64,000 nucleotides of DNA from Cheiracanthium punctorium. Lineage: Eukaryota > Arthropoda > Arachnida > Araneae > Cheiracanthiidae. Below, piece after piece: positions 1-64,000 of the stretch (positions are counted from its first letter, which is position 1; each line of letters opens with the position of its first letter). The stretch lies in the NCBI GenBank assembly GCA_038373885.1, contig JAWZYV010011619.1:806001-870000 (forward strand), given 5' to 3'. A program made the translations under genes and the position numbers. Under the pieces are notes generated by a model. The model did no database searches and had not been told where the DNA came from. It saw nothing but the letters and a program-made list of their open reading frames with translations.

Positions 1-262
1 TATATCATACAATGAATATAGAACTAACTATTCTACTCTACCTAAAATAAATAACTTGATATTTAATTTTTATTGCATACCGAAATCGAAATTGCTTTCT
101 TTTCTGAAAATGTGCGGAAACGAAACTTTTCGCATACGAAAAATTTCGTTTTGTTGGAACAGCCTCTTTTATATCAAAGCTTCATGCGGAAGGAATCATT
201 TTATTTGTGAAAAAAGTTAAACGGAGTAATCTCTAAACACTATTTCAAATGAATGAGAGTCG
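1..262. other. AT-rich sequence, no gene seen
   Basis: Unique-looking AT-rich DNA up to the SINE target-site duplication. No reading frame, RNA or repeat that I can support. Confidence 0.5.
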
Positions 263-277
263 CAATTTTTCCTTCAA

Positions 278-512
278 TGTTGTTGTTGTTGTTGTGGGAT
301 TAAGGCCAGTTATCTACACGAGGGATCAACGCCTGGGTAGGGTGCCCTCCGTGGGGGTTCTTTCTAAGGGGTCCTAACCCGTATTTACGTCAAGTTTCGT
401 AAAAAAACACGGAAAACTCCGAATAGTTAGGTCGGTGGACGCGACCTTTTTTCGAACCAGGCACCTTCCGCCTCCCAGTTCAGTGCAGAATGAGCAATGC
501 CACTGGTGGGGC
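278..512 (-). mobile_element. tRNA-derived SINE, complete copy with 15-bp TSD
   Basis: Read on the minus strand this is a short retroposon. It has a tRNA-like head with a B-box-like CTGGTTCGAA, a core containing GGAGTTTTCCGTG and a TAAATACGGGTTAGGACCCC block, and a (CAA)n tail that appears as GTTGTTGTTG at the plus-strand start. It is bounded by a perfect 15-bp direct repeat, CAATTTTTCCTTCAA, at 263-277 and 513-527, the mark of target-primed insertion. A second full copy of the same family lies at 32388-32607 and decayed relatives lie near 33.1 and 55.7 kb. It encodes nothing and depends on a LINE for mobility, which is established knowledge for SINEs. The intact TSD suggests a fairly recent insertion. 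Confidence 0.88.
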
Positions 513-527
513 CAATTTTTCCTTCAA

Positions 528-3500
528 AGCCTGATAACCGTAACATCAATATGACTTCAATTTCACTTGCGATGCCTAATTTTGTAGCTCAGAAAGTTGA
601 CTTCTCTTATTTTCGGACATGGAAAGGTGCTAAAGTTTTTAAAACCACTTAAATCTTAGGAAACGGGTGGATTTGAGTTTTCTTAAAGTAGCGCAGACTA
701 TTTTTTATACTTTTTACATAATTATGAAAAAATTCTAGCCGATCGTACAAACGGTGTGGGTTTTATTACGTTTTTTGTGCTTAACTTTCTAATCTTAAAT
801 CGAATCTTAAATCGGAAAAGGGGCAGGGCGCATCACTACTTATGAATAAGGAAAAGGGCAGGGCTTGACGCCTTTTGTAAAACGCAACACATGAACACTG
901 CTACTGCACATTTAGCATACAAAGTAAATATATAAAGCAGTGGGGGGATATGGAAAGATTGAAGTTTAATTTATCTACTTCAAACGTACAGTAAGATTTT
1001 GCACACCCACATACACAGGGGAAAAAAAAAAGAAAGAAAGGAAAAAGAAGGGGAAAAAAAGGAAAAAGTAACATTGACGCATAGATCAAGATAATTTCTC
1101 CCCCACTCATACCGGGGAAATTCGCTTTGCATTGTCAGATGCACATAAGTGGGTGAGGGAGGATAGTATTAATGACTATGATAAAGACCCCAAAAAAAGC
1201 CAAGGTAAGTATAGGGGGATTCCTTACACTGTACTAATTTTCTAAGGATTTAGTTTCTTCTGATACTGGGGGAGTGGAAGACAGTGGCAACTGAAGGATA
1301 TCTTTCCTTTTTTCCGATTCAATGCTTTGGGGGGGGGGGGACGTGATTCTTCCCTCACCTTGATAAAGGGGTAGGAATTTGAATATCACGCACAAACATA
1401 GCTGAGAATGTGCATTTATTTCAAGTTGGGAGCTAGATTAAAATAAGATCGGTTGTTGAAAGTTTCTGATTATTTAAATAAAATGCTTGGCTAAGCTTGT
1501 TAAGCTTAGTCATTGACATTCATTTTATCGTAAAACTACCGATGGTATTTTACAATGGAACCAAAAAGAGCAAAAATGTTGTGCAAGTTGTAATAAAAAT
1601 AAATATTTCAGCTGTATTAGGTTTTGGTTTTCTTTTCAGCATGATTTTATAGCATTCTAAGCTTATCATACTTTCAATATTTTTCTCTTTTTTCAAAACT
1701 TATGCCTAAATGTGAGATTAACAATTAAGCAAAAGGGACTCATGTAAACTCTATTCAAAGTTAAAGGAACATTGAATTTTCTAGTCGTATTTTAATCATA
1801 CTTAAATATTACAACTGCACTATGAAATGCGAATCGATTTCCAAAAATAAAGATACATTGCGTAATAATATCCTCTGTATGGGTCCAGATAATATTTCAC
1901 TATGAATATACACTGGACGATCACATTTTGCTTGAAGAAAATGGAACGCACTTTGCATTTGGTGGGATTCTGAATTAACTCAGACGTTATGAAGACGTGC
2001 TGCTCAAGCAAGATTCAGCGTAAAAATAACGAATGATGCAGGTAGAAGGTTCAAGGTTACAGTCCGTTTTGCGAACGGTCTCAGATTGCATAAAATTCAC
2101 TAATTTAGAGTATAAACAATGAAATAAAAGTTAACGGTTAACAGGAAAAGAATTCAAATAGACATATATATATATTTTATTAACAGTACAAAAATCACGG
2201 TGAAAACTTGAATTAAAAAATAATGCAAAGCTATTCTACTTAAATAAATAAAAAAATAAAACCAGAAACATACTAAATGAATTAATAATAAGCACTATTA
2301 CATTAAAAATAAATTAAGTCAAACGATCTTATTTTTCCAATGACTTATAAAACAATATTAAAACATATTCAAATAAAAATGCTACAAACAACAGCATACA
2401 TTTTTTATTAGTCTTATTTATTTATAAACCTATGGAAGGATATCTTTCTTAAATGCAAATAATTTTAAATCTAAAATATCCATTTTGCCCAGACTTACTC
2501 AATTTAAAGCTTAATAACGCTTGAAATTCTCGGCGAACCCTTGGAATGAACTGCTGTAAAGCTTTACCTTTATCAGCGTTTAGCTTTATAACACATTAGC
2601 ATCACTAGGCTGATGAGGATTTCAGATAATTACGTTGATTAGAATATAGGAGAATGCACATAGTTACTCTTCTCAGAAATATTTGTCAATATGAACTCAG
2701 CAATTGTAGACCTGATTGATGAGGCGTATTAGCATTGTCTCTCTAAATAACCCAAAATAATACAGGAAGGCTTTAGATGTTGATAAACAAACAGCCTGTA
2801 TTCAACAGTTATGAAAAATATTTGTTTTGCTAATAAAGCGTAAATATTGGGAGTAAGTTAATAAAATTTGATGAGTTTGCCCTGAAAGTCTTTGCAATAT
2901 TAGTACTGAATGCGAAAATAAAGAACAACAAATTGAGATTTGATAGATTAAACAAAACATATTTATAATATAGGTTGCTTACAGGATGGATGCATGCTTT
3001 TGCCTTTTGCTTTTATTATAGCGATTTTCTATGTGTTCTAATAATAAAGCAAGGCCCAGCTATCTATAGTGCATGTATTACGAAACTTTTGCTCATGCAC
3101 ATGAAAAGAAAAGCTGTTTAGTAATTAAATTTAATTTAGTTCAATATTTTAAAGGAGCCTTATTTTGTATTTTATTGGTTTTCTTTTTTGTTTAATATTT
3201 TTATGGAGAAAATTTTATTCTTTTTATATATTTGTTAGGTGGCTATTTGATTTTGGTCCTGCAACTTTTGGCATTTCGTAAACATCATCATTTCAATAAA
3301 GTAAACTACATAATGTTGTTCCGTTTCACATTTGGGTAACCCTTATGCATTGGAAATGTGAAAGCCAAAGTGAAAGATGTATCTAAGTATAAAAAAAAGT
3401 CAACGAAAACAAACGTTCCCCCATGTTCATTTTTATGTAAACTTTTTGAATCCGGCATTTTAACATTAACATCACATTTCCCCTTTCTCTCAGAATGTAT

Positions 3501-5177
3501 TCAAAAATATACGTCGAACAACCTGCGTTAAAATAAATACCTGTTTTTCTTTACAGCGTTTTCTCAGTATTTTGCATTAGGATTTTATGGCTAAGCGTAA
3601 ATTTTTCCTTATCGCAGCACTTTTTCCTGAAAGGTGGATCAGTGGCATTTGATCTTATTGATTTGCTGTGATTCAGACTCTCGATCCCCCAGTGCGATAT
3701 TTTCCATTTGCCTAAGCCCCACTTTATCTTCCCTCTAACAGGAGGGAATGTTGAACTCCTATTTAATGCAGTCTGATATTCATAGAAACAGGATTTTATT
3801 TAATTTTATTTTATCTTGCACCATCCTTGGAATTAATATCTCTTCCGTGGATTATGTGGCTTCGCATAAGCAAGAGTTTTGATAGATATATTTATTGATT
3901 TTTAATAGGGATGTGTTGCTAAGTGAGTAGAAAAAAACAAACAAATATTTTTTTATTGTATGTTGTCATCAACAAAAGGGACTTGGCCATAACATATACT
4001 AAAATATATTAAGCTAATGGATTATAGATACACAGTATTTGTAATGAAAGTTTATCTATTTTGAAATGTGTACAGATCGGAATGCTACTAATTTTACGGA
4101 AAACCTTGATAATACCACGGGAGAGAGAGTTCCATGGAAAAAAATTAGTTAAAAAAAGAACCACTAGATGGCATTTTTAAGGTTCTTCAGTATCAATTAA
4201 ATAGGCGAATAAAGAAAATACACTTGGCGATGTCTTTGCTTCAAATTTTTACCACCATTTTTCCTATCACAATAGCCTTCAGTGGAACATTTCAATTCTA
4301 TTCGAAGATCCAATATTGTAGACGAAGTAATCTAGTTAATTTACACATGAAAAAGAGGTCGTGTATGCAAAAATGCATGCTGTTCTGATTTTTTTAGCAT
4401 GTTGTTAGGACCTGCACTTAAATAGTAAGAAAGCAAGTTTACAGCTTCAAAAGACCTGTATTAACGACGTGCTAGTCAAAAATAAGCAGAATTTCCGAAC
4501 TTTTTATGAGTTTTGGTAAATTTCTTCCAAAGTATATATATATAACAGCAAAATACAAGCATAAAGAGATTAAACTAAGTAAAATTTGTGACAGTTTGAG
4601 CGCAAATCGATCTCCGTATGATTATTAATACACAGTAGTTAAAAGAATAAACAATTTTTTGAAAAAGTGAAAACATTTTGCTATAGTCTCTTATTATGTA
4701 AAATGGCGTCAAAAATACTCGCATAACACCAAGCACTACTGATAAAAGATTAAACTCCATAAAATTTGCAACAATTTAAGCCCAGAACTATCTCTGTACA
4801 ACCATTAGTTTCCAAGATACATTACTTCAAAAAATAGACGATCTTTGGAAAAAGGGAAAACTTTTAAACTATTGTCTCTTATTTCGTAAAATAGCGTAAA
4901 AAATACTCATTTCATGACAAAAGTCAAAATAAATAAAAAAGGAGAGTGACAAAAAAGCAGTTGCTACAATATATTTTTCTCACGGAAACAGTTCAAGCTA
5001 AAACTTCCAGCAGTTCTTTCTTCATTTAGACAGAAGACGAAAAGCAAGAGATGAAAACACTAATCAACAAAACAAAACTGAAAATGAAAACTAAAATTTG
5101 TTGTTTATTATGTTGATTCAGGAAATGAAACATACAATAATACAGAAGTACTATGAAAACTAAAATCTATATGTATA
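528..5177. other. Long AT-rich stretch, no gene recognised
   Basis: About 4.6 kb with no convincing coding region; the short frames here look like chance translations of AT-rich DNA. Visible items are a purine-rich run near 1020-1068, a G homopolymer at about 1329-1340, a short (TA)n near 2165, and a two-copy tandem repeat at 4565-4912 listed separately. I see no transposase or tRNA signature. Confidence 0.5.
4565..4912. repeat. Two-copy diverged tandem repeat, about 175 bp
   Basis: Two adjacent diverged units, about 4565-4745 and 4746-4912. Shared blocks include AGATTAAACT, TAAAATTTG, AGTCTCTTATT/TGTCTCTTATT and AAAATACTC. No frame is conserved between the units. It may be the remains of a longer satellite or of a retroposon 3' end. 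Confidence 0.65.
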
Positions 5178-5900
5178 CAGTGTCCAAAATGATGTTAGCA
5201 CGCTTTAATTTTTTATCCATTAGAATTAAGTGAGTAATGTAGATTTTTAAAAATGTTAAAAATAAGGTTGAGAAAAATATAAACTTTGTAGAAAAGAAAA
5301 ATTGCAGTTAATTTTCAAAATGTGAAACCCTTTAAGCTTGAATACAGCCTCCATACAAAATATTCCCAATTAATAAACTGTGTCCCATACACTAATTAAA
5401 TGATGCCCAAAATTTCAGCTTTTTATCATAAAACGTCTCAGCGATGCGTTTAAATAAACATTGTCTTGGACCAGAGGCAGAGTCGTGGTGGTCGATATCG
5501 AGATAAATAATATGCTTTATGTCGTATAGAAATTCAGTTTATTTATTCACGGTTTATTTTATATCCCCCATAACCCTTCCCAGAATTTTTTTTCTTTTTT
5601 TTGGCTACGGTTCTGTCTGCGATTATGCATAAATCTGAGTGTAAAAGGTTATTGCTAGTTCAAAAAATAATTTTCTTTTCTTATTTATGTACGACCTTAT
5701 AAATGGAATAATCTGATGTGATTTTTTTTGTGATTCCGGAGGCATTCAAAAATGGTTTAGTCAGTTACATATTTATATTCACTTTTTAGGATATAATTCT
5801 CATATTTTGCAAATCAACGCAGTAGTGTATGGGGTACGTTTTACTAATTGAGAAATTTTGGTCTGGGAGTCGTATACAAAATTTGCTTTCCAAAGAATCT
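5178..5900. mobile_element. Long-TIR mariner-type MITE, copy C (right end eroded)
   Basis: Left end starts after TA with CAGTGTCCAAAATG, followed by a segment near 5205-5222 containing TTTTTTATCCATTAGA. That segment matches the inverted right end of the copy at 28045-28771. The right part, near 5830-5890 (TTTTACTAATTGAG, GGGAGTCGTATACAAA), matches the inner right arm of the same family, but the outermost right terminus is missing or too diverged to see. No transposase is present. TA target choice points to the Tc1/mariner superfamily, which is an inference. Confidence 0.72.
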
Positions 5901-7644
5901 TAAAATTCAATGATTATGGCAAACATTTGACTTAATTTTTTCTCTACTAGTCAAGCGATATGATTCATTGTTAGTTTAATTTCAAGCTATAGGAATGGAC
6001 CAGTTTATAGTAAAATTGGCCTATTGTAACTTAGACGGTGTTTGGAGAATCGCCGATTAAGTATTTTGGCGAATGTTTGATTTTGCACTTTTTTCACTGG
6101 TTTAGTGCTTGTAACTCGTCATTAAGTATAGGTATTGTAATACAGTTCATGTTATATTGGATTTCCCCCGTTCTTTCTTAATATTTCCTTTTCCTTTCTG
6201 CAGGTTTTTTATTAAATTCACAAATGATATATTGTTGGATTCAATTGGTCAATTGTGGTCATATTGTTGGTCAATATTGTTGGATTAGGAGATTTTCCAT
6301 TCTATAGGCATTAGTTCATGCATGCTCCACATGACCTCATCTAAGCCCCCCCCCCTTTCTTGAGATTATGGGTATAGCAAGGAATCACTCTGTATAAATG
6401 TTCTGAAGCAATTGTAACGTTTATGGAAACTGTTCGATAATCAATATTTTTTTAATAAGTGATATACCACGTATACCTATTACTGTTATTTACTGAAAGA
6501 AATACTCATTTGTAGGAATAAATTGTATAGCGCTGTCCAAAACTAACTGCTGTTGGGATTAGATTAATTAGTAGGTCGGTTTCAAAACACTAATACTAAC
6601 ACACGACTAAAAGTGAGAGTTATTTTTAAACAAAAGAAGGCTGTAAACCTCCAAATTATTAATATTCAGCGTTTAATTAGCGCAGTGCGTAATTTATAGC
6701 GGAAAATACAAATATAGTAATTCTTATTAATTATTCTGGCGAAGCTCTTGAATAATTTGCGCCACTTTGGCCCTTTCAACAGTTAAAAGTCACAGAATCC
6801 TCCATTAAACTTCTACGCATCTGCTTAAAACATTTCACAGAGGATTAGGCAATTTCAAAATTTTAGGGGATTAACTCAAATGAGGGATTTTCACCGAACT
6901 AAAATTCTTCCGCAGAGCCATTAAAACTAAAATATTATTTAACTTGACCCGAAGTTTTACTGTTTGCGGGGAGAGCAACGGTTTCCAAGGCAACAAGTCG
7001 AGGAATATTATCGCTTGCATCTCAATTTAAAATTCTTTGTGAGGGATTAAAACTACAAAACAAGTCGATCAATTTCGATCAAATATTCAAAACCGGTTAA
7101 AATACGTTTGCTGAACGTTCGGAAATGTGTTCAAAACGTTGATGGGTTTTAAAAATGAAGGCCATTTTATTTTGCCGTAACTATTAATAGTTTATGCAGC
7201 AGTTATCTATGGGATTCGTGTGGCAATTCGAATGGAAATTAAGAATTTATAATCGATTTTCAATGATTTCTAACTTCAAATTCATAAATATGTACAATGA
7301 AAACAGAAACATACCACTTCGCTCAATTTTTTAGCTAGAACTCCTGGCATTATGGGATGAAATGAACATTTTTTTGGGGAAGTCCTAAAATAGCTTTTAC
7401 ATTCAAATTAGTACACTGAAACTTCCTAATTTGCATATGTATTAAACTTAATACGAACAATCAGCTTTTGTTTTCTAAAAACGTTTTATTTCTGAATACA
7501 GTATCAGCTTTGACAATAGAGAATACGGGGATAAAAATACTTACATTAAAACATTGCTATACTTCAAATATCCCTTATCAAAAGTTTTGGTGGTCTAAAT
7601 TTCTTAAACGAACGTGCACAGTAACATAGCTTGAATATTTATAG
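5901..7644. other. AT-rich sequence, no gene recognised
   Basis: No coding, RNA or mobile-element signal that I can support, apart from a C-rich run near 6347-6355. Confidence 0.45.
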
Positions 7645-8650
7645 GAATACTAGCTGAAGTACCCGTTCTTCGCACGGGAATGAATGGACTTTTTGATATT
7701 ATGATTTGTGGTGATTACTATTCATTGTAATAAACAGATATAGCAAAATGGATATCGCGTTATATTGTGTCCAATAATCATGCATACCGAATTGCAAGGC
7801 AGTCGTTTGTACGGTGCAGAAGGCCATGCGGCGTAGCGCAATCTAAAGGCGAGTTTTAGCAAAACGGATACGTCGAAAATATTTTTTGCATTCAGATATC
7901 GATGTATACGAATTTTCATGACTATCGGCTGGACAGTCCTGAAGTTCATGTGTTGACGCGACATCTAGTGGCAAGTTATATAGGAAAATGGATAGCGCCA
8001 AACTCTTCCCCGTGTTCAAATATCTATGTATACCTATTTTCATAGCGATTATTTGCACAGTCAAGAAGTGATACACTGCAGGGCCATCCAGTGGTTCAAT
8101 AAAGTAATGATTTGCTACAGCACCGTCAAGTGGCGAGTTATAGCAAAATGGATAACGCCAAAATATTCTCATTGTTCAAAAAACTATGTATACTGATTTT
8201 CATAGCGACCGTTTGAATGGTCAAGAATTTGGCCTGCTGCAGCGTCATCTAGTGGCGACTTAAAATAATAATGCATTGCAGTGTCATCTAGTGGTGAGTA
8301 ACATCAAAAGGAACGCAGTTAGAATATATTCTTCGTGCTCAAATGTGTAAGTATAAAAAATTTTATGCCGATCGGTCGAACGGTATAGAAGTTGATGCTT
8401 TTCAGCGCCATTTAGCGGCAAGTTACAGCAAAATGGATAGTGAAAAATATTCTCCGTGTTCTAATATTCGCGTGTACCAAATTTCATCGAAATCGGTTGG
8501 ACGATATTCGCATAGCAAACGGCTAAACGGAATAGAATTCGACGTTCTGCTGCGCCACCTGGTGGCAAGTTAGAGGAAAACGGATAGCATAAAAAGCTTC
8601 TCCATGATAAAAGACTTAGGTGAACCAAATTTCATGGTGCAACGGTGCTC
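7645..8650. repeat. Decayed tandem array, units of about 115-165 bp
   Basis: At least six diverged units. Each carries AAAATGGATAGCGCC-like sequence (near 7745, 7860, 7984, 8145, 8430, 8577), a TTCAAATATCTATGTATAC-like block, a CATAGCGAT-like block and a CATCTAGTGGCGAGTTA-like block. The array starts with TACTAGCTGAAGTACCCG, a motif I associate with invertebrate retroposon 3' ends (recollection, not checked). Open frames on both strands over this array are by-products of the repeat and not genes. It may be the 3' UTR of a LINE or an independent minisatellite. Confidence 0.72.
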
Positions 8651-9540
8651 AACGGTGCTGGAGTTTTTCAACCTCATACACTCATACCAACATTCATTTT
8701 TATCTATAACCAGTGTCATTATATATCCCAGTCTCAAATAAAATCCAGTTTCAAATCTAAGCCTCGCCAAAGTGCCAACATACGCCATTTTGCAAGCGTT
8801 TTTTCAGGAAATCATTCGAAGCATTGACTTAGCAGCAATAATATATGGGAAATGGTTCGACCGCGAAAAAGTAAAGCAAGCCTTTATTTGAAAAGTTGAA
8901 TCCCTTAATACAGCCAATTTTTTAAAATTATCAACTATAACGTGTTTTATTCATCATTACTCCGATGTACTAAATGAGAAGATTTCAATTTTCTGAAATT
9001 TGGCGGAATTCCCCCAACTTAAATCAATGTACTCATTTGGCGAGAATTCTGGAGATAGATCAATTGAAATCCCTTAATAACTGCATTATTTCTTCACGGA
9101 TCATTAAAATTTAACGCTGTATTCTAATAAAACCTTTGCACTTGTTTTCAAAAATCTATTTCCTTAAGCTCTCAATAAATTGCGCCAAGCCGAAATCTGT
9201 GCAAACCGCTAGAACTCACTTTCACAAAATCGGCATTTGAGCCATTTTATTTTTTCGCCAAACTAAAATAATTTACCAATTAGCCTCGGAAATCTTCAAT
9301 TCGTATTGTTTTGCGTGTAAAGCATTACATTCCTGCTCTGATTTCCCATGCACACGATATTATAATTAAAACAAAATAACCTTACGAATATAAACTAACA
9401 AAAAAAAATCATTATTATTCTTTTATTTTTACTTTGAGAATTTAAAACATTTTATTCGGCAAAATCGCCACACATGGCAACCACGATCCTTATTTCACAC
9501 TTTTTTCACTACAGGGGTTACAATTACGGAAAGATTTTTG
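8651..9540. other. AT-rich sequence, no gene seen
   Basis: No supported gene or element. Several CTTAATAA and GCCAAACTAAAA blocks recur loosely, but no unit can be defined by eye. Confidence 0.4.
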
Positions 9541-9544
9541 CGTG

Positions 9545-9757
9545 AAGAGCATAAAAAATCTCTTAAATTCCGTTAACGGGTCGACTTTCAAAGTTTTAAA
9601 GTGGACTATGAGTTATTCTATATTATTTTACATATCTGTACTAAGTTTCAGGCTGATAGGTCAATTTTTGTGGATTTGTATACGAATCAAATCCACAAAC
9701 AAACAAACAAACAAACAAACAAACAAACAAACAGAATTTCATTTTTATTTATAAGAT
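9545..9757 (+). mobile_element. Retroposon (LINE/SINE-like) 3' tail with (CAAA)n
   Basis: A segment containing CTGTACTAAGTTTCAGGCTG leads into about ten CAAA units (about 9694-9733) and then AGAATTTCATTTTTATTTATA. This layout is common at the 3' ends of arthropod non-LTR retroposons. No reverse transcriptase is present, so only the tail is here. The two short overlapping frames that read through the CAAA repeat are not genes. Confidence 0.5.
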
Positions 9758-11073
9758 TTTCATTTCCTTTATTACATACATTATAATTATACTAAATAAT
9801 TTGCAAAATAAGTGTTTGTAAAATTTTTTCATGACTAAGGTTATTGATACAGTGTGGTAGAAAAAATGAACTTTGAACAATGTCTGTCCAAAAGATATAA
9901 TTTAAAATTATTTTTTTAAAAACTGTTTCTATAAGAAAAAATAGCAATAAAATAATTCTGAATAGTTTACAAGCTATAGCACTTAATCGATCTGTAATCC
10001 AACAGCAAGAGCACGGAAAGGTGGACAGACAGGCAAACCAAAATTATAAATATTTTTAAACATTGCTGGAAAGTGTTAAAAACTCGTAAAATTTCTTAAA
10101 AGGTTTTAAATAGTTAAAAAATTGGATGACCTGGAAAGGTTTATTTGTTAATACAAAGTATACGAGGGTTCCAACTCTCATATCTATGTATGGAATGATA
10201 CAAAATAAATTACGTTGAAACCGTGAGCTGAAGTTGTTTACTGAAATGGGGTTCCATGGCATTTTATAAAACCTTTTATGGAGCATCACACTAAATAACT
10301 CTTTTATGCTACTTTTATTTATGGTGAAGCGTTAAACCCCCTTAAAGAGACCCCGCCCGAAGCACCCCTCCTTAAGTAGATAGCCCTCGATTAGCTTTAC
10401 CTTAATGCACAGTATCTTTGTGTGGTGATTAAAAGAAATGCAGTAAAGATGCTATGTTACTTTATTTATCTGTTTGTAATGCGGTAGCATACGTATAAAA
10501 AAGCTTAATTTTTGGAAACTATTTCTAATGTATGCATTTAATTTGACTTACCTGACCTGCTTAACAATATGATGGATATCTGAAAAGTCATTTGTTTACG
10601 AACTGATACAGATATAGTGTTTTCCATCCTCTTCCAAAAAAAAAAAAAAAAAAAAAAAGTTAGCCCAAAATTTGGGGAGAAATTGTAATTTAAAATTGCT
10701 TGAACGTTTACACTTGTGGCCAAAAAATATCCACAAACGTTGCCAGATCTGGTGGCAAATTTCAAAAATTTTCAAACCAGTCAATTTTTGATTTCGCGTA
10801 CTTTTTACACTTACAGTTAATTTTTCATTGACGCCTAGGTGGAAATTGGAGATCTATTGTTATCTTACTCACGATTAATAGTTCACTTACCCTTTGTTGA
10901 TGTTGAACTGAAGACCCTTGGATGGCACGTAAATGCTTAAACCACTATGTGGAATAAGACTTACGGAATAATTTATAATCAACTTCCCCCATCCCCCCTC
11001 ATTAAATTAAAATGTTAGTAGCGCTCTCTATGCATGGAAGAACAAAGAAATCTCGCTTTCTTGAAATGATAAA
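9758..11073. other. AT-rich spacer, no gene seen
   Basis: Contains a poly(A) run at about 10636-10658 and a pyrimidine-rich CCCCGCCCGAAGCACCCC patch near 10350. No recognisable gene or complete element. Confidence 0.45.
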
Positions 11074-11480
11074 CCCTTTGAGGCGCAACCCTTTCCCAAT
11101 GCTGAAAAAAGGGCAGCCGTTGCCATCGCTCGACTTAACTACCAGCAAGATGGTGGACGTTCGAAACGTTCATCGCGTGTCACAGATCTAGAGACCCTTT
11201 TTGACGCAGCTGGCTGTGCCAACCGCTGCCCTTTTTTTAGCATTGGGCAATCTATCCAGCTGTTCTCGCATTCTGCCGTTTTTCAGCAGATGTGAGTGCT
11301 GTTAAAAATAATCGTCACGATTTTTTTACGGGAAATGACGTACTAAAAAGTAAAGGATTCTCGTGGAGCTATGTCACCCGCAACTATTTTTATAGCAATC
11401 AAATCTATTCTTCGTGACTGGCAACAGTCAAAACGTCATAGTTTGGTGATCCCAGAGTGGGAACACTGCGCGTTAAAGGG
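11074..11480. mobile_element. piggyBac-type MITE, copy 1 (407 bp)
   Basis: Begins CCCTTTGAGGCGCA and ends TGCGCGTTAAAGGG, an imperfect terminal inverted repeat with the CCC...GGG form seen in piggyBac elements. TTAA follows directly on the right; the left flank is TAAA, a degenerate match. An internal inverted pair (CCCAATGCTGAAAAAAGGGC near 11096 and GCCCTTTTTTTAGCATTGGG near 11229) allows a large stem. A clear homologue occurs at 53808-54222, which fixes both ends. There is no coding capacity, so mobility would need a piggyBac transposase in trans (inference). Confidence 0.8.
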
Positions 11481-12298
11481 TTAAACGAACACTTGCAGAG
11501 AGTCTGAGATGGATTTTCTTGCCGTCGTGAATATTTTGCTTCGAAATTTGGGTTATTTTCCAGATTTCGAGGGTCCAAATGGTCCGAATAGAGCAACACG
11601 CCAGTTCACTCTATATTTTTGAAAAACTTTCTACAACAAATATGTAACATTTCTGTATAATTTTTACCGCGTGTATGCCTAACAAATATGCAGCTAGTAA
11701 TTTGGCTTCGGAAACCCTCGAAATGTATAAAGAAAATATGCGTTAAATGTTTTAACCTTTATTCAATTGAATTGCACAATATTCTAAAATTACATGAGCT
11801 CTTCGCTCGGATATATCAATATTTCGCTATGAAACGGATTTCGAATTTCCGACATTTTATAAAGCGAATATCGATATCTGATGCATTATGAAAGAATTTT
11901 GACGCATTAATCATACAATTCTGGCATCCTAGAATATCGACTGATGTAGAATTATAAGAACTTGTAGACCTCTTCGATACATATTTATCATGGATGCTAT
12001 CGATATTTCATGTATATTTCAATAAAATGGGAATTCTGAAAATTATTAGTGCAAAACTGGCGTTTATGGGTCATTTACTTTAATAAATGAATTTTTCTTA
12101 GAATAATAAGTTGTTCATGTAATTGCTGAATAAGCTAAAATTAAATTATAAATTTGTGAAATAACAGACGTAAAAAGATTTTTATCAGTACTTATTTATT
12201 ATTATGGTCGATAATTGTTGGTCGTACACAGAAATATATATTTGATATTTGTATTGCAATAATGTAAAATGTTTTTTTAAATGGCTATACTTAAAATA
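11481..12298. other. AT-rich spacer
   Basis: No supported gene or element. Confidence 0.4.
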
Positions 12299-12591
12299 AA
12301 AAAGAAAGTATGCTTGACTGCCTTCCTTTTTAGTGAAGGAGAAAAAAAGGGGGAGATGGAAATTTAGAAATTTGACAATAGGTGCTTGAAATTCCACTGT
12401 TCCCATACTTCATACTTATCCTTTAGTTCTACGATTATGTATATTTGAACTTTTTTAGAAAATTTACTACTAAAGTTTTACTCCACTGAAGTTTATACGC
12501 GAATTTAATACAAACCGATAGAACTACATGAGACATATGTTATACAATATATTAGCTTGCATCGTCGCCTATCTGGCTACGAAAGTATTCT
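12299..12591. repeat. 293-bp perfect direct repeat, left copy
   Basis: Identical base for base, as far as I can read, to 13189-13481, with an 890-bp offset and 597 bp between the copies. It contains TTAGTGAAGGAG followed by a purine-rich run. Such an arrangement could be a small terminal-repeat element, a Penelope-like pseudo-LTR, a recent tandem duplication or an assembly duplication. It does not start TG or end CA in an obvious way, so I do not call an LTR. Confidence 0.9.
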
Positions 12592-13188
12592 ATAACAGTA
12601 TACCCAATTTATACGCTCCAGACTCGAATGTATCGTTTAAACGCTAGCGCACTTTCAAGAATTTCCCCCGATAGGCCATAATGTAAAAGAAATCTTTGTC
12701 GTAGCCCTGTAGAAAAACTATAAGTCCTATACACACCAAAATCAATACCGGTCTTGCGACGGTGGTTTATAACATATATACCCAATTTGAGCTCAATCGA
12801 ATTTACCGTTTAAACGCTAGCGCACTTTCAAGAAATTCTCCCCATAGGCCATAATGTAAAAGAAATCTTTGTCGCAGCCCTGTAGAAAAACTATAAGTCC
12901 TATACACACCAAAATCAATACCGGTCTTGCGACGGTGGTTTATGACATACATATCCAATTTGAGCTCAATCGAATGCTCCGTTCAGGAGCTATCGTGTTC
13001 ACTCACATACACACAAACACACATACACACACACACACACACACACATGCACACATACATACATACATCTCGTAAAAATAGCATAAATGGATTCAGAAGC
13101 CCTCAAAACGTGTAAAAACACCAAAATATCGAAGTCGAATTTTTTCATGATTACAATACTTTCCTTACATGGTACATGTTCGGAAAGT
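12592..13188 (+). repeat. Segment between the perfect repeats: 2.3 tandem units plus (CA)n
   Basis: Two units of about 175 bp (12592-12768 and 12769-12941) and a third partial unit share TTTAAACGCTAGCGCACTTT, CATAATGTAAAAGAAATC and CGGTCTTGCGACGGTGG. A (CA)n microsatellite at about 13007-13048 and then CATACATACATACAT follow, then a block ending TGATTACAATACTTTCCTT. The layout resembles the 3' untranslated end of a retroposon, but no protein can be read. Frames running across the (CA)n are not genes. Confidence 0.65.
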
Positions 13189-13481
13189 AAAAAGAAAGTA
13201 TGCTTGACTGCCTTCCTTTTTAGTGAAGGAGAAAAAAAGGGGGAGATGGAAATTTAGAAATTTGACAATAGGTGCTTGAAATTCCACTGTTCCCATACTT
13301 CATACTTATCCTTTAGTTCTACGATTATGTATATTTGAACTTTTTTAGAAAATTTACTACTAAAGTTTTACTCCACTGAAGTTTATACGCGAATTTAATA
13401 CAAACCGATAGAACTACATGAGACATATGTTATACAATATATTAGCTTGCATCGTCGCCTATCTGGCTACGAAAGTATTCT
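13189..13481. repeat. 293-bp perfect direct repeat, right copy
   Basis: Right partner of 12299-12591 with no difference seen by eye. The flanks diverge immediately after GAAAGTATTCT (ATAAC on the left copy, GAAAC on the right copy). Confidence 0.9.
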
Positions 13482-15118
13482 GAAACGTTTCTGTATATTC
13501 CTTAAAGTGTTCAGAAACCTTCCTGTACATTTCTCGAACGTTTTCGCATCTGGAAACGAAATCAATCTGAAATGTTTTTGTATATTGCTCTTAAAGGTTT
13601 TTAGAAAAGTTCGTGTACTGTAAAAAGTTGCCATTAAAATTTCGACCAATTAATCTTTGATCTCGAAGTATTCCAAACTGTTTCAAAACTATATTTTATT
13701 GAGACCAAGGTGGAGAATGCATTAATGTTGTTTTAACACTTAACCAAAAATAATAGTTAACCGTTTATTGGTTTCGAACTGAAGATCTGTGGATGAAAGA
13801 TGAATGAGATACTATAAAGACTAAGGATTGATTTCGTTCATTGAAATATCGAAACGATCGCTAAAACGGCTCATTGAAATTTTAGTGGTGCCCTCTATCT
13901 ATAAGAAATAAAATAAATCTTGAAAAAGAAAGGTAAACGCGCGTGTGCAGAACGTCCGAGATAAAGATTTTCTTGGAGCCGTGAATATTTTACTTCCAAA
14001 TGCGGTTATTTCAGAACTCGAGAGCTTGAATTGAGCATACGTTGTTTACTCTTTATCTGCGGAAACCTTTCTGCAATAAATATGTAACATTTCTGATTTT
14101 TTTTTGTTACTGCGTACATACATGATCTATTTTAAATGGATAAGTCCTTATTACACTTTCAAAATTTTCAAACTCTTACTGTCAATACCTTGGAAGTTTG
14201 GAAATAAACCGATTATTTGTCCGTATCCATTCTGATGGTCAGACACGCCGTGTTATTTTTTTATATATGGATGACGTTGTCTTATAAGGAAGGTTTGGCT
14301 CATTTTTGAAATGTTGTTGCGTATTTTTTCATTTCTCAGTTTATTAAATACTTCAAAGTTAACCTGGTATTATTTAAAATACCAGGATTTTACCAAACTA
14401 TCTAAGGAGCAGGTTTCTGAGAGGTCAACGAGCAATTTTCTTCTCCGCTAATCGCTAAAGATTACTGAAGTGAATTCGATTTCCATTCATCCCCTCTTCT
14501 GTTAATTGTATTTGTCCTACGAATTGTACATTTTCTTTCTCTGTGCTAGTAAAAACTGTCATTGTGTTGTCCGCTTTATTCGACAAGGATTTATAAGGAG
14601 GTTCTTGAAACGAAGCAAACAACCTAAAATAAATGGTTCAAATACAACAACGAAACTATATATAAATCACAGATATGTAACATATAAAATTAAATATCCT
14701 CTCGAAATTCATATTAGCTTCCTTGAAAATTTTATAGGAGAGTAGCAACTTCCGTTTTCAAACAAAAAGTTTTGTCTCGGGATCTTAATTTATAAAAACG
14801 CAATTGATATATCTCCCCTCTTTCACATAGTTTTTCGGCTCCATCCAAAAATTTTGGCATCTTAATAGACAATAAATGCACCTTTTTTGGAACATGCGAT
14901 TACCCTGTAAACCATGTGACCTTCGATTTTAAAAGTCGAAACATCGCTGAGAGAACGGTTTTTTGTAACTTCTGTGTTGCCAAGTAAATTTGTGTGAAAA
15001 GTTAATAATAATATGTTCTGAAAGAAGTGTACAGCAATTAAGGAATCTTGCCCCAGCGACCCTCGGATTCTATCTAGCTCCGGCCAGGCTAAATCGCCAA
15101 GGACCGGAGCACGCCCAT
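13482..15118. other. AT-rich spacer, no gene recognised
   Basis: A moderately GC-rich patch at about 15040-15118 (CCTCGGATTC, CTCCGGCCAGG, GGACCGGAGCACG) runs straight into the next microsatellite and may be a retroposon end. Otherwise nothing is supported. Confidence 0.4.
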
Positions 15119-15119
15119 A

Positions 15120-15152
<33 letters not shown>

Positions 15153-15182
15153 TTATATATATATGTGTGTGTGTGTGTGTAT
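15119..15182. repeat. Compound (AC)n-(TA)n-(TG)n microsatellite
   Basis: (AC)n followed by a short (TA)n and then (TG)n. The AC and TG arms are self-complementary and can fold into a hairpin. Confidence 0.9.
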
Positions 15183-17528
15183 AAACATAAATTAGTGTAA
15201 ATGCATACGGGAAAATTATGCGTCGATTCATCATTTCTCGAAAACCGTCAACAAGTTCTGGCTGAGTTTCAATAGGAACTTGTGTTACCTCATTTTGTGC
15301 AATCTGTTAATGAGTCTATTAACACTGGAATTACGAAACTGGTCATTATGATTAGTACGTAAATTAAATTATGTACAACTTTTTCATTAAGATTTATTTG
15401 AATATTTTTATGCATTTAGTATACATGAACAAAGTTTCGTACATCTAAAATAAAGATTATTGGTGCGTATACCTATATTTACGACTAATGGTCATTTCGA
15501 TCAATCCCAAGAAACAGCATTTTTATCGATATATATATATATACATATATTGGTCATTGTAAAGTTGTTCAAAGTTAGTCAGTGTAATCGTTGTTCAAAT
15601 TACCTGAAATTTTTTTTATATAGTTTTAAATTTTTTGTAAGATTAATAAATTTTATTGAGAATCACGTGCATTATGACTTGTTTCTTATACCATGAGTTG
15701 ATTTCAGCTCGTTTTGAAAGATGCAAATGATATCATTTTTATCATTAAATGATTGCAAGTGGGAATATATGTAACAAATATACAGATTCTTTATGAATTT
15801 TAATTTGCATAAATCTAACAATCGGGCCAATTTCATCTTCTGACAGGAGCGAACCTTTTCACAGTTGAAAGTATAAAGAAAACCTCGTAAAGCTAGTGTT
15901 ACTATTTGATAGTTGCAATTTTAACATTTTTTAATACAGCCAAACAAATTTTCTTGATCAGCTCTGTCATGTAGATCACATATTAAATATTAATTATCAT
16001 TTAATGTGTGTTTCCTTAATGTAATTATCGAAAATCAAGAATTCTAAAGTACATTTCTGTTCTCATTTTTCTGTCACTTCGGCTTTTAATCTGTATATTC
16101 GCTCTTCCCCGTAAGCATTATTCTTAATTGTTAAGCTTATTCTTAATAATTAGCCTTGCTGGGCTAAAAACAGATTACATTACGTCCGTTTAAAATAGCA
16201 ACGGCTTAGTGCTTACCCGCCCCCCCTCTCTGTGGGGCACAGTGTTGGCATTTGTTATTTTTGTTGCTCTGCCTCTTCTGTAAAATTATTTGTTCTCGGT
16301 TTCATTACTTTAATTTTATTGGATTAAATTTTAGGAGTGTTCTGGAATTGGCGTTATTAATGCCAGCCAAGTTTTTGTTCTCGCCAATGAGTAATTCGGT
16401 ATTTGCGTATTTTTCAAGTCATTCCATCTTTATTCAACTGATCTTGTAACACGTAATATTTACCTCGCGTCAGCCACCGTTTCTTAGCAATAGTTAATTA
16501 ATAATTTCTTTTGTTTCAATAAAAGCCTTTAATGTTGTATTTTGCCTAATATATTGCTCCGTGCCTGTATTTATTGTAACGCATTCGTATTCAGCCACGT
16601 GTACGATTACAGAAGTAATTTAATAGTAAGTCTTTACCACAGCCGCTCCATATAGTAACCTCATTAGCGTATGGGCAAATTTTACTGATTAGGAATATTT
16701 TGTAAGGGCACGTATACAAATTTAAAAAGTGAAACTTATTGAAATTAGCGTGATTAATTTTTCGAAACCTAGTATCTTTAACCTACCTTATTTGAACATT
16801 TTAAAAATTGGCATTATGCAGTTACCTGTGGTGATTAAAGTGTGTTCCCACCTTCTTGCTCCCCCCCCCACCCTGTGTAGTACATGTATAAACTTTATTC
16901 ACTGTGATTAGCAGAAAGCGTACTTTTCCTCTGCATGCATTAACTATCTAAAATTGCCGTTAATTGTCAGCCTATTAAAACAACCAGCGGCAGTAAATTG
17001 TATTTGAGAAAATCGAGTTAAGATAAATCTCTAACATAAATTAATAAAGTAAATTACTCCAGAGACGAGTCGAACGCAGCAATTTTCGACTATGTGAATA
17101 AAGTGCGAAATAGTTTTAGAAAACTAATTACAGTCAGAGGAATTAAAGAAATGGTTCAACGATACATAGCCGAAGATTGATTGTCTGAAAGTGGTTGAAA
17201 CAGGCCGTTAGTGCATTGAACTCATGAGAGAATTATAATTTGTTAGAACGCTCGAATAACTCACCATAATAAGCCGTGTGCTTTGGAATTTATTGTTCGT
17301 AGTTAACATTTTCATAACGTAATATAATGGGTCCTGAAAGTAGTCCAGTTGTTCAAATAAAATATTAGTATGAAATGTGAGGAAGTGAATTTAAAGGGAT
17401 ATGTCTCTAATTTTAAATATTACCTTTTAAACTTAAACATACGTAATACAAAATAAAATTATTAAAAATATAAAATTCTATTTTAAGTAATGTGTAAGAG
17501 CACAATAAATGTAAAGTATAGCATTTCT
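15183..17528. other. AT-rich sequence, no gene recognised
   Basis: No frame, RNA or element that I can support. C homopolymers occur near 16220 and 16860, and a short (TA)n near 15532. Confidence 0.45.
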
Positions 17529-17851
17529 AGTAACCCTAATACCACTCAATGTAACGTTTTATGTCAAAGTGATGTGTGCCACATAGGTCGCAGTCACCTT
17601 GTCACTATTATGCGATGTCAAATAGAAGTCACAGAGTAGCTTGTTTCTCACTGCCTATGTGACTTGAGCACGACCTCACCGTGTCGATTCGTCTTTGATG
17701 CTGTACTCAAAATGTCTTTAAGAAGTCACCACTCTGATCTCGAGAATTGACATTTGCGACTTCAAAGTGACATCACTTTGTGACGTTGTAACATTCAACT
17801 GACGAGGTGACGCCACATCCAGTCAAATATAACATCGTGATACTAGGTTAG
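17529..17851. mobile_element. GTCAC/GTGAC-rich candidate MITE
   Basis: About 320 bp with many GTCAC or GTGAC pentamers on both strands (for example CAGTCACCTTGTCAC near 17590 and AAGTGACATCACTTTGTGACG near 17765). The ends are weakly inverted: AGTAACCCTAATACCAC on the left against CTAACCTAGTATCAC read from the right. Subterminal pentamer clusters are known as transposase-binding sites in some DNA transposons. I cannot identify a superfamily or a TSD. Confidence 0.4.
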
Positions 17852-17921
17852 AATATTTTTGGTTTACTGAAATTGAAATTGTATAAACGAAAATAATGTT
17901 GCATATATTTTAAGGCAGATA

Positions 17922-18607
17922 AGGATGTCCCAAAAAGGTTGTAATACGCTTTATTCTTTACCTATTAAAGATAATTTGGCAATGTAAATTGAATAAAATG
18001 TTTCAAATAAGGTAGAAAAAAGACTACGTTAAGAAAGAATTCCTCTCGTTAATTTTCAAAAAGTGTCACTTTTTAAATTGGTATACGACAGTCGTACAAA
18101 AAAAAAAATCCAAATAGTAAAATATGCACGGTAAACTAATAAGGCGATTGTACAAAATTTGACAATTATATCCTAAAAAATATCACATATATGATGATAA
18201 GTAAATGCTGAATTAAACCATTTTAAATGACTTAGAAGGGAAAAAAATTCCCGCCGGGTCATAGTATTTCAGAAGTCATGATGAAATTACGAAAAAAAAA
18301 AAAAAGTTTCTCTAGCAATAAACGTTTACGAGAATCTGAGACGATCTACGATGAAAGGCTCAAATTTTATTCACTACCTCATTAGTGGGTGAGGAACATT
18401 TTACTAATATGATTTTTTTTTTTTTTGTACGGAGTTGTATACAAATATAAAAAACGTTACTTTATGAAAATTAAAGAGAGGAATTTGTTCTTAACGTACT
18501 CGTTTTTTTAATACCTTTTTCGAACATTTTTTCTTTTTACATTGCCGAATCACCTCTAATCACGGATAAAGAGTTAAATCATGTTGCCTCCTTTCTGGGA
18601 CACTCCT
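17922..18607. mobile_element. Long-TIR mariner-type MITE, copy A (686 bp)
   Basis: Flanked by TA on both sides. The left end AGGATGTCCCAAAAAGG pairs with the right end, read inverted, AGGAGTGTCCCAGAAAGG. Inverted similarity extends about 200 bp inward (CTCTCGTTAATTTTCAAAAA on the left; AAATTAAAGAGAGG on the right). The centre holds TCTAGCAATAAACGTTTACG, also found inverted in copy B. No transposase is present. Confidence 0.85.
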
Positions 18608-20100
18608 TATAATCAGTAAAGTAACTGCTAATTACAAGAAAATACGTAATACAATGATTCAAATTTCAGCGAGAAAAAAAAATCATGTTAATAGCAGATA
18701 AGTGTCAATTACTATTAAAACATCTCACTGAAATTTTTTTGAAAGGCCCTTGTTATTCTTTTTGTCATGTAATAACGCTAGTTTTTCACTAAAAAACGAA
18801 GCATTTCTTTGAATAACTAAAAATTTGAATGATAGAGAAGTATCAAACGAATCCAATGAACTATTCAACAAAGTCGTGTCAGACTTGTTGTTTGACTTGA
18901 GCTTCTGGGAACAATGTAGGTCTGTTTCATCACAATGAGGATTCATTATAGAATTAATTATATCATGTCATGCGATCCGGATTATCTGGATACATCGCTA
19001 GCAAACTGTGTTAAGCAAAAGTTAAACGAATTTGTCTGTCTAACATGATACATTTGTGATACTTACTAACTATGGCAATTTCTAAAGTCCGTCTCAGAAT
19101 ATATCTTTTCCGAAATAAAAGTTTTCCGTTAAAATCTCAAGCAGAGCGTTCCCCGTTTAATCACGTGGAAGGTCGAGGCAACAGAATTAATCTCCAAGTC
19201 CAGGTTTAAAAGGAACAGAAATGCTTATCTCGCAGGAGCAAGTAAATAAATTCTAATACGAAATCAATCTAAGTTTACGTAGCAAAACTCTCCGTTTGTT
19301 TAGCTAAATGTCCTCACTGAAGGAGCGCCATGAATAAATGGAGGGCGTGTAATTTACGTGTTTCATCCCGTAAATAACGTAAGAATTCTCCCATAATAAT
19401 GCCTCATACAGAAATGCTCCCTCGCTGTCAGAAACTTCCAGAGGAAGCTGGAGATTAAGTAATCGTAGAGGCTAATTACAACGTATGTTTAATCTTGGAG
19501 CGGAAGTGCATTGATACAATGGAGCTACCGTCGCTGGTTAGTTGAGGATCAAAATTACAGTGCATTATAGAAGTTAGGAATTAAGTTAAATTTGAATTTG
19601 GATATTTATTGGGTAATATAATGAAGGGAATTTTGTAATTGGATATGCTGCTAAACAGGAATATCGATCGCAGGATTTTGAAGTCCTTCCGAGGCTTGGA
19701 TAATTTGCAATGTCTTTATGTTTAAATTTGTAGACATGAAATTGACAGGCAACCTAATATAAAGTATTCATTCATCTCATCGGAATTTAATGCAATGCAC
19801 ATACTAATTAATTAGATATTAAGCTCGATATGAATAAATACTAATTAAAAAAATTAGTCGTTGGTAATACGTATTGCGAAATTTACCTATAAAGAAAATA
19901 CAAAATGCTTGAAGTTACTTTTAGAAGCTACATATATGTTGTCTTTTCTTTTCAAAAAATGTTGTGCAAGATTTTAATGGCGCATTTTATTTTACCTGTT
20001 TTGCAAGTTTCGTCCGAAAAGTTTGGTGAATGGTCCCCCATTTCAAAAATCGTGCTGGTTAAGATGCTGCGCTCACGCACTTGTTGTGAGACATATTAGA
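18608..20100. other. AT-rich spacer, no gene recognised
   Basis: Short frames at 18725-18946 (minus) and 19905-20099 (plus) show no recognisable domain and sit in low-complexity-biased DNA, so I do not call them genes. Confidence 0.4.
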
Positions 20101-20214
20101 ACTGATGTCCTCCTGCTGTCCAAACCGTTAAGCGGAGATGCATTCTACGACCAATATAACGCTGTCACTGTGAGAAGGTGTATCATTTGAGAATAAGAAG
20201 AATGCTTGAACATT

Positions 20215-20470
20215 CAGTTTTACTTGAAATTAGGCATAACTTCGACAGAGACATATGAAATGTTAATGAAAGTGTATGCTGTGGAATATCATTGAATAAA
20301 AAGTTTGCCTTTTGAGATTCAAATGCTTGAGACTAAAATGAATGTGCAAAGGATGAGCTTCTTGAGCCAGATCTTGAATATCCTCCATATTCTCTAGATC
20401 TGACACTTTCAGACTTCTTCTTCCTCGACACAATGAAGTCTTTTAAGGTCTGCGCTTTCCCGGTAGCATA
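20215..20470 (+). pseudogene. Mariner transposase remnant (N- and C-terminal pieces joined by a deletion)
   Basis: One frame reads YLKLGITSTETYEMLMKVY, the signature of the N-terminal helix-turn-helix of mariner/SETMAR-type transposases (known form: FKLGKT.TETYEMLK..YG). A little downstream another frame reads PPYSLDLTLSDFFFLD, matching the catalytic block PYSPDLAPSDFFLF that carries the last acidic residue. The whole middle of the protein is missing and a stop separates the pieces. It is therefore a deleted, dead copy, unrelated in family to the element that starts at 20550. Confidence 0.75.
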
Positions 20471-20894
20471 TGGCAATTATGACATACTCAATAAGATGTG
20501 ACAAGATACCGGTACTCAGAGCGATTTCGAAAGGAGCGTTTGCCTACTACAGGATGAGTACAAATGATGGACCCGATTTTATAAAATCATATATTCGAAA
20601 CTACTGCACATATTACAATAAGTGATACCTGAATATAAAGAGAAATATACCAAGCTTTTTCCCACCAATAATCAACAGAGGGCAGTCCATTCAAGATCAC
20701 TGTGATTGAACTCCAAACATGACGACAGAGAAGAGTTTTTGCGTATTAGAGTAGGCACGTGTTTTTTTTTTCAGTTATTTCGGCGCAAAGTGCATTTAGA
20801 GATGGCTATGGAAGAGAAGAACCAACCAACAAGAGCATTCTGCGATGATATGATCAATTTAAGGAAACAGATTTACTCTTAATCAGATGGCCAC

Positions 20895-21118
20895 CAGCAT
20901 TCTCAGACCTGACACCATGTGATTTATTTTTGTGGGGTTGTGTCAAAGACATTATTTATGTATCATCTATGCCAAAAACACCGCCAGAACTTGAAGAAAG
21001 CATTTTTGCATCATTACGAACTACTGATAGAGTGATGCTTCAAAATATACGGAACAAACTGGATTACAGATTGGACGTATGCCATGTAACAACAGGGTCA
21101 CACATCGAACATTTGTAA
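20895..21118 (+). pseudogene. Mariner-like transposase, C-terminal fragment (…HIEHL)
   Basis: Translation includes the block PPAFSDLTPCDLFLWG, a version of the catalytic PRSPDLTPCDFFLWG motif, then a CVKDIIYV segment, and ends RLDVCHVTTGSHIEHL. That ending is characteristic of a large arthropod Tc1/mariner group. About 70 residues remain of a protein normally around 350. The first two catalytic aspartates are lost, so it cannot act as a transposase. The open frame begins within the motif at 20930. Confidence 0.85.
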
Positions 21119-21196
21119 CTGAAAAAAAAAACCTGGTATATTTCTCTTTAAATTCATGTATCACTTATTGTAATATGTGCAATAGTTTCGAAAATG

Positions 21197-22734
21197 CACA
21201 GCTCAAAACAATTAAAGGATATTGAGGTTATGGGTGGATATTGTGGCTGGGCAACTGTTTAGATGATTGATATATAATCGACAGACGTGTTAGTCTATAT
21301 AAGAAAAAAAATACACATGCTTAGCAGAAAATAATACATTTTATTGAGCATTTGGGTACAAAAGGAAAAAAAAAACAATCAGTGGATCTGAGAAAAAACG
21401 AATAAGAAAATAGTTTTCCTTGAAAGAAAATGTTTTTAATAGGAGGTATGATTTCCCCGGACTACCAACAACGTTGAACATCTTTGAAGCATGGAGTCAA
21501 TGAGGCAATTGATGAGGACCTGGGGTATTTTCTCCCACTCCTCCAGAAGAGGTATTTCCAGTTATCGGAGAGTATGTGGGGTAGTAGGTAGCCAGCAACT
21601 CGCCTCCCTAGATTGTCCCAAACATGCTCTATTGGGTTCATGTCCACATAATACGCTGGCCATTCCATTTGTACGATTCATTCCACAAAAAAGGAAGTCA
21701 TCTACTAAGCGTGCACGATGTGGCCTGGAATTGTCGTCCATTAGCATGAAGTTATCTCCAATTGCTGCAGCATAAGGGACTACAAAAGGTCTGAGAATCT
21801 CACTCCTATATCGACGACGGGTCAGAGCTCCATTCCGAATGATGTGGCGATCGGTGCGCCCATCAATGGAGATATGAGCATAGACTGTTGGTCGCGGTGC
21901 TTGGATATCCCCACCGCCAAATCTGACATTTTCCAGCACGAACGCAGGGGTGTTTCTAGTGCCACGCTCCCACTAGATGAAAATACGCCTATTATCAGGA
22001 TGACCAGAAAAGCGGGACCCGTCAGAGAAAAGGATATTGCGCCATTCGTTTCTCGTCCAATTTACATGCTCTGTTGTCCACTCCCTGTAGGCCCTACGAT
22101 GCCTTGCTGTTAACCTAATACATACCATTGGTCGGCGATCATACAGATCTGCAGCATGGAGTCGGTTTTGGACAGTTTGAGTTGAAACTCTTGTGCCAGC
22201 AGCCGAATGAAGTTGATGAAGAAGAGTGGCATTCATATTTCGGTATCTCCGAGCGTTAAATATTGATCTTGATTGGGCGCTATAAAATATCTACTACTTT
22301 TACCTGGCCTTCGTACTGCATTTCCACTCTCTATGAAACGGTTCCAGATGCTTGATATCACACTTTGTGCGACTCCAGTGGCTTCTGATACTTCGAAATG
22401 TGTTTGGCTCCCTTCTAACAGACAAACAACTCTCCAAGCTTCTGATTCAGTTAAAACCCTTCATTGAGATAACGCACTCATCAAAACAAAGCACTTGTGG
22501 AATGACGATCATTCTTTTCCACTTTTTCACTTATTAAGTTGAAGGCCAAATTTCATTCGCTGGCACTAAAGTGTCGTTTTTGACGTCAAACTAAAAAATT
22601 GCATATTCCGAAGTGAGAAAATGTGAGAAATTTGAATTTTTGACTGTCTTCTTCCATTTTCTGCAAAAGTTTCTCTTATATCGTTATGTTATATAAAAAT
22701 TACAATATCCTTTAATCGCTTTGAGCATTGTGTG
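21197..22734 (-). mobile_element. Tc1-like element, 1538 bp, decayed
   Basis: Terminal inverted repeats of about 30 bp: CACAGCTCAAAACAATTAAA at the left and, inverted from the right, CACACAATGCTCAAAGCGAT; both continue into AGGATATTG. The length is typical for Tc1. It lies inside the right TIR of the mariner at 20550-22772. Its TA duplications are no longer visible, probably through mutation (flanks ...AAATG and ATTTT...). Confidence 0.9.
21430..22515 (-). pseudogene. Tc1 transposase pseudogene
   Basis: Read right to left on the minus strand. The N-terminal helix-turn-helix region is at about 22510-22270 (VSEATGVAQSVISSIWNRF); the middle part at about 22236-21975 contains RVSTQTVQNRLH and HVNWTRNEWRNILFSDGSRF with the first catalytic Asp. 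The second Asp sits in LMDDNSRPHRA at about 21740. The last block, MNPIEHVWDNLGRRVAG, with the catalytic Glu, is at about 21635-21590. All three acidic positions survive, but the pieces lie in different frames with stops between them, so several indels have killed the gene. A functional relative would be about 340 residues. Confidence 0.9.
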
Positions 22735-22844
22735 ATTTTTTATGACCGGGTTCATCATTTGTACTCAATCTGTATTTTTAGTAGCTGTGAAGCCGAGGTC
22801 AGAAGTGTGTTGTAACTGTTGACGATTACTTTGAAGACCAGTAG

Positions 22845-23587
22845 CAGTGTTGCCAGATCTTGCGACTTTTCACAAATTTTGCTATTTTTGAAAGCATCAT
22901 GCGACTAAATTTTATGACTTTGCGATTTTGCTACTTTCTTGCTACTTTTTTTGATTTCGCGAATGTTAAGTATTTTTCAGGAAAAAAAGAATTCTCAGTT
23001 TTAAATTAGTAAAATTTTTATTTACATTGAGCCTTTCTTGCTTCTAACAGTCCATAGCTCAGTGGGTTTGCGCCCTCATCTCCGTCACCTGCCTGCGAGC
23101 GAGAGGTCTTGGGTTCGAATCCCCTTAACCCATGATTGTCACTTTCACTTAGGTTTCAAACAAACAAACCTCAAGAAAATCACAAACAATAAACAGTCTT
23201 ACATTTTTCTCCCTCTTTCTATCTCCTCCTCCCTCCCATTTAATCGGGCCTTGGCTTAGAAATGATAGGAAATGGAACAATTATATGGAACTTGGTTTCT
23301 AATTCGAAAATTTTTACCTACGAAAAGAAATGTAAAACAAAATCACCTGTAAATGCGATATGTTTATTTTAGACATGCGGGTGTGGTATTTGGGGGGGGG
23401 GGGATTTTTATACTGTATAAAACTACGTATCAAAACCAATGGACTGACCAGACAAATCGGCACAATGATTTTACATGGCATCACTTGATCCGACGTCATA
23501 CTATGACGTCACTCGTCACCTTTGCGACTTTTGCTACTTTTCTATCAACCTCTTGCGATTTTTGTTCAAAACTTTCTGGCAACACTG
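22845..23587. mobile_element. hAT-like non-autonomous element, 743 bp, perfect 8-bp TSD
   Basis: An exact 8-bp duplication, ACCAGTAG, lies at 22837-22844 and 23588-23595. The ends are CAGTGTTGCCAGA and its inverse TCTGGCAACACTG (13 bp). Repeated subterminal motifs near both ends (TTGCGACTTTT, TTGCTACTTT) are as expected for transposase binding. An 8-bp TSD with short TIRs is the hallmark of hAT elements. No transposase is encoded. A tRNA-derived SINE lies inside, so this element is the older of the two. Confidence 0.88.
23050..23240 (+). mobile_element. tRNA-derived SINE nested in the hAT-like element
   Basis: The head looks like a tRNA with an A box (TAGCTCAGTGGG at about 23054-23065) and a B box (GGGTTCGAATC at 23111-23121), a spacing that allows internal RNA polymerase III transcription. 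The arms around the anticodon region do not fold as a normal tRNA, and a pyrimidine-rich tail (CTCCCTCTTTC and following) takes the place of a terminator. It belongs to a different family from the SINEs at 278 and 32388. The 3' end is approximate. Confidence 0.75.
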
Positions 23588-23595
23588 ACCAGTAG

Positions 23596-24390
23596 TATTG
23601 TTTTGTTGTTTAACTATTAGTTCCTTTATTTTATGACACCATTTTATGAATGATTCTGTCACACCTCGCACATACTTCTTTTTCCTTTAAAATGGCTTTA
23701 TCTTTTGGATGTACTTTCTTCATCAGAAAGTATGTTAGAAAATCGTAAGTTAATTTTTGAGTAAAAACATGATTTCAGGTTTTGCAGGTATTTATTATTT
23801 ATGAGAGTATTCTACTTATATAAACAAAGAACACACTACTTAAATATATCTTATTCTTTGTGTAAATGTAACATTTACATTCAATGAAAATCTTATGAAA
23901 AGAATCTTAGTATTTCGTAGTGCTACTCTTTGATGCTTTCCCAGCCTTTATTCAGAGCATGATTCCTACACATATTTTAAAAGGATGTTTTAGTTAGGTA
24001 TTGTGAGTCCATTCTCTGTTTTCAGCTGCCTCTTGGTTCAGTTCTTTGGCGGTCCATTACTTGGTGAGCTCCTAAATGTTTTCTACGGTGGTAACCTCCA
24101 GCCCACTCGCGCACAATAGGATGCATTGTGGACACTTATCAAAACCAATGATAAGTGTCCAATGTAATACTAGCGGCAGCGCAAACCATGTTAAAGACTT
24201 TATAAGAACAAACTTATATGCTCCAAAACAAAAAAAAATGTTAAAGTAGATAGAACGAACTTCCAGTAGTGTCCTTAATAATTCGGCCACATACTTATTG
24301 TAAAGGCTTTTTTATTTATTACACGGAGAGTGTTATACCAGATTGATTAACAATTACTGAAAATTTAAACCTGGAATATATATATAAAAC
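23596..24390. other. AT-rich spacer with one strong hairpin
   Basis: No gene. At 24130-24160 GGACACTTATC and GATAAGTGTCC form a perfect 11-bp stem around a 9-base loop, and flanking CATT/AATG can extend it. It may be the relic of a tiny MITE. Confidence 0.5.
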
Positions 24391-25822
24391 TAACAAATAA
24401 TATAATCAAATTTGAAATCAAATAATTTAATATTTAGTTTTTTACTTTGTATGCTCAAAACGTAAGATTATTTCCGGCTGTAGCTGTATACATAGGGAAA
24501 TAAACACGAATAATTCTTTTGTTAGTGGAAAGTAAGAAATATATCAACAATATGGAGATCTACATTTCAGTGATTCTCAGAAAGTACCTAGTCGATAACG
24601 GGCTTTACTCAAGCTGTCAGTTTTATCCTAATGAATGCGATACTTAAACTGGATTACACAAAGTCATAAACAGAACTCTACTCCAGGAAATGTGTGACCA
24701 GATACTTTTCAGGATTATTTGCATAAAAGTGGAACATTCATTTCTTTTTCGGAAGAGGCGAACATGAAAAATCGTAATTTTAGAAATTTCTTTAAAGACA
24801 AGTTTTTATTATAATTATTATTTTGAATTATGGGAATGTAGTCCGTTTAAGAATATTCATTGCATTTTAGGCGTTTTATTTACAGGGTGTCCCGAAAAGA
24901 TGTACTTTTTTTTGAAACAATAATAAATAAATAATAATAATAAAACAACGAATACAGTTACTAAAAAACAAATTTGCAGAAAGGCAGGTGACTCTGCGGC
25001 TACTGCATTGCTGTTGATCAGTGATTGTCAATTACAAGACCGCATTCTCAAAATGTGCTCCATTGATTACAATTATATCTCATGAGTCTCAGGATGATAA
25101 TAGCACACTTCATAATAGCCTCAACCGGAATGGCTGCTCACTCCTGACAAATTAATCGCTATACCCCACTAACGAAGCGGGATTTTGACAGTAAACTACG
25201 TGTTTCAAATGCCCACCCCCTTAAAAAATCATACAGATTTAAATTTGATGAGAAGGGCGTTAATATCATAACCTTGGAGGTTGCGTTCATGTAATCCAAC
25301 GCAATAACGCGGTTGTAAAAGTACCAAACATACCAAATGGTATTGCAGTATTATAATAATGCTTCAAAAAAAATCCAGACTTACGTATTCGTTTCCTGCA
25401 AGAAATAGAATAGAATATAATAGAATTTGAAATCTAATATACGACAAGAATTTAGTTTTTACTTTGAATGCTCAAAACATACGAATATTTCCGAGTGTAG
25501 CTGAATACATAGGAAAATAAACACCAAAAATCCTTTTGTTAGTGGAAAGTGAGAAATATATCGAGAATATGGAGATCTACATTTCAGTGATTCTCAGAAA
25601 TTACCTGGTCGATAACGGGCTTTAATCAAGCTGTCAGTTTTATCCTAATGAATACGATACTTAAACTGGATTACACAAAGTCATAAACAAAACTCTACTC
25701 TAGGTAATGTGTGACCAGATACTTTTCAGGATTATTTGCATAAAAGTGAAACATTCATTTCTCTCTCAGAAGAGGTGAACTTGAAAAATCGTAATTTTAG
25801 AAATTTCTTTAACGACAAGTTA

Positions 25823-25872
<50 letters not shown>

Positions 25873-26461
25873 TTGAATAATGGGAATGTAGTCAGTTTAA
25901 GAATAGGCATTGCATTTTGGGCGCTGTATTTAAAGGGTGTCCTAAAAATAAGTACTTGCTTTTGAAACAATAATAAATAAATAATAATAATAATAAAACG
26001 AATAGAGTTACAAAAAAAAAAAAATGTAGAAAGACAGGTGACGCTGCGGCTACTGCATTGCTTCTGAGCAGTGACTGGCAATTTAAAGATCGCATTCTGA
26101 AAATGTGCTTCATTCATTACAATTACATCTCAAGAGTCCCAGGATGATAATAGCACACTTCATTATAGCAACGCCTCCACCGGAATGGCTGCGCACTCCT
26201 GACAAATTAATCGCTATACCTCCGCTAACGAAGCGGGATTTTGACATTAAACTAATTGTTTCAAATGGCCCCCAACTTAAAAAGTCATACAGATTTGAAT
26301 TTGATGAGAAAGGCGGTAAAACCATAACCTTGGAGGTTGCGTTCATTTAATCCAAGGCAATAACGCGCTTGTCAAAGTACCAAACATACCAAATGGTGTT
26401 GCATTAACATAACAGTGTTTAAAAAAATTCCAGACTTACGTATTCGTTTTCGGCAAGGAAT
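24391..26461. repeat. Tandem duplication, two ~1-kb units
   Basis: Unit 1 (about 24391-25405) and unit 2 (about 25406-26461) align almost throughout, for example GATCTACATTTCAGTGATTC at 24559 and 25571, and ACTTACGTATTCGTTT at the ends. Unit 2 is longer mainly because a short AT tract has become a (TTA)n of about 15 copies at 25826-25872. Both units contain a mariner-type left end (TACAGGGTGTCCCGAAAAG at 24881; decayed at 25929) and a transposase remnant. Frames on either strand here are not live genes. Confidence 0.85.
25050..25310 (-). pseudogene. Mariner-like transposase C-terminal remnant, unit 1
   Basis: On the minus strand one frame reads AAIPVEAIMKCAIIILRL, comparable to the AAIPVEML..VM.NF..RL region that precedes the end of many mariner-like transposases, and upstream NLYDFF resembles the DLNPYDFFLWG catalytic block. 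Stops and frame changes break it. The same remnant, differently mutated, occurs in unit 2 at about 26100-26346, where a 78-residue open frame persists. Confidence 0.6.
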
Positions 26462-27023
26462 TTTTAATAACTTTATTTGTTTGTTTATCATTAACTAGAT
26501 TAGCGAACAACGACAGAAATTTTTTTCAGCAAGTTATACTTTAATACCTATTGCAAGCCACAGCGGTTCATAGTAAGCCACAACCGTGCGAAATTGCTAT
26601 GCTGTATAATAATGCAAAAGGCGGCTAGTTTTAACACTAAAAGTAGAAAGTGTAAGCTTTTGGTCACTCTTCCGGGTGTGATTAGATCAGTTCGATACTG
26701 AAAAATCGACCATTTTAAGTTTCGGTAATTAAGGAAACGGAATATTTTACTATTTTAATAGTTAGAAAAAATTAAACTATCATCTTTGCTAAATGAAGCA
26801 GCACAGGATACAACCCGCAACCCTTAGGCACAAGAATGTATGATTTGCACCAAATCTTCCATCTTGCAGTCTTATTGCATTGTTGACACATAATTCCTTG
26901 TTCAATAAGAACATCAACGAGGCAATTGTTTTTTTTTTAACTTGCATTGCTTTCCAACAAAAATGGGAACTTCATATAGACGAATAGACTATACTATAGG
27001 TTATACTATAGATTATACTATAT
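26462..27023. other. AT-rich spacer ending in a 12-bp minisatellite
   Basis: No gene. At 26985-27021 three units of about 12 bp (GACTATACTATA, GGTTATACTATA, GATTATACTATA) abut the GC-rich retroposon and may be its target or part of its end. Confidence 0.5.
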
Positions 27024-27700
27024 CGGCCCACGGCAGCCTCGGGGCATTAACATTAGTCTTCAATCCCTCGGCGGGATTGGAGGTGTTCGCCGTGCTGCCT
27101 TTGGGTCCGGGTTCGATTCACGGTATAGGCCTGGGTGTTTGTGATGTCCAACTTTGGGATAGCTTGGGCCTCCCGTCGGTCTCTTATCGTCCACAGTTAG
27201 CCCGGCGAAGAATTCGGATCTGGTCAGGTTGCAGGCGGTTGGGGTGGAGGAGTACCAGAAATGATGGATTCTCCGCTGTGGCTTTTTCGAGTGGGCCTGG
27301 AGGAGAGTTTCGCAGAAGATGGATTACCCGCTTGCTGTGGTGAGGAGGCTTGAGTGCACTATAGATCCGGAGAGCTATGCCGGCGGTAGCTTAGCTACTG
27401 GTACGGCCACTCAAGCCGGACAGGTCAAAGGGGAAGTGCCAGTCTAGGAGTGAAACCCTGGTTCCTCCAGGTTGGGGGTTATGCATGAGTTTGGTACCCT
27501 TATCATGTAAAAATGCAACTTACTCATAGGCATCCAGCGATTAATACATGGACCGGCTTGAAGATCTTCAACTTAAATGAGAAAACCGAAGAGTATAGGA
27601 GAATATGGAAAGAATGCAATTAGAGAATGTCATATAGCTATTGCCCAGGGGGAAAACGGCATAAAGAAAGAAAAAGATCAGTGAAAAAGATGATGATGAG
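27024..27700 (+). mobile_element. GC-rich retroposon-like element
   Basis: Abruptly GC-rich against its surroundings. It contains GGGTCCGGGTTCGATTCAC (B-box-like) near 27106, a middle with GCCGGCGGTAGCTTAGC, then an A-rich 3' part ending in AAAGAAAGAAAAAG and GATGATGATGAG. The sequence reads like an untranslated retroposon (a large SINE or the non-coding end of a LINE). The 133-residue open frame at 26942-27343 lies in this GC-rich DNA, has no domain I recognise, and is more likely a chance frame. Confidence 0.5.
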
Positions 27701-28044
27701 GGATTGTTCGCCTGCGTCTTCAAAGAAGCCTGGTGCCTTGGCAGATTCTACCATTCCTGGAAGTTGAAAGTGACCAGAGATAGGATATGAATGTACTGTA
27801 TGTTCCTGGAACGAATAGCAATTGTATTGTAAATATGTTAAATAAATAATAAAGAGATTTTTTTAAACTATATTTCTTACATTAACCTATAAATTTAATT
27901 TAACATGCAGAATAAAACCGCATAAAATAATTACGAAAGTTTTCGTTTGAGAATAGATTTGGCCCAGTAAAAGAGCTATATTGCCTTATTTACACAATTT
28001 TGCACGGAGAGCATATTTTAGAATCTTGAATAGTGTAAGTATTA
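27701..28044. other. AT-rich spacer
   Basis: Nothing supported. Confidence 0.4.
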
Positions 28045-28771
28045 TGGATGTCTCAAAAACGCGGTAACGCGCTCTAATTCATTATCTGTTAAAGAGAAGT
28101 GTTCAAGTTAAATTGGAAATATGCTCAATGAGATTAGAAAAATGACTACGTTTATAAAATAATCCTCTCGTTAATTTTCAATAAGTTACACTTTTTAAAT
28201 TTGTATACAGTCCCTGTACAAAAATAAATTCCCAATTAGTAAAATGTGCCTGATGCAGGAATGAGAGGCTGTACAAAACTTCATCATACGTAAAACATCT
28301 AATAGATATCTATAAACAAAAATGCTTTGGGGTATATAAATTCTTTTGTATAAATTCAAACGTAAACGTTTATTGCTAGAGTGGGAAAACAATGTGTTCT
28401 CTCGTAATTTCCGTACCACTCCTGAAATGCGATCATCCAACGTGAGTTTTCCCTTCGAGAGCTACTGAAAAGCAGTTTAAATCAGCATATATTTATGTTC
28501 CTACTTGTGACAATTTTCAAGATTTTATTCTGAAATTTTGTGAATAACCTCTTCAGTGCATGAGGCACATTTTACTAGCTGGGAATTTTTTTGCACGGGA
28601 GTCGTGTACAAATTTAAAAAGTGTAACTTTTTGAAAGTTAACGGAAGGAATTTTTTTATTAATAAAGTCCTTTTCCTACCTTAATTTAAACATTTTTTCC
28701 AGAACCCACTGCTCATTTATCTCTAATGGATAAAAAATTGTAGCGTGTTACCACCTTTTTGGGACACTTTG
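28045..28771. mobile_element. Long-TIR mariner-type MITE, copy B (727 bp)
   Basis: TA at 28043-28044 and 28772-28773. The left end TGGATGTCTCAAAAACG pairs with the inverted right end CAAAGTGTCCCAAAAAGG. Inverted similarity runs about 230 bp inward (AATCCTCTCGTTAATTTTCA against GAAAGTTAACGGAAGGAATT). It is homologous to copies at 5178 and 17922, which together define the family. The minus-strand frame at 28195-28440 is a by-product of the arms. Confidence 0.87.
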
Positions 28772-29151
28772 TATATTCGATTTAAATAGTTGAAGAAATT
28801 TGTTTCATTTTGAATAGTTGAACTCAAACGCGATTCATTAGGAGAGCAGTTTACACTAAATGCACTATTTTCATTTTCAATGAAATAATGAGTACGGTAC
28901 ATAACATTAACATACGTAGTCACATACATAGTAGTCACTGTATACAGAGCTCGGACAGACAGACAGAAAGACTGAAACTTTCCAAGTTTGTTAAAAAAGT
29001 TAAAAATCATCTGTGGGTCACAAAACTCTCAAATACAGTGCTTTCTAGTCCTCCTTCATAGTAATGCTATATGCTAACCAGATGTACTTTGCTATAGGCG
29101 GCTAGGCCGTCCGTTTTATCTGGACAAAATAAATTTGGCAAACTGGATAAA
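28772..29151. other. AT-rich spacer
   Basis: Contains a short (GACA)n near 28953. No gene recognised. Confidence 0.4.
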
Positions 29152-29175
29152 AAGAACAAGGGAAAGCGATTGTCG

Positions 29176-29225
<50 letters not shown>

Positions 29226-30011
29226 GAATTCCATGTAAAAGCAAACAAAAATACAGTGGTTCCACACGTTACATAGCGCTTATTGAAGCTGCTTAAAAGA
29301 AAACATGTGTTTAATATTACTTAGTAAACAGAAATGAAAGATCCCCCCCCCAGGCCAGCCATTGTTATTATATCAAAACAGTATAAAATGCATTGTCCTC
29401 ATCAAAGGGGAAATGCACAACTCTACACCATAGCTTTCAGACTCACAGCCTGAGATTTTGCCAAGGTAATGTGTTATATCCATAACTGTATTCTGGAAAG
29501 ATTAATATAAAATCCATGCATTATAGTAAATCCATGCATTACAGGATTTTGGAACTACATTTTAACTTGTTTCTTTGGTTGTGCAACATGTTTGCTTTGT
29601 GTGTTCTTTTGAATTTTTGACTTGTAAGTAAAAAAATTTTCCTTTTCTTTCCCATAGGTAAGGGGGAGTCACACCTCTGAGATTTGCCGTATGCAGTTCA
29701 TATTTTTAATTAATATAGAACGCATTTATAAATACCTTTAAACTGTTTAAATACTTTTATATTAATCTTTGCAGAATACAGTTATGAATATAACACATTA
29801 CCTTGGCAAAATCTCAGGCTGTGAGTCTGAAACCTATGGTGTAGAGCTGTGCATTTCCCCCTCTGATGAGGACAATGCATTTTATACTGTTTTGATATAA
29901 TAACAATGGCTGGCCTGGGGAGTCTTTCATTTTTGTTTACTAAGTAATATATATATATATATATGTGTGTGTGTATGTATATATATTATGACAATCGCTT
30001 TTCCTTGTTCT
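29152..30011. mobile_element. Foldback element with ~200-bp arms
   Basis: The left arm (starting AGAACAAGGGAAAGCGATTG, then (TA)n, then TTACTTAGTAAACA to about 29507) is repeated inverted on the right (about 29761-30011). The inner arms are more than 90% alike, for example CAGACTCACAGCCTGAGATT on the left. The left arm has about 100 extra bases (about 29222-29320) next to the (TA)n. The loop of about 250 bp has no coding capacity. Family and TSD are not identified. Confidence 0.85.
29179..29221. repeat. (TA)n microsatellite
   Basis: About 21 TA units inside the left foldback arm. The matching place in the right arm holds a mixed (TA)/(TG) tract at about 29947-29987. Confidence 0.95.
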
Positions 30012-30551
30012 ATACATATATTCGGAATGATAGTTTTTAATCTTGTATACTAATAAAACCTGAGCGCATCAGTCTGTAACATCCATCTCTTCCAAAACGG
30101 CGAGAAGTTAGGTTTTGGCAAAGGTCTCCATAGATTCGGAAAATTCCAGGGACAGCATTCCGCTAACTTAAATTTCGAAATTTGAATCATTTTGGAATAT
30201 ATTAATAAAAGAACTGAAAAATGAACACGAAGTTGCTACGCATGGCGGTTTTCCGTAGCATAAAATAATTCATACCTTCTAAATAAAGCGAAATTCTAAT
30301 GCAGTATCCCGTGCATTTGAAAAAAATGAAACGGAAGGGAATTATGTCAGTTTTATGCCACGTTAAACGGTATAAGAAATTAATAAGTCAAAATGCGTGT
30401 CAACGATAGCAATTTTTAAACTGCAAATAAGATCGCTTGTTAAGAGGATTTTAAAATGATAGATTACGCATTTTTCCAAAACGAGAAAACTCATTGTACA
30501 AATTTGGCGATTTTCTTCGTGAAGTATCATCCATGTGATCGTGTTGTATTA

Positions 30552-30948
30552 GGTTGTAACGAAAGTTTCCCGCCACCGCAAACATCGTCAGCACACAGTT
30601 CGCGTTGGCGTATTTGCTCATATTTTGTGAAACGATTTTTGGCATTTGAAACAAAGAGGCTTACTTCATAACACTGTGTTGTGAAATCTGTAAAAAATAT
30701 AGTAATCATTAAGTATAAGGTGTCCCAAATGGAACTATCACACTAGAGGATTAGAACCATCATTTACTTCACCTCGTATTGCAAAAAGTCAGCTACATAA
30801 TATCAACAAATTATGAGTACAGCTTTAAGTACTATTGTTGTATCATGTGAAACTGTGCAGGTTTGGTACCGAAAGCTCAAAAACAGTTATCTAAGGAGTT
30901 AGAAGTTAGTTTTTCAGGCAGATATGGCGGAAAACTTTCGTTACAACC
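30552..30948. mobile_element. Mariner MITE, 397 bp
   Basis: The ends GGTTGTAACGAAAGTTTCCC and, inverted, GGTTGTAACGAAAGTTTTCC are 22 of 23 identical when CGCC/GCC is included. TA precedes the left end; TG, probably a mutated TA, follows the right end. Termini of this form are typical of mariner elements with SETMAR-like transposases. No catalytic motif can be read inside, so it is non-autonomous. The overlapping short frames on both strands span the TIRs and are not genes. Confidence 0.8.
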
Positions 30949-31303
30949 TGATTTGTTGCATGTATAAAAGAACAATCACGTTGGTGAAAGCTCCTTATCA
31001 CAGCGTAGTAATAATTTTTATTGTTGGTATGAAAAAAAAATTGATTTTTAAAGCGCTATTTTGGCATCTGGTTGTCTAAACGAACATTGCAGATCAATAA
31101 CTAATGTGTTCCAAAATGCTAGCCCAATATCTTAAAAGATTAAAATAATTCAAATTAAGATTATGCAATACATGTTTGTACGCATTAAAAAAAATTGTCA
31201 TTTATTGTAAAGTTTAATTTGTGGCACAACGTCTGGACATTTGTCACGGTGATATATTTCGATACGTTAATTACGCCATTATAGTAGTTTAAGCAAAGTA
31301 AGC

Positions 31304-32016
31304 ATCCCCATGCAAAAACCTTTAACTGGTGAAAAATTTGTGACGCAGCATTTTACTTTATAGCTCTATGAATTTTAAATATGGGTCTTAAAAATAATGA
31401 TATCAAAATTTGAGTGACGCCCTGCTGGTAATTTTAAAGATTTGTTTTTAAATTCCATTACAGTTACTTTCGTTTTATTTTCTAAAGAAGATTTACGCAT
31501 TTAAGCAATGCTTTTAATTATGAAATACACTGTCAAATATATCACACCTTCACTGAGTCTATAAAATGTATTCAAATGAATTTATTTCAATAATTTAATT
31601 TATCTTTTGCGTCACGCTATCCAAAAGGGCAAGCAAAATTTACGTAAATATTTAGTTAGTTCATAGTAACCAAACTAAGTGAAATGTATATGAAAATTTT
31701 GCTTGCCCTTTTGGATAGCGTGACGCAAAAGATAAACTAAATTATTGAAATAAATTCATTTGAATACATTATAGAGACTCAGTGAAAGTATGATATATTT
31801 GACAGTGTATTTCATAATTAATCTCATTGCGTCTTTAGAAAATAAAACGAAAGTAACTGTAATGGAATTTTAAAAAAAATCTTTAAAATTCCCAGCAGGC
31901 CGTCACTCAAAATTTGATATCATTATTTTTAAGACCCATATTTAAAATTCATAGATCTATAAAGTAAAATGCTGCGTCACAAAGTTTTAACCAGTTAAGG
32001 GTTTTTGCATGGGGAT
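31304..32016. mobile_element. 713-bp near-palindrome (foldback element)
   Basis: The left arm 31304-31641 and right arm 31694-32016 are inverted copies with only scattered differences and a 52-bp loop. The ends read ATCCCCATGCAAAAACC and its inverse. Near the loop the sequence TTTTGCGTCACGCTATCCAA is perfectly mirrored. There is no coding capacity. A transcript across it would form long double-stranded RNA (inference). No clear TSD is visible. Confidence 0.9.
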
Positions 32017-32387
32017 ATCATTACTTTTTAAGGGTATGGTCAGAAGATAATAAATTAGTTTCAAGGGCGAATTTCGGAAGTTTGCTTGACACTAAGTTAT
32101 GTAAATAAATATACAAACCTGTTTTCATGCAGTATCAGAGTATTTGATTAAAAAAGTCACAGCAAGTTCTTTTGTAACATGTAACAGAAAATTGACATAT
32201 TTTTGTTAGAATTTTATAATAAGAGACATAATACTGATTATATTCAATAATTTTTTGAGTAATTTTCTATTTATAATTTGGGTCGAGTACAGATTAGTAT
32301 CCCTGCCACCATCTTTGATTTTATTTCATAAATTTGCATTCAGTTTAATGCTAAACGTAATTTTTACTATAATTATATAACTATTGG

Positions 32388-32607
32388 GCCACATCAGTGG
32401 CCGAGCGCATAGCGCTCTGAACTGGGAGACCGAAGATGCCTGGTTCGAAATCAGGTTGCGTCCGCCGACCTAATCGTTCGGAGTTTTCCGTGGTTTCCTC
32501 CAAAACAGCGTAAATACGTGTTAGGACCCCTTAGAAAGACCCCAACGGAGGGCACCCCACGTCTCGGCTTAGAGCCTACGTGTAGCTAATCGGCCGTAAT
32601 TCAACAA
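32388..32607 (+). mobile_element. tRNA-derived SINE, complete copy with 14-bp TSD
   Basis: The head carries an A-box-like GTGGCCGAGCGC, as in class II tRNAs (Leu/Ser type), and a B-box-like GGTTCGAAATC, followed by the family core GGAGTTTTCCGTGG and GTAAATACGTGTTAGGACCCC. A perfect 14-bp duplication, TATATAACTATTGG, lies at 32374-32387 and 32608-32621. Same family as the minus-strand SINE at 278-512. It is a pol III retroposon and not a functional tRNA gene. Confidence 0.9.
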
Positions 32608-33064
32608 TATATAACTATTGGTTCTATTGTTTTAATGCATTTTGATTCATTAATTTGCATTCAGTTTAACGATAACCGTAAGTTAAGTTTCGTTAAAATT
32701 ATTAATTTAATAATCTCGTTCTTAATTAATGATAATCTAGTTACTCGTTCTATTATTTTAATGCAATGTAATCTATTAATACAATGTTTGCTTTCAGTTT
32801 AAACCTATCTCTAAGTTAAAATTTTAACTAATATTATGATACACTAAGTTTTTAACTAAGTTAATGATACATCTCAAAATTGTTGATTCAATTAATTAAT
32901 GACTATAATCATTAATAATAAAATAGCAAATTACTCAAAAAATTATTGTTTATAATTGGTTTTATGTCGCTTTTTAGAAAACTAACTTCATACTATGTTT
33001 GTTTGTTTTTTTATCTTGATAATTTCATTTTTTTAGAGAACGTTTAGATGAACAACCAGTTTAA

Positions 33065-33215
33065 GAATAAGGGTCTTGCGCGGTTGACTTTCTTAGTGCT
33101 TCTGAAGCGTATTTACGTTACATCGTGAGAAAAACCGTCCAAAACTCCGAATTTTTAGATTATCAGCCATCCGGTAGACAAGAACCCTGGACCTTCATAC
33201 TTCAGTTATCTACCA
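33065..33215 (-). mobile_element. Decayed SINE fragment of the same family
   Basis: On the minus strand it contains GGTCCAGGGTTCTTG, then CGGAGTTTTGGACGG and GTAAATACGCTTCAG, matching the core of the two complete SINEs. The head and both TSDs are lost. It is clearly older than the copy 800 bp upstream. Confidence 0.65.
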
Positions 33216-35129
33216 TCTTCAGTATCTTATCAAACAACATATTGTTTTAGATGCCATCTCCGGCCTTTAAATGTCTAATACAAAATATAGTGCATGTATA
33301 AATTTAGATTAATTAATCAAATTTCTATCTGAAAAGTATTGAACAAAATTTTAAATCTGGTATTTAAAGGAATAAAAAATAAAAGTCAGAAAAACCTAAG
33401 ATTTGGAAAAAATATTGGTTTTTTAAAATTATAATTCAATAATTTCAATAAATTTTATATATACATGAAGAGTAAAAGAATTATTATTAAAACTAGTTAG
33501 TATGTAAAACTACTATTTATTTTCCTTTCAATACTAAATAATTATTATTAATTAATTACGTGAGCTTTCTGAAGAGAAAAAAATCCACTGAAATTTTAAT
33601 TACATATTGAATTTTCCAAATAGAATTAATAATATTAGAAAAATAAACACTTCATTTAATTAGAAATAGCTATCAAAATACTAGGGAAACGAAATACTTA
33701 AAGAAAAAGTTGGGAAGGAGTTTTACCAAAAAATACTTAAATCAATTATTTTTTTAATTCAAAATCTTAACTATTTTTAATTATTAATTATAGCAAAATA
33801 AATTACAGAAAAAATAAGTAAAGTATATAATAATCTGTTATTATTTTTTTAAATTAAATAAAACCAAAACTACAGTAACACAAAGCTCATCTCGCAAAAG
33901 TGCGACGTCGGGTACACAACCTAAGTTTTCAGAAGCAGTCTTTAAACGCTTCCCAGGAAAAAAGAGTTCGCGGGATTTGCGCCTTGCTAACCGAAAAATA
34001 CCACAGTTTTATATCACACACATTAGTATTGAAAGCTAATTGCATCACTGTACTATAAGAAATTTAATTACAAAGGAAGCATTAGTCAATGAAACAAGAA
34101 TGCCATCAAGCTTATGTACTGTAATGCTACTGATTGCGAAGTTTGAACTGGAATCGCAGGCAGTAAAAGAATTTTAATTCCACTTATAAAATAGTCTGGC
34201 ACTATTTAATCACATCCTTTCAAAAAAACTTAATTTCCAAATATACGTGCATTTGCGATTACCGTAAATAATCACCGGGACAATCATTTGAAAAAAGTGT
34301 AAATATATTGAGGCAACAAGTTTTTATACATGGTCATTGGTACACCTCAGCAAGTAGAGTTCAATCATTCCGCGGTTTATGATTTTATAACTCCGAACAT
34401 ATTGGGCCTTTAGCCGCGGACGTTCCCAGGCTAAATTTTCGGAGGGGACTACTAGAAATTTTAGATTATCCCGAATCTTTCAAAATGCAAACTGAATATG
34501 TGAAATATAAGGCTGGTAGAAGGGGATGACCCCTATGACCCACTCGCTGGAGCTGCCTTTGCATTTAGATAGAGTTTTTAGGGAAACACTGTCCACACAG
34601 AAAAATGTTGTGGTTGTAAAGTGAAATTGTACAAAAGTGGTCACAATAGACAGATAATGTCTTAACCAAGGTGGTCACTTTTGTAGGTTCCACTACATAT
34701 GGAATCTTGAGACATATATTTGGCATAACTTTATTCACCCTCAAAAAAAAAAAAAAATAATAATGTCTTATGGTCAAATTTCTACCACTGGCAGATAACT
34801 AGTATATATAATTAGGTAATAGCTAAATAATCTAAGAAAACTAGTGAAAATAAAACTGAATAAGTAAGAAAACACACTGCTGCTGGATTTCCTGATATCC
34901 AACTGAGAGTTTGGCCGGATATTTGGTAGCCTGTATCCAAACAAAACTGATATCCGTTGCACCACTAATATACCTAATGATACCGTTTAAGCGGCCCCCC
35001 AATCTTAAGGAAAATCGCGATCTGTTTGCCGAGGGGGCGTATAAACGGTAAAATTGGCAAAAATATAGGAATCGAAAAAACACGTAATATGAGCTTGCAT
35101 CCGAGAACTGTTTGTATTAAGTATGGAAT
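33216..35129. other. Very AT-rich stretch, no gene seen
   Basis: Almost pure AT from about 33270 to 33880. A poly(A) run lies at about 34743-34756. No gene recognised before the pogo-like remnant. Confidence 0.45.
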
Positions 35130-35471
35130 GTGTGTGGTAACAATTGATTTTTTTGGCAAAGATTCACCGACGAGCATTTTGTTTGTAACTGCTAAATTAT
35201 TTTATCTCGCTCCTTTTGAAAAAAATTCAAACAATCCGTCGTCCAATTCTTCGGACAGCGGTTTTTTGTCCTGTCGATAATTTTCTCACTTATTTATTAC
35301 ATTTCCGTGATCATTCGCAATAAAAATTTCTTCTTTAGCGATTCACTCTCTAATCCGTTTTCGATCAATGCCGAAATGTTTCACAGTTCCATGTATTGCG
35401 CACCCGTTTTCGTTATGCAGTTTTATTACTTGTAGCGTTTTTGTACCTGATAAGGAACTAATTTTAGGCAT
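35130..35471 (-). pseudogene. pogo/Tigger-like transposase, N-terminal remnant
   Basis: On the minus strand, from an ATG at 35471, a frame reads MPKISSLSG, then VIKLHNENGCAIHGTVKHFG and IDRKRIRE. This matches the N-terminal helix-turn-helix found in pogo/Tigger and CENP-B-related transposases (known form: K..V.K.AEE.GNRAAGR.FGVDEK.VREW). Further on come KKPLSEELDDGLFEFF and TNKMLVGESLPKK, the start of the second DNA-binding half. At least three stops and a gap break it, and no DDE domain follows. Only the DNA-binding part is left. Confidence 0.65.
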
Positions 35472-36482
35472 TTTCGCACGTGTTTTAATTCGATCAGATT
35501 AAGCAAGGCTAAACTGGTTCCATACACTTTCTATGGCTCTAAATCGAGGCTATAACAATCAGTGATGCCAGCATTACTGATAAAATGTGTCCTGTTCTGT
35601 TTGAAAATTTCGTCGTTGCATGGTAACTCGTGCATGTAGCTAGAGCCCGCGCGTTGAAAACAGGAGTGTGCCGAAGACTGTATATTTTATAAAAAAAAAC
35701 CCTATAATTTCCATTAGAAAACTGCTCAAGATAAACCGAATCGAAATAATCACCAATGTGCACTTCAACATTCATCTGGAAACATAACGCAAGTAAAAAT
35801 TATTAACTCGTGTGGGATTTCATTTAATTTCGAATAACTTAACTAAGCCGAAATGAGTCCCAAACCACCACAAACTTTCCCTTAAAAGAGCAGACCAAAG
35901 CATGTACTTCTTGTCAATTACAAGGAGGTTACTGCTACAAGATAACAAAACGCAATATGATGGTCCCCCTCCCCCCGCATTTTCGAGCTATGCCTATAAA
36001 TCCTAGCCATTTCAAGCTTCGAATGGTACTGTAATTGAACTGTCAGAACCTTGCAGATTGGCGATGGAACAAAGAGAGACAGGGGGGATATAGCACGATA
36101 TCGGATGTAACCTTGTAAATACGCCGGCCGACTAGCAACAACGTCGTAATTAGGGAAACAATCTTAACCGGGTGATTACGGGATTTGATTATGTGAGTTC
36201 GGGGTTATGGAGTAACTGCTATAGGAAGACATGATCTATGTCATGCAGGTTCGTTTTCAGTTGCTGGTGTCTTGTAATAGATTGATAAAGATATGAAAAA
36301 GGGTAATTTTTTCTATGCGGATGTTTTCTGAAAATTCTTTTTTTTTTTTTGAAGATTAACATTATGAAATTAGGTTTTTAATGTTTCGACTTTTGTCTGA
36401 TTTTTCATGCCACATTTTATAGATAATAATAAATCGAAATAAAAATCAGTAGGGGAATGATGTCGAACTAAAACTTCAAATA
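35472..36482. other. Spacer containing one copy of a dispersed repeat
   Basis: About 36010-36220 resembles 49735-49930 (shared GTAATTGAACTGTCAG, GGTGATTACGG and TTCAAGCTT blocks). Otherwise there is no gene; the 78-residue minus-strand frame at 35539-35775 has no recognised domain. Confidence 0.45.
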
Positions 36483-37008
36483 CGGATGTCTCCCAATGCC
36501 TTAGTGGGTTTGGAAGGCTTATAAAAAATATATTACCATTGCAGCAACGAAATTGACTTTACTGGAAAAATAAACATTACAAGTTTTGTTTCACAAATAA
36601 CGAGCTTCCTCTTGCTGGATTGGACGAGGTTCTGATGACGACATTCGCCTTATTCCGTGGCCACCTCCATCTACGGTCCTCCATGTCTAGAAATCTAACT
36701 CCATGCGGCTTTTGTTTTTATGGGGCTGCATAAAAGATCGTGTGTTCGTGCCCTCAGTGCCACGTGATTTACAAGATTTTCACCAAAGGATCATAACTGC
36801 ATTTGCTACCATGTAAAACCGAGTGTGCGAGTGTGGCAAGAATTTGGTTTGAGGTTTGATATCAGCCGCATCACGAAATATTCACATATTTGTGAAGCAA
36901 AACTTGTAACGTTTATTTTCCCAAGAAAGTCAACTTTGCTGCTGTATTTTGCAATATACTTTTTTTTAGAAGCCTTCCAAACCCAGGAAGGAATTGTGAC
37001 ACATCCTG
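36483..37008 (+). mobile_element. Deleted mariner-like element with ~115-bp TIRs, 526 bp
   Basis: TA flanks at 36481-36482 and 37009-37010. The left end CGGATGTCTCCCAATGCC and the inverted right end CAGGATGTGTCACAATTCC begin arms of about 115 bp; further in, GGGTTTGGAAGGCTT and ACAAAACTTGTAA are shared. It has the same architecture as the elements at 20550 and 39042: long arms enclosing only the transposase C terminus. Confidence 0.87.
36625..36905 (+). pseudogene. Mariner-like transposase, C-terminal fragment
   Basis: Frames read RVFVPS and DLQDFHQRIITAF, then RVWQEFGLRFDISRIT and KYSHI, comparable to the C-terminal RVWQELDYRLDVCRVT..AHIEHL of this transposase group. A degraded TPCGFCFYG-like stretch stands where TPCDFFLWG is expected. 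Stops and frame changes are present. The open frame beginning at 36825 covers only the last 26 residues of similarity and then runs into the TIR. Confidence 0.72.
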
Positions 37009-39041
37009 TATTATTCCTGAATTCAAAAAGAGGCTTAAAATCCTGAAGTTAACAGAGAGACTTCTTTGGATCTTTGTGTTCGAAACAAAAAGTTTCAACA
37101 ATTTCATCTTCAGCTAGAAGATGGAGAAATATTTAAAAAAAATGAAAAAGTTCTTTGTCGTCTTACGCCTTGATTATTTTGAAGAGCTAACAATAGGCAT
37201 AGATTATCAAGTAATGTTTATTTTCAGAAATGGGGAGAAACAATTTCATTTAGGTAGTTAATCAAAATGACACAGGAAACACAAAGGAAAATGATGACAT
37301 ATCCAATGGCCAATACTTCGAGCGTTAGATGTGTCGAATAGCTCATCGACAAGTGCCCTATATTGGAGTAAGATATGTTTTCATGTAACACTACAACTTA
37401 TATTTTATAGTGAATTTACACAATACATGAAATACTTTTGCTGTAGACGAAATATAAACTAATAATAAGAAATTCGTTTAATTAAAAAATGTATATTGTG
37501 CGATTTTAAATAGAAGAGATGCAATTAACCATTTTCAAATTTAATAAAAATTAAACTTTTAATGAAATTCTAAATATGGTAATAAAAAACTATTTAATAA
37601 ATATATAAGTGGCTTAAAATTTAGTAAAACTCGAAATTTTTCATTTTTAATCTGCGGTATATGTGCTATTTTACTGGGTACTTTGATAAAAAATACTTTT
37701 AATATCATCTAAGAGAAATTGATTTAGTATTTAAAAATTTAAGTAGATTATAAAATGGTCGGTAAATAAACGATAATACTTATGCATAGTGCTACGACAT
37801 AAACAATCTTCATTTACGAAAATTTTAAGTAGTTTATCGTATGAAAATACGTGAGTACTTAATGAGCTAATTAACAAACCAAAAATGCACTATAAAATTT
37901 TTTTTCATCATAATGAATTACAATTTTTAATAAAATGGGATATATATACTTAAAATGCAGATATATATATGATAAGAGTTATTTTTTTTCCTTCAGATTA
38001 TAAATGTAATCTTTAAAAGCAAGCAAAATAACTGCATGTTAAGTATAGAATAAATTTATTTTAATAAATTTTTAATTTTAAAATGAAAAAAGGAAAAAAA
38101 AATATTTCAGAATCTCTTTCAAATAAAAAAAAGTATAAAATTACGCATGAGCAACAACATTCATAAAACTTTCATACTGATTTTGTTGGCCTAAAATTAA
38201 AGGAAGAACACTTTAAAAAGCAATGATATGATCATAAAAAACGCTAAAACATGGAGTAAAGTAATAATATGAGTGAATCAAAAGTTACTTTTTATTACTA
38301 TATAAAACAAATTTATAATCACTCAAGAAGAAGTATGTTACCAAAAAAAAAAAAAAAAAAAATGGTTTTGTAACTTCTGCAGATAGAGAAAGGCTTTCCC
38401 TTTGACTGCTTTTCCTTTTTAGCAGCAATGATGAATTTACACAGATAAGTTCACTAAAACAATGTTTATCATTTATTCTTTTTAACTTTGAAGCTCTTAA
38501 GTACAAAATAAAGCTTAAACCAAAGATAAATTAGCCCTTTAAAATATTTACGTTTAAAAAAAGTTTTCAGGCATTACTATAAAGTTTTTGTGGATTTTTT
38601 ATGTACTAGTACCTGAAAGAGTAAAAGAAATTGAAATTGCAACGTTTTTCTCCTTTATTTTGATGCATTTTCAATTTAATGAAACAAATCTCACTCGCAA
38701 GAAAAGTAATTTTCTTTAGTGAAAGATCACAAGCTTATGATTTTTAAAAAAATTTTTGATAATACAAATAATATTTTTTTTCTGAAAAAATAAACGGGTA
38801 TTTTGATTGATTGCATTTCAAGTAATTATTATGATTAAATCTTTTAGTCCATGTTATTAAAAAAGCAGTTTCATGTATAGATGAAATCTCAATTACATTC
38901 ATTATTTCCACTTATTATCGGCCTCAAACTCAGAGAGAAATAAAAGTACAATTTAACTTTTATATATTCCAACCTATAAAATAATTTTGAACATTTCACT
39001 AAAACCATTTCTCATGGCACTAAAAGAATACGCTAAATATA
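37009..39041. other. Very AT-rich stretch, no gene seen
   Basis: Poly(A) at about 38343-38361 and long A/T-biased tracts. No gene or element identified. Confidence 0.45.
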
Positions 39042-39229
39042 CAGGGTGTACAAAAAGTCCCTGACACATTTCAAAATTAAATATAAAATCAACTGATTGG
39101 GTTACGAGATTGCGGTTTGTACCAAAATACTTCCAATGATGAAAAAGTTTTGTTTAAGCAAATTAAAAAATAGTTCGAAATTTCACCCAAAGATGACGCT
39201 GCTTGACCTTGCATTAAGTTGAAATGCGT

Positions 39230-39446
39230 ATTTCATTTGAGACTTAACCCCTATCGATTTCTTTCTGTGGGGTATGTGAAGGATAAAGTGTAATCCTCTC
39301 CTGTGGCTGATATCGAAGAAACGAAGAGGCGAATCACACAGGTAATTCAATCAAAACAAGCAGTGCTACCAAATGCGTGGAGTGAAATTGAGTACTGTTT
39401 GGATGTGGTTGGAGCTACATCAGGTGCACATATTGAAGAATGGTAG
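39230..39446 (+). pseudogene. Mariner-like transposase, C-terminal fragment
   Basis: One frame reads PIDFFLWGYVKDKV, the catalytic PCDFFLWGY.K..V block, and continues through ADIEETKRRITQVIQ to CLDVVGATSGAHIEEW and a stop. A TAA follows KDKV. Only the last 70 or so residues of a roughly 350-residue transposase remain. The ending HIEEW replaces the usual HIEHL. Confidence 0.85.
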
Positions 39447-40524
39447 CAGGTTATGCTTGTATCTGCTTCACAAAATAAAAATGCTGAATATTTAATGGTG
39501 ATTTATGTTTTTACTGTTTCTACAGCTATAGGTGAAATTTGGAACTATTTTTTTTTATTTGCATAAACAAAACTTTTCATCATAGGAAGCATTTTGGTTC
39601 AAACCGCAATCTCGTAACCCAATTAGTTGATTTTATATTTAACCTTTTACATGCCAATGTTCCTTTTTTAGAACATCATGTTTAATATTTTTTTAAAAAA
39701 TAAACTGTCATAGCTATCAGTTTGAAAAAAATACTGCTTATTATTGAAAGTGTGATTGATTTTTTGATATATTAAGCATTTTCCAAATTTAAAAATTTCA
39801 GCCCAGAAAAATTTCGAAAAATTGCCTTTTTTTTACAATTTTTACAGTGTACAAGAAAAAAAAATTCTTTAAAATTCCCAAAAATTCAAATTAACCCGAA
39901 AATTCCCCTATTGTATTTCCAATGGATGAATTCAAAGAAATAATAAAAAAATTCAAAATATATCAAGGTATCTTTTCTCAATCTTGCATAAAAGTGCAAT
40001 GTTCCAAAAAAGGAACACTGGCCTGTAAGGATATATGAAATCAGGGATGCCTCATGTATGTGCTGCTTGTGTTCCTTTATTAGATTTTGATACATTCAGT
40101 GCTTTTATCTGCTGAACATAAGTCTGTCAAAGGCATAACCGATATTTTATTTATTTTTGAAGGGTGAAGGACTAGAGGGGGAGGGTGGGGTGTAAGGGGG
40201 AAGTTGTCATATCTTTTTTACCCCTTTGCCAGAAGGAGGTAGATAGTTAGTACTGCATTCCTCTGATTTGAGCTCAGATAGCTACTTGTTTCTTCTGTTG
40301 GTAATGAATATGTGCTTCAAAATAAACAAACAGGGTTCGTTTGTTTATTTTAAGTCCTTTTTATGTAGAGGGAACTCATGGGAGGAAGTGACATCAAGTT
40401 ACATGCTTGATTTTCTTCCTATGCTCTGCAACTTTCGAGGCCATTTCAGTAAGAACTTGCATAGATGTTTGTAGAAACAATATATATAGATGGTGCAGTC
40501 GAAGAAATTTCTAACTATAGACAA

Positions 40525-40665
40525 TGTCGGATGATTGAAATAAGTCAATCATAGAAATTTGTCAATTGCCTCTTGATGAAAACGGGTGCATTACTGATGA
40601 AGAAAAAAATTATAATAGTTTTGAGCCGATTACACCTGGAGACGTGTGGACAATAGAATTTTAGA
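40525..40665 (+). pseudogene. piggyBac-like transposase N-terminal remnant
   Basis: A plus-strand frame reads QLPLDENGCITDEEKNYNSF and then EPITPGDVWTIEF before a stop. This resembles the acidic N-terminal region of piggyBac transposases (known form: LPP...LTDEE......DV.GTVEI). The catalytic domain and the C-terminal cysteine-rich domain are not found. It supports the assignment made from the TTAA and the terminal repeats. Confidence 0.6.
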
Positions 40666-41228
40666 AGAGAAATTAGTTTAAATTTGTTTCAGACGAAGCC
40701 TAATGTCAACATCACCCTGTGCTCATCAATGGAAATCTGAAAAAAAATCGGATGCACATGACGTTCTTACATGATAAGGGCATCATTTTTTAGTATGCCA
40801 AAAAGAAAAAAATACTGTAAACGTGTGTTTTGAATGCAAGAAAAAAAAAAACAGCTAATAAATTATAAAAAGAAATTAGTGTTTTAGTGGGTTTTTAAAA
40901 TTTTTGTGATGCCGGTTGAAATTCTAAGCACCCTCTAAAGAATAAAATATTTTATTATTTCTTGATCAAGTAGCTGACATTTTTAAAACTGCATTTGTTT
41001 ATATTATCTGTATTATTAGTCAAGAGTATGCAAGCGTAAAATTGCTTTTATCATTCTTTTATACATTTATGCATTGCATTTCTTATAAAATACTATGCTA
41101 ATTTTAAAATTGCAATTGTTTTATTTGAGTTTTGCTTAAATTTTAGTCACTTCGCACTTAATTATCAACTAAAACTTTATTCCTGCATAAAATTTTAGAG
41201 TTATCATACAGCGTTTTGTTGTTTACAT

Positions 41229-41519
41229 TGTAGACACTAAACATTTCTTAATGCTAATATTTCTTTTATTATCACACATTTTTGACACGAGCACGATTAA
41301 TTATATTGAGAGTGTAATACAAATTCACTGGTGGCAACGTATAAGCGATGGTATTTAAAAATAAGAAAATTATTAGAAAAAGAAAAGTACGTAGTGTGTT
41401 GTATAAAATTCAAGTTACGGTATATGTATGAATTAGTTCAAGTTTACGCTGTACGTTATGTTAGAAATAAATGTTTTGTTTTGTCTTTAATACGTTTACG
41501 TTAGTGTGTTGAGCTAACA
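41229..41519 (+). repeat. 5' LTR of the gypsy element
   Basis: Starts TGTAGACACTAAAC and ends GAGCTAACA (TG...CA). It differs from the 3' LTR at two positions that I can see: GTATAAGCG against GTAAAAGCG, and CAAGTTTACG against CAAGTTAACG. Both LTRs are 291 bp. It would carry the promoter for the genomic RNA. Confidence 0.95.
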
Positions 41520-41520
41520 A

Positions 41521-41534
41521 TTCAGAAGCGGGAT
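41521..41534 (+). other. Primer-binding site, tRNA-Leu-like
   Basis: TTCAGAAGCGGGAT begins two bases after the LTR. It resembles the complement of a tRNA-Leu 3' end, whose complement usually reads TGTCAGAAGTGGGAT or similar. The first bases do not fit perfectly, so the primer identity is an inference. Confidence 0.55.
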
Positions 41535-41659
41535 AAACTAATTCAGATTTTACGATAAGATAAGTAAGAGAAGATAAGTTACGATAAGAAAATAGTATAA
41601 GTTCTATTTTTTTCAAGTGTACGTTTAAATACGAATTCGTTTTTGAATTAATTAAGAAA

Positions 41660-42188
41660 TTGAACATGTCTCTGTTTGGAAAAGCAAAGAAGTGTGACTT
41701 AAAAGTATTAGCCGAAGAGTTAGGTGAACAAGTTAATGACGATCTCAAAATGAGTGATCTGAAAAAAATGATTTTGGCAAGTAAAGAGTATGACGAAAAC
41801 TACGCCAAGGAATGGTTAGCTACGATAATTAATGTGCGAAAAGATAGAGAAGAAATGGCAGAAAAATTACGGCGAGAGGAAATGGAAGAACGTAAACGTA
41901 AGGATGAGATGGAATTTGAACTCCAAAAATTACGCATCGAAATGGAAGGTAGAGCTGCAATTCCTGTCGCCAATCAAAATGGTACTAGTGTACAAGTGAA
42001 ACCAAAATTGGAACTCCACCACTTGATGCAAAAATTTAATCCAGATGAAAGTGATATAGGCTTGTATTTAACAATGTTTGAACGCTTAGCCAAACAAGCA
42101 GATGCGCTTGAAAATACGTGGGCGAGTCATCTACTAGGATTGCTGCCATATGATGTTGCCCAATTAATCGCCAGAGAATCAGATGAAA
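41660..42188 (+). pseudogene. gag: gag, first part
   Basis: Starts at the ATG of MSLFGKAKKCDLKVLAEELG. A charged coiled-coil-like stretch (about residues 60-95, rich in E, K and R: KLRREEMEERKRKDEMEFEL) is followed by a retroviral-type gag segment, LMQKFNPDESDIGLYLTMFE, and WASHLLGLLPYDVAQLIARE. Gag forms the particle that packages the RNA. The frame is lost at a 13-bp tandem duplication (42176-42188 and 42189-42201), after which this frame stops at 42199 and the protein continues in another frame. Confidence 0.9.
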
Positions 42189-42812
42189 GAATCAGATGAA
42201 ATAGCAAGTGATTATAAAGAAGTTAAAAAGATATTGCTGCAACGATACAAGTTAAGGCTAGAAAAGTTTCGCCAAAAATTTTTCACGCATAGCAAGAATA
42301 GTGGATGCACGTGGAAAAACTTTGCATATGAGTTAAAAAGTTACTTTAATGAATGGATAAGCGGTGTTAAAGTTGATACCTTTGAGAAATTAAGTGATTT
42401 AATTATTGCAGATCAGATAAAACGCAAAGTAACACAAGAAATTAGAGATCATTTTATTGATGACTGTCCGAAATTAATATCGCCCGATCATTTAGTCGAA
42501 AAACTGGACGATTATGAAACTGTGAGATCAACTTTCAAGAACAAGCAACCACGTAAAGAAGGGCATTTCGAGAAAAAGAGTCATTTCAAAGATGATTATG
42601 TTGTTTCGACCAACGAAAAGAAAAGGTTATACAGTGCAACTCATAATGAGAAAAGAGAGCCAAAATGCTTTAACTGCAATTTTTAAGGACATATTTCTAA
42701 GGACTGCCCACAACCGAAAGTCGTCATAATCTGTCGTAGATGTGGAAAAACTGGACATAAAGCAAAGAGCTGTACGGCTAAGACTGAAAATAATAATTCA
42801 AACGAAAAAAGC
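42189..42812 (+). pseudogene. gag: gag, second part with CCHC zinc knuckles
   Basis: Continues the gag core (ASDYKEVKKILLQRYKLRLE) and runs to two CCHC knuckles. In the first, CFNCNF is followed by a TAA stop at 42684-42686 and then GHISKDC, so the stop falls inside the knuckle. The second, CRRCGKTGHKAKSC, is intact. Knuckles bind the RNA. The apparent start at 42183 lies inside the duplicated segment and is not a real start. Confidence 0.88.
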
Positions 42813-43514
42813 TTGTCCGTTACTCAGGTTGGAGGACGTCCAGATCAGTGTGCAAAATATTTAAAGGAAGCAAAAATAAATGACTGTGGAAAAGTTGAGG
42901 CTCTTGTAGATACAGGGAGTTCTTGTTGTCTGTTAAGGATTTCAGTCGCTCAAAAACTCGGATTGAGACCCAAACCTACTGTTAATGAACTATATGGTTT
43001 TGGAAACCAAATCACTCCTGTAGTAACTGCCATGGGAAAGATTGAAGCCGATATTGAAGTTGATAACGTAAAAGGTCAAAATATAAATATATACATTGTT
43101 CCTGATGACGCACAACCAGTTGATCTTTTAATTGGACGGTCATGGCTTGATCTTCCATACATCGCCTATGCTAGAATTGGAAATACATTTCATATCGCGT
43201 ATCATGAAGATGAGCCTTTTAGAAATTTATTAATTGATGAAAAAGTAAATCGCATTTCTCTCAGAACTCTTGAAACAACTACATTAGAGAAAAATACAAT
43301 CAATCTTGTCAGTTCTCAGACCGATTTTATTGACAATGGACTAATTTTATTTGAAAACTTTGAAGTCGGTTATCTACTGGAAGTTAAAGATGGAAAAACG
43401 TATATACCTGTGATGAATACGGGAGATGAAAATGTCATGCTTCTTAAGGACCAGTGTGTTGGTAGAGCAAACATGGTCGAGGATTTAAATGCTGAAGGTA
43501 GCGAAGAAGTTTAA
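42813..43514 (+). pseudogene. pol: Aspartic protease and linker of pol
   Basis: The protease active site is ALVDTGSSCCLLR (DTGS, about residue 32 of this open stretch), followed by the flap and a DLLIGRSWLD segment, the ILG-type motif near the protease end. It cleaves Gag-Pol in the particle. It is in the same frame as the gag second part and as the RT that follows, so Gag-Pol was probably one continuous frame here. A TAA at 43512-43514 now ends it before RT. Confidence 0.9.
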
Positions 43515-44522
43515 AACGATCCACCTAATTTACGAGATATAAAAGAAAAGACCCCCATAACTTTGAATGAAATCAAGATTGACCAAACTATTGAAAGTGA
43601 GAAGAAGCAAGAACTGCTTAATTTGTTAAATGACTATAGAGACTGTTTTGCACTGAATATTTCTGAGCTAGGATGCACAACAATAACAGAGATGGATATT
43701 AAGGAAATTCACGGATCAAAACCCATATGTATGAAGCCATATAAAACGAACGCCTCTCAAAGAGCTGCTATAAAAGAAATTGTGAAAGAGTGGAAGGAAA
43801 ATGGAATTGTGTCGGAAACAAGATCTCCGTATGCAAGTCCTGTCATATTGGTAAAGAAGAAGACTGGCGAAAACAGATTGGTTGTTGATTATAGACGCCT
43901 TAATAATCAGACTGTTAAAGATAAATTCCCTTTACCTAAGATAGACGATTTGTTGGAGCAGTTACATGAATGTAGCTATTTTACTACACTGGACTTCGCA
44001 CATGGATACTTACAAATACCTTGAACCGAAAAAGCAAAGCTGAAAACAGCTTTTATAACACCAGATGAAACAGGACAGTTTGAAAGAATGATTTTTGGGT
44101 TAACAAATGCTCCGGCGGAATTTCAGCGTTTGATGTATCACGCATTAGGGTCATTATACAACAGGGGTGTATTATGCTATCTGGATGATATACTTATTCC
44201 AGCAAAAACTTGGAACGCTATGATCCATAAATTAACCGACGTATTTGAAGTACTGCGTTCCGCAAATTTAACTTTGAAATTACCTAAATGTGAATTTGGA
44301 AGGAAAGAGGTAGAATACTTAGGATTTGTTATCAATGAACGCGGGATGAAGCCTGGGTTCAGGAAAGTGGAAGCTATATCGAAGTTTCCTCAACCTAAAA
44401 ACATACATGATGTACGAAGATTTCTTGGCTTGACTTCTTTCTTTAGACGATTTATTCCGAATTATGCTACGAAGGCGAAGTTTCTGACTCAACTTACCAA
44501 GAAGAATGCACGTTTTAAATAG
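43515..44522 (+). pseudogene. pol: Reverse transcriptase domain of pol
   Basis: Motifs in order: SPYASPVILVKKKTGENRLV, VDYRRLNNQT, FPLPKIDDLLEQL, TTLDFAHGYLQIP (first catalytic Asp), MIFGLTNAPAEFQRLM, CYLDDILIPAKTW (the YLDD pair), then LGFVINERGMKPG and the connection VRRFLGLTSFFRRFIPNY. All catalytic aspartates remain. A TGA at 44022-44024 cuts the fold just after GYLQIP, and a TAG at 44520-44522 ends it at the RNase H boundary. The open stretches that start at 43563 and 44088 are two halves of one domain. Confidence 0.95.
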
Positions 44523-45202
44523 AAAAAGGGCAAGAAGAATCATTCGACACTTTAAGACGTGAATTGACAAATCAACCAATCTTAGCCCTCTATATTCCTG
44601 AGGTAGAAACGGAAGTTCACTGTGATGCATGTACGGACGGAATAGCTGGCATGTTGTTTCAACGTGGAAACGATAACAATTTGCATCTGGTGTACTGCGT
44701 GAGTAAAAAGACCACAGAAACTGAGAATAAATACCATTCGAGTAAGCTTGAATTAATGGCAATTGTATGGACACTTGAACGACTAAGACAGTTTTTGTTG
44801 GGTATCAGTTTTACAGTAGTAACTGACTGTCAGGCCTTAGTTTATATGAATGCAAAAAAATCAAGTAACCCTCAAATTGCTCGTTGGAGTCTCCTCATTC
44901 AAGAATTCAATTTTGAAATTCGCCACCGGCCAGGTGTCAAAATGTCTCACATCGATGCTATCAGTAGAGCTCCAGTTTTGAATCCTACGGATACACTAGA
45001 CTCCCTGATAGAAAACAAGCTTGAAGTATGCCTAACATTGAGTATAGAAGACCAAGTTCTTATGATGCAGCAAGCAGATGAAACCTTAAAAGAATTAATA
45101 GAAATTCTCAAAAAAGATAAGGGTGAAAGAAGTCCAGAAGAAAATAATAAAGTCGATCATTATATTCTCAAAGGAAATAGACTTTTTCGGGTAATCAAGT
45201 AA
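44523..45202 (+). pseudogene. pol: RNase H domain of pol
   Basis: After a 1-base loss near 44531 the frame resumes as EESFDTLRRELTNQPILALY. It then shows VHCDACTDGIAGMLFQRG (first Asp), KYHSSKLELMAIVWTLERLR (Glu), TVVTDCQALVYM (Asp) and FEIRHRPGVKMSHIDAISR (His and Asp), the usual RNase H set. It removes the RNA strand during cDNA synthesis. A TAA at 45200-45202 separates it from the integrase in the same frame. Confidence 0.93.
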
Positions 45203-45572
45203 GATAGAAAGGAAAAACTCTTGTACGTTTTACCGAAAAGTATGAGGAAGAGTACGGTTGTAAAATTTCATGACCTCATGGGACATTTTGCAGAAGACAA
45301 AACGGTATCGAAGATCAAGGAACTATATTGGTTTCCATCAATGAAAAGATACGTTCGTCGACATATATCAATGTGCTTCGAATGCTTAGTCAATAAGGTA
45401 CCAAGTGGTAAGAGACAAGGTCTTCTCCATCCTATTCCAACTGGCCGTAGACCTTTCGCTATTATACACTTAGACCACCTTGGTCCATTTGTAACAAGTA
45501 GTAAGAGAAACAAGGAATTACTTGCAATTATTGATAACATGACGAGATTCGTACGCCTTTATCCTGTCAGAG
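45203..45572 (+). pseudogene. pol: Integrase, N-terminal part (interrupted)
   Basis: The zinc-binding HHCC domain is present: HDLMGH, then ISMCFECL, with the expected spacing. It leads into the catalytic core up to IHLDHLGPF (first catalytic Asp) and IIDNMTRFVRLYPV. Here a 2.1-kb P-like element is inserted, with GTCAGAG on both sides. The open frame running on to 45634 reads into that insertion. The core resumes at 47718. Confidence 0.95.
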
Positions 45573-45631
45573 CGGGGTCGCCGCGACTGAAGAGAGGAGA
45601 AAGCAAGAGGGGGTCTGGGTACTGGTTTTCG

Positions 45632-46255
45632 TGACGTCACAAAAAAGGATGGGATTTGGAACAGTTTGCATTGAGTTCAATGGAAGAAATGGAATTAATA
45701 ATGCCAATAAATACGAGTAGCTTAATTTTTTATGACGCATTGAAATAGCATTTTCGTTTTACAACACTTTGTTCTTAAATAATAGTGAATCAACAATATT
45801 TTGTGTCAGAAATTAATGAAATAAATTGGTACTGAATTTAAAGCAGTTTCAGCATTGTATGCAGTATGTTTTGCATTTCGGGCTAGCAAATACATTCTAA
45901 ATAATATAATGGTTACTCAATGTTATCATTTATCTAAAATAATATGTATATGGATTAAATTTATACGTTGTATAAGCGTAAAGTCATATTTTTACGTAAG
46001 TAAAAGTAAATATATTTTTAAGTAAAAATAATAATTTTTATTAATTTTACTTAAAAACTGAAATACATTATTTAGTTTTGCTTTTTTAATAAGCTTTTTG
46101 AAAGAATTGATGTTAAAAATATCCAGATTCATAAATAGTCATCTCAAGCCATTTCGTGACGTCACAAGAGAGGATGGGATTTCAAAGAGTTTGTATTGAA
46201 TTCTATGGAAGAAATCTGATCAATAATGTCAATAAACACTAGTAGCACGAGGAAT
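45632..46255. repeat. Duplicated subterminal block of the P-like element
   Basis: About 95 bp at 45632-45725 (CGTGACGTCACA, AGGATGGGATTT, AATGCCAATAAATAC, AGTAGC) recurs at 46156-46245 in direct orientation (CGTGACGTCACAAGAGAGGA, AATGTCAATAAACAC, AGTAGC). The inverted right end (about 47585-47635) carries the same TGACGTCACAAGAGAGGATGG. The second copy suggests an internal duplication, or an older solo end of the same family into which this one grew. Confidence 0.8.
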
Positions 46256-47031
46256 ATAATCAGAAATTTCCACAATTAATATTTTAAAAACTTGTACAAT
46301 ACATTCTATATATAATTATGTTATACAGACTCCTAATGTCAAATTTTATTAGAAGCAATTAAAGCACAAAAAACAAGAAAATAAAAAGTAAAAGCTTTTA
46401 TTAACCAAACCTTACAAATACTATAAAGTTTTTCATGAAAGCCCTACAAGTGTTTGCTTTAGTTTTTTCTAGATAAGACTTTCAAATATCACATTGAGAC
46501 ATTTGAAATATACATAATTAAATATTTTTAAAAATTAGTGAGTATAACTCTTGAATATGTAAAACTGCCTAAATGCTCTCAGGGGTTTTCATGTAAAATA
46601 TATTGCAGTAATACATATACTTTTCTGTTATTGTTGTTAGCATTGCAGTAATACATTTTCTTTTTTGAGTTAATTTCCAAATCTGTGTTCATACTTAATT
46701 TCAGAACTTTCAACAAATTCCGGTAAACCGTTTAGTTGGAAATATTTCTTTAATAAATACCTTCTATATTTTTGTTTTTCTAAGTATCCAGCAAATAGAT
46801 TTCTCTCTCTCTCTCTTTTTTTTTTTAAATAAATAAATCAACCATGAAATCCGCATTGAACCTTAAGCTACTTGGTATGTGCAGTGGAAGGGGATCTGCG
46901 TTTAATTTATAATTAATGGTGAAATTTTCTTAACATAGAATTGCCATGAAACTCTTGATACATTTCTTAATTTGAAAAGAATTTATATTTTCCTTTGCAT
47001 TATTTTTTTCGGTTTCCTCAATATCTTTTTC

Positions 47032-47395
47032 CTAAACGTTTTCTCTTCTTTTAGTAGGATCAGTCATTTCTTGTTTTTTGGTAATATCGGATATACAGGC
47101 TGGTAAGCTCGAAAATATGCACGGGATAGCATTCGGTTCTAATTTATAATGCTTTCTTTTTACAGTTAAAAGTGCCCCATCTGATTTTAAAATAGCATCG
47201 TCTTTTAAAAGATCTTCATCTCGGAAATGCTCAATACAAACATACATATTTTTTCCTGGGGACCAACTTTTTCTTGGAATATTTTTAGTCCATTCGGCCC
47301 TCTTTTCTTCGTTTTTTGGGAAAAGTGAAAACATTTACATTTTCTCCTCTTTTGTAATTAGCTTTACTTACAGCCTGGGACGCAGCAAACGGAAG
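47032..47395 (-). CDS. THAP-domain protein fragment, probably frameshifted at its N terminus
   Basis: Minus strand. The 100-residue open frame begins MFSLFPKNEEKRAEW and contains IPRKSWSPGKNMYVCIEHF (C-x2-H half of the C2CH zinc site with its Phe), then NAIPCIFSS, equivalent to the AVPTIF box that ends a THAP domain. The first cysteine pair is upstream in another frame: CCVPGCK at about 47385-47365, then NYKRGENVNVFTFPKN in the frame of an upstream extension. One indel therefore separates the zinc ligands unless splicing joins them; the bases there read GTAAGT, a splice-donor consensus. THAP domains bind DNA and form the N terminus of P-element transposase. The frame ends about 25 residues past the box with no catalytic domain. 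Confidence 0.75.
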
Positions 47396-47717
47396 CATAG
47401 TGATTGCTAGAACAAAAGAACAGAAATCAATAAAACTAACACAAAATACGGCAATTTTATATTTTTATGTACTCTATAGCTTAATAACTATCATCAAGTA
47501 TGTCGTATTAAGAATAGAGATTGCTGACTTACCATTAGTATCCAAAAAAGGCACAAAACATCTTAGTTTCTTCTACTTTTCCGTATGATTCTAATGCTTT
47601 TAACGGAGAAAAGTCCATCCTCTCTTGTGACGTCACAACACCTCCACGCGTTCAGTACCCAGGCTCGCCTTGTAATTGTCTACTCTCGCCCTCCCTTCCC
47701 GGGGGCTCCGGTCAGAG

Positions 47718-48412
47718 ACACTTCAACCAAGATTGTTCTAAAATCATTAAAGGACTTCATTCAAGATTTTGGATTACCGGATCGTTTAATTTCAGATCGA
47801 GGATCATGTTTCACCTCACACGAATTTCGAAAGTTCTGCGATGAAAATGGTATTATGCACACCTTAAATTCTACATCACATCCACAAGGGAATGGAATGT
47901 GTGAGAGAGTGAATAGAACGATTTTATCTACGATCATACCTTCTATCGAAAAGATCAATCAGAAGGATTGGGACAGCAAAATTAAGGATGTAGAAAGAAA
48001 CTTGAACAATACGGTGAATAACACTCTTGGAAAAACCCCTTTTGAAATACTTCACGGATATGTACCACGATTTAAAGATGAAATATTGAGAATATTAGCT
48101 GATGAAAATGCTCAAGTTTGGAATGACCCAGAAAAACTACAATCCAAAGCTAAAGAAAAAATTAAGATGGAACAACAGAAAATGAAAGCACATTTTGATA
48201 AAAAGAAGTCTGGCACATTACTATTTGATAAAGGAGAAATAGTTGTGGTAAGAAGAAATCCAAAAGCAACCGGTGAGCCAACAAAAACTCAACAAACGTA
48301 TCGAGGACCAATGGTTGTGACAGACGTACTACCTGGTGACACATATAGAATATCGCAGTTAGAAGGAAGCGACGGTCACCTATATGCAACAACAGCTCAC
48401 AGCTCATATTAG
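47718..48412 (+). pseudogene. pol: Integrase, C-terminal part (resumes after insertion)
   Basis: Continues the core: FIQDFGLPDRLISDRGSCF (second catalytic Asp), HTLNSTSHPQGNGMCERVNR (catalytic Glu in CERVNR), TPFEILHGYVPRF, then the C-terminal GPY/F-type module with YRGPMVVTDVLPGDTYRI. The Met at 47585 lies inside the P-like element and is not a natural start. The frame stops at 48410-48412 because of a 7-bp duplication (48393-48399 and 48400-48406). Confidence 0.95.
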
Positions 48413-48557
48413 CCAGCTAAACGCCTGGAGGAGCTGGAATGACGATTGCAGTAGCTCGAGTGCAGATTCAGATGAGGAATCCGAAAGTCAGAGGCCTAAA
48501 CGAACTGTCCGAAAACCGTTGCGTTACGGTAATGAGAGTTCAACTGAGGACAGTTGA
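48400..48557 (+). pseudogene. pol: pol C-terminal tail in a shifted frame
   Basis: Past the 7-bp duplication another frame reads WRSWNDDCSSSSADSDEESE, then QRPKRTVRKPLRYG, ending at a TGA at 48555-48557, only 18 bp before the 3' LTR. An acidic/serine stretch followed by a basic RPKR...P.RY tail is a common end of gypsy integrases without a chromodomain. It shows where the original frame ended. Confidence 0.8.
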
Positions 48558-48575
48558 AATGCCAGGATGGCCGAA

Positions 48576-48866
48576 TGTAGACACTAAACATTTCTTAATG
48601 CTAATATTTCTTTTATTATCACACATTTTTGACACGAGCACGATTAATTATATTGAGAGTGTAATACAAATTCACTGGTGGCAACGTAAAAGCGATGGTA
48701 TTTAAAAATAAGAAAATTATTAGAAAAAGAAAAGTACGTAGTGTGTTGTATAAAATTCAAGTTACGGTATATGTATGAATTAGTTCAAGTTAACGCTGTA
48801 CGTTATGTTAGAAATAAATGTTTTGTTTTGTCTTTAATACGTTTACGTTAGTGTGTTGAGCTAACA
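48576..48866 (+). repeat. 3' LTR of the gypsy element
   Basis: Copy of the 5' LTR, with two differences in 291 bp. It is followed directly by the TSD ACAT. A clear purine-rich tract before it is not visible (the preceding bases are CCAGGATGGCCGAA), which is unusual or mutated. Confidence 0.95.
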
Positions 48867-49101
48867 ACATGAAGCAAATACAGAAAAGGAAAGATAGCGT
48901 TACATGCCAATGTTCCAAAAATCGGACATCCAAGAAATCAGTTAAGGAAATTTTTTAATAGCAATTTTTTTTGCTTTATAGTCATTATGGGTGTATTCTA
49001 ATGTAATTTTGAAGAATTAATTACATCTTTTATTCCTGGATAATAGTGCGGCATTTAAAGGGTTAATTTTGAAATGTGTCAGGGACTTTTTGTACGCTCA
49101 A

Positions 49102-49730
49102 TATATATTGAAATTCTACGAGGAAAATTTTTGGACTTATGCTTTGTGATTGATTTTTGAATTGCAGCTATAAACCTAATGTAAAGTGCACAAAATAGTT
49201 ATTTTTAATGAAAAGCAAATTGAAAAAGGGCCAGTTTTAAATGAAAGTGAACCAATATGTTATAAAATATAGTGTTATCTATTGAATATATAGTTCTTTT
49301 AAATTGGTTTAAATTATAAACCAATGCATCAAAACTGATATTGAAGTCCCAATAATTTCTGTAACACCTTCAGAATAAAAAGGAAGCGTAAGGAAAAATC
49401 TCAAGAATCTATAAATTTGTAAAAATCATAAAGGAAAAACATTTTTCGATCAAAGCATTTCTAATTAAAAATGAAACAAAGATTTTATAAAGTTTCAAAA
49501 CTTACAGGCAAGGAAAAATTCTACAATATGAAATCGATAGCTGATGCAAAACAGTGAAAATAAATAGAAACAAATTCCAACAAGAAACACCTGTTTGTAA
49601 ATCTGCTTCTTAAAACGAAGGAAAAAAAAAAAAGATTTAGCGATATACGACTGCCAATAATAAAGACAATTCTTCAACAGACAAGAGCTAAATGAGCCCT
49701 CCTCATTTCAAGGCGCACCTGTAAATTTAC
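49102..49730. other. AT-rich spacer
   Basis: No gene seen. A poly(A) run lies near 49622. Confidence 0.4.
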
Positions 49731-49734
49731 AGAA

Positions 49735-49930
49735 TTTCAAGCTTGACGGGGTATTGTAATTGAACTGTCAGGAACTTGTAGATTGCCGGTGGAACAATGG
49801 AGGAAAGGATGCCGATATAACACGATATTGGATCGAAATTGTTAAATAGGAAGTGCACTCGGACAACAACATAATTATAGGGAAGAACACTAAAGGGTGA
49901 TTACGGAATTCGATTATGAGTAACTGCCAC
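49735..49930. repeat. Dispersed repeat, partner of 36010-36220
   Basis: Shares TGTAATTGAACTGTCAG, CACGATAT and GGGTGATTACGG, in the same order and orientation, with about 36010-36220. No frame or TSD is visible. It is probably an old mobile-element fragment. Confidence 0.6.
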
Positions 49931-52069
49931 GCAGCGGTTGTTTCCTGCAAGCAGAAATTGTGTTGCTTCCCAGAGATTATTGAGCGGCATTTGTTGGCAC
50001 AAGGCGTTGGTTGGATGTTTCCGACTAGGAAATGTTGTTATGCGTTCTGCCCCACCAAATCAGCAGCGGCATCGAAAATATGTCGTTTGGATTAGGTATT
50101 GAAAATTAGCCGCTGTTACTAAGTGAACAAGAATCTGGATATTTAATTAAATATTGTAAATGGTACTACGAAAAATAAGGAAGAAAGTGTGACTGTTTGG
50201 TTTAGCTAATCTCTAGAAACTACAAAACAATTATAGTTCGTATTACAATCGTTTTTCATAATTCAATATTATTTTGTTTTAGAAAAAAATTGTATATGTC
50301 TGTATTTTTTTCGCATATTTTTAAGTAGAATAAATCAGTGTTTCGATTTGTTCTATTTCTATTCAATTAAAACGATGTATATGCATGTCCGCAAATGTTT
50401 TTTTAAATTAGAAACTTAGTAATAGAGAAAGTGTAAAGTAGAATATTATTAAAAATATAACTTACATTACATTATTTACATTAATTTCCAAGTTATTATT
50501 AAATGGGTAAAATAAGGAATTATCGGTCATAACCATTGAGACATAAACTAAACAGGATTGATGGCTTGGTAATAGTCTACATTGTGAGATTTCGAACCCA
50601 CTAGGGGTGGTTAGAATTCCCAGAAAGTGGTAGAAAACCGTGCTCCGTGTAAATCATTTAACCACATTTTTGTAAACAGTAACTTTCAATTTAGAAACTA
50701 GCAAAAAAATTGATCAACGTGTATGGTTTGTTAGAAAATGCTATTTTAAAAAGTGGTAATTATGGCTCCGTACAAGTTGACTGCTACGGATATCTTTTGC
50801 CACCTTTTTGGGGATTTTAGCCATGCCCAGACGGCTCGATAAATCAGACCAAGACAGCATTTCAGCTTGGAATATATATAAATGGTCATAAAATGCAGCA
50901 TAAAAGCTTGGATTGAGGTAAGGCACAAGAAATACATTAAAGCTCTGTATCTAAGGATACAAATACAAACTACTTTCAAATATTTATTTGAATATTGTGA
51001 ACAATTTTCATTTGATGGGTTATATAGAATTTCCTCAGTAAATAATTATCTAAAAATTGATATAATTTATTTTAAATACGCACTTTAAATTGTTACATAT
51101 TAAAAATGCATCATAATCTATGCGTCAACCTCATTTGTCTTTCTAGTTTCATTAAGTTGGAAAGTGTGTCGTAATCCATGCATCGACACTGTTTGATTTC
51201 TTGTTTCATTACTTTGAAGTAAAGTTTTTGTTAAGAATCGAATTGTTTCAGAATGTTTTTTGATAGTAAAAATATGCTTCGGCTAATCATAATCCATGTT
51301 TCAGCACTATTTGAAAAGTGACATAAAACAACATCGTTCGTAGTTTATAAGGTTTAAATAAAATGAACTCTGACGTGTATGTCTATGGGAAAGTAATGTC
51401 TTTTTTTTCATAAAATTTAAACAAATAAATTTTCAACAAGAATCATATTAAAAAAAAACAAAAAACTGTGCATAAGTATGAAACTCTTATTTGATAATTT
51501 TTAAAGCCAGAATTTTATAAATTTTCTTTCCAGAAAAATGGCTACCCTCCCCTTTTTTCAGATCTACCTTCCTTGGATGATTATATTTAAAAGGGTTCTG
51601 AAATCGATTTTTAGGGATTCATGAGTGTTGTATTTGGCAGCAAGAATTTTGAGGATATCTCTCTTCTTCTTTTTGAGATCAAGCAGAATATGTGAAAAGG
51701 ACTTTTCGTCCCCCCCATCCCCCTATAAATTACGAATTTAGGAAAATGCTCTCCAATTTAGCATCTATGCTAATACATCACGCGCGTGCGAAATTTCATG
51801 TTATTAGCTTCAACAGTTTTGGCTAGGCAAACTATTTCCATGCAAAAAAGGGACATAACTTTACCTTAGACCTAATAGTATTAATTATAATGTGTGAAAA
51901 ATATCGTCACCAATATTTTTGCCTAAGACTATAAATTTTGAAATTTAAAATAGCAAAAAATCACATTAAAAACAATTTTTAATTACCTACACGAATTCAG
52001 CAAAAAGAGAACTTGCTTTAGAATAAAATCCTCAAACTGTAGAAACTTTCGTTGAAGATTAAAATTTGA
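49931..52069. other. AT-rich sequence, no gene recognised
   Basis: Overlapping short frames near 50741-51088 have no recognisable domain. Around 50600-50640 a TTTCGAACCCAC stretch looks like an inverted B box but lacks an A box at the right distance. Confidence 0.4.
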
Positions 52070-54800
52070 TCACCATTCCTATGACATTTCTTGGCAAGCC
52101 GTCATTACTGCAGTATTAATCAGTAATTGTCTCGCAAGCTACGGCACACTGGGCAGGAAATCTCAGACCCAAGGGAGTTCTGTAAGCGGAGAATGCTTAT
52201 TTATTACTGTGGATCTTATTATGATTGGGAACCCAGCACAATGAATAGCTGAAGGTAATTACTTTTACGGTGATACAGAATTATGATTTGCATGGAGAAA
52301 AGCAATAAGGAGAATGCTTGGATGTTAGATTCTTTGAAAAGCTCTGCCTCGAGGGTATGTATAAATGAAGAACTGCAAATATTTTTCTGCCGTGAATCTG
52401 AGTAGATGAAGCTGCGTAATTATTTTGCAGCTAATCGTTCGGATGTTAATGGTTACACAAGTTGCGAGTTAGGATTCATAAATTGTAATATTTAGTACAT
52501 ATTGTAGCATTATGTATATGAAAGAATATTTTGTATTGAATTGTTAAGAATGGAGTACGAAATTATTGTTATTGAATTGATAAATAGGGGGTATTTTTCT
52601 AAAGAGGGAAATACCAATACAGAATTGCAAGAAAATCATTTCTATTTCCCCCATTACAATACAGGTATAATCAACAGGAATTATTATTTTATGCTAAAGA
52701 ATAAAGATATTTCAATTATTTAAATTAGTATGAAACAGTGAAAAATTGTATCTTTAGATATTTCGTACAAATTAAACCTTTTCAAATTCATTTCCGTTTT
52801 AAATAATGACATACACACTTCAAAGAGAAACAGAAAACTAATAAAAAGAGAATTACATTAAGAATGCAGATGTTTATTTATCATATCTTTAATTAACATT
52901 TGAAAAAATAAAGCTTTTACAGTCGCCTTAAGTTCGTAACCACAAAAATTATGTTCCAAGCATTTATTAGAATGAATTGCTCAACAAAGTAGCGCTTTCC
53001 TACGACTTAAAATCGAGCCCTTAAAGCCCTTAGCATTTCTAGTTCCAGTAAAATTAATTCAAAATTAAAGTTTATGCAACATTATTATGATGCATACTTG
53101 AAAAGGAATATTATTACAAAATTAATTAGAAATAGATTTTAAAAGCTATGGCGACACTGACTCGAGTCAATGACACAAAGGGAAGATATTTATACATTGT
53201 AATGGGCATCATTACAATTGCTCTCCTGCGAATTGAATAAATATAATTACTTTTATTATGATACTCATTTATGATATGCATCAAGAAAGTAATAAATACA
53301 ATTTTGCTTGAAGATTGCATGAAGGTCTCTGCCATAAGGATATGTATGAACGAATTAAGGAAATATATGATTAAAGAATTACAAATATATTTCACAGTTC
53401 CTGTAAAGCTAAAAACTAATTCTTTTGCAATAATATTAATCTGGGGAATATTATTAACCAATGAAATTTCTAGGAACTCGTTTTATATCCGATTACTATA
53501 AACTAAATTTCAGAAAAATCATTCCCGTATGTTACATTCCATAACATTGTTAGAAATCAAGCCTGTAAATGCCAATTGGGATGGGATAATTTGATTTATT
53601 TAAATTATAATATTTTCAAAGATATAAAAATCCACACTTATATGCTTTTGTTATCTATATTTTGTAAATTGAAATTAATGATAATATATTGATTTTCTTC
53701 TGAAAAATACTTCACTGAATACCCGACAGGTAGTGAAGAGGTATAACATATTTTTAATATTACACGCAAATTAAATATCAAGAAAATATTAAATACTCTT
53801 ATACTATCCCTTTGAGGCACAACCCTTTCCCAATGCTGAAAAAAGGGCAGTCGTTGCCATCGCTCAACTTAACTACCAGCAAGATGGCGGACGATCGGAA
53901 CGTTCATCCCGTGTCACAGATCTAGAGACCCTTTTTTGAGGACAGCTGGATGTGCGCTGGCAATGGCTGCCCTTTTTTCAGCATTGGGCAATCTATCCGG
54001 ATGTTCCCGCATTCTTCCATTTTTCAGCAGATGTCAGAGCTGTTCAAAATAATCGTGACCATTTTTTTACGGGAAATGACGTGCAAAAAAAGTAAAGGAT
54101 TCTCGTGGAGCTCTGTCACCCGCAACTATTTTTATAGAAACGAAATCTATTCTTCGTGACTGGTGACTGTCAAAACGTCAGAGTTTGGTGATCCCAGAGC
54201 GGGACCACTGAGCCTTAAAGGGTTATTTCAGCGTTGAAAAAGTATTTACGATTTAGACATTTGCCGAGTAAGTTTACCTTAAGATTGCCAATTAACAACA
54301 TCACCAAGTATGCTAAAGTTAATTTTTAATAATATCTTTAAAAAGATTGGAGTCTCTAAATTCTAAAATAATTTTGAATTAAGAATCACAATAAGATTTT
54401 AGAAAAGATATTCTAAAATATATAATCTACTCACCAAACCAGAATTTGTCAATTATTAAAATGCAGTAGTGGAATCCCAAAGTCTGCAGTCCTTTGTTCC
54501 AGATTAAAATTTGAGCAACATTCTTATGACGTTTGCTGGCAGGTCATCATTATTATAAAATTAATCAGCAATAGGCTAGAAAGTTATGGCAGTGCTGGCT
54601 CTGAAATCTCAGACCCAAGGGAGTTCTGTAAGCAGAGAATACTTATTTATTGTAGCGAATCTTATTATGATTGTACTCCAGTGTAGTGAATAGCTGAAAG
54701 TAATTACTTTTACGGTGATATAGAATTATGATTTGCATGGAGAAAGTAATAAGGACAATGCTAGATGTAGAAAAGTTTTGCCTTGAAGGCATGTTAATCA
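52070..54800. repeat. Three diverged copies of an approximately 280-bp repeat
   Basis: Copies at about 52070-52370, 53060-53340 and 54505-54790, all in the same orientation. Copies 1 and 3 share TCTCAGACCCAAGGGAGTTC, TAATTACTTTTACGGTGAT and AGAATTATGATTTGCATGGA. Copy 2 is far more diverged (TATGATACTCATTTATGATA, TTGCTTGAAGATTGCATGAA). The piggyBac-type MITE at 53808 sits between copies 2 and 3. The minus-strand frames over these copies are not conserved between them, so they are not coding. Confidence 0.65.
53808..54222. mobile_element. piggyBac-type MITE, copy 2 (415 bp)
   Basis: Homologous end to end with 11074-11480. It starts CCCTTTGAGGCACAACCC and ends GCCTTAAAGGG. The flanks are CTAT and TTAT, possibly a drifted TTAA. 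The internal inverted pair CCCAATGCTGAAAAAAGGGC and GCCCTTTTTTCAGCATTGGG is perfect here (20 of 20), so this copy keeps the stem better than copy 1. The 69-residue frame inside it is not a gene. Confidence 0.82.
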
Positions 54801-55615
54801 GGAAATGCAAATAATTTTCGCAATGTGAACCCGAGTAGCTAAGGTTGATAATTATTTTGTGATGATATTGATTACACCAACTGAAGCAGTAGAATATGAG
54901 TAAAGAATAATAATAGCAATTAATAGGGGTTGGCTGTATAATAAAGGAAGGTGTTTGTAAATAGATGGCAAGAACATTGTTAAAATTTTGGTTCGTGCAA
55001 AATGTTTCCAACTGTCGATAGAAACCGTAGAAATGGCACCGCACTCAAACTTGCGCACGTTGGTTTGCTGAAAGATGTGCATGTGTATATATCATTATTA
55101 CTACTGCATATTTTCTGTAATCTTTGATGCAACTGGTTCTTTGAATTTTCACTGTTCATAGTCATACTAAAAAAATTGAAATGTACGTGCCCTGAAATGC
55201 CAATAGAAATGCAGAAGTTGAACTTTAAAGCGATTTTTATTTTTGGGTTATTTGTACAAGTTTTAAGGAAGAGTTTTTTCTAAAATCATTCGGCTATGAT
55301 GTAACGCACGGCCTCAAGTACAGGAGGAATTTAAGAGCCAAAAGGTTTATTTTTAAATAAAAGTAAATTTACGCATAACTTAATAAATATAAATTTGAAA
55401 AATAAATGCCTCCATATACAAATTGAACAAGTCAATTAGCCAAAACATTAACAGAAATCATTACTTCTATTACACATTCTACTATTACAAATTGGCCGTG
55501 GTTCGTCAGAACTTGGACTTAAAGATATCAAAAGAACTTATATTTTGTAGAATATTTCCAGAAAACTATCCATACTCCATAACCACGATTGCAGCCTCCC
55601 AATCGCACCGACCAA
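54801..55615. other. AT-rich spacer
   Basis: No supported gene. Confidence 0.4.
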
Positions 55616-55838
55616 CCATAGCTGAGTGGACAAGCCACTGAACATGGTAGACAGCTGAAGTGCTGAGGCCCCTTTTTCGGTCCCAGCAGCGCGATTCTCG
55701 ATTTAACTGCCTGGAGTTTTGGACGTTTCCTCCAGATGTCACGTGAATACGCATTAGAACCTCTTAAAAAGTCCCCCGAAAGGCATCCCCCCCAGTCAGA
55801 TGCCCTTTGTGTAGGCTTGTCATAACAAACAAACAACC
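55616..55838 (+). mobile_element. SINE, diverged member of the core family
   Basis: The head has CCATAGCTGAGTGGACAAG (A-box-like). The core reads CTGGAGTTTTGGACGTTTCC and GTGAATACGCATTAGAACC, aligning with GGAGTTTTCCGTGG and GTAAATACG of the two complete SINEs. It ends in (CAAA)n. The B box is mutated (CGATTCTCGATT). The minus-strand 121-residue frame at 55528-55893 lies across it and is not a gene. Confidence 0.7.
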
Positions 55839-56489
55839 CAATCTCACTCAAGACAAGTTTATAATGGAGCACATCGGAATGGGGGAGTGACAAAATCTAA
55901 GAATGCCAGTTCGAAAGAGATCTTGGTTTGGTCAAAACGTATACCTTTCCGTTGGCAATACGGCGGCCTGCGTGTGCCTGGGGAACCAGCAAAAGGTAAT
56001 CCTTCATTCGGATCGTTGGGAACCAACCAGCTTATCTGATGGTAAATTTCTGTAAGTTTTCTGTTGTAGGTACAAAGACTGCAAATTTTCTCAAGCGTAC
56101 CCTTATGAGACGAGGTAGAACGAGCTGAGTTTGCATGTTCTAACTTATCTAACCATATGAACTTACATTCAGAGTAGTGGAATTTCCATGCTCAGATTCA
56201 ATTAAAGCTGCATCTTTTAAAAATTTCGAAGTTGACATAATAATGCAGTTATATATCAAAATTCTACTTACAGAATAAATAAATAATATGAATTTCTTTG
56301 ACACACAGTAATCACAACGATTCTTCCTGTGCTTTCTTATTCTGGGTTCATTTAAAAAATGCACTGACAAAGAAAACGATAATCTATTTACCCTTAAGGG
56401 TGAAATACAGGAAAGTGAAGGGGTCAAACTTTCAAAATTATTAAGGACATGGACACCGCAGCCACATACGTACGAATAAATGGGTAGAA

Positions 56490-56690
56490 TATAGGTTCCT
56501 TGGACGTCCATTAACATTCACAGAACGTTCAATAATGCTGTCTGAATGTCCTCAGACAGCACGCATAGGTTCTCTGAACGTATATTAACGTTCAGAGGAC
56601 GTTTTCTGAACGATTATAGACGTTCAGAGAACCTGTTTGTGCTGAGTGGATCTATTATCGTTCAGAGAACATTTTGTACTACCTGGTTTG
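56490..56690. repeat. Hairpin cluster built on ACGTTCAGAGAAC
   Basis: At least four copies, on both strands, of ACGTTCAGAG or its inverse CTCTGAACGT. AGGTTCTCTGAACGT (56567-56581) and ACGTTCAGAGAACCT (56620-56634) are a perfect 15-bp inverted pair, and GCTGTCTGA...TCAGACAGC (56537-56560) is a perfect 9-bp stem. It looks like a compact MITE or the end of a larger DNA transposon. No TSD is assigned. Confidence 0.65.
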
Positions 56691-56842
56691 TGCTTAGTTG
56701 CCCGAGCAAGCTTGACTGTCATCATATCTATCCAGCACTCAAAGGTTAAAATGAGAGTCTACCATGCCAATCCTCTGATCGAACCCTGGATCAGTGAAAT
56801 AGCCGGACAATGCGGTGCGCCTAAAACCACTGAGCCAAAGTT
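56680..56842 (-). mobile_element. tRNA-like SINE head
   Basis: On the minus strand TTTGGCTCAGTGG (A box) is followed about 50 bases later by CCAGGGTTCGATC (B box), the spacing of a pol III promoter. The stems expected of a real tRNA do not close, so this is a SINE or tRNA pseudogene. The far end is uncertain. Confidence 0.65.
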
Positions 56843-57836
56843 ATAATTAAATTAATCTTTATAAAAGAGTACTGAACGCGCTACGCGATGCAAATTATAA
56901 AAAAACATTCTCTTGCACGAAAAATCTATATTGAAACTCTTACCTAAATTCACGCTTGATTCTCCAAATTATTAAACACTATGATCATGACTGTAGTTTA
57001 TTTATCAGTCTTGATCTCCATAAGTCTCATTTTCTCGGAAGCTGTGGACAAAAAAGGTTGATAAGTGACACTTTCACTCTTGGGTAAATAGAAAGTAGGC
57101 GGGTATATTTTCCGAATCGAATTATGAAATGTCATTTCTCAATTTCAGCGTCGTTAATCTTAGGTGGGAGGGTCTATTTTGGGGCATGTCACTTCTGTAA
57201 TATGCCGCATATCACCGACAATCAATAATAGACACAAGACAGTTTATGAGCAGAATTTTTTCTCTTTTTTTTCAGATTGTTTTAGTTTGTCTGGCAATTC
57301 CCTGTAGATTAAATCCGTGTATTGGAAAGTCAAATAGGAACATCGTTATGTCAGTATTTTTTCCAGGCTAAAAAGAGCGTTTTGGCTGCAACACAGAAGA
57401 AATAGGCATGTGATACATTCGCGGTCGAAATTCTTGTTAAAAAAGTGGTATTTTTATCATGAAAATGCATTTTTGTTTACTTCATTCTTCGAATTACAGT
57501 TTTTTATATTTTAAACTAAGCGATATTTAATGTAGTTATGTAAATGTATGTTTAAGGAATAAAAACATGTTCTAAATCTGAAAACTAAGGCCGATTCAAT
57601 ATGAAGATAATGAAATAGCAGAGTGAAAATAACAATAAAATTTTCAAATAATTATATTTTATTTAATTTTTTAAATGAAAATGTTGATATTTTTAGCCAC
57701 ATAACTTTTTATATTACACATTTAAAGTTCGAGTATTAACATCAATAACTTTCTCTAATCAATAGTTCTTGTCAATGAGTTTCTATATTTAAGCATGAAA
57801 TAGGATAAATAAAAATGTCCAAGTCATATATATATA
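56843..57836. other. AT-rich spacer
   Basis: Nothing supported. Confidence 0.4.
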
Positions 57837-57900
57837 CAGGATGATCATAAAGTCTTTCAAATATTACAACAACCAAAATGTGTGTATACATGTATTTAAA
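57837..57900 (+). mobile_element. Solitary mariner-type left end
   Basis: After TA, CAGGATGATCATAAAGTC is a terminus of the form CAGG(A/G)TG...AAAAGTC seen in the other mariner-like elements of this window. No partner end and no transposase are seen. Confidence 0.4.
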
Positions 57901-60028
57901 AAATGCCAAAATACTATTTCTATATGTTTTAAATTATAAAGCTTTTAATAACAACACTTACGTCAGTAATTACGCCACTTCGGTGTGAGCAGTCATGAAA
58001 CTTCGAAAATATGAAACAGCAGCGTAATGCCAACAGCTTTCTTTCGGGATTACGTAAATAACGAAGCTTTTGAGTGTCACTTTAGCATATTGATATAAGT
58101 TAAGATAACAGTTTCTATATCTAGTGTGATCGCCGAAATCTTGGACAGTAGGTTAAAATTGGAATACTGCTATCGCTACTACTACGGCGCTCATACAGCT
58201 GTTTTCTTAATTTAAAACGTTATAAAAGTCATTACAATTCAGGAAAGACAATTTCCTAATTACAATAGTTTTTTCAACAATATATGTATGTACGGGAAGG
58301 TGGCCTGAAATGCTCCTGGCAGATAAAACGATCGACGCACGTTTGTTTTCTTCCATGCAGATAGCGCTACCTATCGGGTAATACATAAACTAGTTGTGCC
58401 AAGTAAAGAAAAAGCAAACGCGGTATTAAAGTGATCACAGCATTAGTCGTCTAAAAAGAATTCTTGAAAAAAATTGGATTTTATATGATTTACTATAAAG
58501 GTAAGCACTAATTTTCCTATTAATTTAGATAAACGGCCTTTCGTATACAGAAATATGGCTTGGTTTACTAAATGGAGTATACTTTTTAGATTATTATTTA
58601 GGTTAGATCAAGTGTCGCAAATGCGGAGGTTGGTGATTGCATGCGCTAGGATACCTGAGAATGGCGATCGTGTTTATTTTTCTGATATGTGCTTTCCGAG
58701 TTTTCGAAGTAGCGAAAAAGACATTTACTTCGTTTATTGTAGGCCATAATCTTTGAATTGTAATTATCAAATATTCTGTTTTATTGTTTGTGACACTTTT
58801 TTATCTTAAAATTTTTACAAAATAAATTATGTGTGCTGTCTGATTGTAAAATTTAACTCCACATTTTCTTATTTTGTCGATAAAAACAATTTAATATTAT
58901 TTTTAAATGAAGAATAATTTTGCCCTATGGTTGAAAGTAAAATGATCCTTCAGACACTTTTTTAAAATTCTATTTTTTAATTACTCAATGTGAGTTGAAA
59001 ATATTATTGAAATAAGTTTATAATAATGCAAAATGCAGTGTAAAAGGTACTAGCAAAATGCCAAAGTTTTATTTAAACATTTATGTTATTTTAAGTATTC
59101 CCCTTAAAATATCCCTCCATTTTGCGATACCGTCTCCGAGATATTTTTCGTTTTTACAATATATCCCCAGGAAAAACACACATACTTTTTAAATGTCTGT
59201 TAATTTTCGTAGAACCTGTGTGTGTTGAAGAACACTTTGACAGATTGTAATAGATTATTTAGAATAAATTTTTGCAATAAGGAAAATTGTCTGTGATTAT
59301 CCTGTATATTATGCACATTAAACTTAAATTACAGGCCAGCTATGTCCGTGTAAATATTTTCAAACCCATTGCGCTCGTGCATAATTAATATATTTTGTGA
59401 CCCAGTAAAATAATAAGTCAAAAGGAGAAATAAACGAAGATCACCTAGGTTCAGTGGATGTAATTGGATTGGAATTTTAAGGAAAGCAAATGAAGGCGTT
59501 AATGGCATACGTAGAAGTGTATATATTTTCAAATTCAAAGCTTAAGAAATGTAAGGCTTTTTATGAAATGTTTAGGTCGACATTTCTTATTTAATGCTTA
59601 ATCAACAGCTTCATAAAAATACCCCTTGAATCACCAAAATCAAAATTTTGGATGTCGTAAAACACATTACCAAGTCAGTAAAGTAATATTTAAGATTAAA
59701 ATTTATGAAATTTAATAAGTGAAGATAAAAACCTATAAGAAATAGAAACGCTATAACTACTATCGAATATCAAAACAGTATATGTAGATAATATGTCCAA
59801 AAAAATCATATTCTGAATATTTTATAACTGAACAATGTCTGTTGAAAAAGATATTTGTACGCTTTTTATAATTAAAAATCAATTTTAATACTTTATGGAT
59901 TTTACTGCTTAGTTTTCCTGAAGAATTTCGAATTAATTCACCTTACACTTTATTTTTACTTGGCTTAATTAAGTGAAATATTTTAGTACAACGTATGATT
60001 TTGTGTACAGAGGTACATAAACAATATA
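57901..60028. other. AT-rich sequence, no gene recognised
   Basis: The 64-residue frame at 58555-58749 (RLVIACARIPENGDRVYFSD within it) has less repetitive composition than its neighbours, but I recognise no domain and see no supporting exon structure. Confidence 0.4.
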
Positions 60029-60110
60029 CCGGGTATTTTAAAAAGAATGAGCCCATCTGAAATTCGTGTATCATGAAAAATATTGAACATAGACACTTAA
60101 AATTAATTTG
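60029..60110 (+). mobile_element. Solitary mariner-type left end
   Basis: TA followed by CCGGGTATTTTAAAAAGAAT resembles the CAGGGTGTTTCAAAAAGAAT type of mariner-like terminus. No partner end found. Confidence 0.4.
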
Positions 60111-60459
60111 ATATGATATGAACAGTAATAAACTTTCTTTACATGCAAAATGAAAGGAACTGAATATGACCTCCTGCAAACGGCCACATATGATATGCAG
60201 GAATGGCCAGGAGATTTACCTTTACACAAACAACCCGTTTCTTTTAATATTTTTTACCATTTTCTCATGCTCTTCTCTCCAAGAAGTACAACATCAAGGT
60301 GTTCTTGACGAAAGTCATGTTGAACACTCACGCTTTGCGAAGCTTAGAGCACAAAACTAATTTCTGCGCAGTCTGAAACGTCACAAACGGTGAAGGGGTG
60401 GGCAAAGACAGAACGTCAGCGCTACCTGTTGGCAACTTCGTAAAATTCTTTTTCTCTTT

Positions 60460-60582
60460 CCCTAGTAGCACAACTAGTTCAAAAAAATAAAAAATAAAAA
60501 CGTTCAAATTACGTTGGAAACACGTTTTATGACGTTTAAAAACCTGATTTAAACGTATTTTGGACTAATTGTGCTACTAGGG
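60460..60582. mobile_element. Small MITE, 123 bp
   Basis: The ends CCCTAGTAGCACAACTAGTT and inverted CCCTAGTAGCACAATTAGTC match at 18 of 20, and the interior is AT-rich with several ACGTT motifs. The whole unit can fold as a hairpin. No clear TSD, superfamily unknown. Confidence 0.75.
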
Positions 60583-60791
60583 TTGTATCGATGCATTATT
60601 CGATCAAAGCGGATAAAAATCTGAATAGTGATGATCTTTTAAAATCGTGTCATTCGTTTGGATACACAGTGTATAACGGTTTGAGTGATGTGCCAAAATT
60701 TTGGTATTATCATTTGCGTTATTTTATCTTTCTTACCTTTTTAAAAAAATTATTAAAGACTAGCAAATATATGAAAGAAAAATTATACATA

Positions 60792-61234
60792 CATTGTGGT
60801 CCTAAACTATATGTGAAAAATATAAAAGGTAGTAGAGGGGACCAAGAGCGCTCAGAATCATATAGTAATGCGGGGTCAGAAACGTCTTCTTCATATACCT
60901 GTGATTAATCACTTTGGAAGAAGTGTTGAAGTGCGCGTCTAATTTCTTAACCAAGTTTCATAAACAATGGACTTTCCTCCGACAATTTCATCAATCTAAT
61001 GAAAGAAAAAATTCTGAATTAATAATTTTTGTCAAGTGTAATCGGTGAAAGATGGATTAGTTTTTCAAAAACCACCGTCGGAAAGTTTACGATTGCTCGA
61101 ACACTTCTTCTAAGTGATTATTAACAGGTAAATGAAGACTACGTTTCAGTCCCCGAGTTGCTATGTGATTCTGAACCATCTTGGTGTATTCTACCCTTCC
61201 TAAAAGTTTGTAAAACTAATTTCGAATCACCCTG
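60792..61234. mobile_element. Mariner-type MITE with ~150-bp arms, 443 bp
   Basis: TA flanks at 60790-60791 and 61235-61236. The right end, inverted, reads CAGGGTGATTCGAAATTAG; the left end CATTGTGGTCC is more diverged. Inside, CTCAGAATCATATAGTAATG on the left matches the inverted TTCAGAATCACATAGCAACT on the right, and GAAGAAGTGTT is shared. No transposase. The 105-residue frame at 60591-60908 runs into the left arm and is not a gene. Confidence 0.78.
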
Positions 61235-61236
61235 TA

Positions 61237-62348
61237 TATGTATATGTGTGTATCCATATATATTTATTGCAAGTGACCCATATAATACTGAATCCATGTT
61301 CCGAAACAAATTGTTCCAGCAATAAGAAAACATGTCGACATTTTTAATATAGGAATTCTAAAGATCATTTCTCTAAGTCTCATATTACGTAAGAATGATA
61401 AACGACCTCCCAGTTCTAACCTAGTATACTTCAATTATGTCTGGAAATATAAACGTAACTCAACTCTTGAAGTAATTAAAAAATCTATTTTTAGACCGTT
61501 ATTCACTTTGTATTTCGAAACTCAAAAGATTGCTGTAAAAGTCCTGTCATTTGTTTGAAATCCCTTCGGTCATATCTTGATAAATATCTTCGCCAGTACA
61601 TCCACAGTTAACGTTAAAGATGATTAGCTCCTCAAGGACAATGAAATGTTAAAGCAACTTTTGGAAATGACAATTAACTTCCGTATCTCAAATCGCCTTT
61701 TGTGATGGGGGAATAAATGGACAAAAGCTGTGGGAACAGGCTTTTACATAGGCCCAAAGGAATTAAATTATAATTCTTTAAAAGGAATTCAAAGTTTGTC
61801 AAATCACCAATGATGTTACAGAAATATGTACTTTGGAAAGCTTAAATAACAGTTTTTATTTTCTTAATATGCCATTTGAAGGTTGTGTTTTTTAATCATG
61901 CATGTAAACTACAAAAAAAGTAATACTAAACTAGAATATTATATCAGATTAAAATTCATAATATTTCTTTATTCTACTATACGATTGTTTAAAAAGGGAG
62001 AAGGATTTTTCTCGAATCCTGGACCTCACACTTTAGCTGTCTATCCTGCTCTGCTCAGTGTCTTACCTACTTATTAATAGCGGGGCTTTTCCATTTGTAG
62101 TTGCGAGTAATGTTATTAAAGAAGTTTTGTTTTTAACATGCAAGGAGAAAAAGTAAAAAAAAACCAAAAAACAAAAAAAAAAACACTGTAACGTTATAAT
62201 TCTTGCTAATTTTTTCATCGTGAAATATTTAGATTGACTACACTAAGGCTATAACGCTTACGACAATAATTAATCGGATGGTTGGATGTTTTATTCCCGT
62301 CAAAAACTGAAGACAACCATGCACAGTCGCCCCCCCCCCATAAATATA
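61237..62348. other. AT-rich spacer
   Basis: No supported gene. An inverted B-box-like TTCTCGAATCCTGG near 62010 lacks a convincing A box. Confidence 0.4.
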
Positions 62349-62898
62349 CTACTGTGATCAAAAAGTATCTAAAATGCTTCATTTAAAATACATCTATGGT
62401 AAACATAGTCTGTAAACTTATATTAAACAATTTAAGACCTTTATAAACATTAGATTATATTCAAGAATTATTTAATTTTATCGTTTGAAAATAAATTTCT
62501 TTTAAAACAGATAAGCATTTCTACTCGGCGAATTTCACGGAGTCATTGTCGACCAAACGTTCGACAGTTTTTAACTAAACATTCGACAAATGCGGCTTCA
62601 GAAGGTCCGTATTCACCTGATATGGCACAGAGGCACACTTTCTGATGTCCTCTGTTGAAATTGCCTCTTGGGGTGTTGGGTAGATTAATTTGATTATTAA
62701 ATTCTCTGCGGAGTCTGAAGTGGTTACTCAAAAACGTCTGTTAGACATGTTTTAATTATTGGAGAAAAAGAAAACAACATTAACAGAATTGCATTGTAGT
62801 GGCAGATTACTTTGAAGGCGACGCAATACATTTTGACAAATAAACTGTGATACCTTTCGTTTTTTGCCACCATTCCGATTACTTTTTGATCACAGTAG
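62349..62898. mobile_element. Tc1/mariner-type non-autonomous element, 550 bp
   Basis: The ends CTACTGTGATCAAAAAGTA and its inverse TACTTTTTGATCACAGTAG form a perfect 19-bp TIR. TA precedes the left end; GATA follows the right. An unusually well-composed minus-strand frame (62543-62731, containing NHFRLRREFNNQINLPNTPR) lies inside. I do not recognise it as a transposase and cannot say whether it is captured coding sequence or part of a transposase N terminus. Confidence 0.8.
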
Positions 62899-63044
62899 GA
62901 TAAGCAAAGTACTTGGGAAAATTCCCTATTTTATTTGCATGTGATTTTGCGACCTACCTTAAAACTACGTTGACTAAAATTCAATCAAATGATTTTACTG
63001 AACGTTTTTGTATCAATTTTCAAGGTAAACCAGTAATTTATGTA

Positions 63045-63363
63045 GGGTGTCTCAAAATATCGTTGACAACTTAACATGCTGGTCTGTCGTACGATGAGAA
63101 ACAAGATTTACACAAGAACTTATGTCCGGAAATGCAAATGACGACCGATAGAGGGCGATGTTCGCAGGCTTATGGAAGCGATTTCCTAGGACGTTGCCGC
63201 AGATGGATGAATGGGTTCACTAGCTCAGAATTGGCTTACATGCATTATATGTATGGTGCGCGTTGATGGGACTGGAAGAGCAGTGGTACAGATGTATGAA
63301 GGGACTGGATGAGCGGTGGTACAGATGTATGAAGGGACTGGATGAGCGGTGGTACAGATGTAC
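63045..63363 (+). pseudogene. Mariner-like element, 5' end and transposase N-terminal fragment
   Basis: A terminus GGGTGTCTCAAAATATCGTT after TA leads to a frame reading FTSSELAYMHYMYGA. In a neighbouring frame (a shift and a stop lie between) it continues DGTGRAVVQMY. This matches the N-terminal block YTN.E.ADMH..YG...GNGR.A.RLY of the transposase group whose C termini (…HIEHL) occur elsewhere in this window. The DGTGRAVVQMY segment is present three times (33-bp units at 63265, 63298, 63331), and the second and third carry a TGA. Nothing recognisable of the protein follows. Confidence 0.7.
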
Positions 63364-64000
63364 CTTGAGGGCAATGATCGCAGTTCTAGAGGGGAGGAAG
63401 AAATGATCTTAAGAGGTGTGACTTTTATTAAATGACTTATTTATTAATATGGCGTCCCATCCACGGGACCATGCACATAATGCTCATAGGCCTATTCTGA
63501 ATTAGTAAGCTAGGCCGCCAAGGTTGTGTAATGGCTAAAGAACCATACTATCACATCATGGTGTAAAGAAGGTTAATTAGAAGGGCTGTTTTAAATTACT
63601 TAGTTGCGTTATGAGATAATGCAGAAACCAGGTTCGAATGCACTTATGTTGCAATAAAATAAAAAGACGTTAAATATTGAAAAACTATTTTATTAAACAT
63701 ATACTATTGGAATAGTATTATAACGGCGGTGGTGGCTCAGCGAAAATAAAATAACGTCCTATATGGACAGTGAAATTACGGTGGAATCAAATAAAAATTA
63801 CGCCAGCACAGAATTACACACTGGCGAGAACAATAACCTGGCAGAGATCAATAGCGCCAATTCCAGAGCAACCCTAACAGTTAATCCAATAAAATTACAA
63901 TGACGTAATCGCGAGCAAATAATTTTAAAGTCGTCGCAGGGGAACAACTAAATAACTTACGCCAGCAGGATGCCAAGAGGAAACTCAAAAAGGCCGTTGA
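63364..64000. other. Spacer to window end, no gene recognised
   Basis: Near 63610 CAGGTTCGAATGC looks like a B box with no supported A box. The final 280 bp (GGCGGTGGTGGCTCAGCGAA onward) become more GC-balanced and could be the start of another retroposon that continues outside the window. Confidence 0.35.

Follow-up and report, generated by a model that had tools for sequence, protein, structure and literature searches.

Four mobile elements, each lying within the next, occupy positions 39042-49101 of the window, by which we mean the whole 64,000-nucleotide stretch of Cheiracanthium punctorium DNA that was analysed. From the outside in they are a mariner-like element, a piggyBac-like element, a Ty3/gypsy retrotransposon and a P-like element (Table 1). 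Our results confirm this nest: all four layer boundaries are exact, each with its own target-site duplication (TA, TTAA, ACAT and GTCAGAG, respectively), and two junctions, that of the mariner right arm at TTAA and that of the integrase at GTCAGAG, carry internal proof in the interrupted sequence itself. A first-pass annotation had proposed four elements, four target-site types and a nested layout, all of which we find where it placed them, and its coordinates for the outer element are correct to the base.

Table 1. Positions of the nested elements and their target sites in the window.
Feature	Position	Strand	Remarks
TA target site, left of mariner-like element	39040..39041	.	
Mariner-like element, left part	39042..39642	+	left arm of about 155 nt, interior, first part of right arm through TTAA
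TTAA target copy, left	39639..39642	.	
PiggyBac-like element, left part	39643..41228	+	starts CCTTTTACATGCC, closes with ACAT target copy
ACAT target copy, left of gypsy	41225..41228	.	
Gypsy 5' LTR	41229..41519	+	TG...CA, 291 bp
Gypsy interior, part 1	41520..45572	+	gag-like region, zinc knuckle, protease, RT, RNase H, integrase start
GTCAGAG target copy, left of P-like element	45566..45572	.	
P-like element	45573..47710	-	2138 bp, ends of about 110 nt, related but imperfect
ORF with partial THAP domain	47032..47334	-	Pfam PF05485, E 3.3e-12, profile positions 20-87 of 87
GTCAGAG target copy, right of P-like element	47711..47717	.	
Gypsy interior, part 2	47711..48575	+	remaining integrase core and C-terminal part; Pfam rve E 9.3e-11, PDB matches
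Gypsy 3' LTR	48576..48866	+	291 bp
PiggyBac-like element, right part	48867..49062	+	ACAT at 48867-48870, inner motif TTACATGCCAATGTTCC at 48900, terminates GGCATTTAAAGGG
Mariner-like right arm, outer end	49063..49101	+	starts with second TTAA copy
TA target site, right of mariner-like element	49102..49103	.	

The outermost element has TA on both sides, a two-base match that in AT-rich flanks is weak alone, and the outermost six bases of its two ends agree at only two positions. Inside these, positions 39048-39080 are identical at 33/33 bases to the reverse complement of 49063-49095, and the exact match continues into an aligned stretch of 121 columns. The window contains 245 pairs of exact inverted 25-mers; in nine of them the arms are separated by over 1 kb, and all nine belong to the mariner-like match. 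When the two pieces of the right arm are aligned to the left arm (1-based numbering), the piece ending at 39642 covers positions 36-154 and the piece starting at 49063 covers positions 7-39; they overlap by exactly TTAA. The arm alignment needs TTAA once, consistent with the proposal that the mariner halves meet at TTAA/TTAA.

The piggyBac-like element spans 39643-49062, its second TTAA copy lying at 49063-49066. The CC...GG ends attributed to it are present as short inverted repeats, CCTTTTACATGCC and CCCTTTAAATGCC (reverse complement) being alike at 11/13 positions. The 17-mer TTACATGCCAATGTTCC occurs at two places in the window, 39647 and 48900, one on either side of gypsy. Its second copy falls within the right end, and at the left the outer end has an inner copy as well (39647-39676 against 39999-40028, 90% over 30 nt); these repeats could be taken to mean that the layer consists of two separate short elements, at 39643-~40031 and ~48899-49062. 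We regard this as improbable, since neither inner copy has TTAA adjoining on its outer side. With the outer TTAA copies the mariner arm is reconstituted exactly, which requires a single event and a single pair of ends. PiggyBac elements are known to carry inner repeats close to their termini.

Within the piggyBac-like element lies the gypsy element (41229-48866), flanked by ACAT on both sides as had been annotated, and with LTRs identical at 289/291 positions (two differences). Its Pfam domains follow the Ty3 order, protease - RT - RNase H - integrase, and each of the two integrase pieces has a match in the Ty3 polyprotein (PDB 7q5b). The first part of the interior contains the zinc-binding domain and the start of the integrase core, terminates with GTCAGAG, and is broken by several in-frame stops and frame changes. 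The RNase H piece yielded 48 protein matches, of which nine are named Araneus ventricosus (62-86% identity, 52-99% query coverage) and the other 39 come from insects, a pseudoscorpion and unnamed sources. The left integrase piece matches an A. ventricosus protein (P0046) at 87%. The gypsy sequence thereby indicates that the host is a spider; compared with the Ty3/gypsy elements of that spider, the present copy has broken frames and a P-like insert.

That insert interrupts the integrase core. The GTCAGAG duplication agrees at 7/7 bases and does not extend to the next base in either direction; the word occurs at eight places in the window in total, so it is not rare by itself. In alignments to PFV integrase the left piece stops at residue 163 and the right piece starts at 165, and on P0046, which lacks the insert, the left piece runs to R212 and the right piece begins at D213. 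The integrase pieces thus abut at one residue, and the THAP-bearing P-like element is found inside the integrase, between its two GTCAGAG copies, as the first reading had it. The similarity between the ends of the element reaches a score attained by 0/2000 shuffles, and GTGACGTCAC is present in three copies, at 45631, 46156 and 47627. The insertion site in the integrase has an apparent palindrome by eye, TGTC-AGA-GACA, which was discounted, its centre being one base off that of the 7-bp duplication.

Misjoins in an assembly typically arise at repeated ends and at LTRs that are nearly identical, and the junctions might be artefacts of joined repeats. We consider this extremely unlikely. A misjoin is not expected to leave target duplications (TTAA, ACAT, GTCAGAG) precisely at the termini of the elements, nor integrase pieces that meet at a single residue of an uninterrupted relative. 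Given the base composition of the window, agreement by chance between two given places has a probability of 0.006 for a 4-mer and 0.00013 for a 7-mer. There is no hint of a fifth, enclosing layer in the repeats within 36000-39300 and within 48900-52500, each flank taken alone, and comparison of 38000-39041 with 49102-50200 gave no repeat pair beyond the mariner arms.

The superfamily names given in the first-pass annotation hold to different degrees. From its Pfam domains, the retrotransposon can be assigned firmly to Ty3/gypsy. The P label is likely, because of the THAP remnant and the 7-bp duplication, target duplications in the P superfamily being 8 bp, or 7 bp in Galileo. A six-frame Pfam scan of this element detected no P-type catalytic domain, THAP being the sole family above the cut-off and CBF falling below it (E 0.13). 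One search for relatives of the THAP piece gave no candidate and another gave 10, none at E up to 0.001; in PDB it has four matches with E no higher than 1, one to THAP2, two to THAP1 and one to an unrelated enzyme, and P-element transposase is not among them. The mariner and piggyBac labels derive from ends and target sites, because the scanned parts contain no transposase domain. For the piggyBac-like layer, six frames of 39643-41228 gave no Pfam family, the 196-bp right part lying outside the scan. For the mariner-like left part, neither a Pfam family nor a transposase domain was found in three plus-strand frames and three peptides, and the peptide at 39207-39446, which in its motif resembles the end of a Tc1/mariner transposase, had no credible match in PDB. 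All three DNA-transposon layers look non-autonomous, because their scanned parts lack a recognised catalytic transposase domain. The open frames and domains examined give no sign of a function of the block's own, and a layer-by-layer BLAST against the window revealed no second copy, just weak matches of 62-71%.

The nest is probably best explained by insertions at this locus one by one, from the outside in. A mariner-like element of ~636 bp at a TA target would have taken up, at a TTAA within the right arm, a piggyBac-like derivative of ~1.8 kb; this in turn would have received the Ty3/gypsy retrotransposon, whose integrase gene would have taken a P-superfamily-like element of 2.1 kb in which the THAP remnant is broken. 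The boundaries, the restored arm at TTAA and the continuous integrase at GTCAGAG are directly visible. That every insertion took place at the present locus, in succession, is the simplest reading, although nesting does not force it, since an element can also be mobilised or copied together with its load. The first-pass annotation went too far here in claiming a strict relative chronology whose order was direct observation: nesting gives pairwise order only, the host element being older than the arrival of its guest, and what is observed is the nest, from which the order has to be deduced pair by pair.

At least one inner insertion may thus have happened elsewhere, in which case the outside-in order at this locus would be wrong for that step. 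Gypsy could have entered the piggyBac-like element before the latter, loaded with gypsy and perhaps also with the P-like element, entered the mariner-like element; alternatively, the P-like insertion could have occurred in a gypsy source from which the present copy was then reverse-transcribed. Such histories predict an identical structure with an equal number of insertions, the piggyBac-like ends are present, PMC1794594 regards it as plausible that nested elements transpose, and the REANNOTATE paper (PMC2672092) gives mobilised nests as one origin of chimaeras. The decay of gypsy bears on the same question. Four stops, with their ends at 42686, 43514, 44024 and 45202, separate ORFs that share a frame, and a fifth, ending at 44522, lies at a frame change. 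From LTRs differing at 2/291 sites, 0.89 new stops are expected, and the probabilities of at least three, four or five are 0.085, 0.030 and 0.010. The stop ending at 43514, between protease and RT, might be older; without it P = 0.085. The excess over the LTR-based expectation is weak and no more than suggestive; it hints that the gypsy copy stems from a source that was broken beforehand, but does not bear directly on the P-like element. Frame changes are not in excess (at least three have P ~0.42), and no second copy of any combination of layers was found in the window searched. We hold a history with loaded elements to be rather unlikely, and retain stepwise insertion at the locus as the preferred reading. 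If movement of loaded units did occur, the four-layer nest records an order different from that which its nesting suggests.

That transposons nest, and that nests can serve as relative clocks, has long been known, and the present nest is an ordinary but clean example. TinT, REANNOTATE (PMC2672092) and TEnest order nested elements by interruption, and according to Table 1 of PMC1794594, 785 of the 5,390 annotated elements in D. melanogaster Release 4 are in nests, counting inner and outer members. The same interruption logic applies here, to one locus with four superfamilies. Our literature search found no publication on this locus, which does not prove that there is none. With its exact junctions the four-superfamily nest offers a clean worked example, showing that nesting yields pairwise order only, unless empty sites are found in relatives; its layers are also usable as a presence/absence marker set in spiders.

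The P-like element shares features with two known kinds of P-superfamily element. Galileo, of the P superfamily in Drosophila, has a THAP domain and duplicates mostly 7 bp, in some cases 8 bp, of target, with the consensus GTANTAC (PMC4168063), and its terminal repeats are unusually long (PMC3688188). THAP and the 7-bp duplication are thus common to both, whereas the element described here has the target GTCAGAG, imperfect ends of ~110 nt and no catalytic domain that we could find. The P-MITEs of Anopheles gambiae (PMC1562414) are AT-rich elements of 205-2450 bp without a transposase of their own; their duplications measure 8 bp and their interiors bear no relation to P. Like them, the P-like element is AT-rich, of a length within that range, and would be a P derivative without its own transposase; it differs from them in its 7-bp duplication and THAP remnant.

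The four nested layers that the first-pass annotation had placed here, among them a gypsy element between ACAT copies and, within its integrase, a THAP-bearing element between GTCAGAG copies, were borne out when positions 38001-50000 were read directly, repeats were sought, each layer was blasted against the window and each junction was measured.

Boundaries of the four nested layers, outermost first (window positions)
Layer	Position	Length	Ends and flanks
Mariner-like element	39042-49101		TA on both flanks
piggyBac-like element	39643-49062		starts CCTTTTACATGCC, ends with reverse complement of CCCTTTAAATGCC; TTAA copies either side
Gypsy LTRs	41229-41519 and 48576-48866	291 bp each, 2 sites different	ACAT outside both
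P-like element	45573-47710	2138 bp	GTCAGAG at 45566 and 47711

The left arm of the mariner-like element aligns to the reverse complement of two separated right-arm pieces, the first ending at 39642 (left-arm positions 36-154, 1-based) and the second starting at 49063 (left-arm positions 7-39, identity 33/33). As had been claimed, these pieces meet at TTAA: they overlap by exactly those four bases, the target duplication of the piggyBac-like layer. Exact inverted 25-mers form 245 pairs in the window, and the nine pairs whose arms are separated by over 1 kb all belong to this arm match. Only two of the outermost six bases of the mariner-like ends agree, so that, judged from the sequence, one end has drifted. 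Without its guest the element measures, by arithmetic, about 636 bp, which could not hold an entire transposase gene as well as the arms, and it is therefore a shortened derivative. The peptide at 39207-39446 presumably resembles the end of a Tc1/mariner transposase; Pfam and PDB searches returned nothing credible for it.

The two piggyBac-like ends are alike at 11 of 13 positions, and the 17-mer TTACATGCCAATGTTCC, present at two places in the window (39647 and 48900), flanks gypsy with one copy per side, which ties the two piggyBac-like pieces to one family. A six-frame scan of the left part (1.6 kb) against Pfam gave no family, and the second layer is called piggyBac-like here and is probably non-autonomous. 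Its left end (39647-40028) includes, about 320 nt inward, a 30-nt inverted copy (90% complementary) with no TTAA adjoining the outer side of that copy.

The third layer has the Ty3/gypsy domain order (protease, RT, RNase H, integrase), and its RNase H piece has 48 protein matches at E up to 0.001, 9 of them named Araneus ventricosus at 62-86% identity. Judged from this mobile element, the host is probably an orb-weaver or closely related to one. The gypsy frame is disrupted by in-frame stops, four at the least, and changes two or three times; the third change, near 48363-48412, is supported by the match of the gypsy tail to the protein P0001.

Since GTCAGAG is found at six further places in the window, its weight here comes from where it stands, at either end of the P-like insert. 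In the printed alignments to PFV integrase, the left integrase piece stops at residue 163 and the right one starts at 165. Against P0046, an Araneus ventricosus protein that lacks the insert, the left piece aligns as far as R212 and the right one continues at D213; by this alignment P0046 is the empty site in a relative, seen without joining the two integrase halves. The ends of the P-like element are imperfect but related, with a score reached by 0 of 2000 shuffles, all base-by-base. Three copies of the GTGACGTCAC palindrome (45631, 46156 and 47627), found nowhere else in the window, may be where a THAP-type transposase binds; the first two sit inside a 95-nt direct repeat (84%). An ORF of the element holds a partial THAP domain (Pfam, E 3.3e-12, profile 20-87 of 87), which is broken, because its first cysteines are, on inspection by eye, in a different frame. 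No P-type catalytic domain was found in six frames, a search for relatives of the THAP piece found none, and in the PDB the piece matched THAP2 and THAP1 rather than a P transposase. In Galileo, a branch of the P superfamily, the copies described in one source have mostly 7-bp target duplications (PMC4168063); the 7-bp duplication here fits, whereas the target sequence differs.

The strict relative chronology that had been claimed does not follow. Nesting shows every host element to predate the entry of its guest; it does not imply that the host was already at this locus. Gypsy may have been aboard when the piggyBac-like element arrived, or the P-like insert may have been part of the gypsy RNA. 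Transposition of nested elements is treated as plausible, both for retroelements, via RNA of a nested copy, and for DNA elements whose ends have sequences lying between them (PMC1794594); in the account of REANNOTATE, nests that were mobilised are listed as one origin of chimaeras (PMC2672092). The stops in the gypsy frame exceed the 0.89 new ones predicted from the LTR pair (P ~0.03, or 0.085 if one of the stops is older), as if gypsy had been copied from a broken source, which leans weakly toward arrival of a loaded element. The frame changes show no excess. Parsimony by insertion count cannot choose between the routes, as the number required is equal in each. Stepwise insertion in place, in which the outer element would have come first and the guests one after another, is in our view still the likeliest course of events, because it does not require long loaded units to have moved.

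Nested elements are established as relative clocks (TinT; REANNOTATE, PMC2672092), and in D. melanogaster 785 of 5,390 TEs are members of nests (PMC1794594). The four-layer locus is a clean new example and not a new kind of thing.

Elsewhere in the window, at 36484-37006, lies a further element with inverted repeats, about 520 bp long (arms 86-87% complementary, TA adjoining both sides), which has the look of a miniature element of mariner type. A 136-aa frame at 21562-21972 on the minus strand, without a Pfam match, carries a motif that we take to resemble a Tc1-type transposase end. Two long near-palindromes with exact inverted stretches, at 29348-29920 and 31337-31983 (about 570 and 650 bp), are probably miniature inverted-repeat elements.
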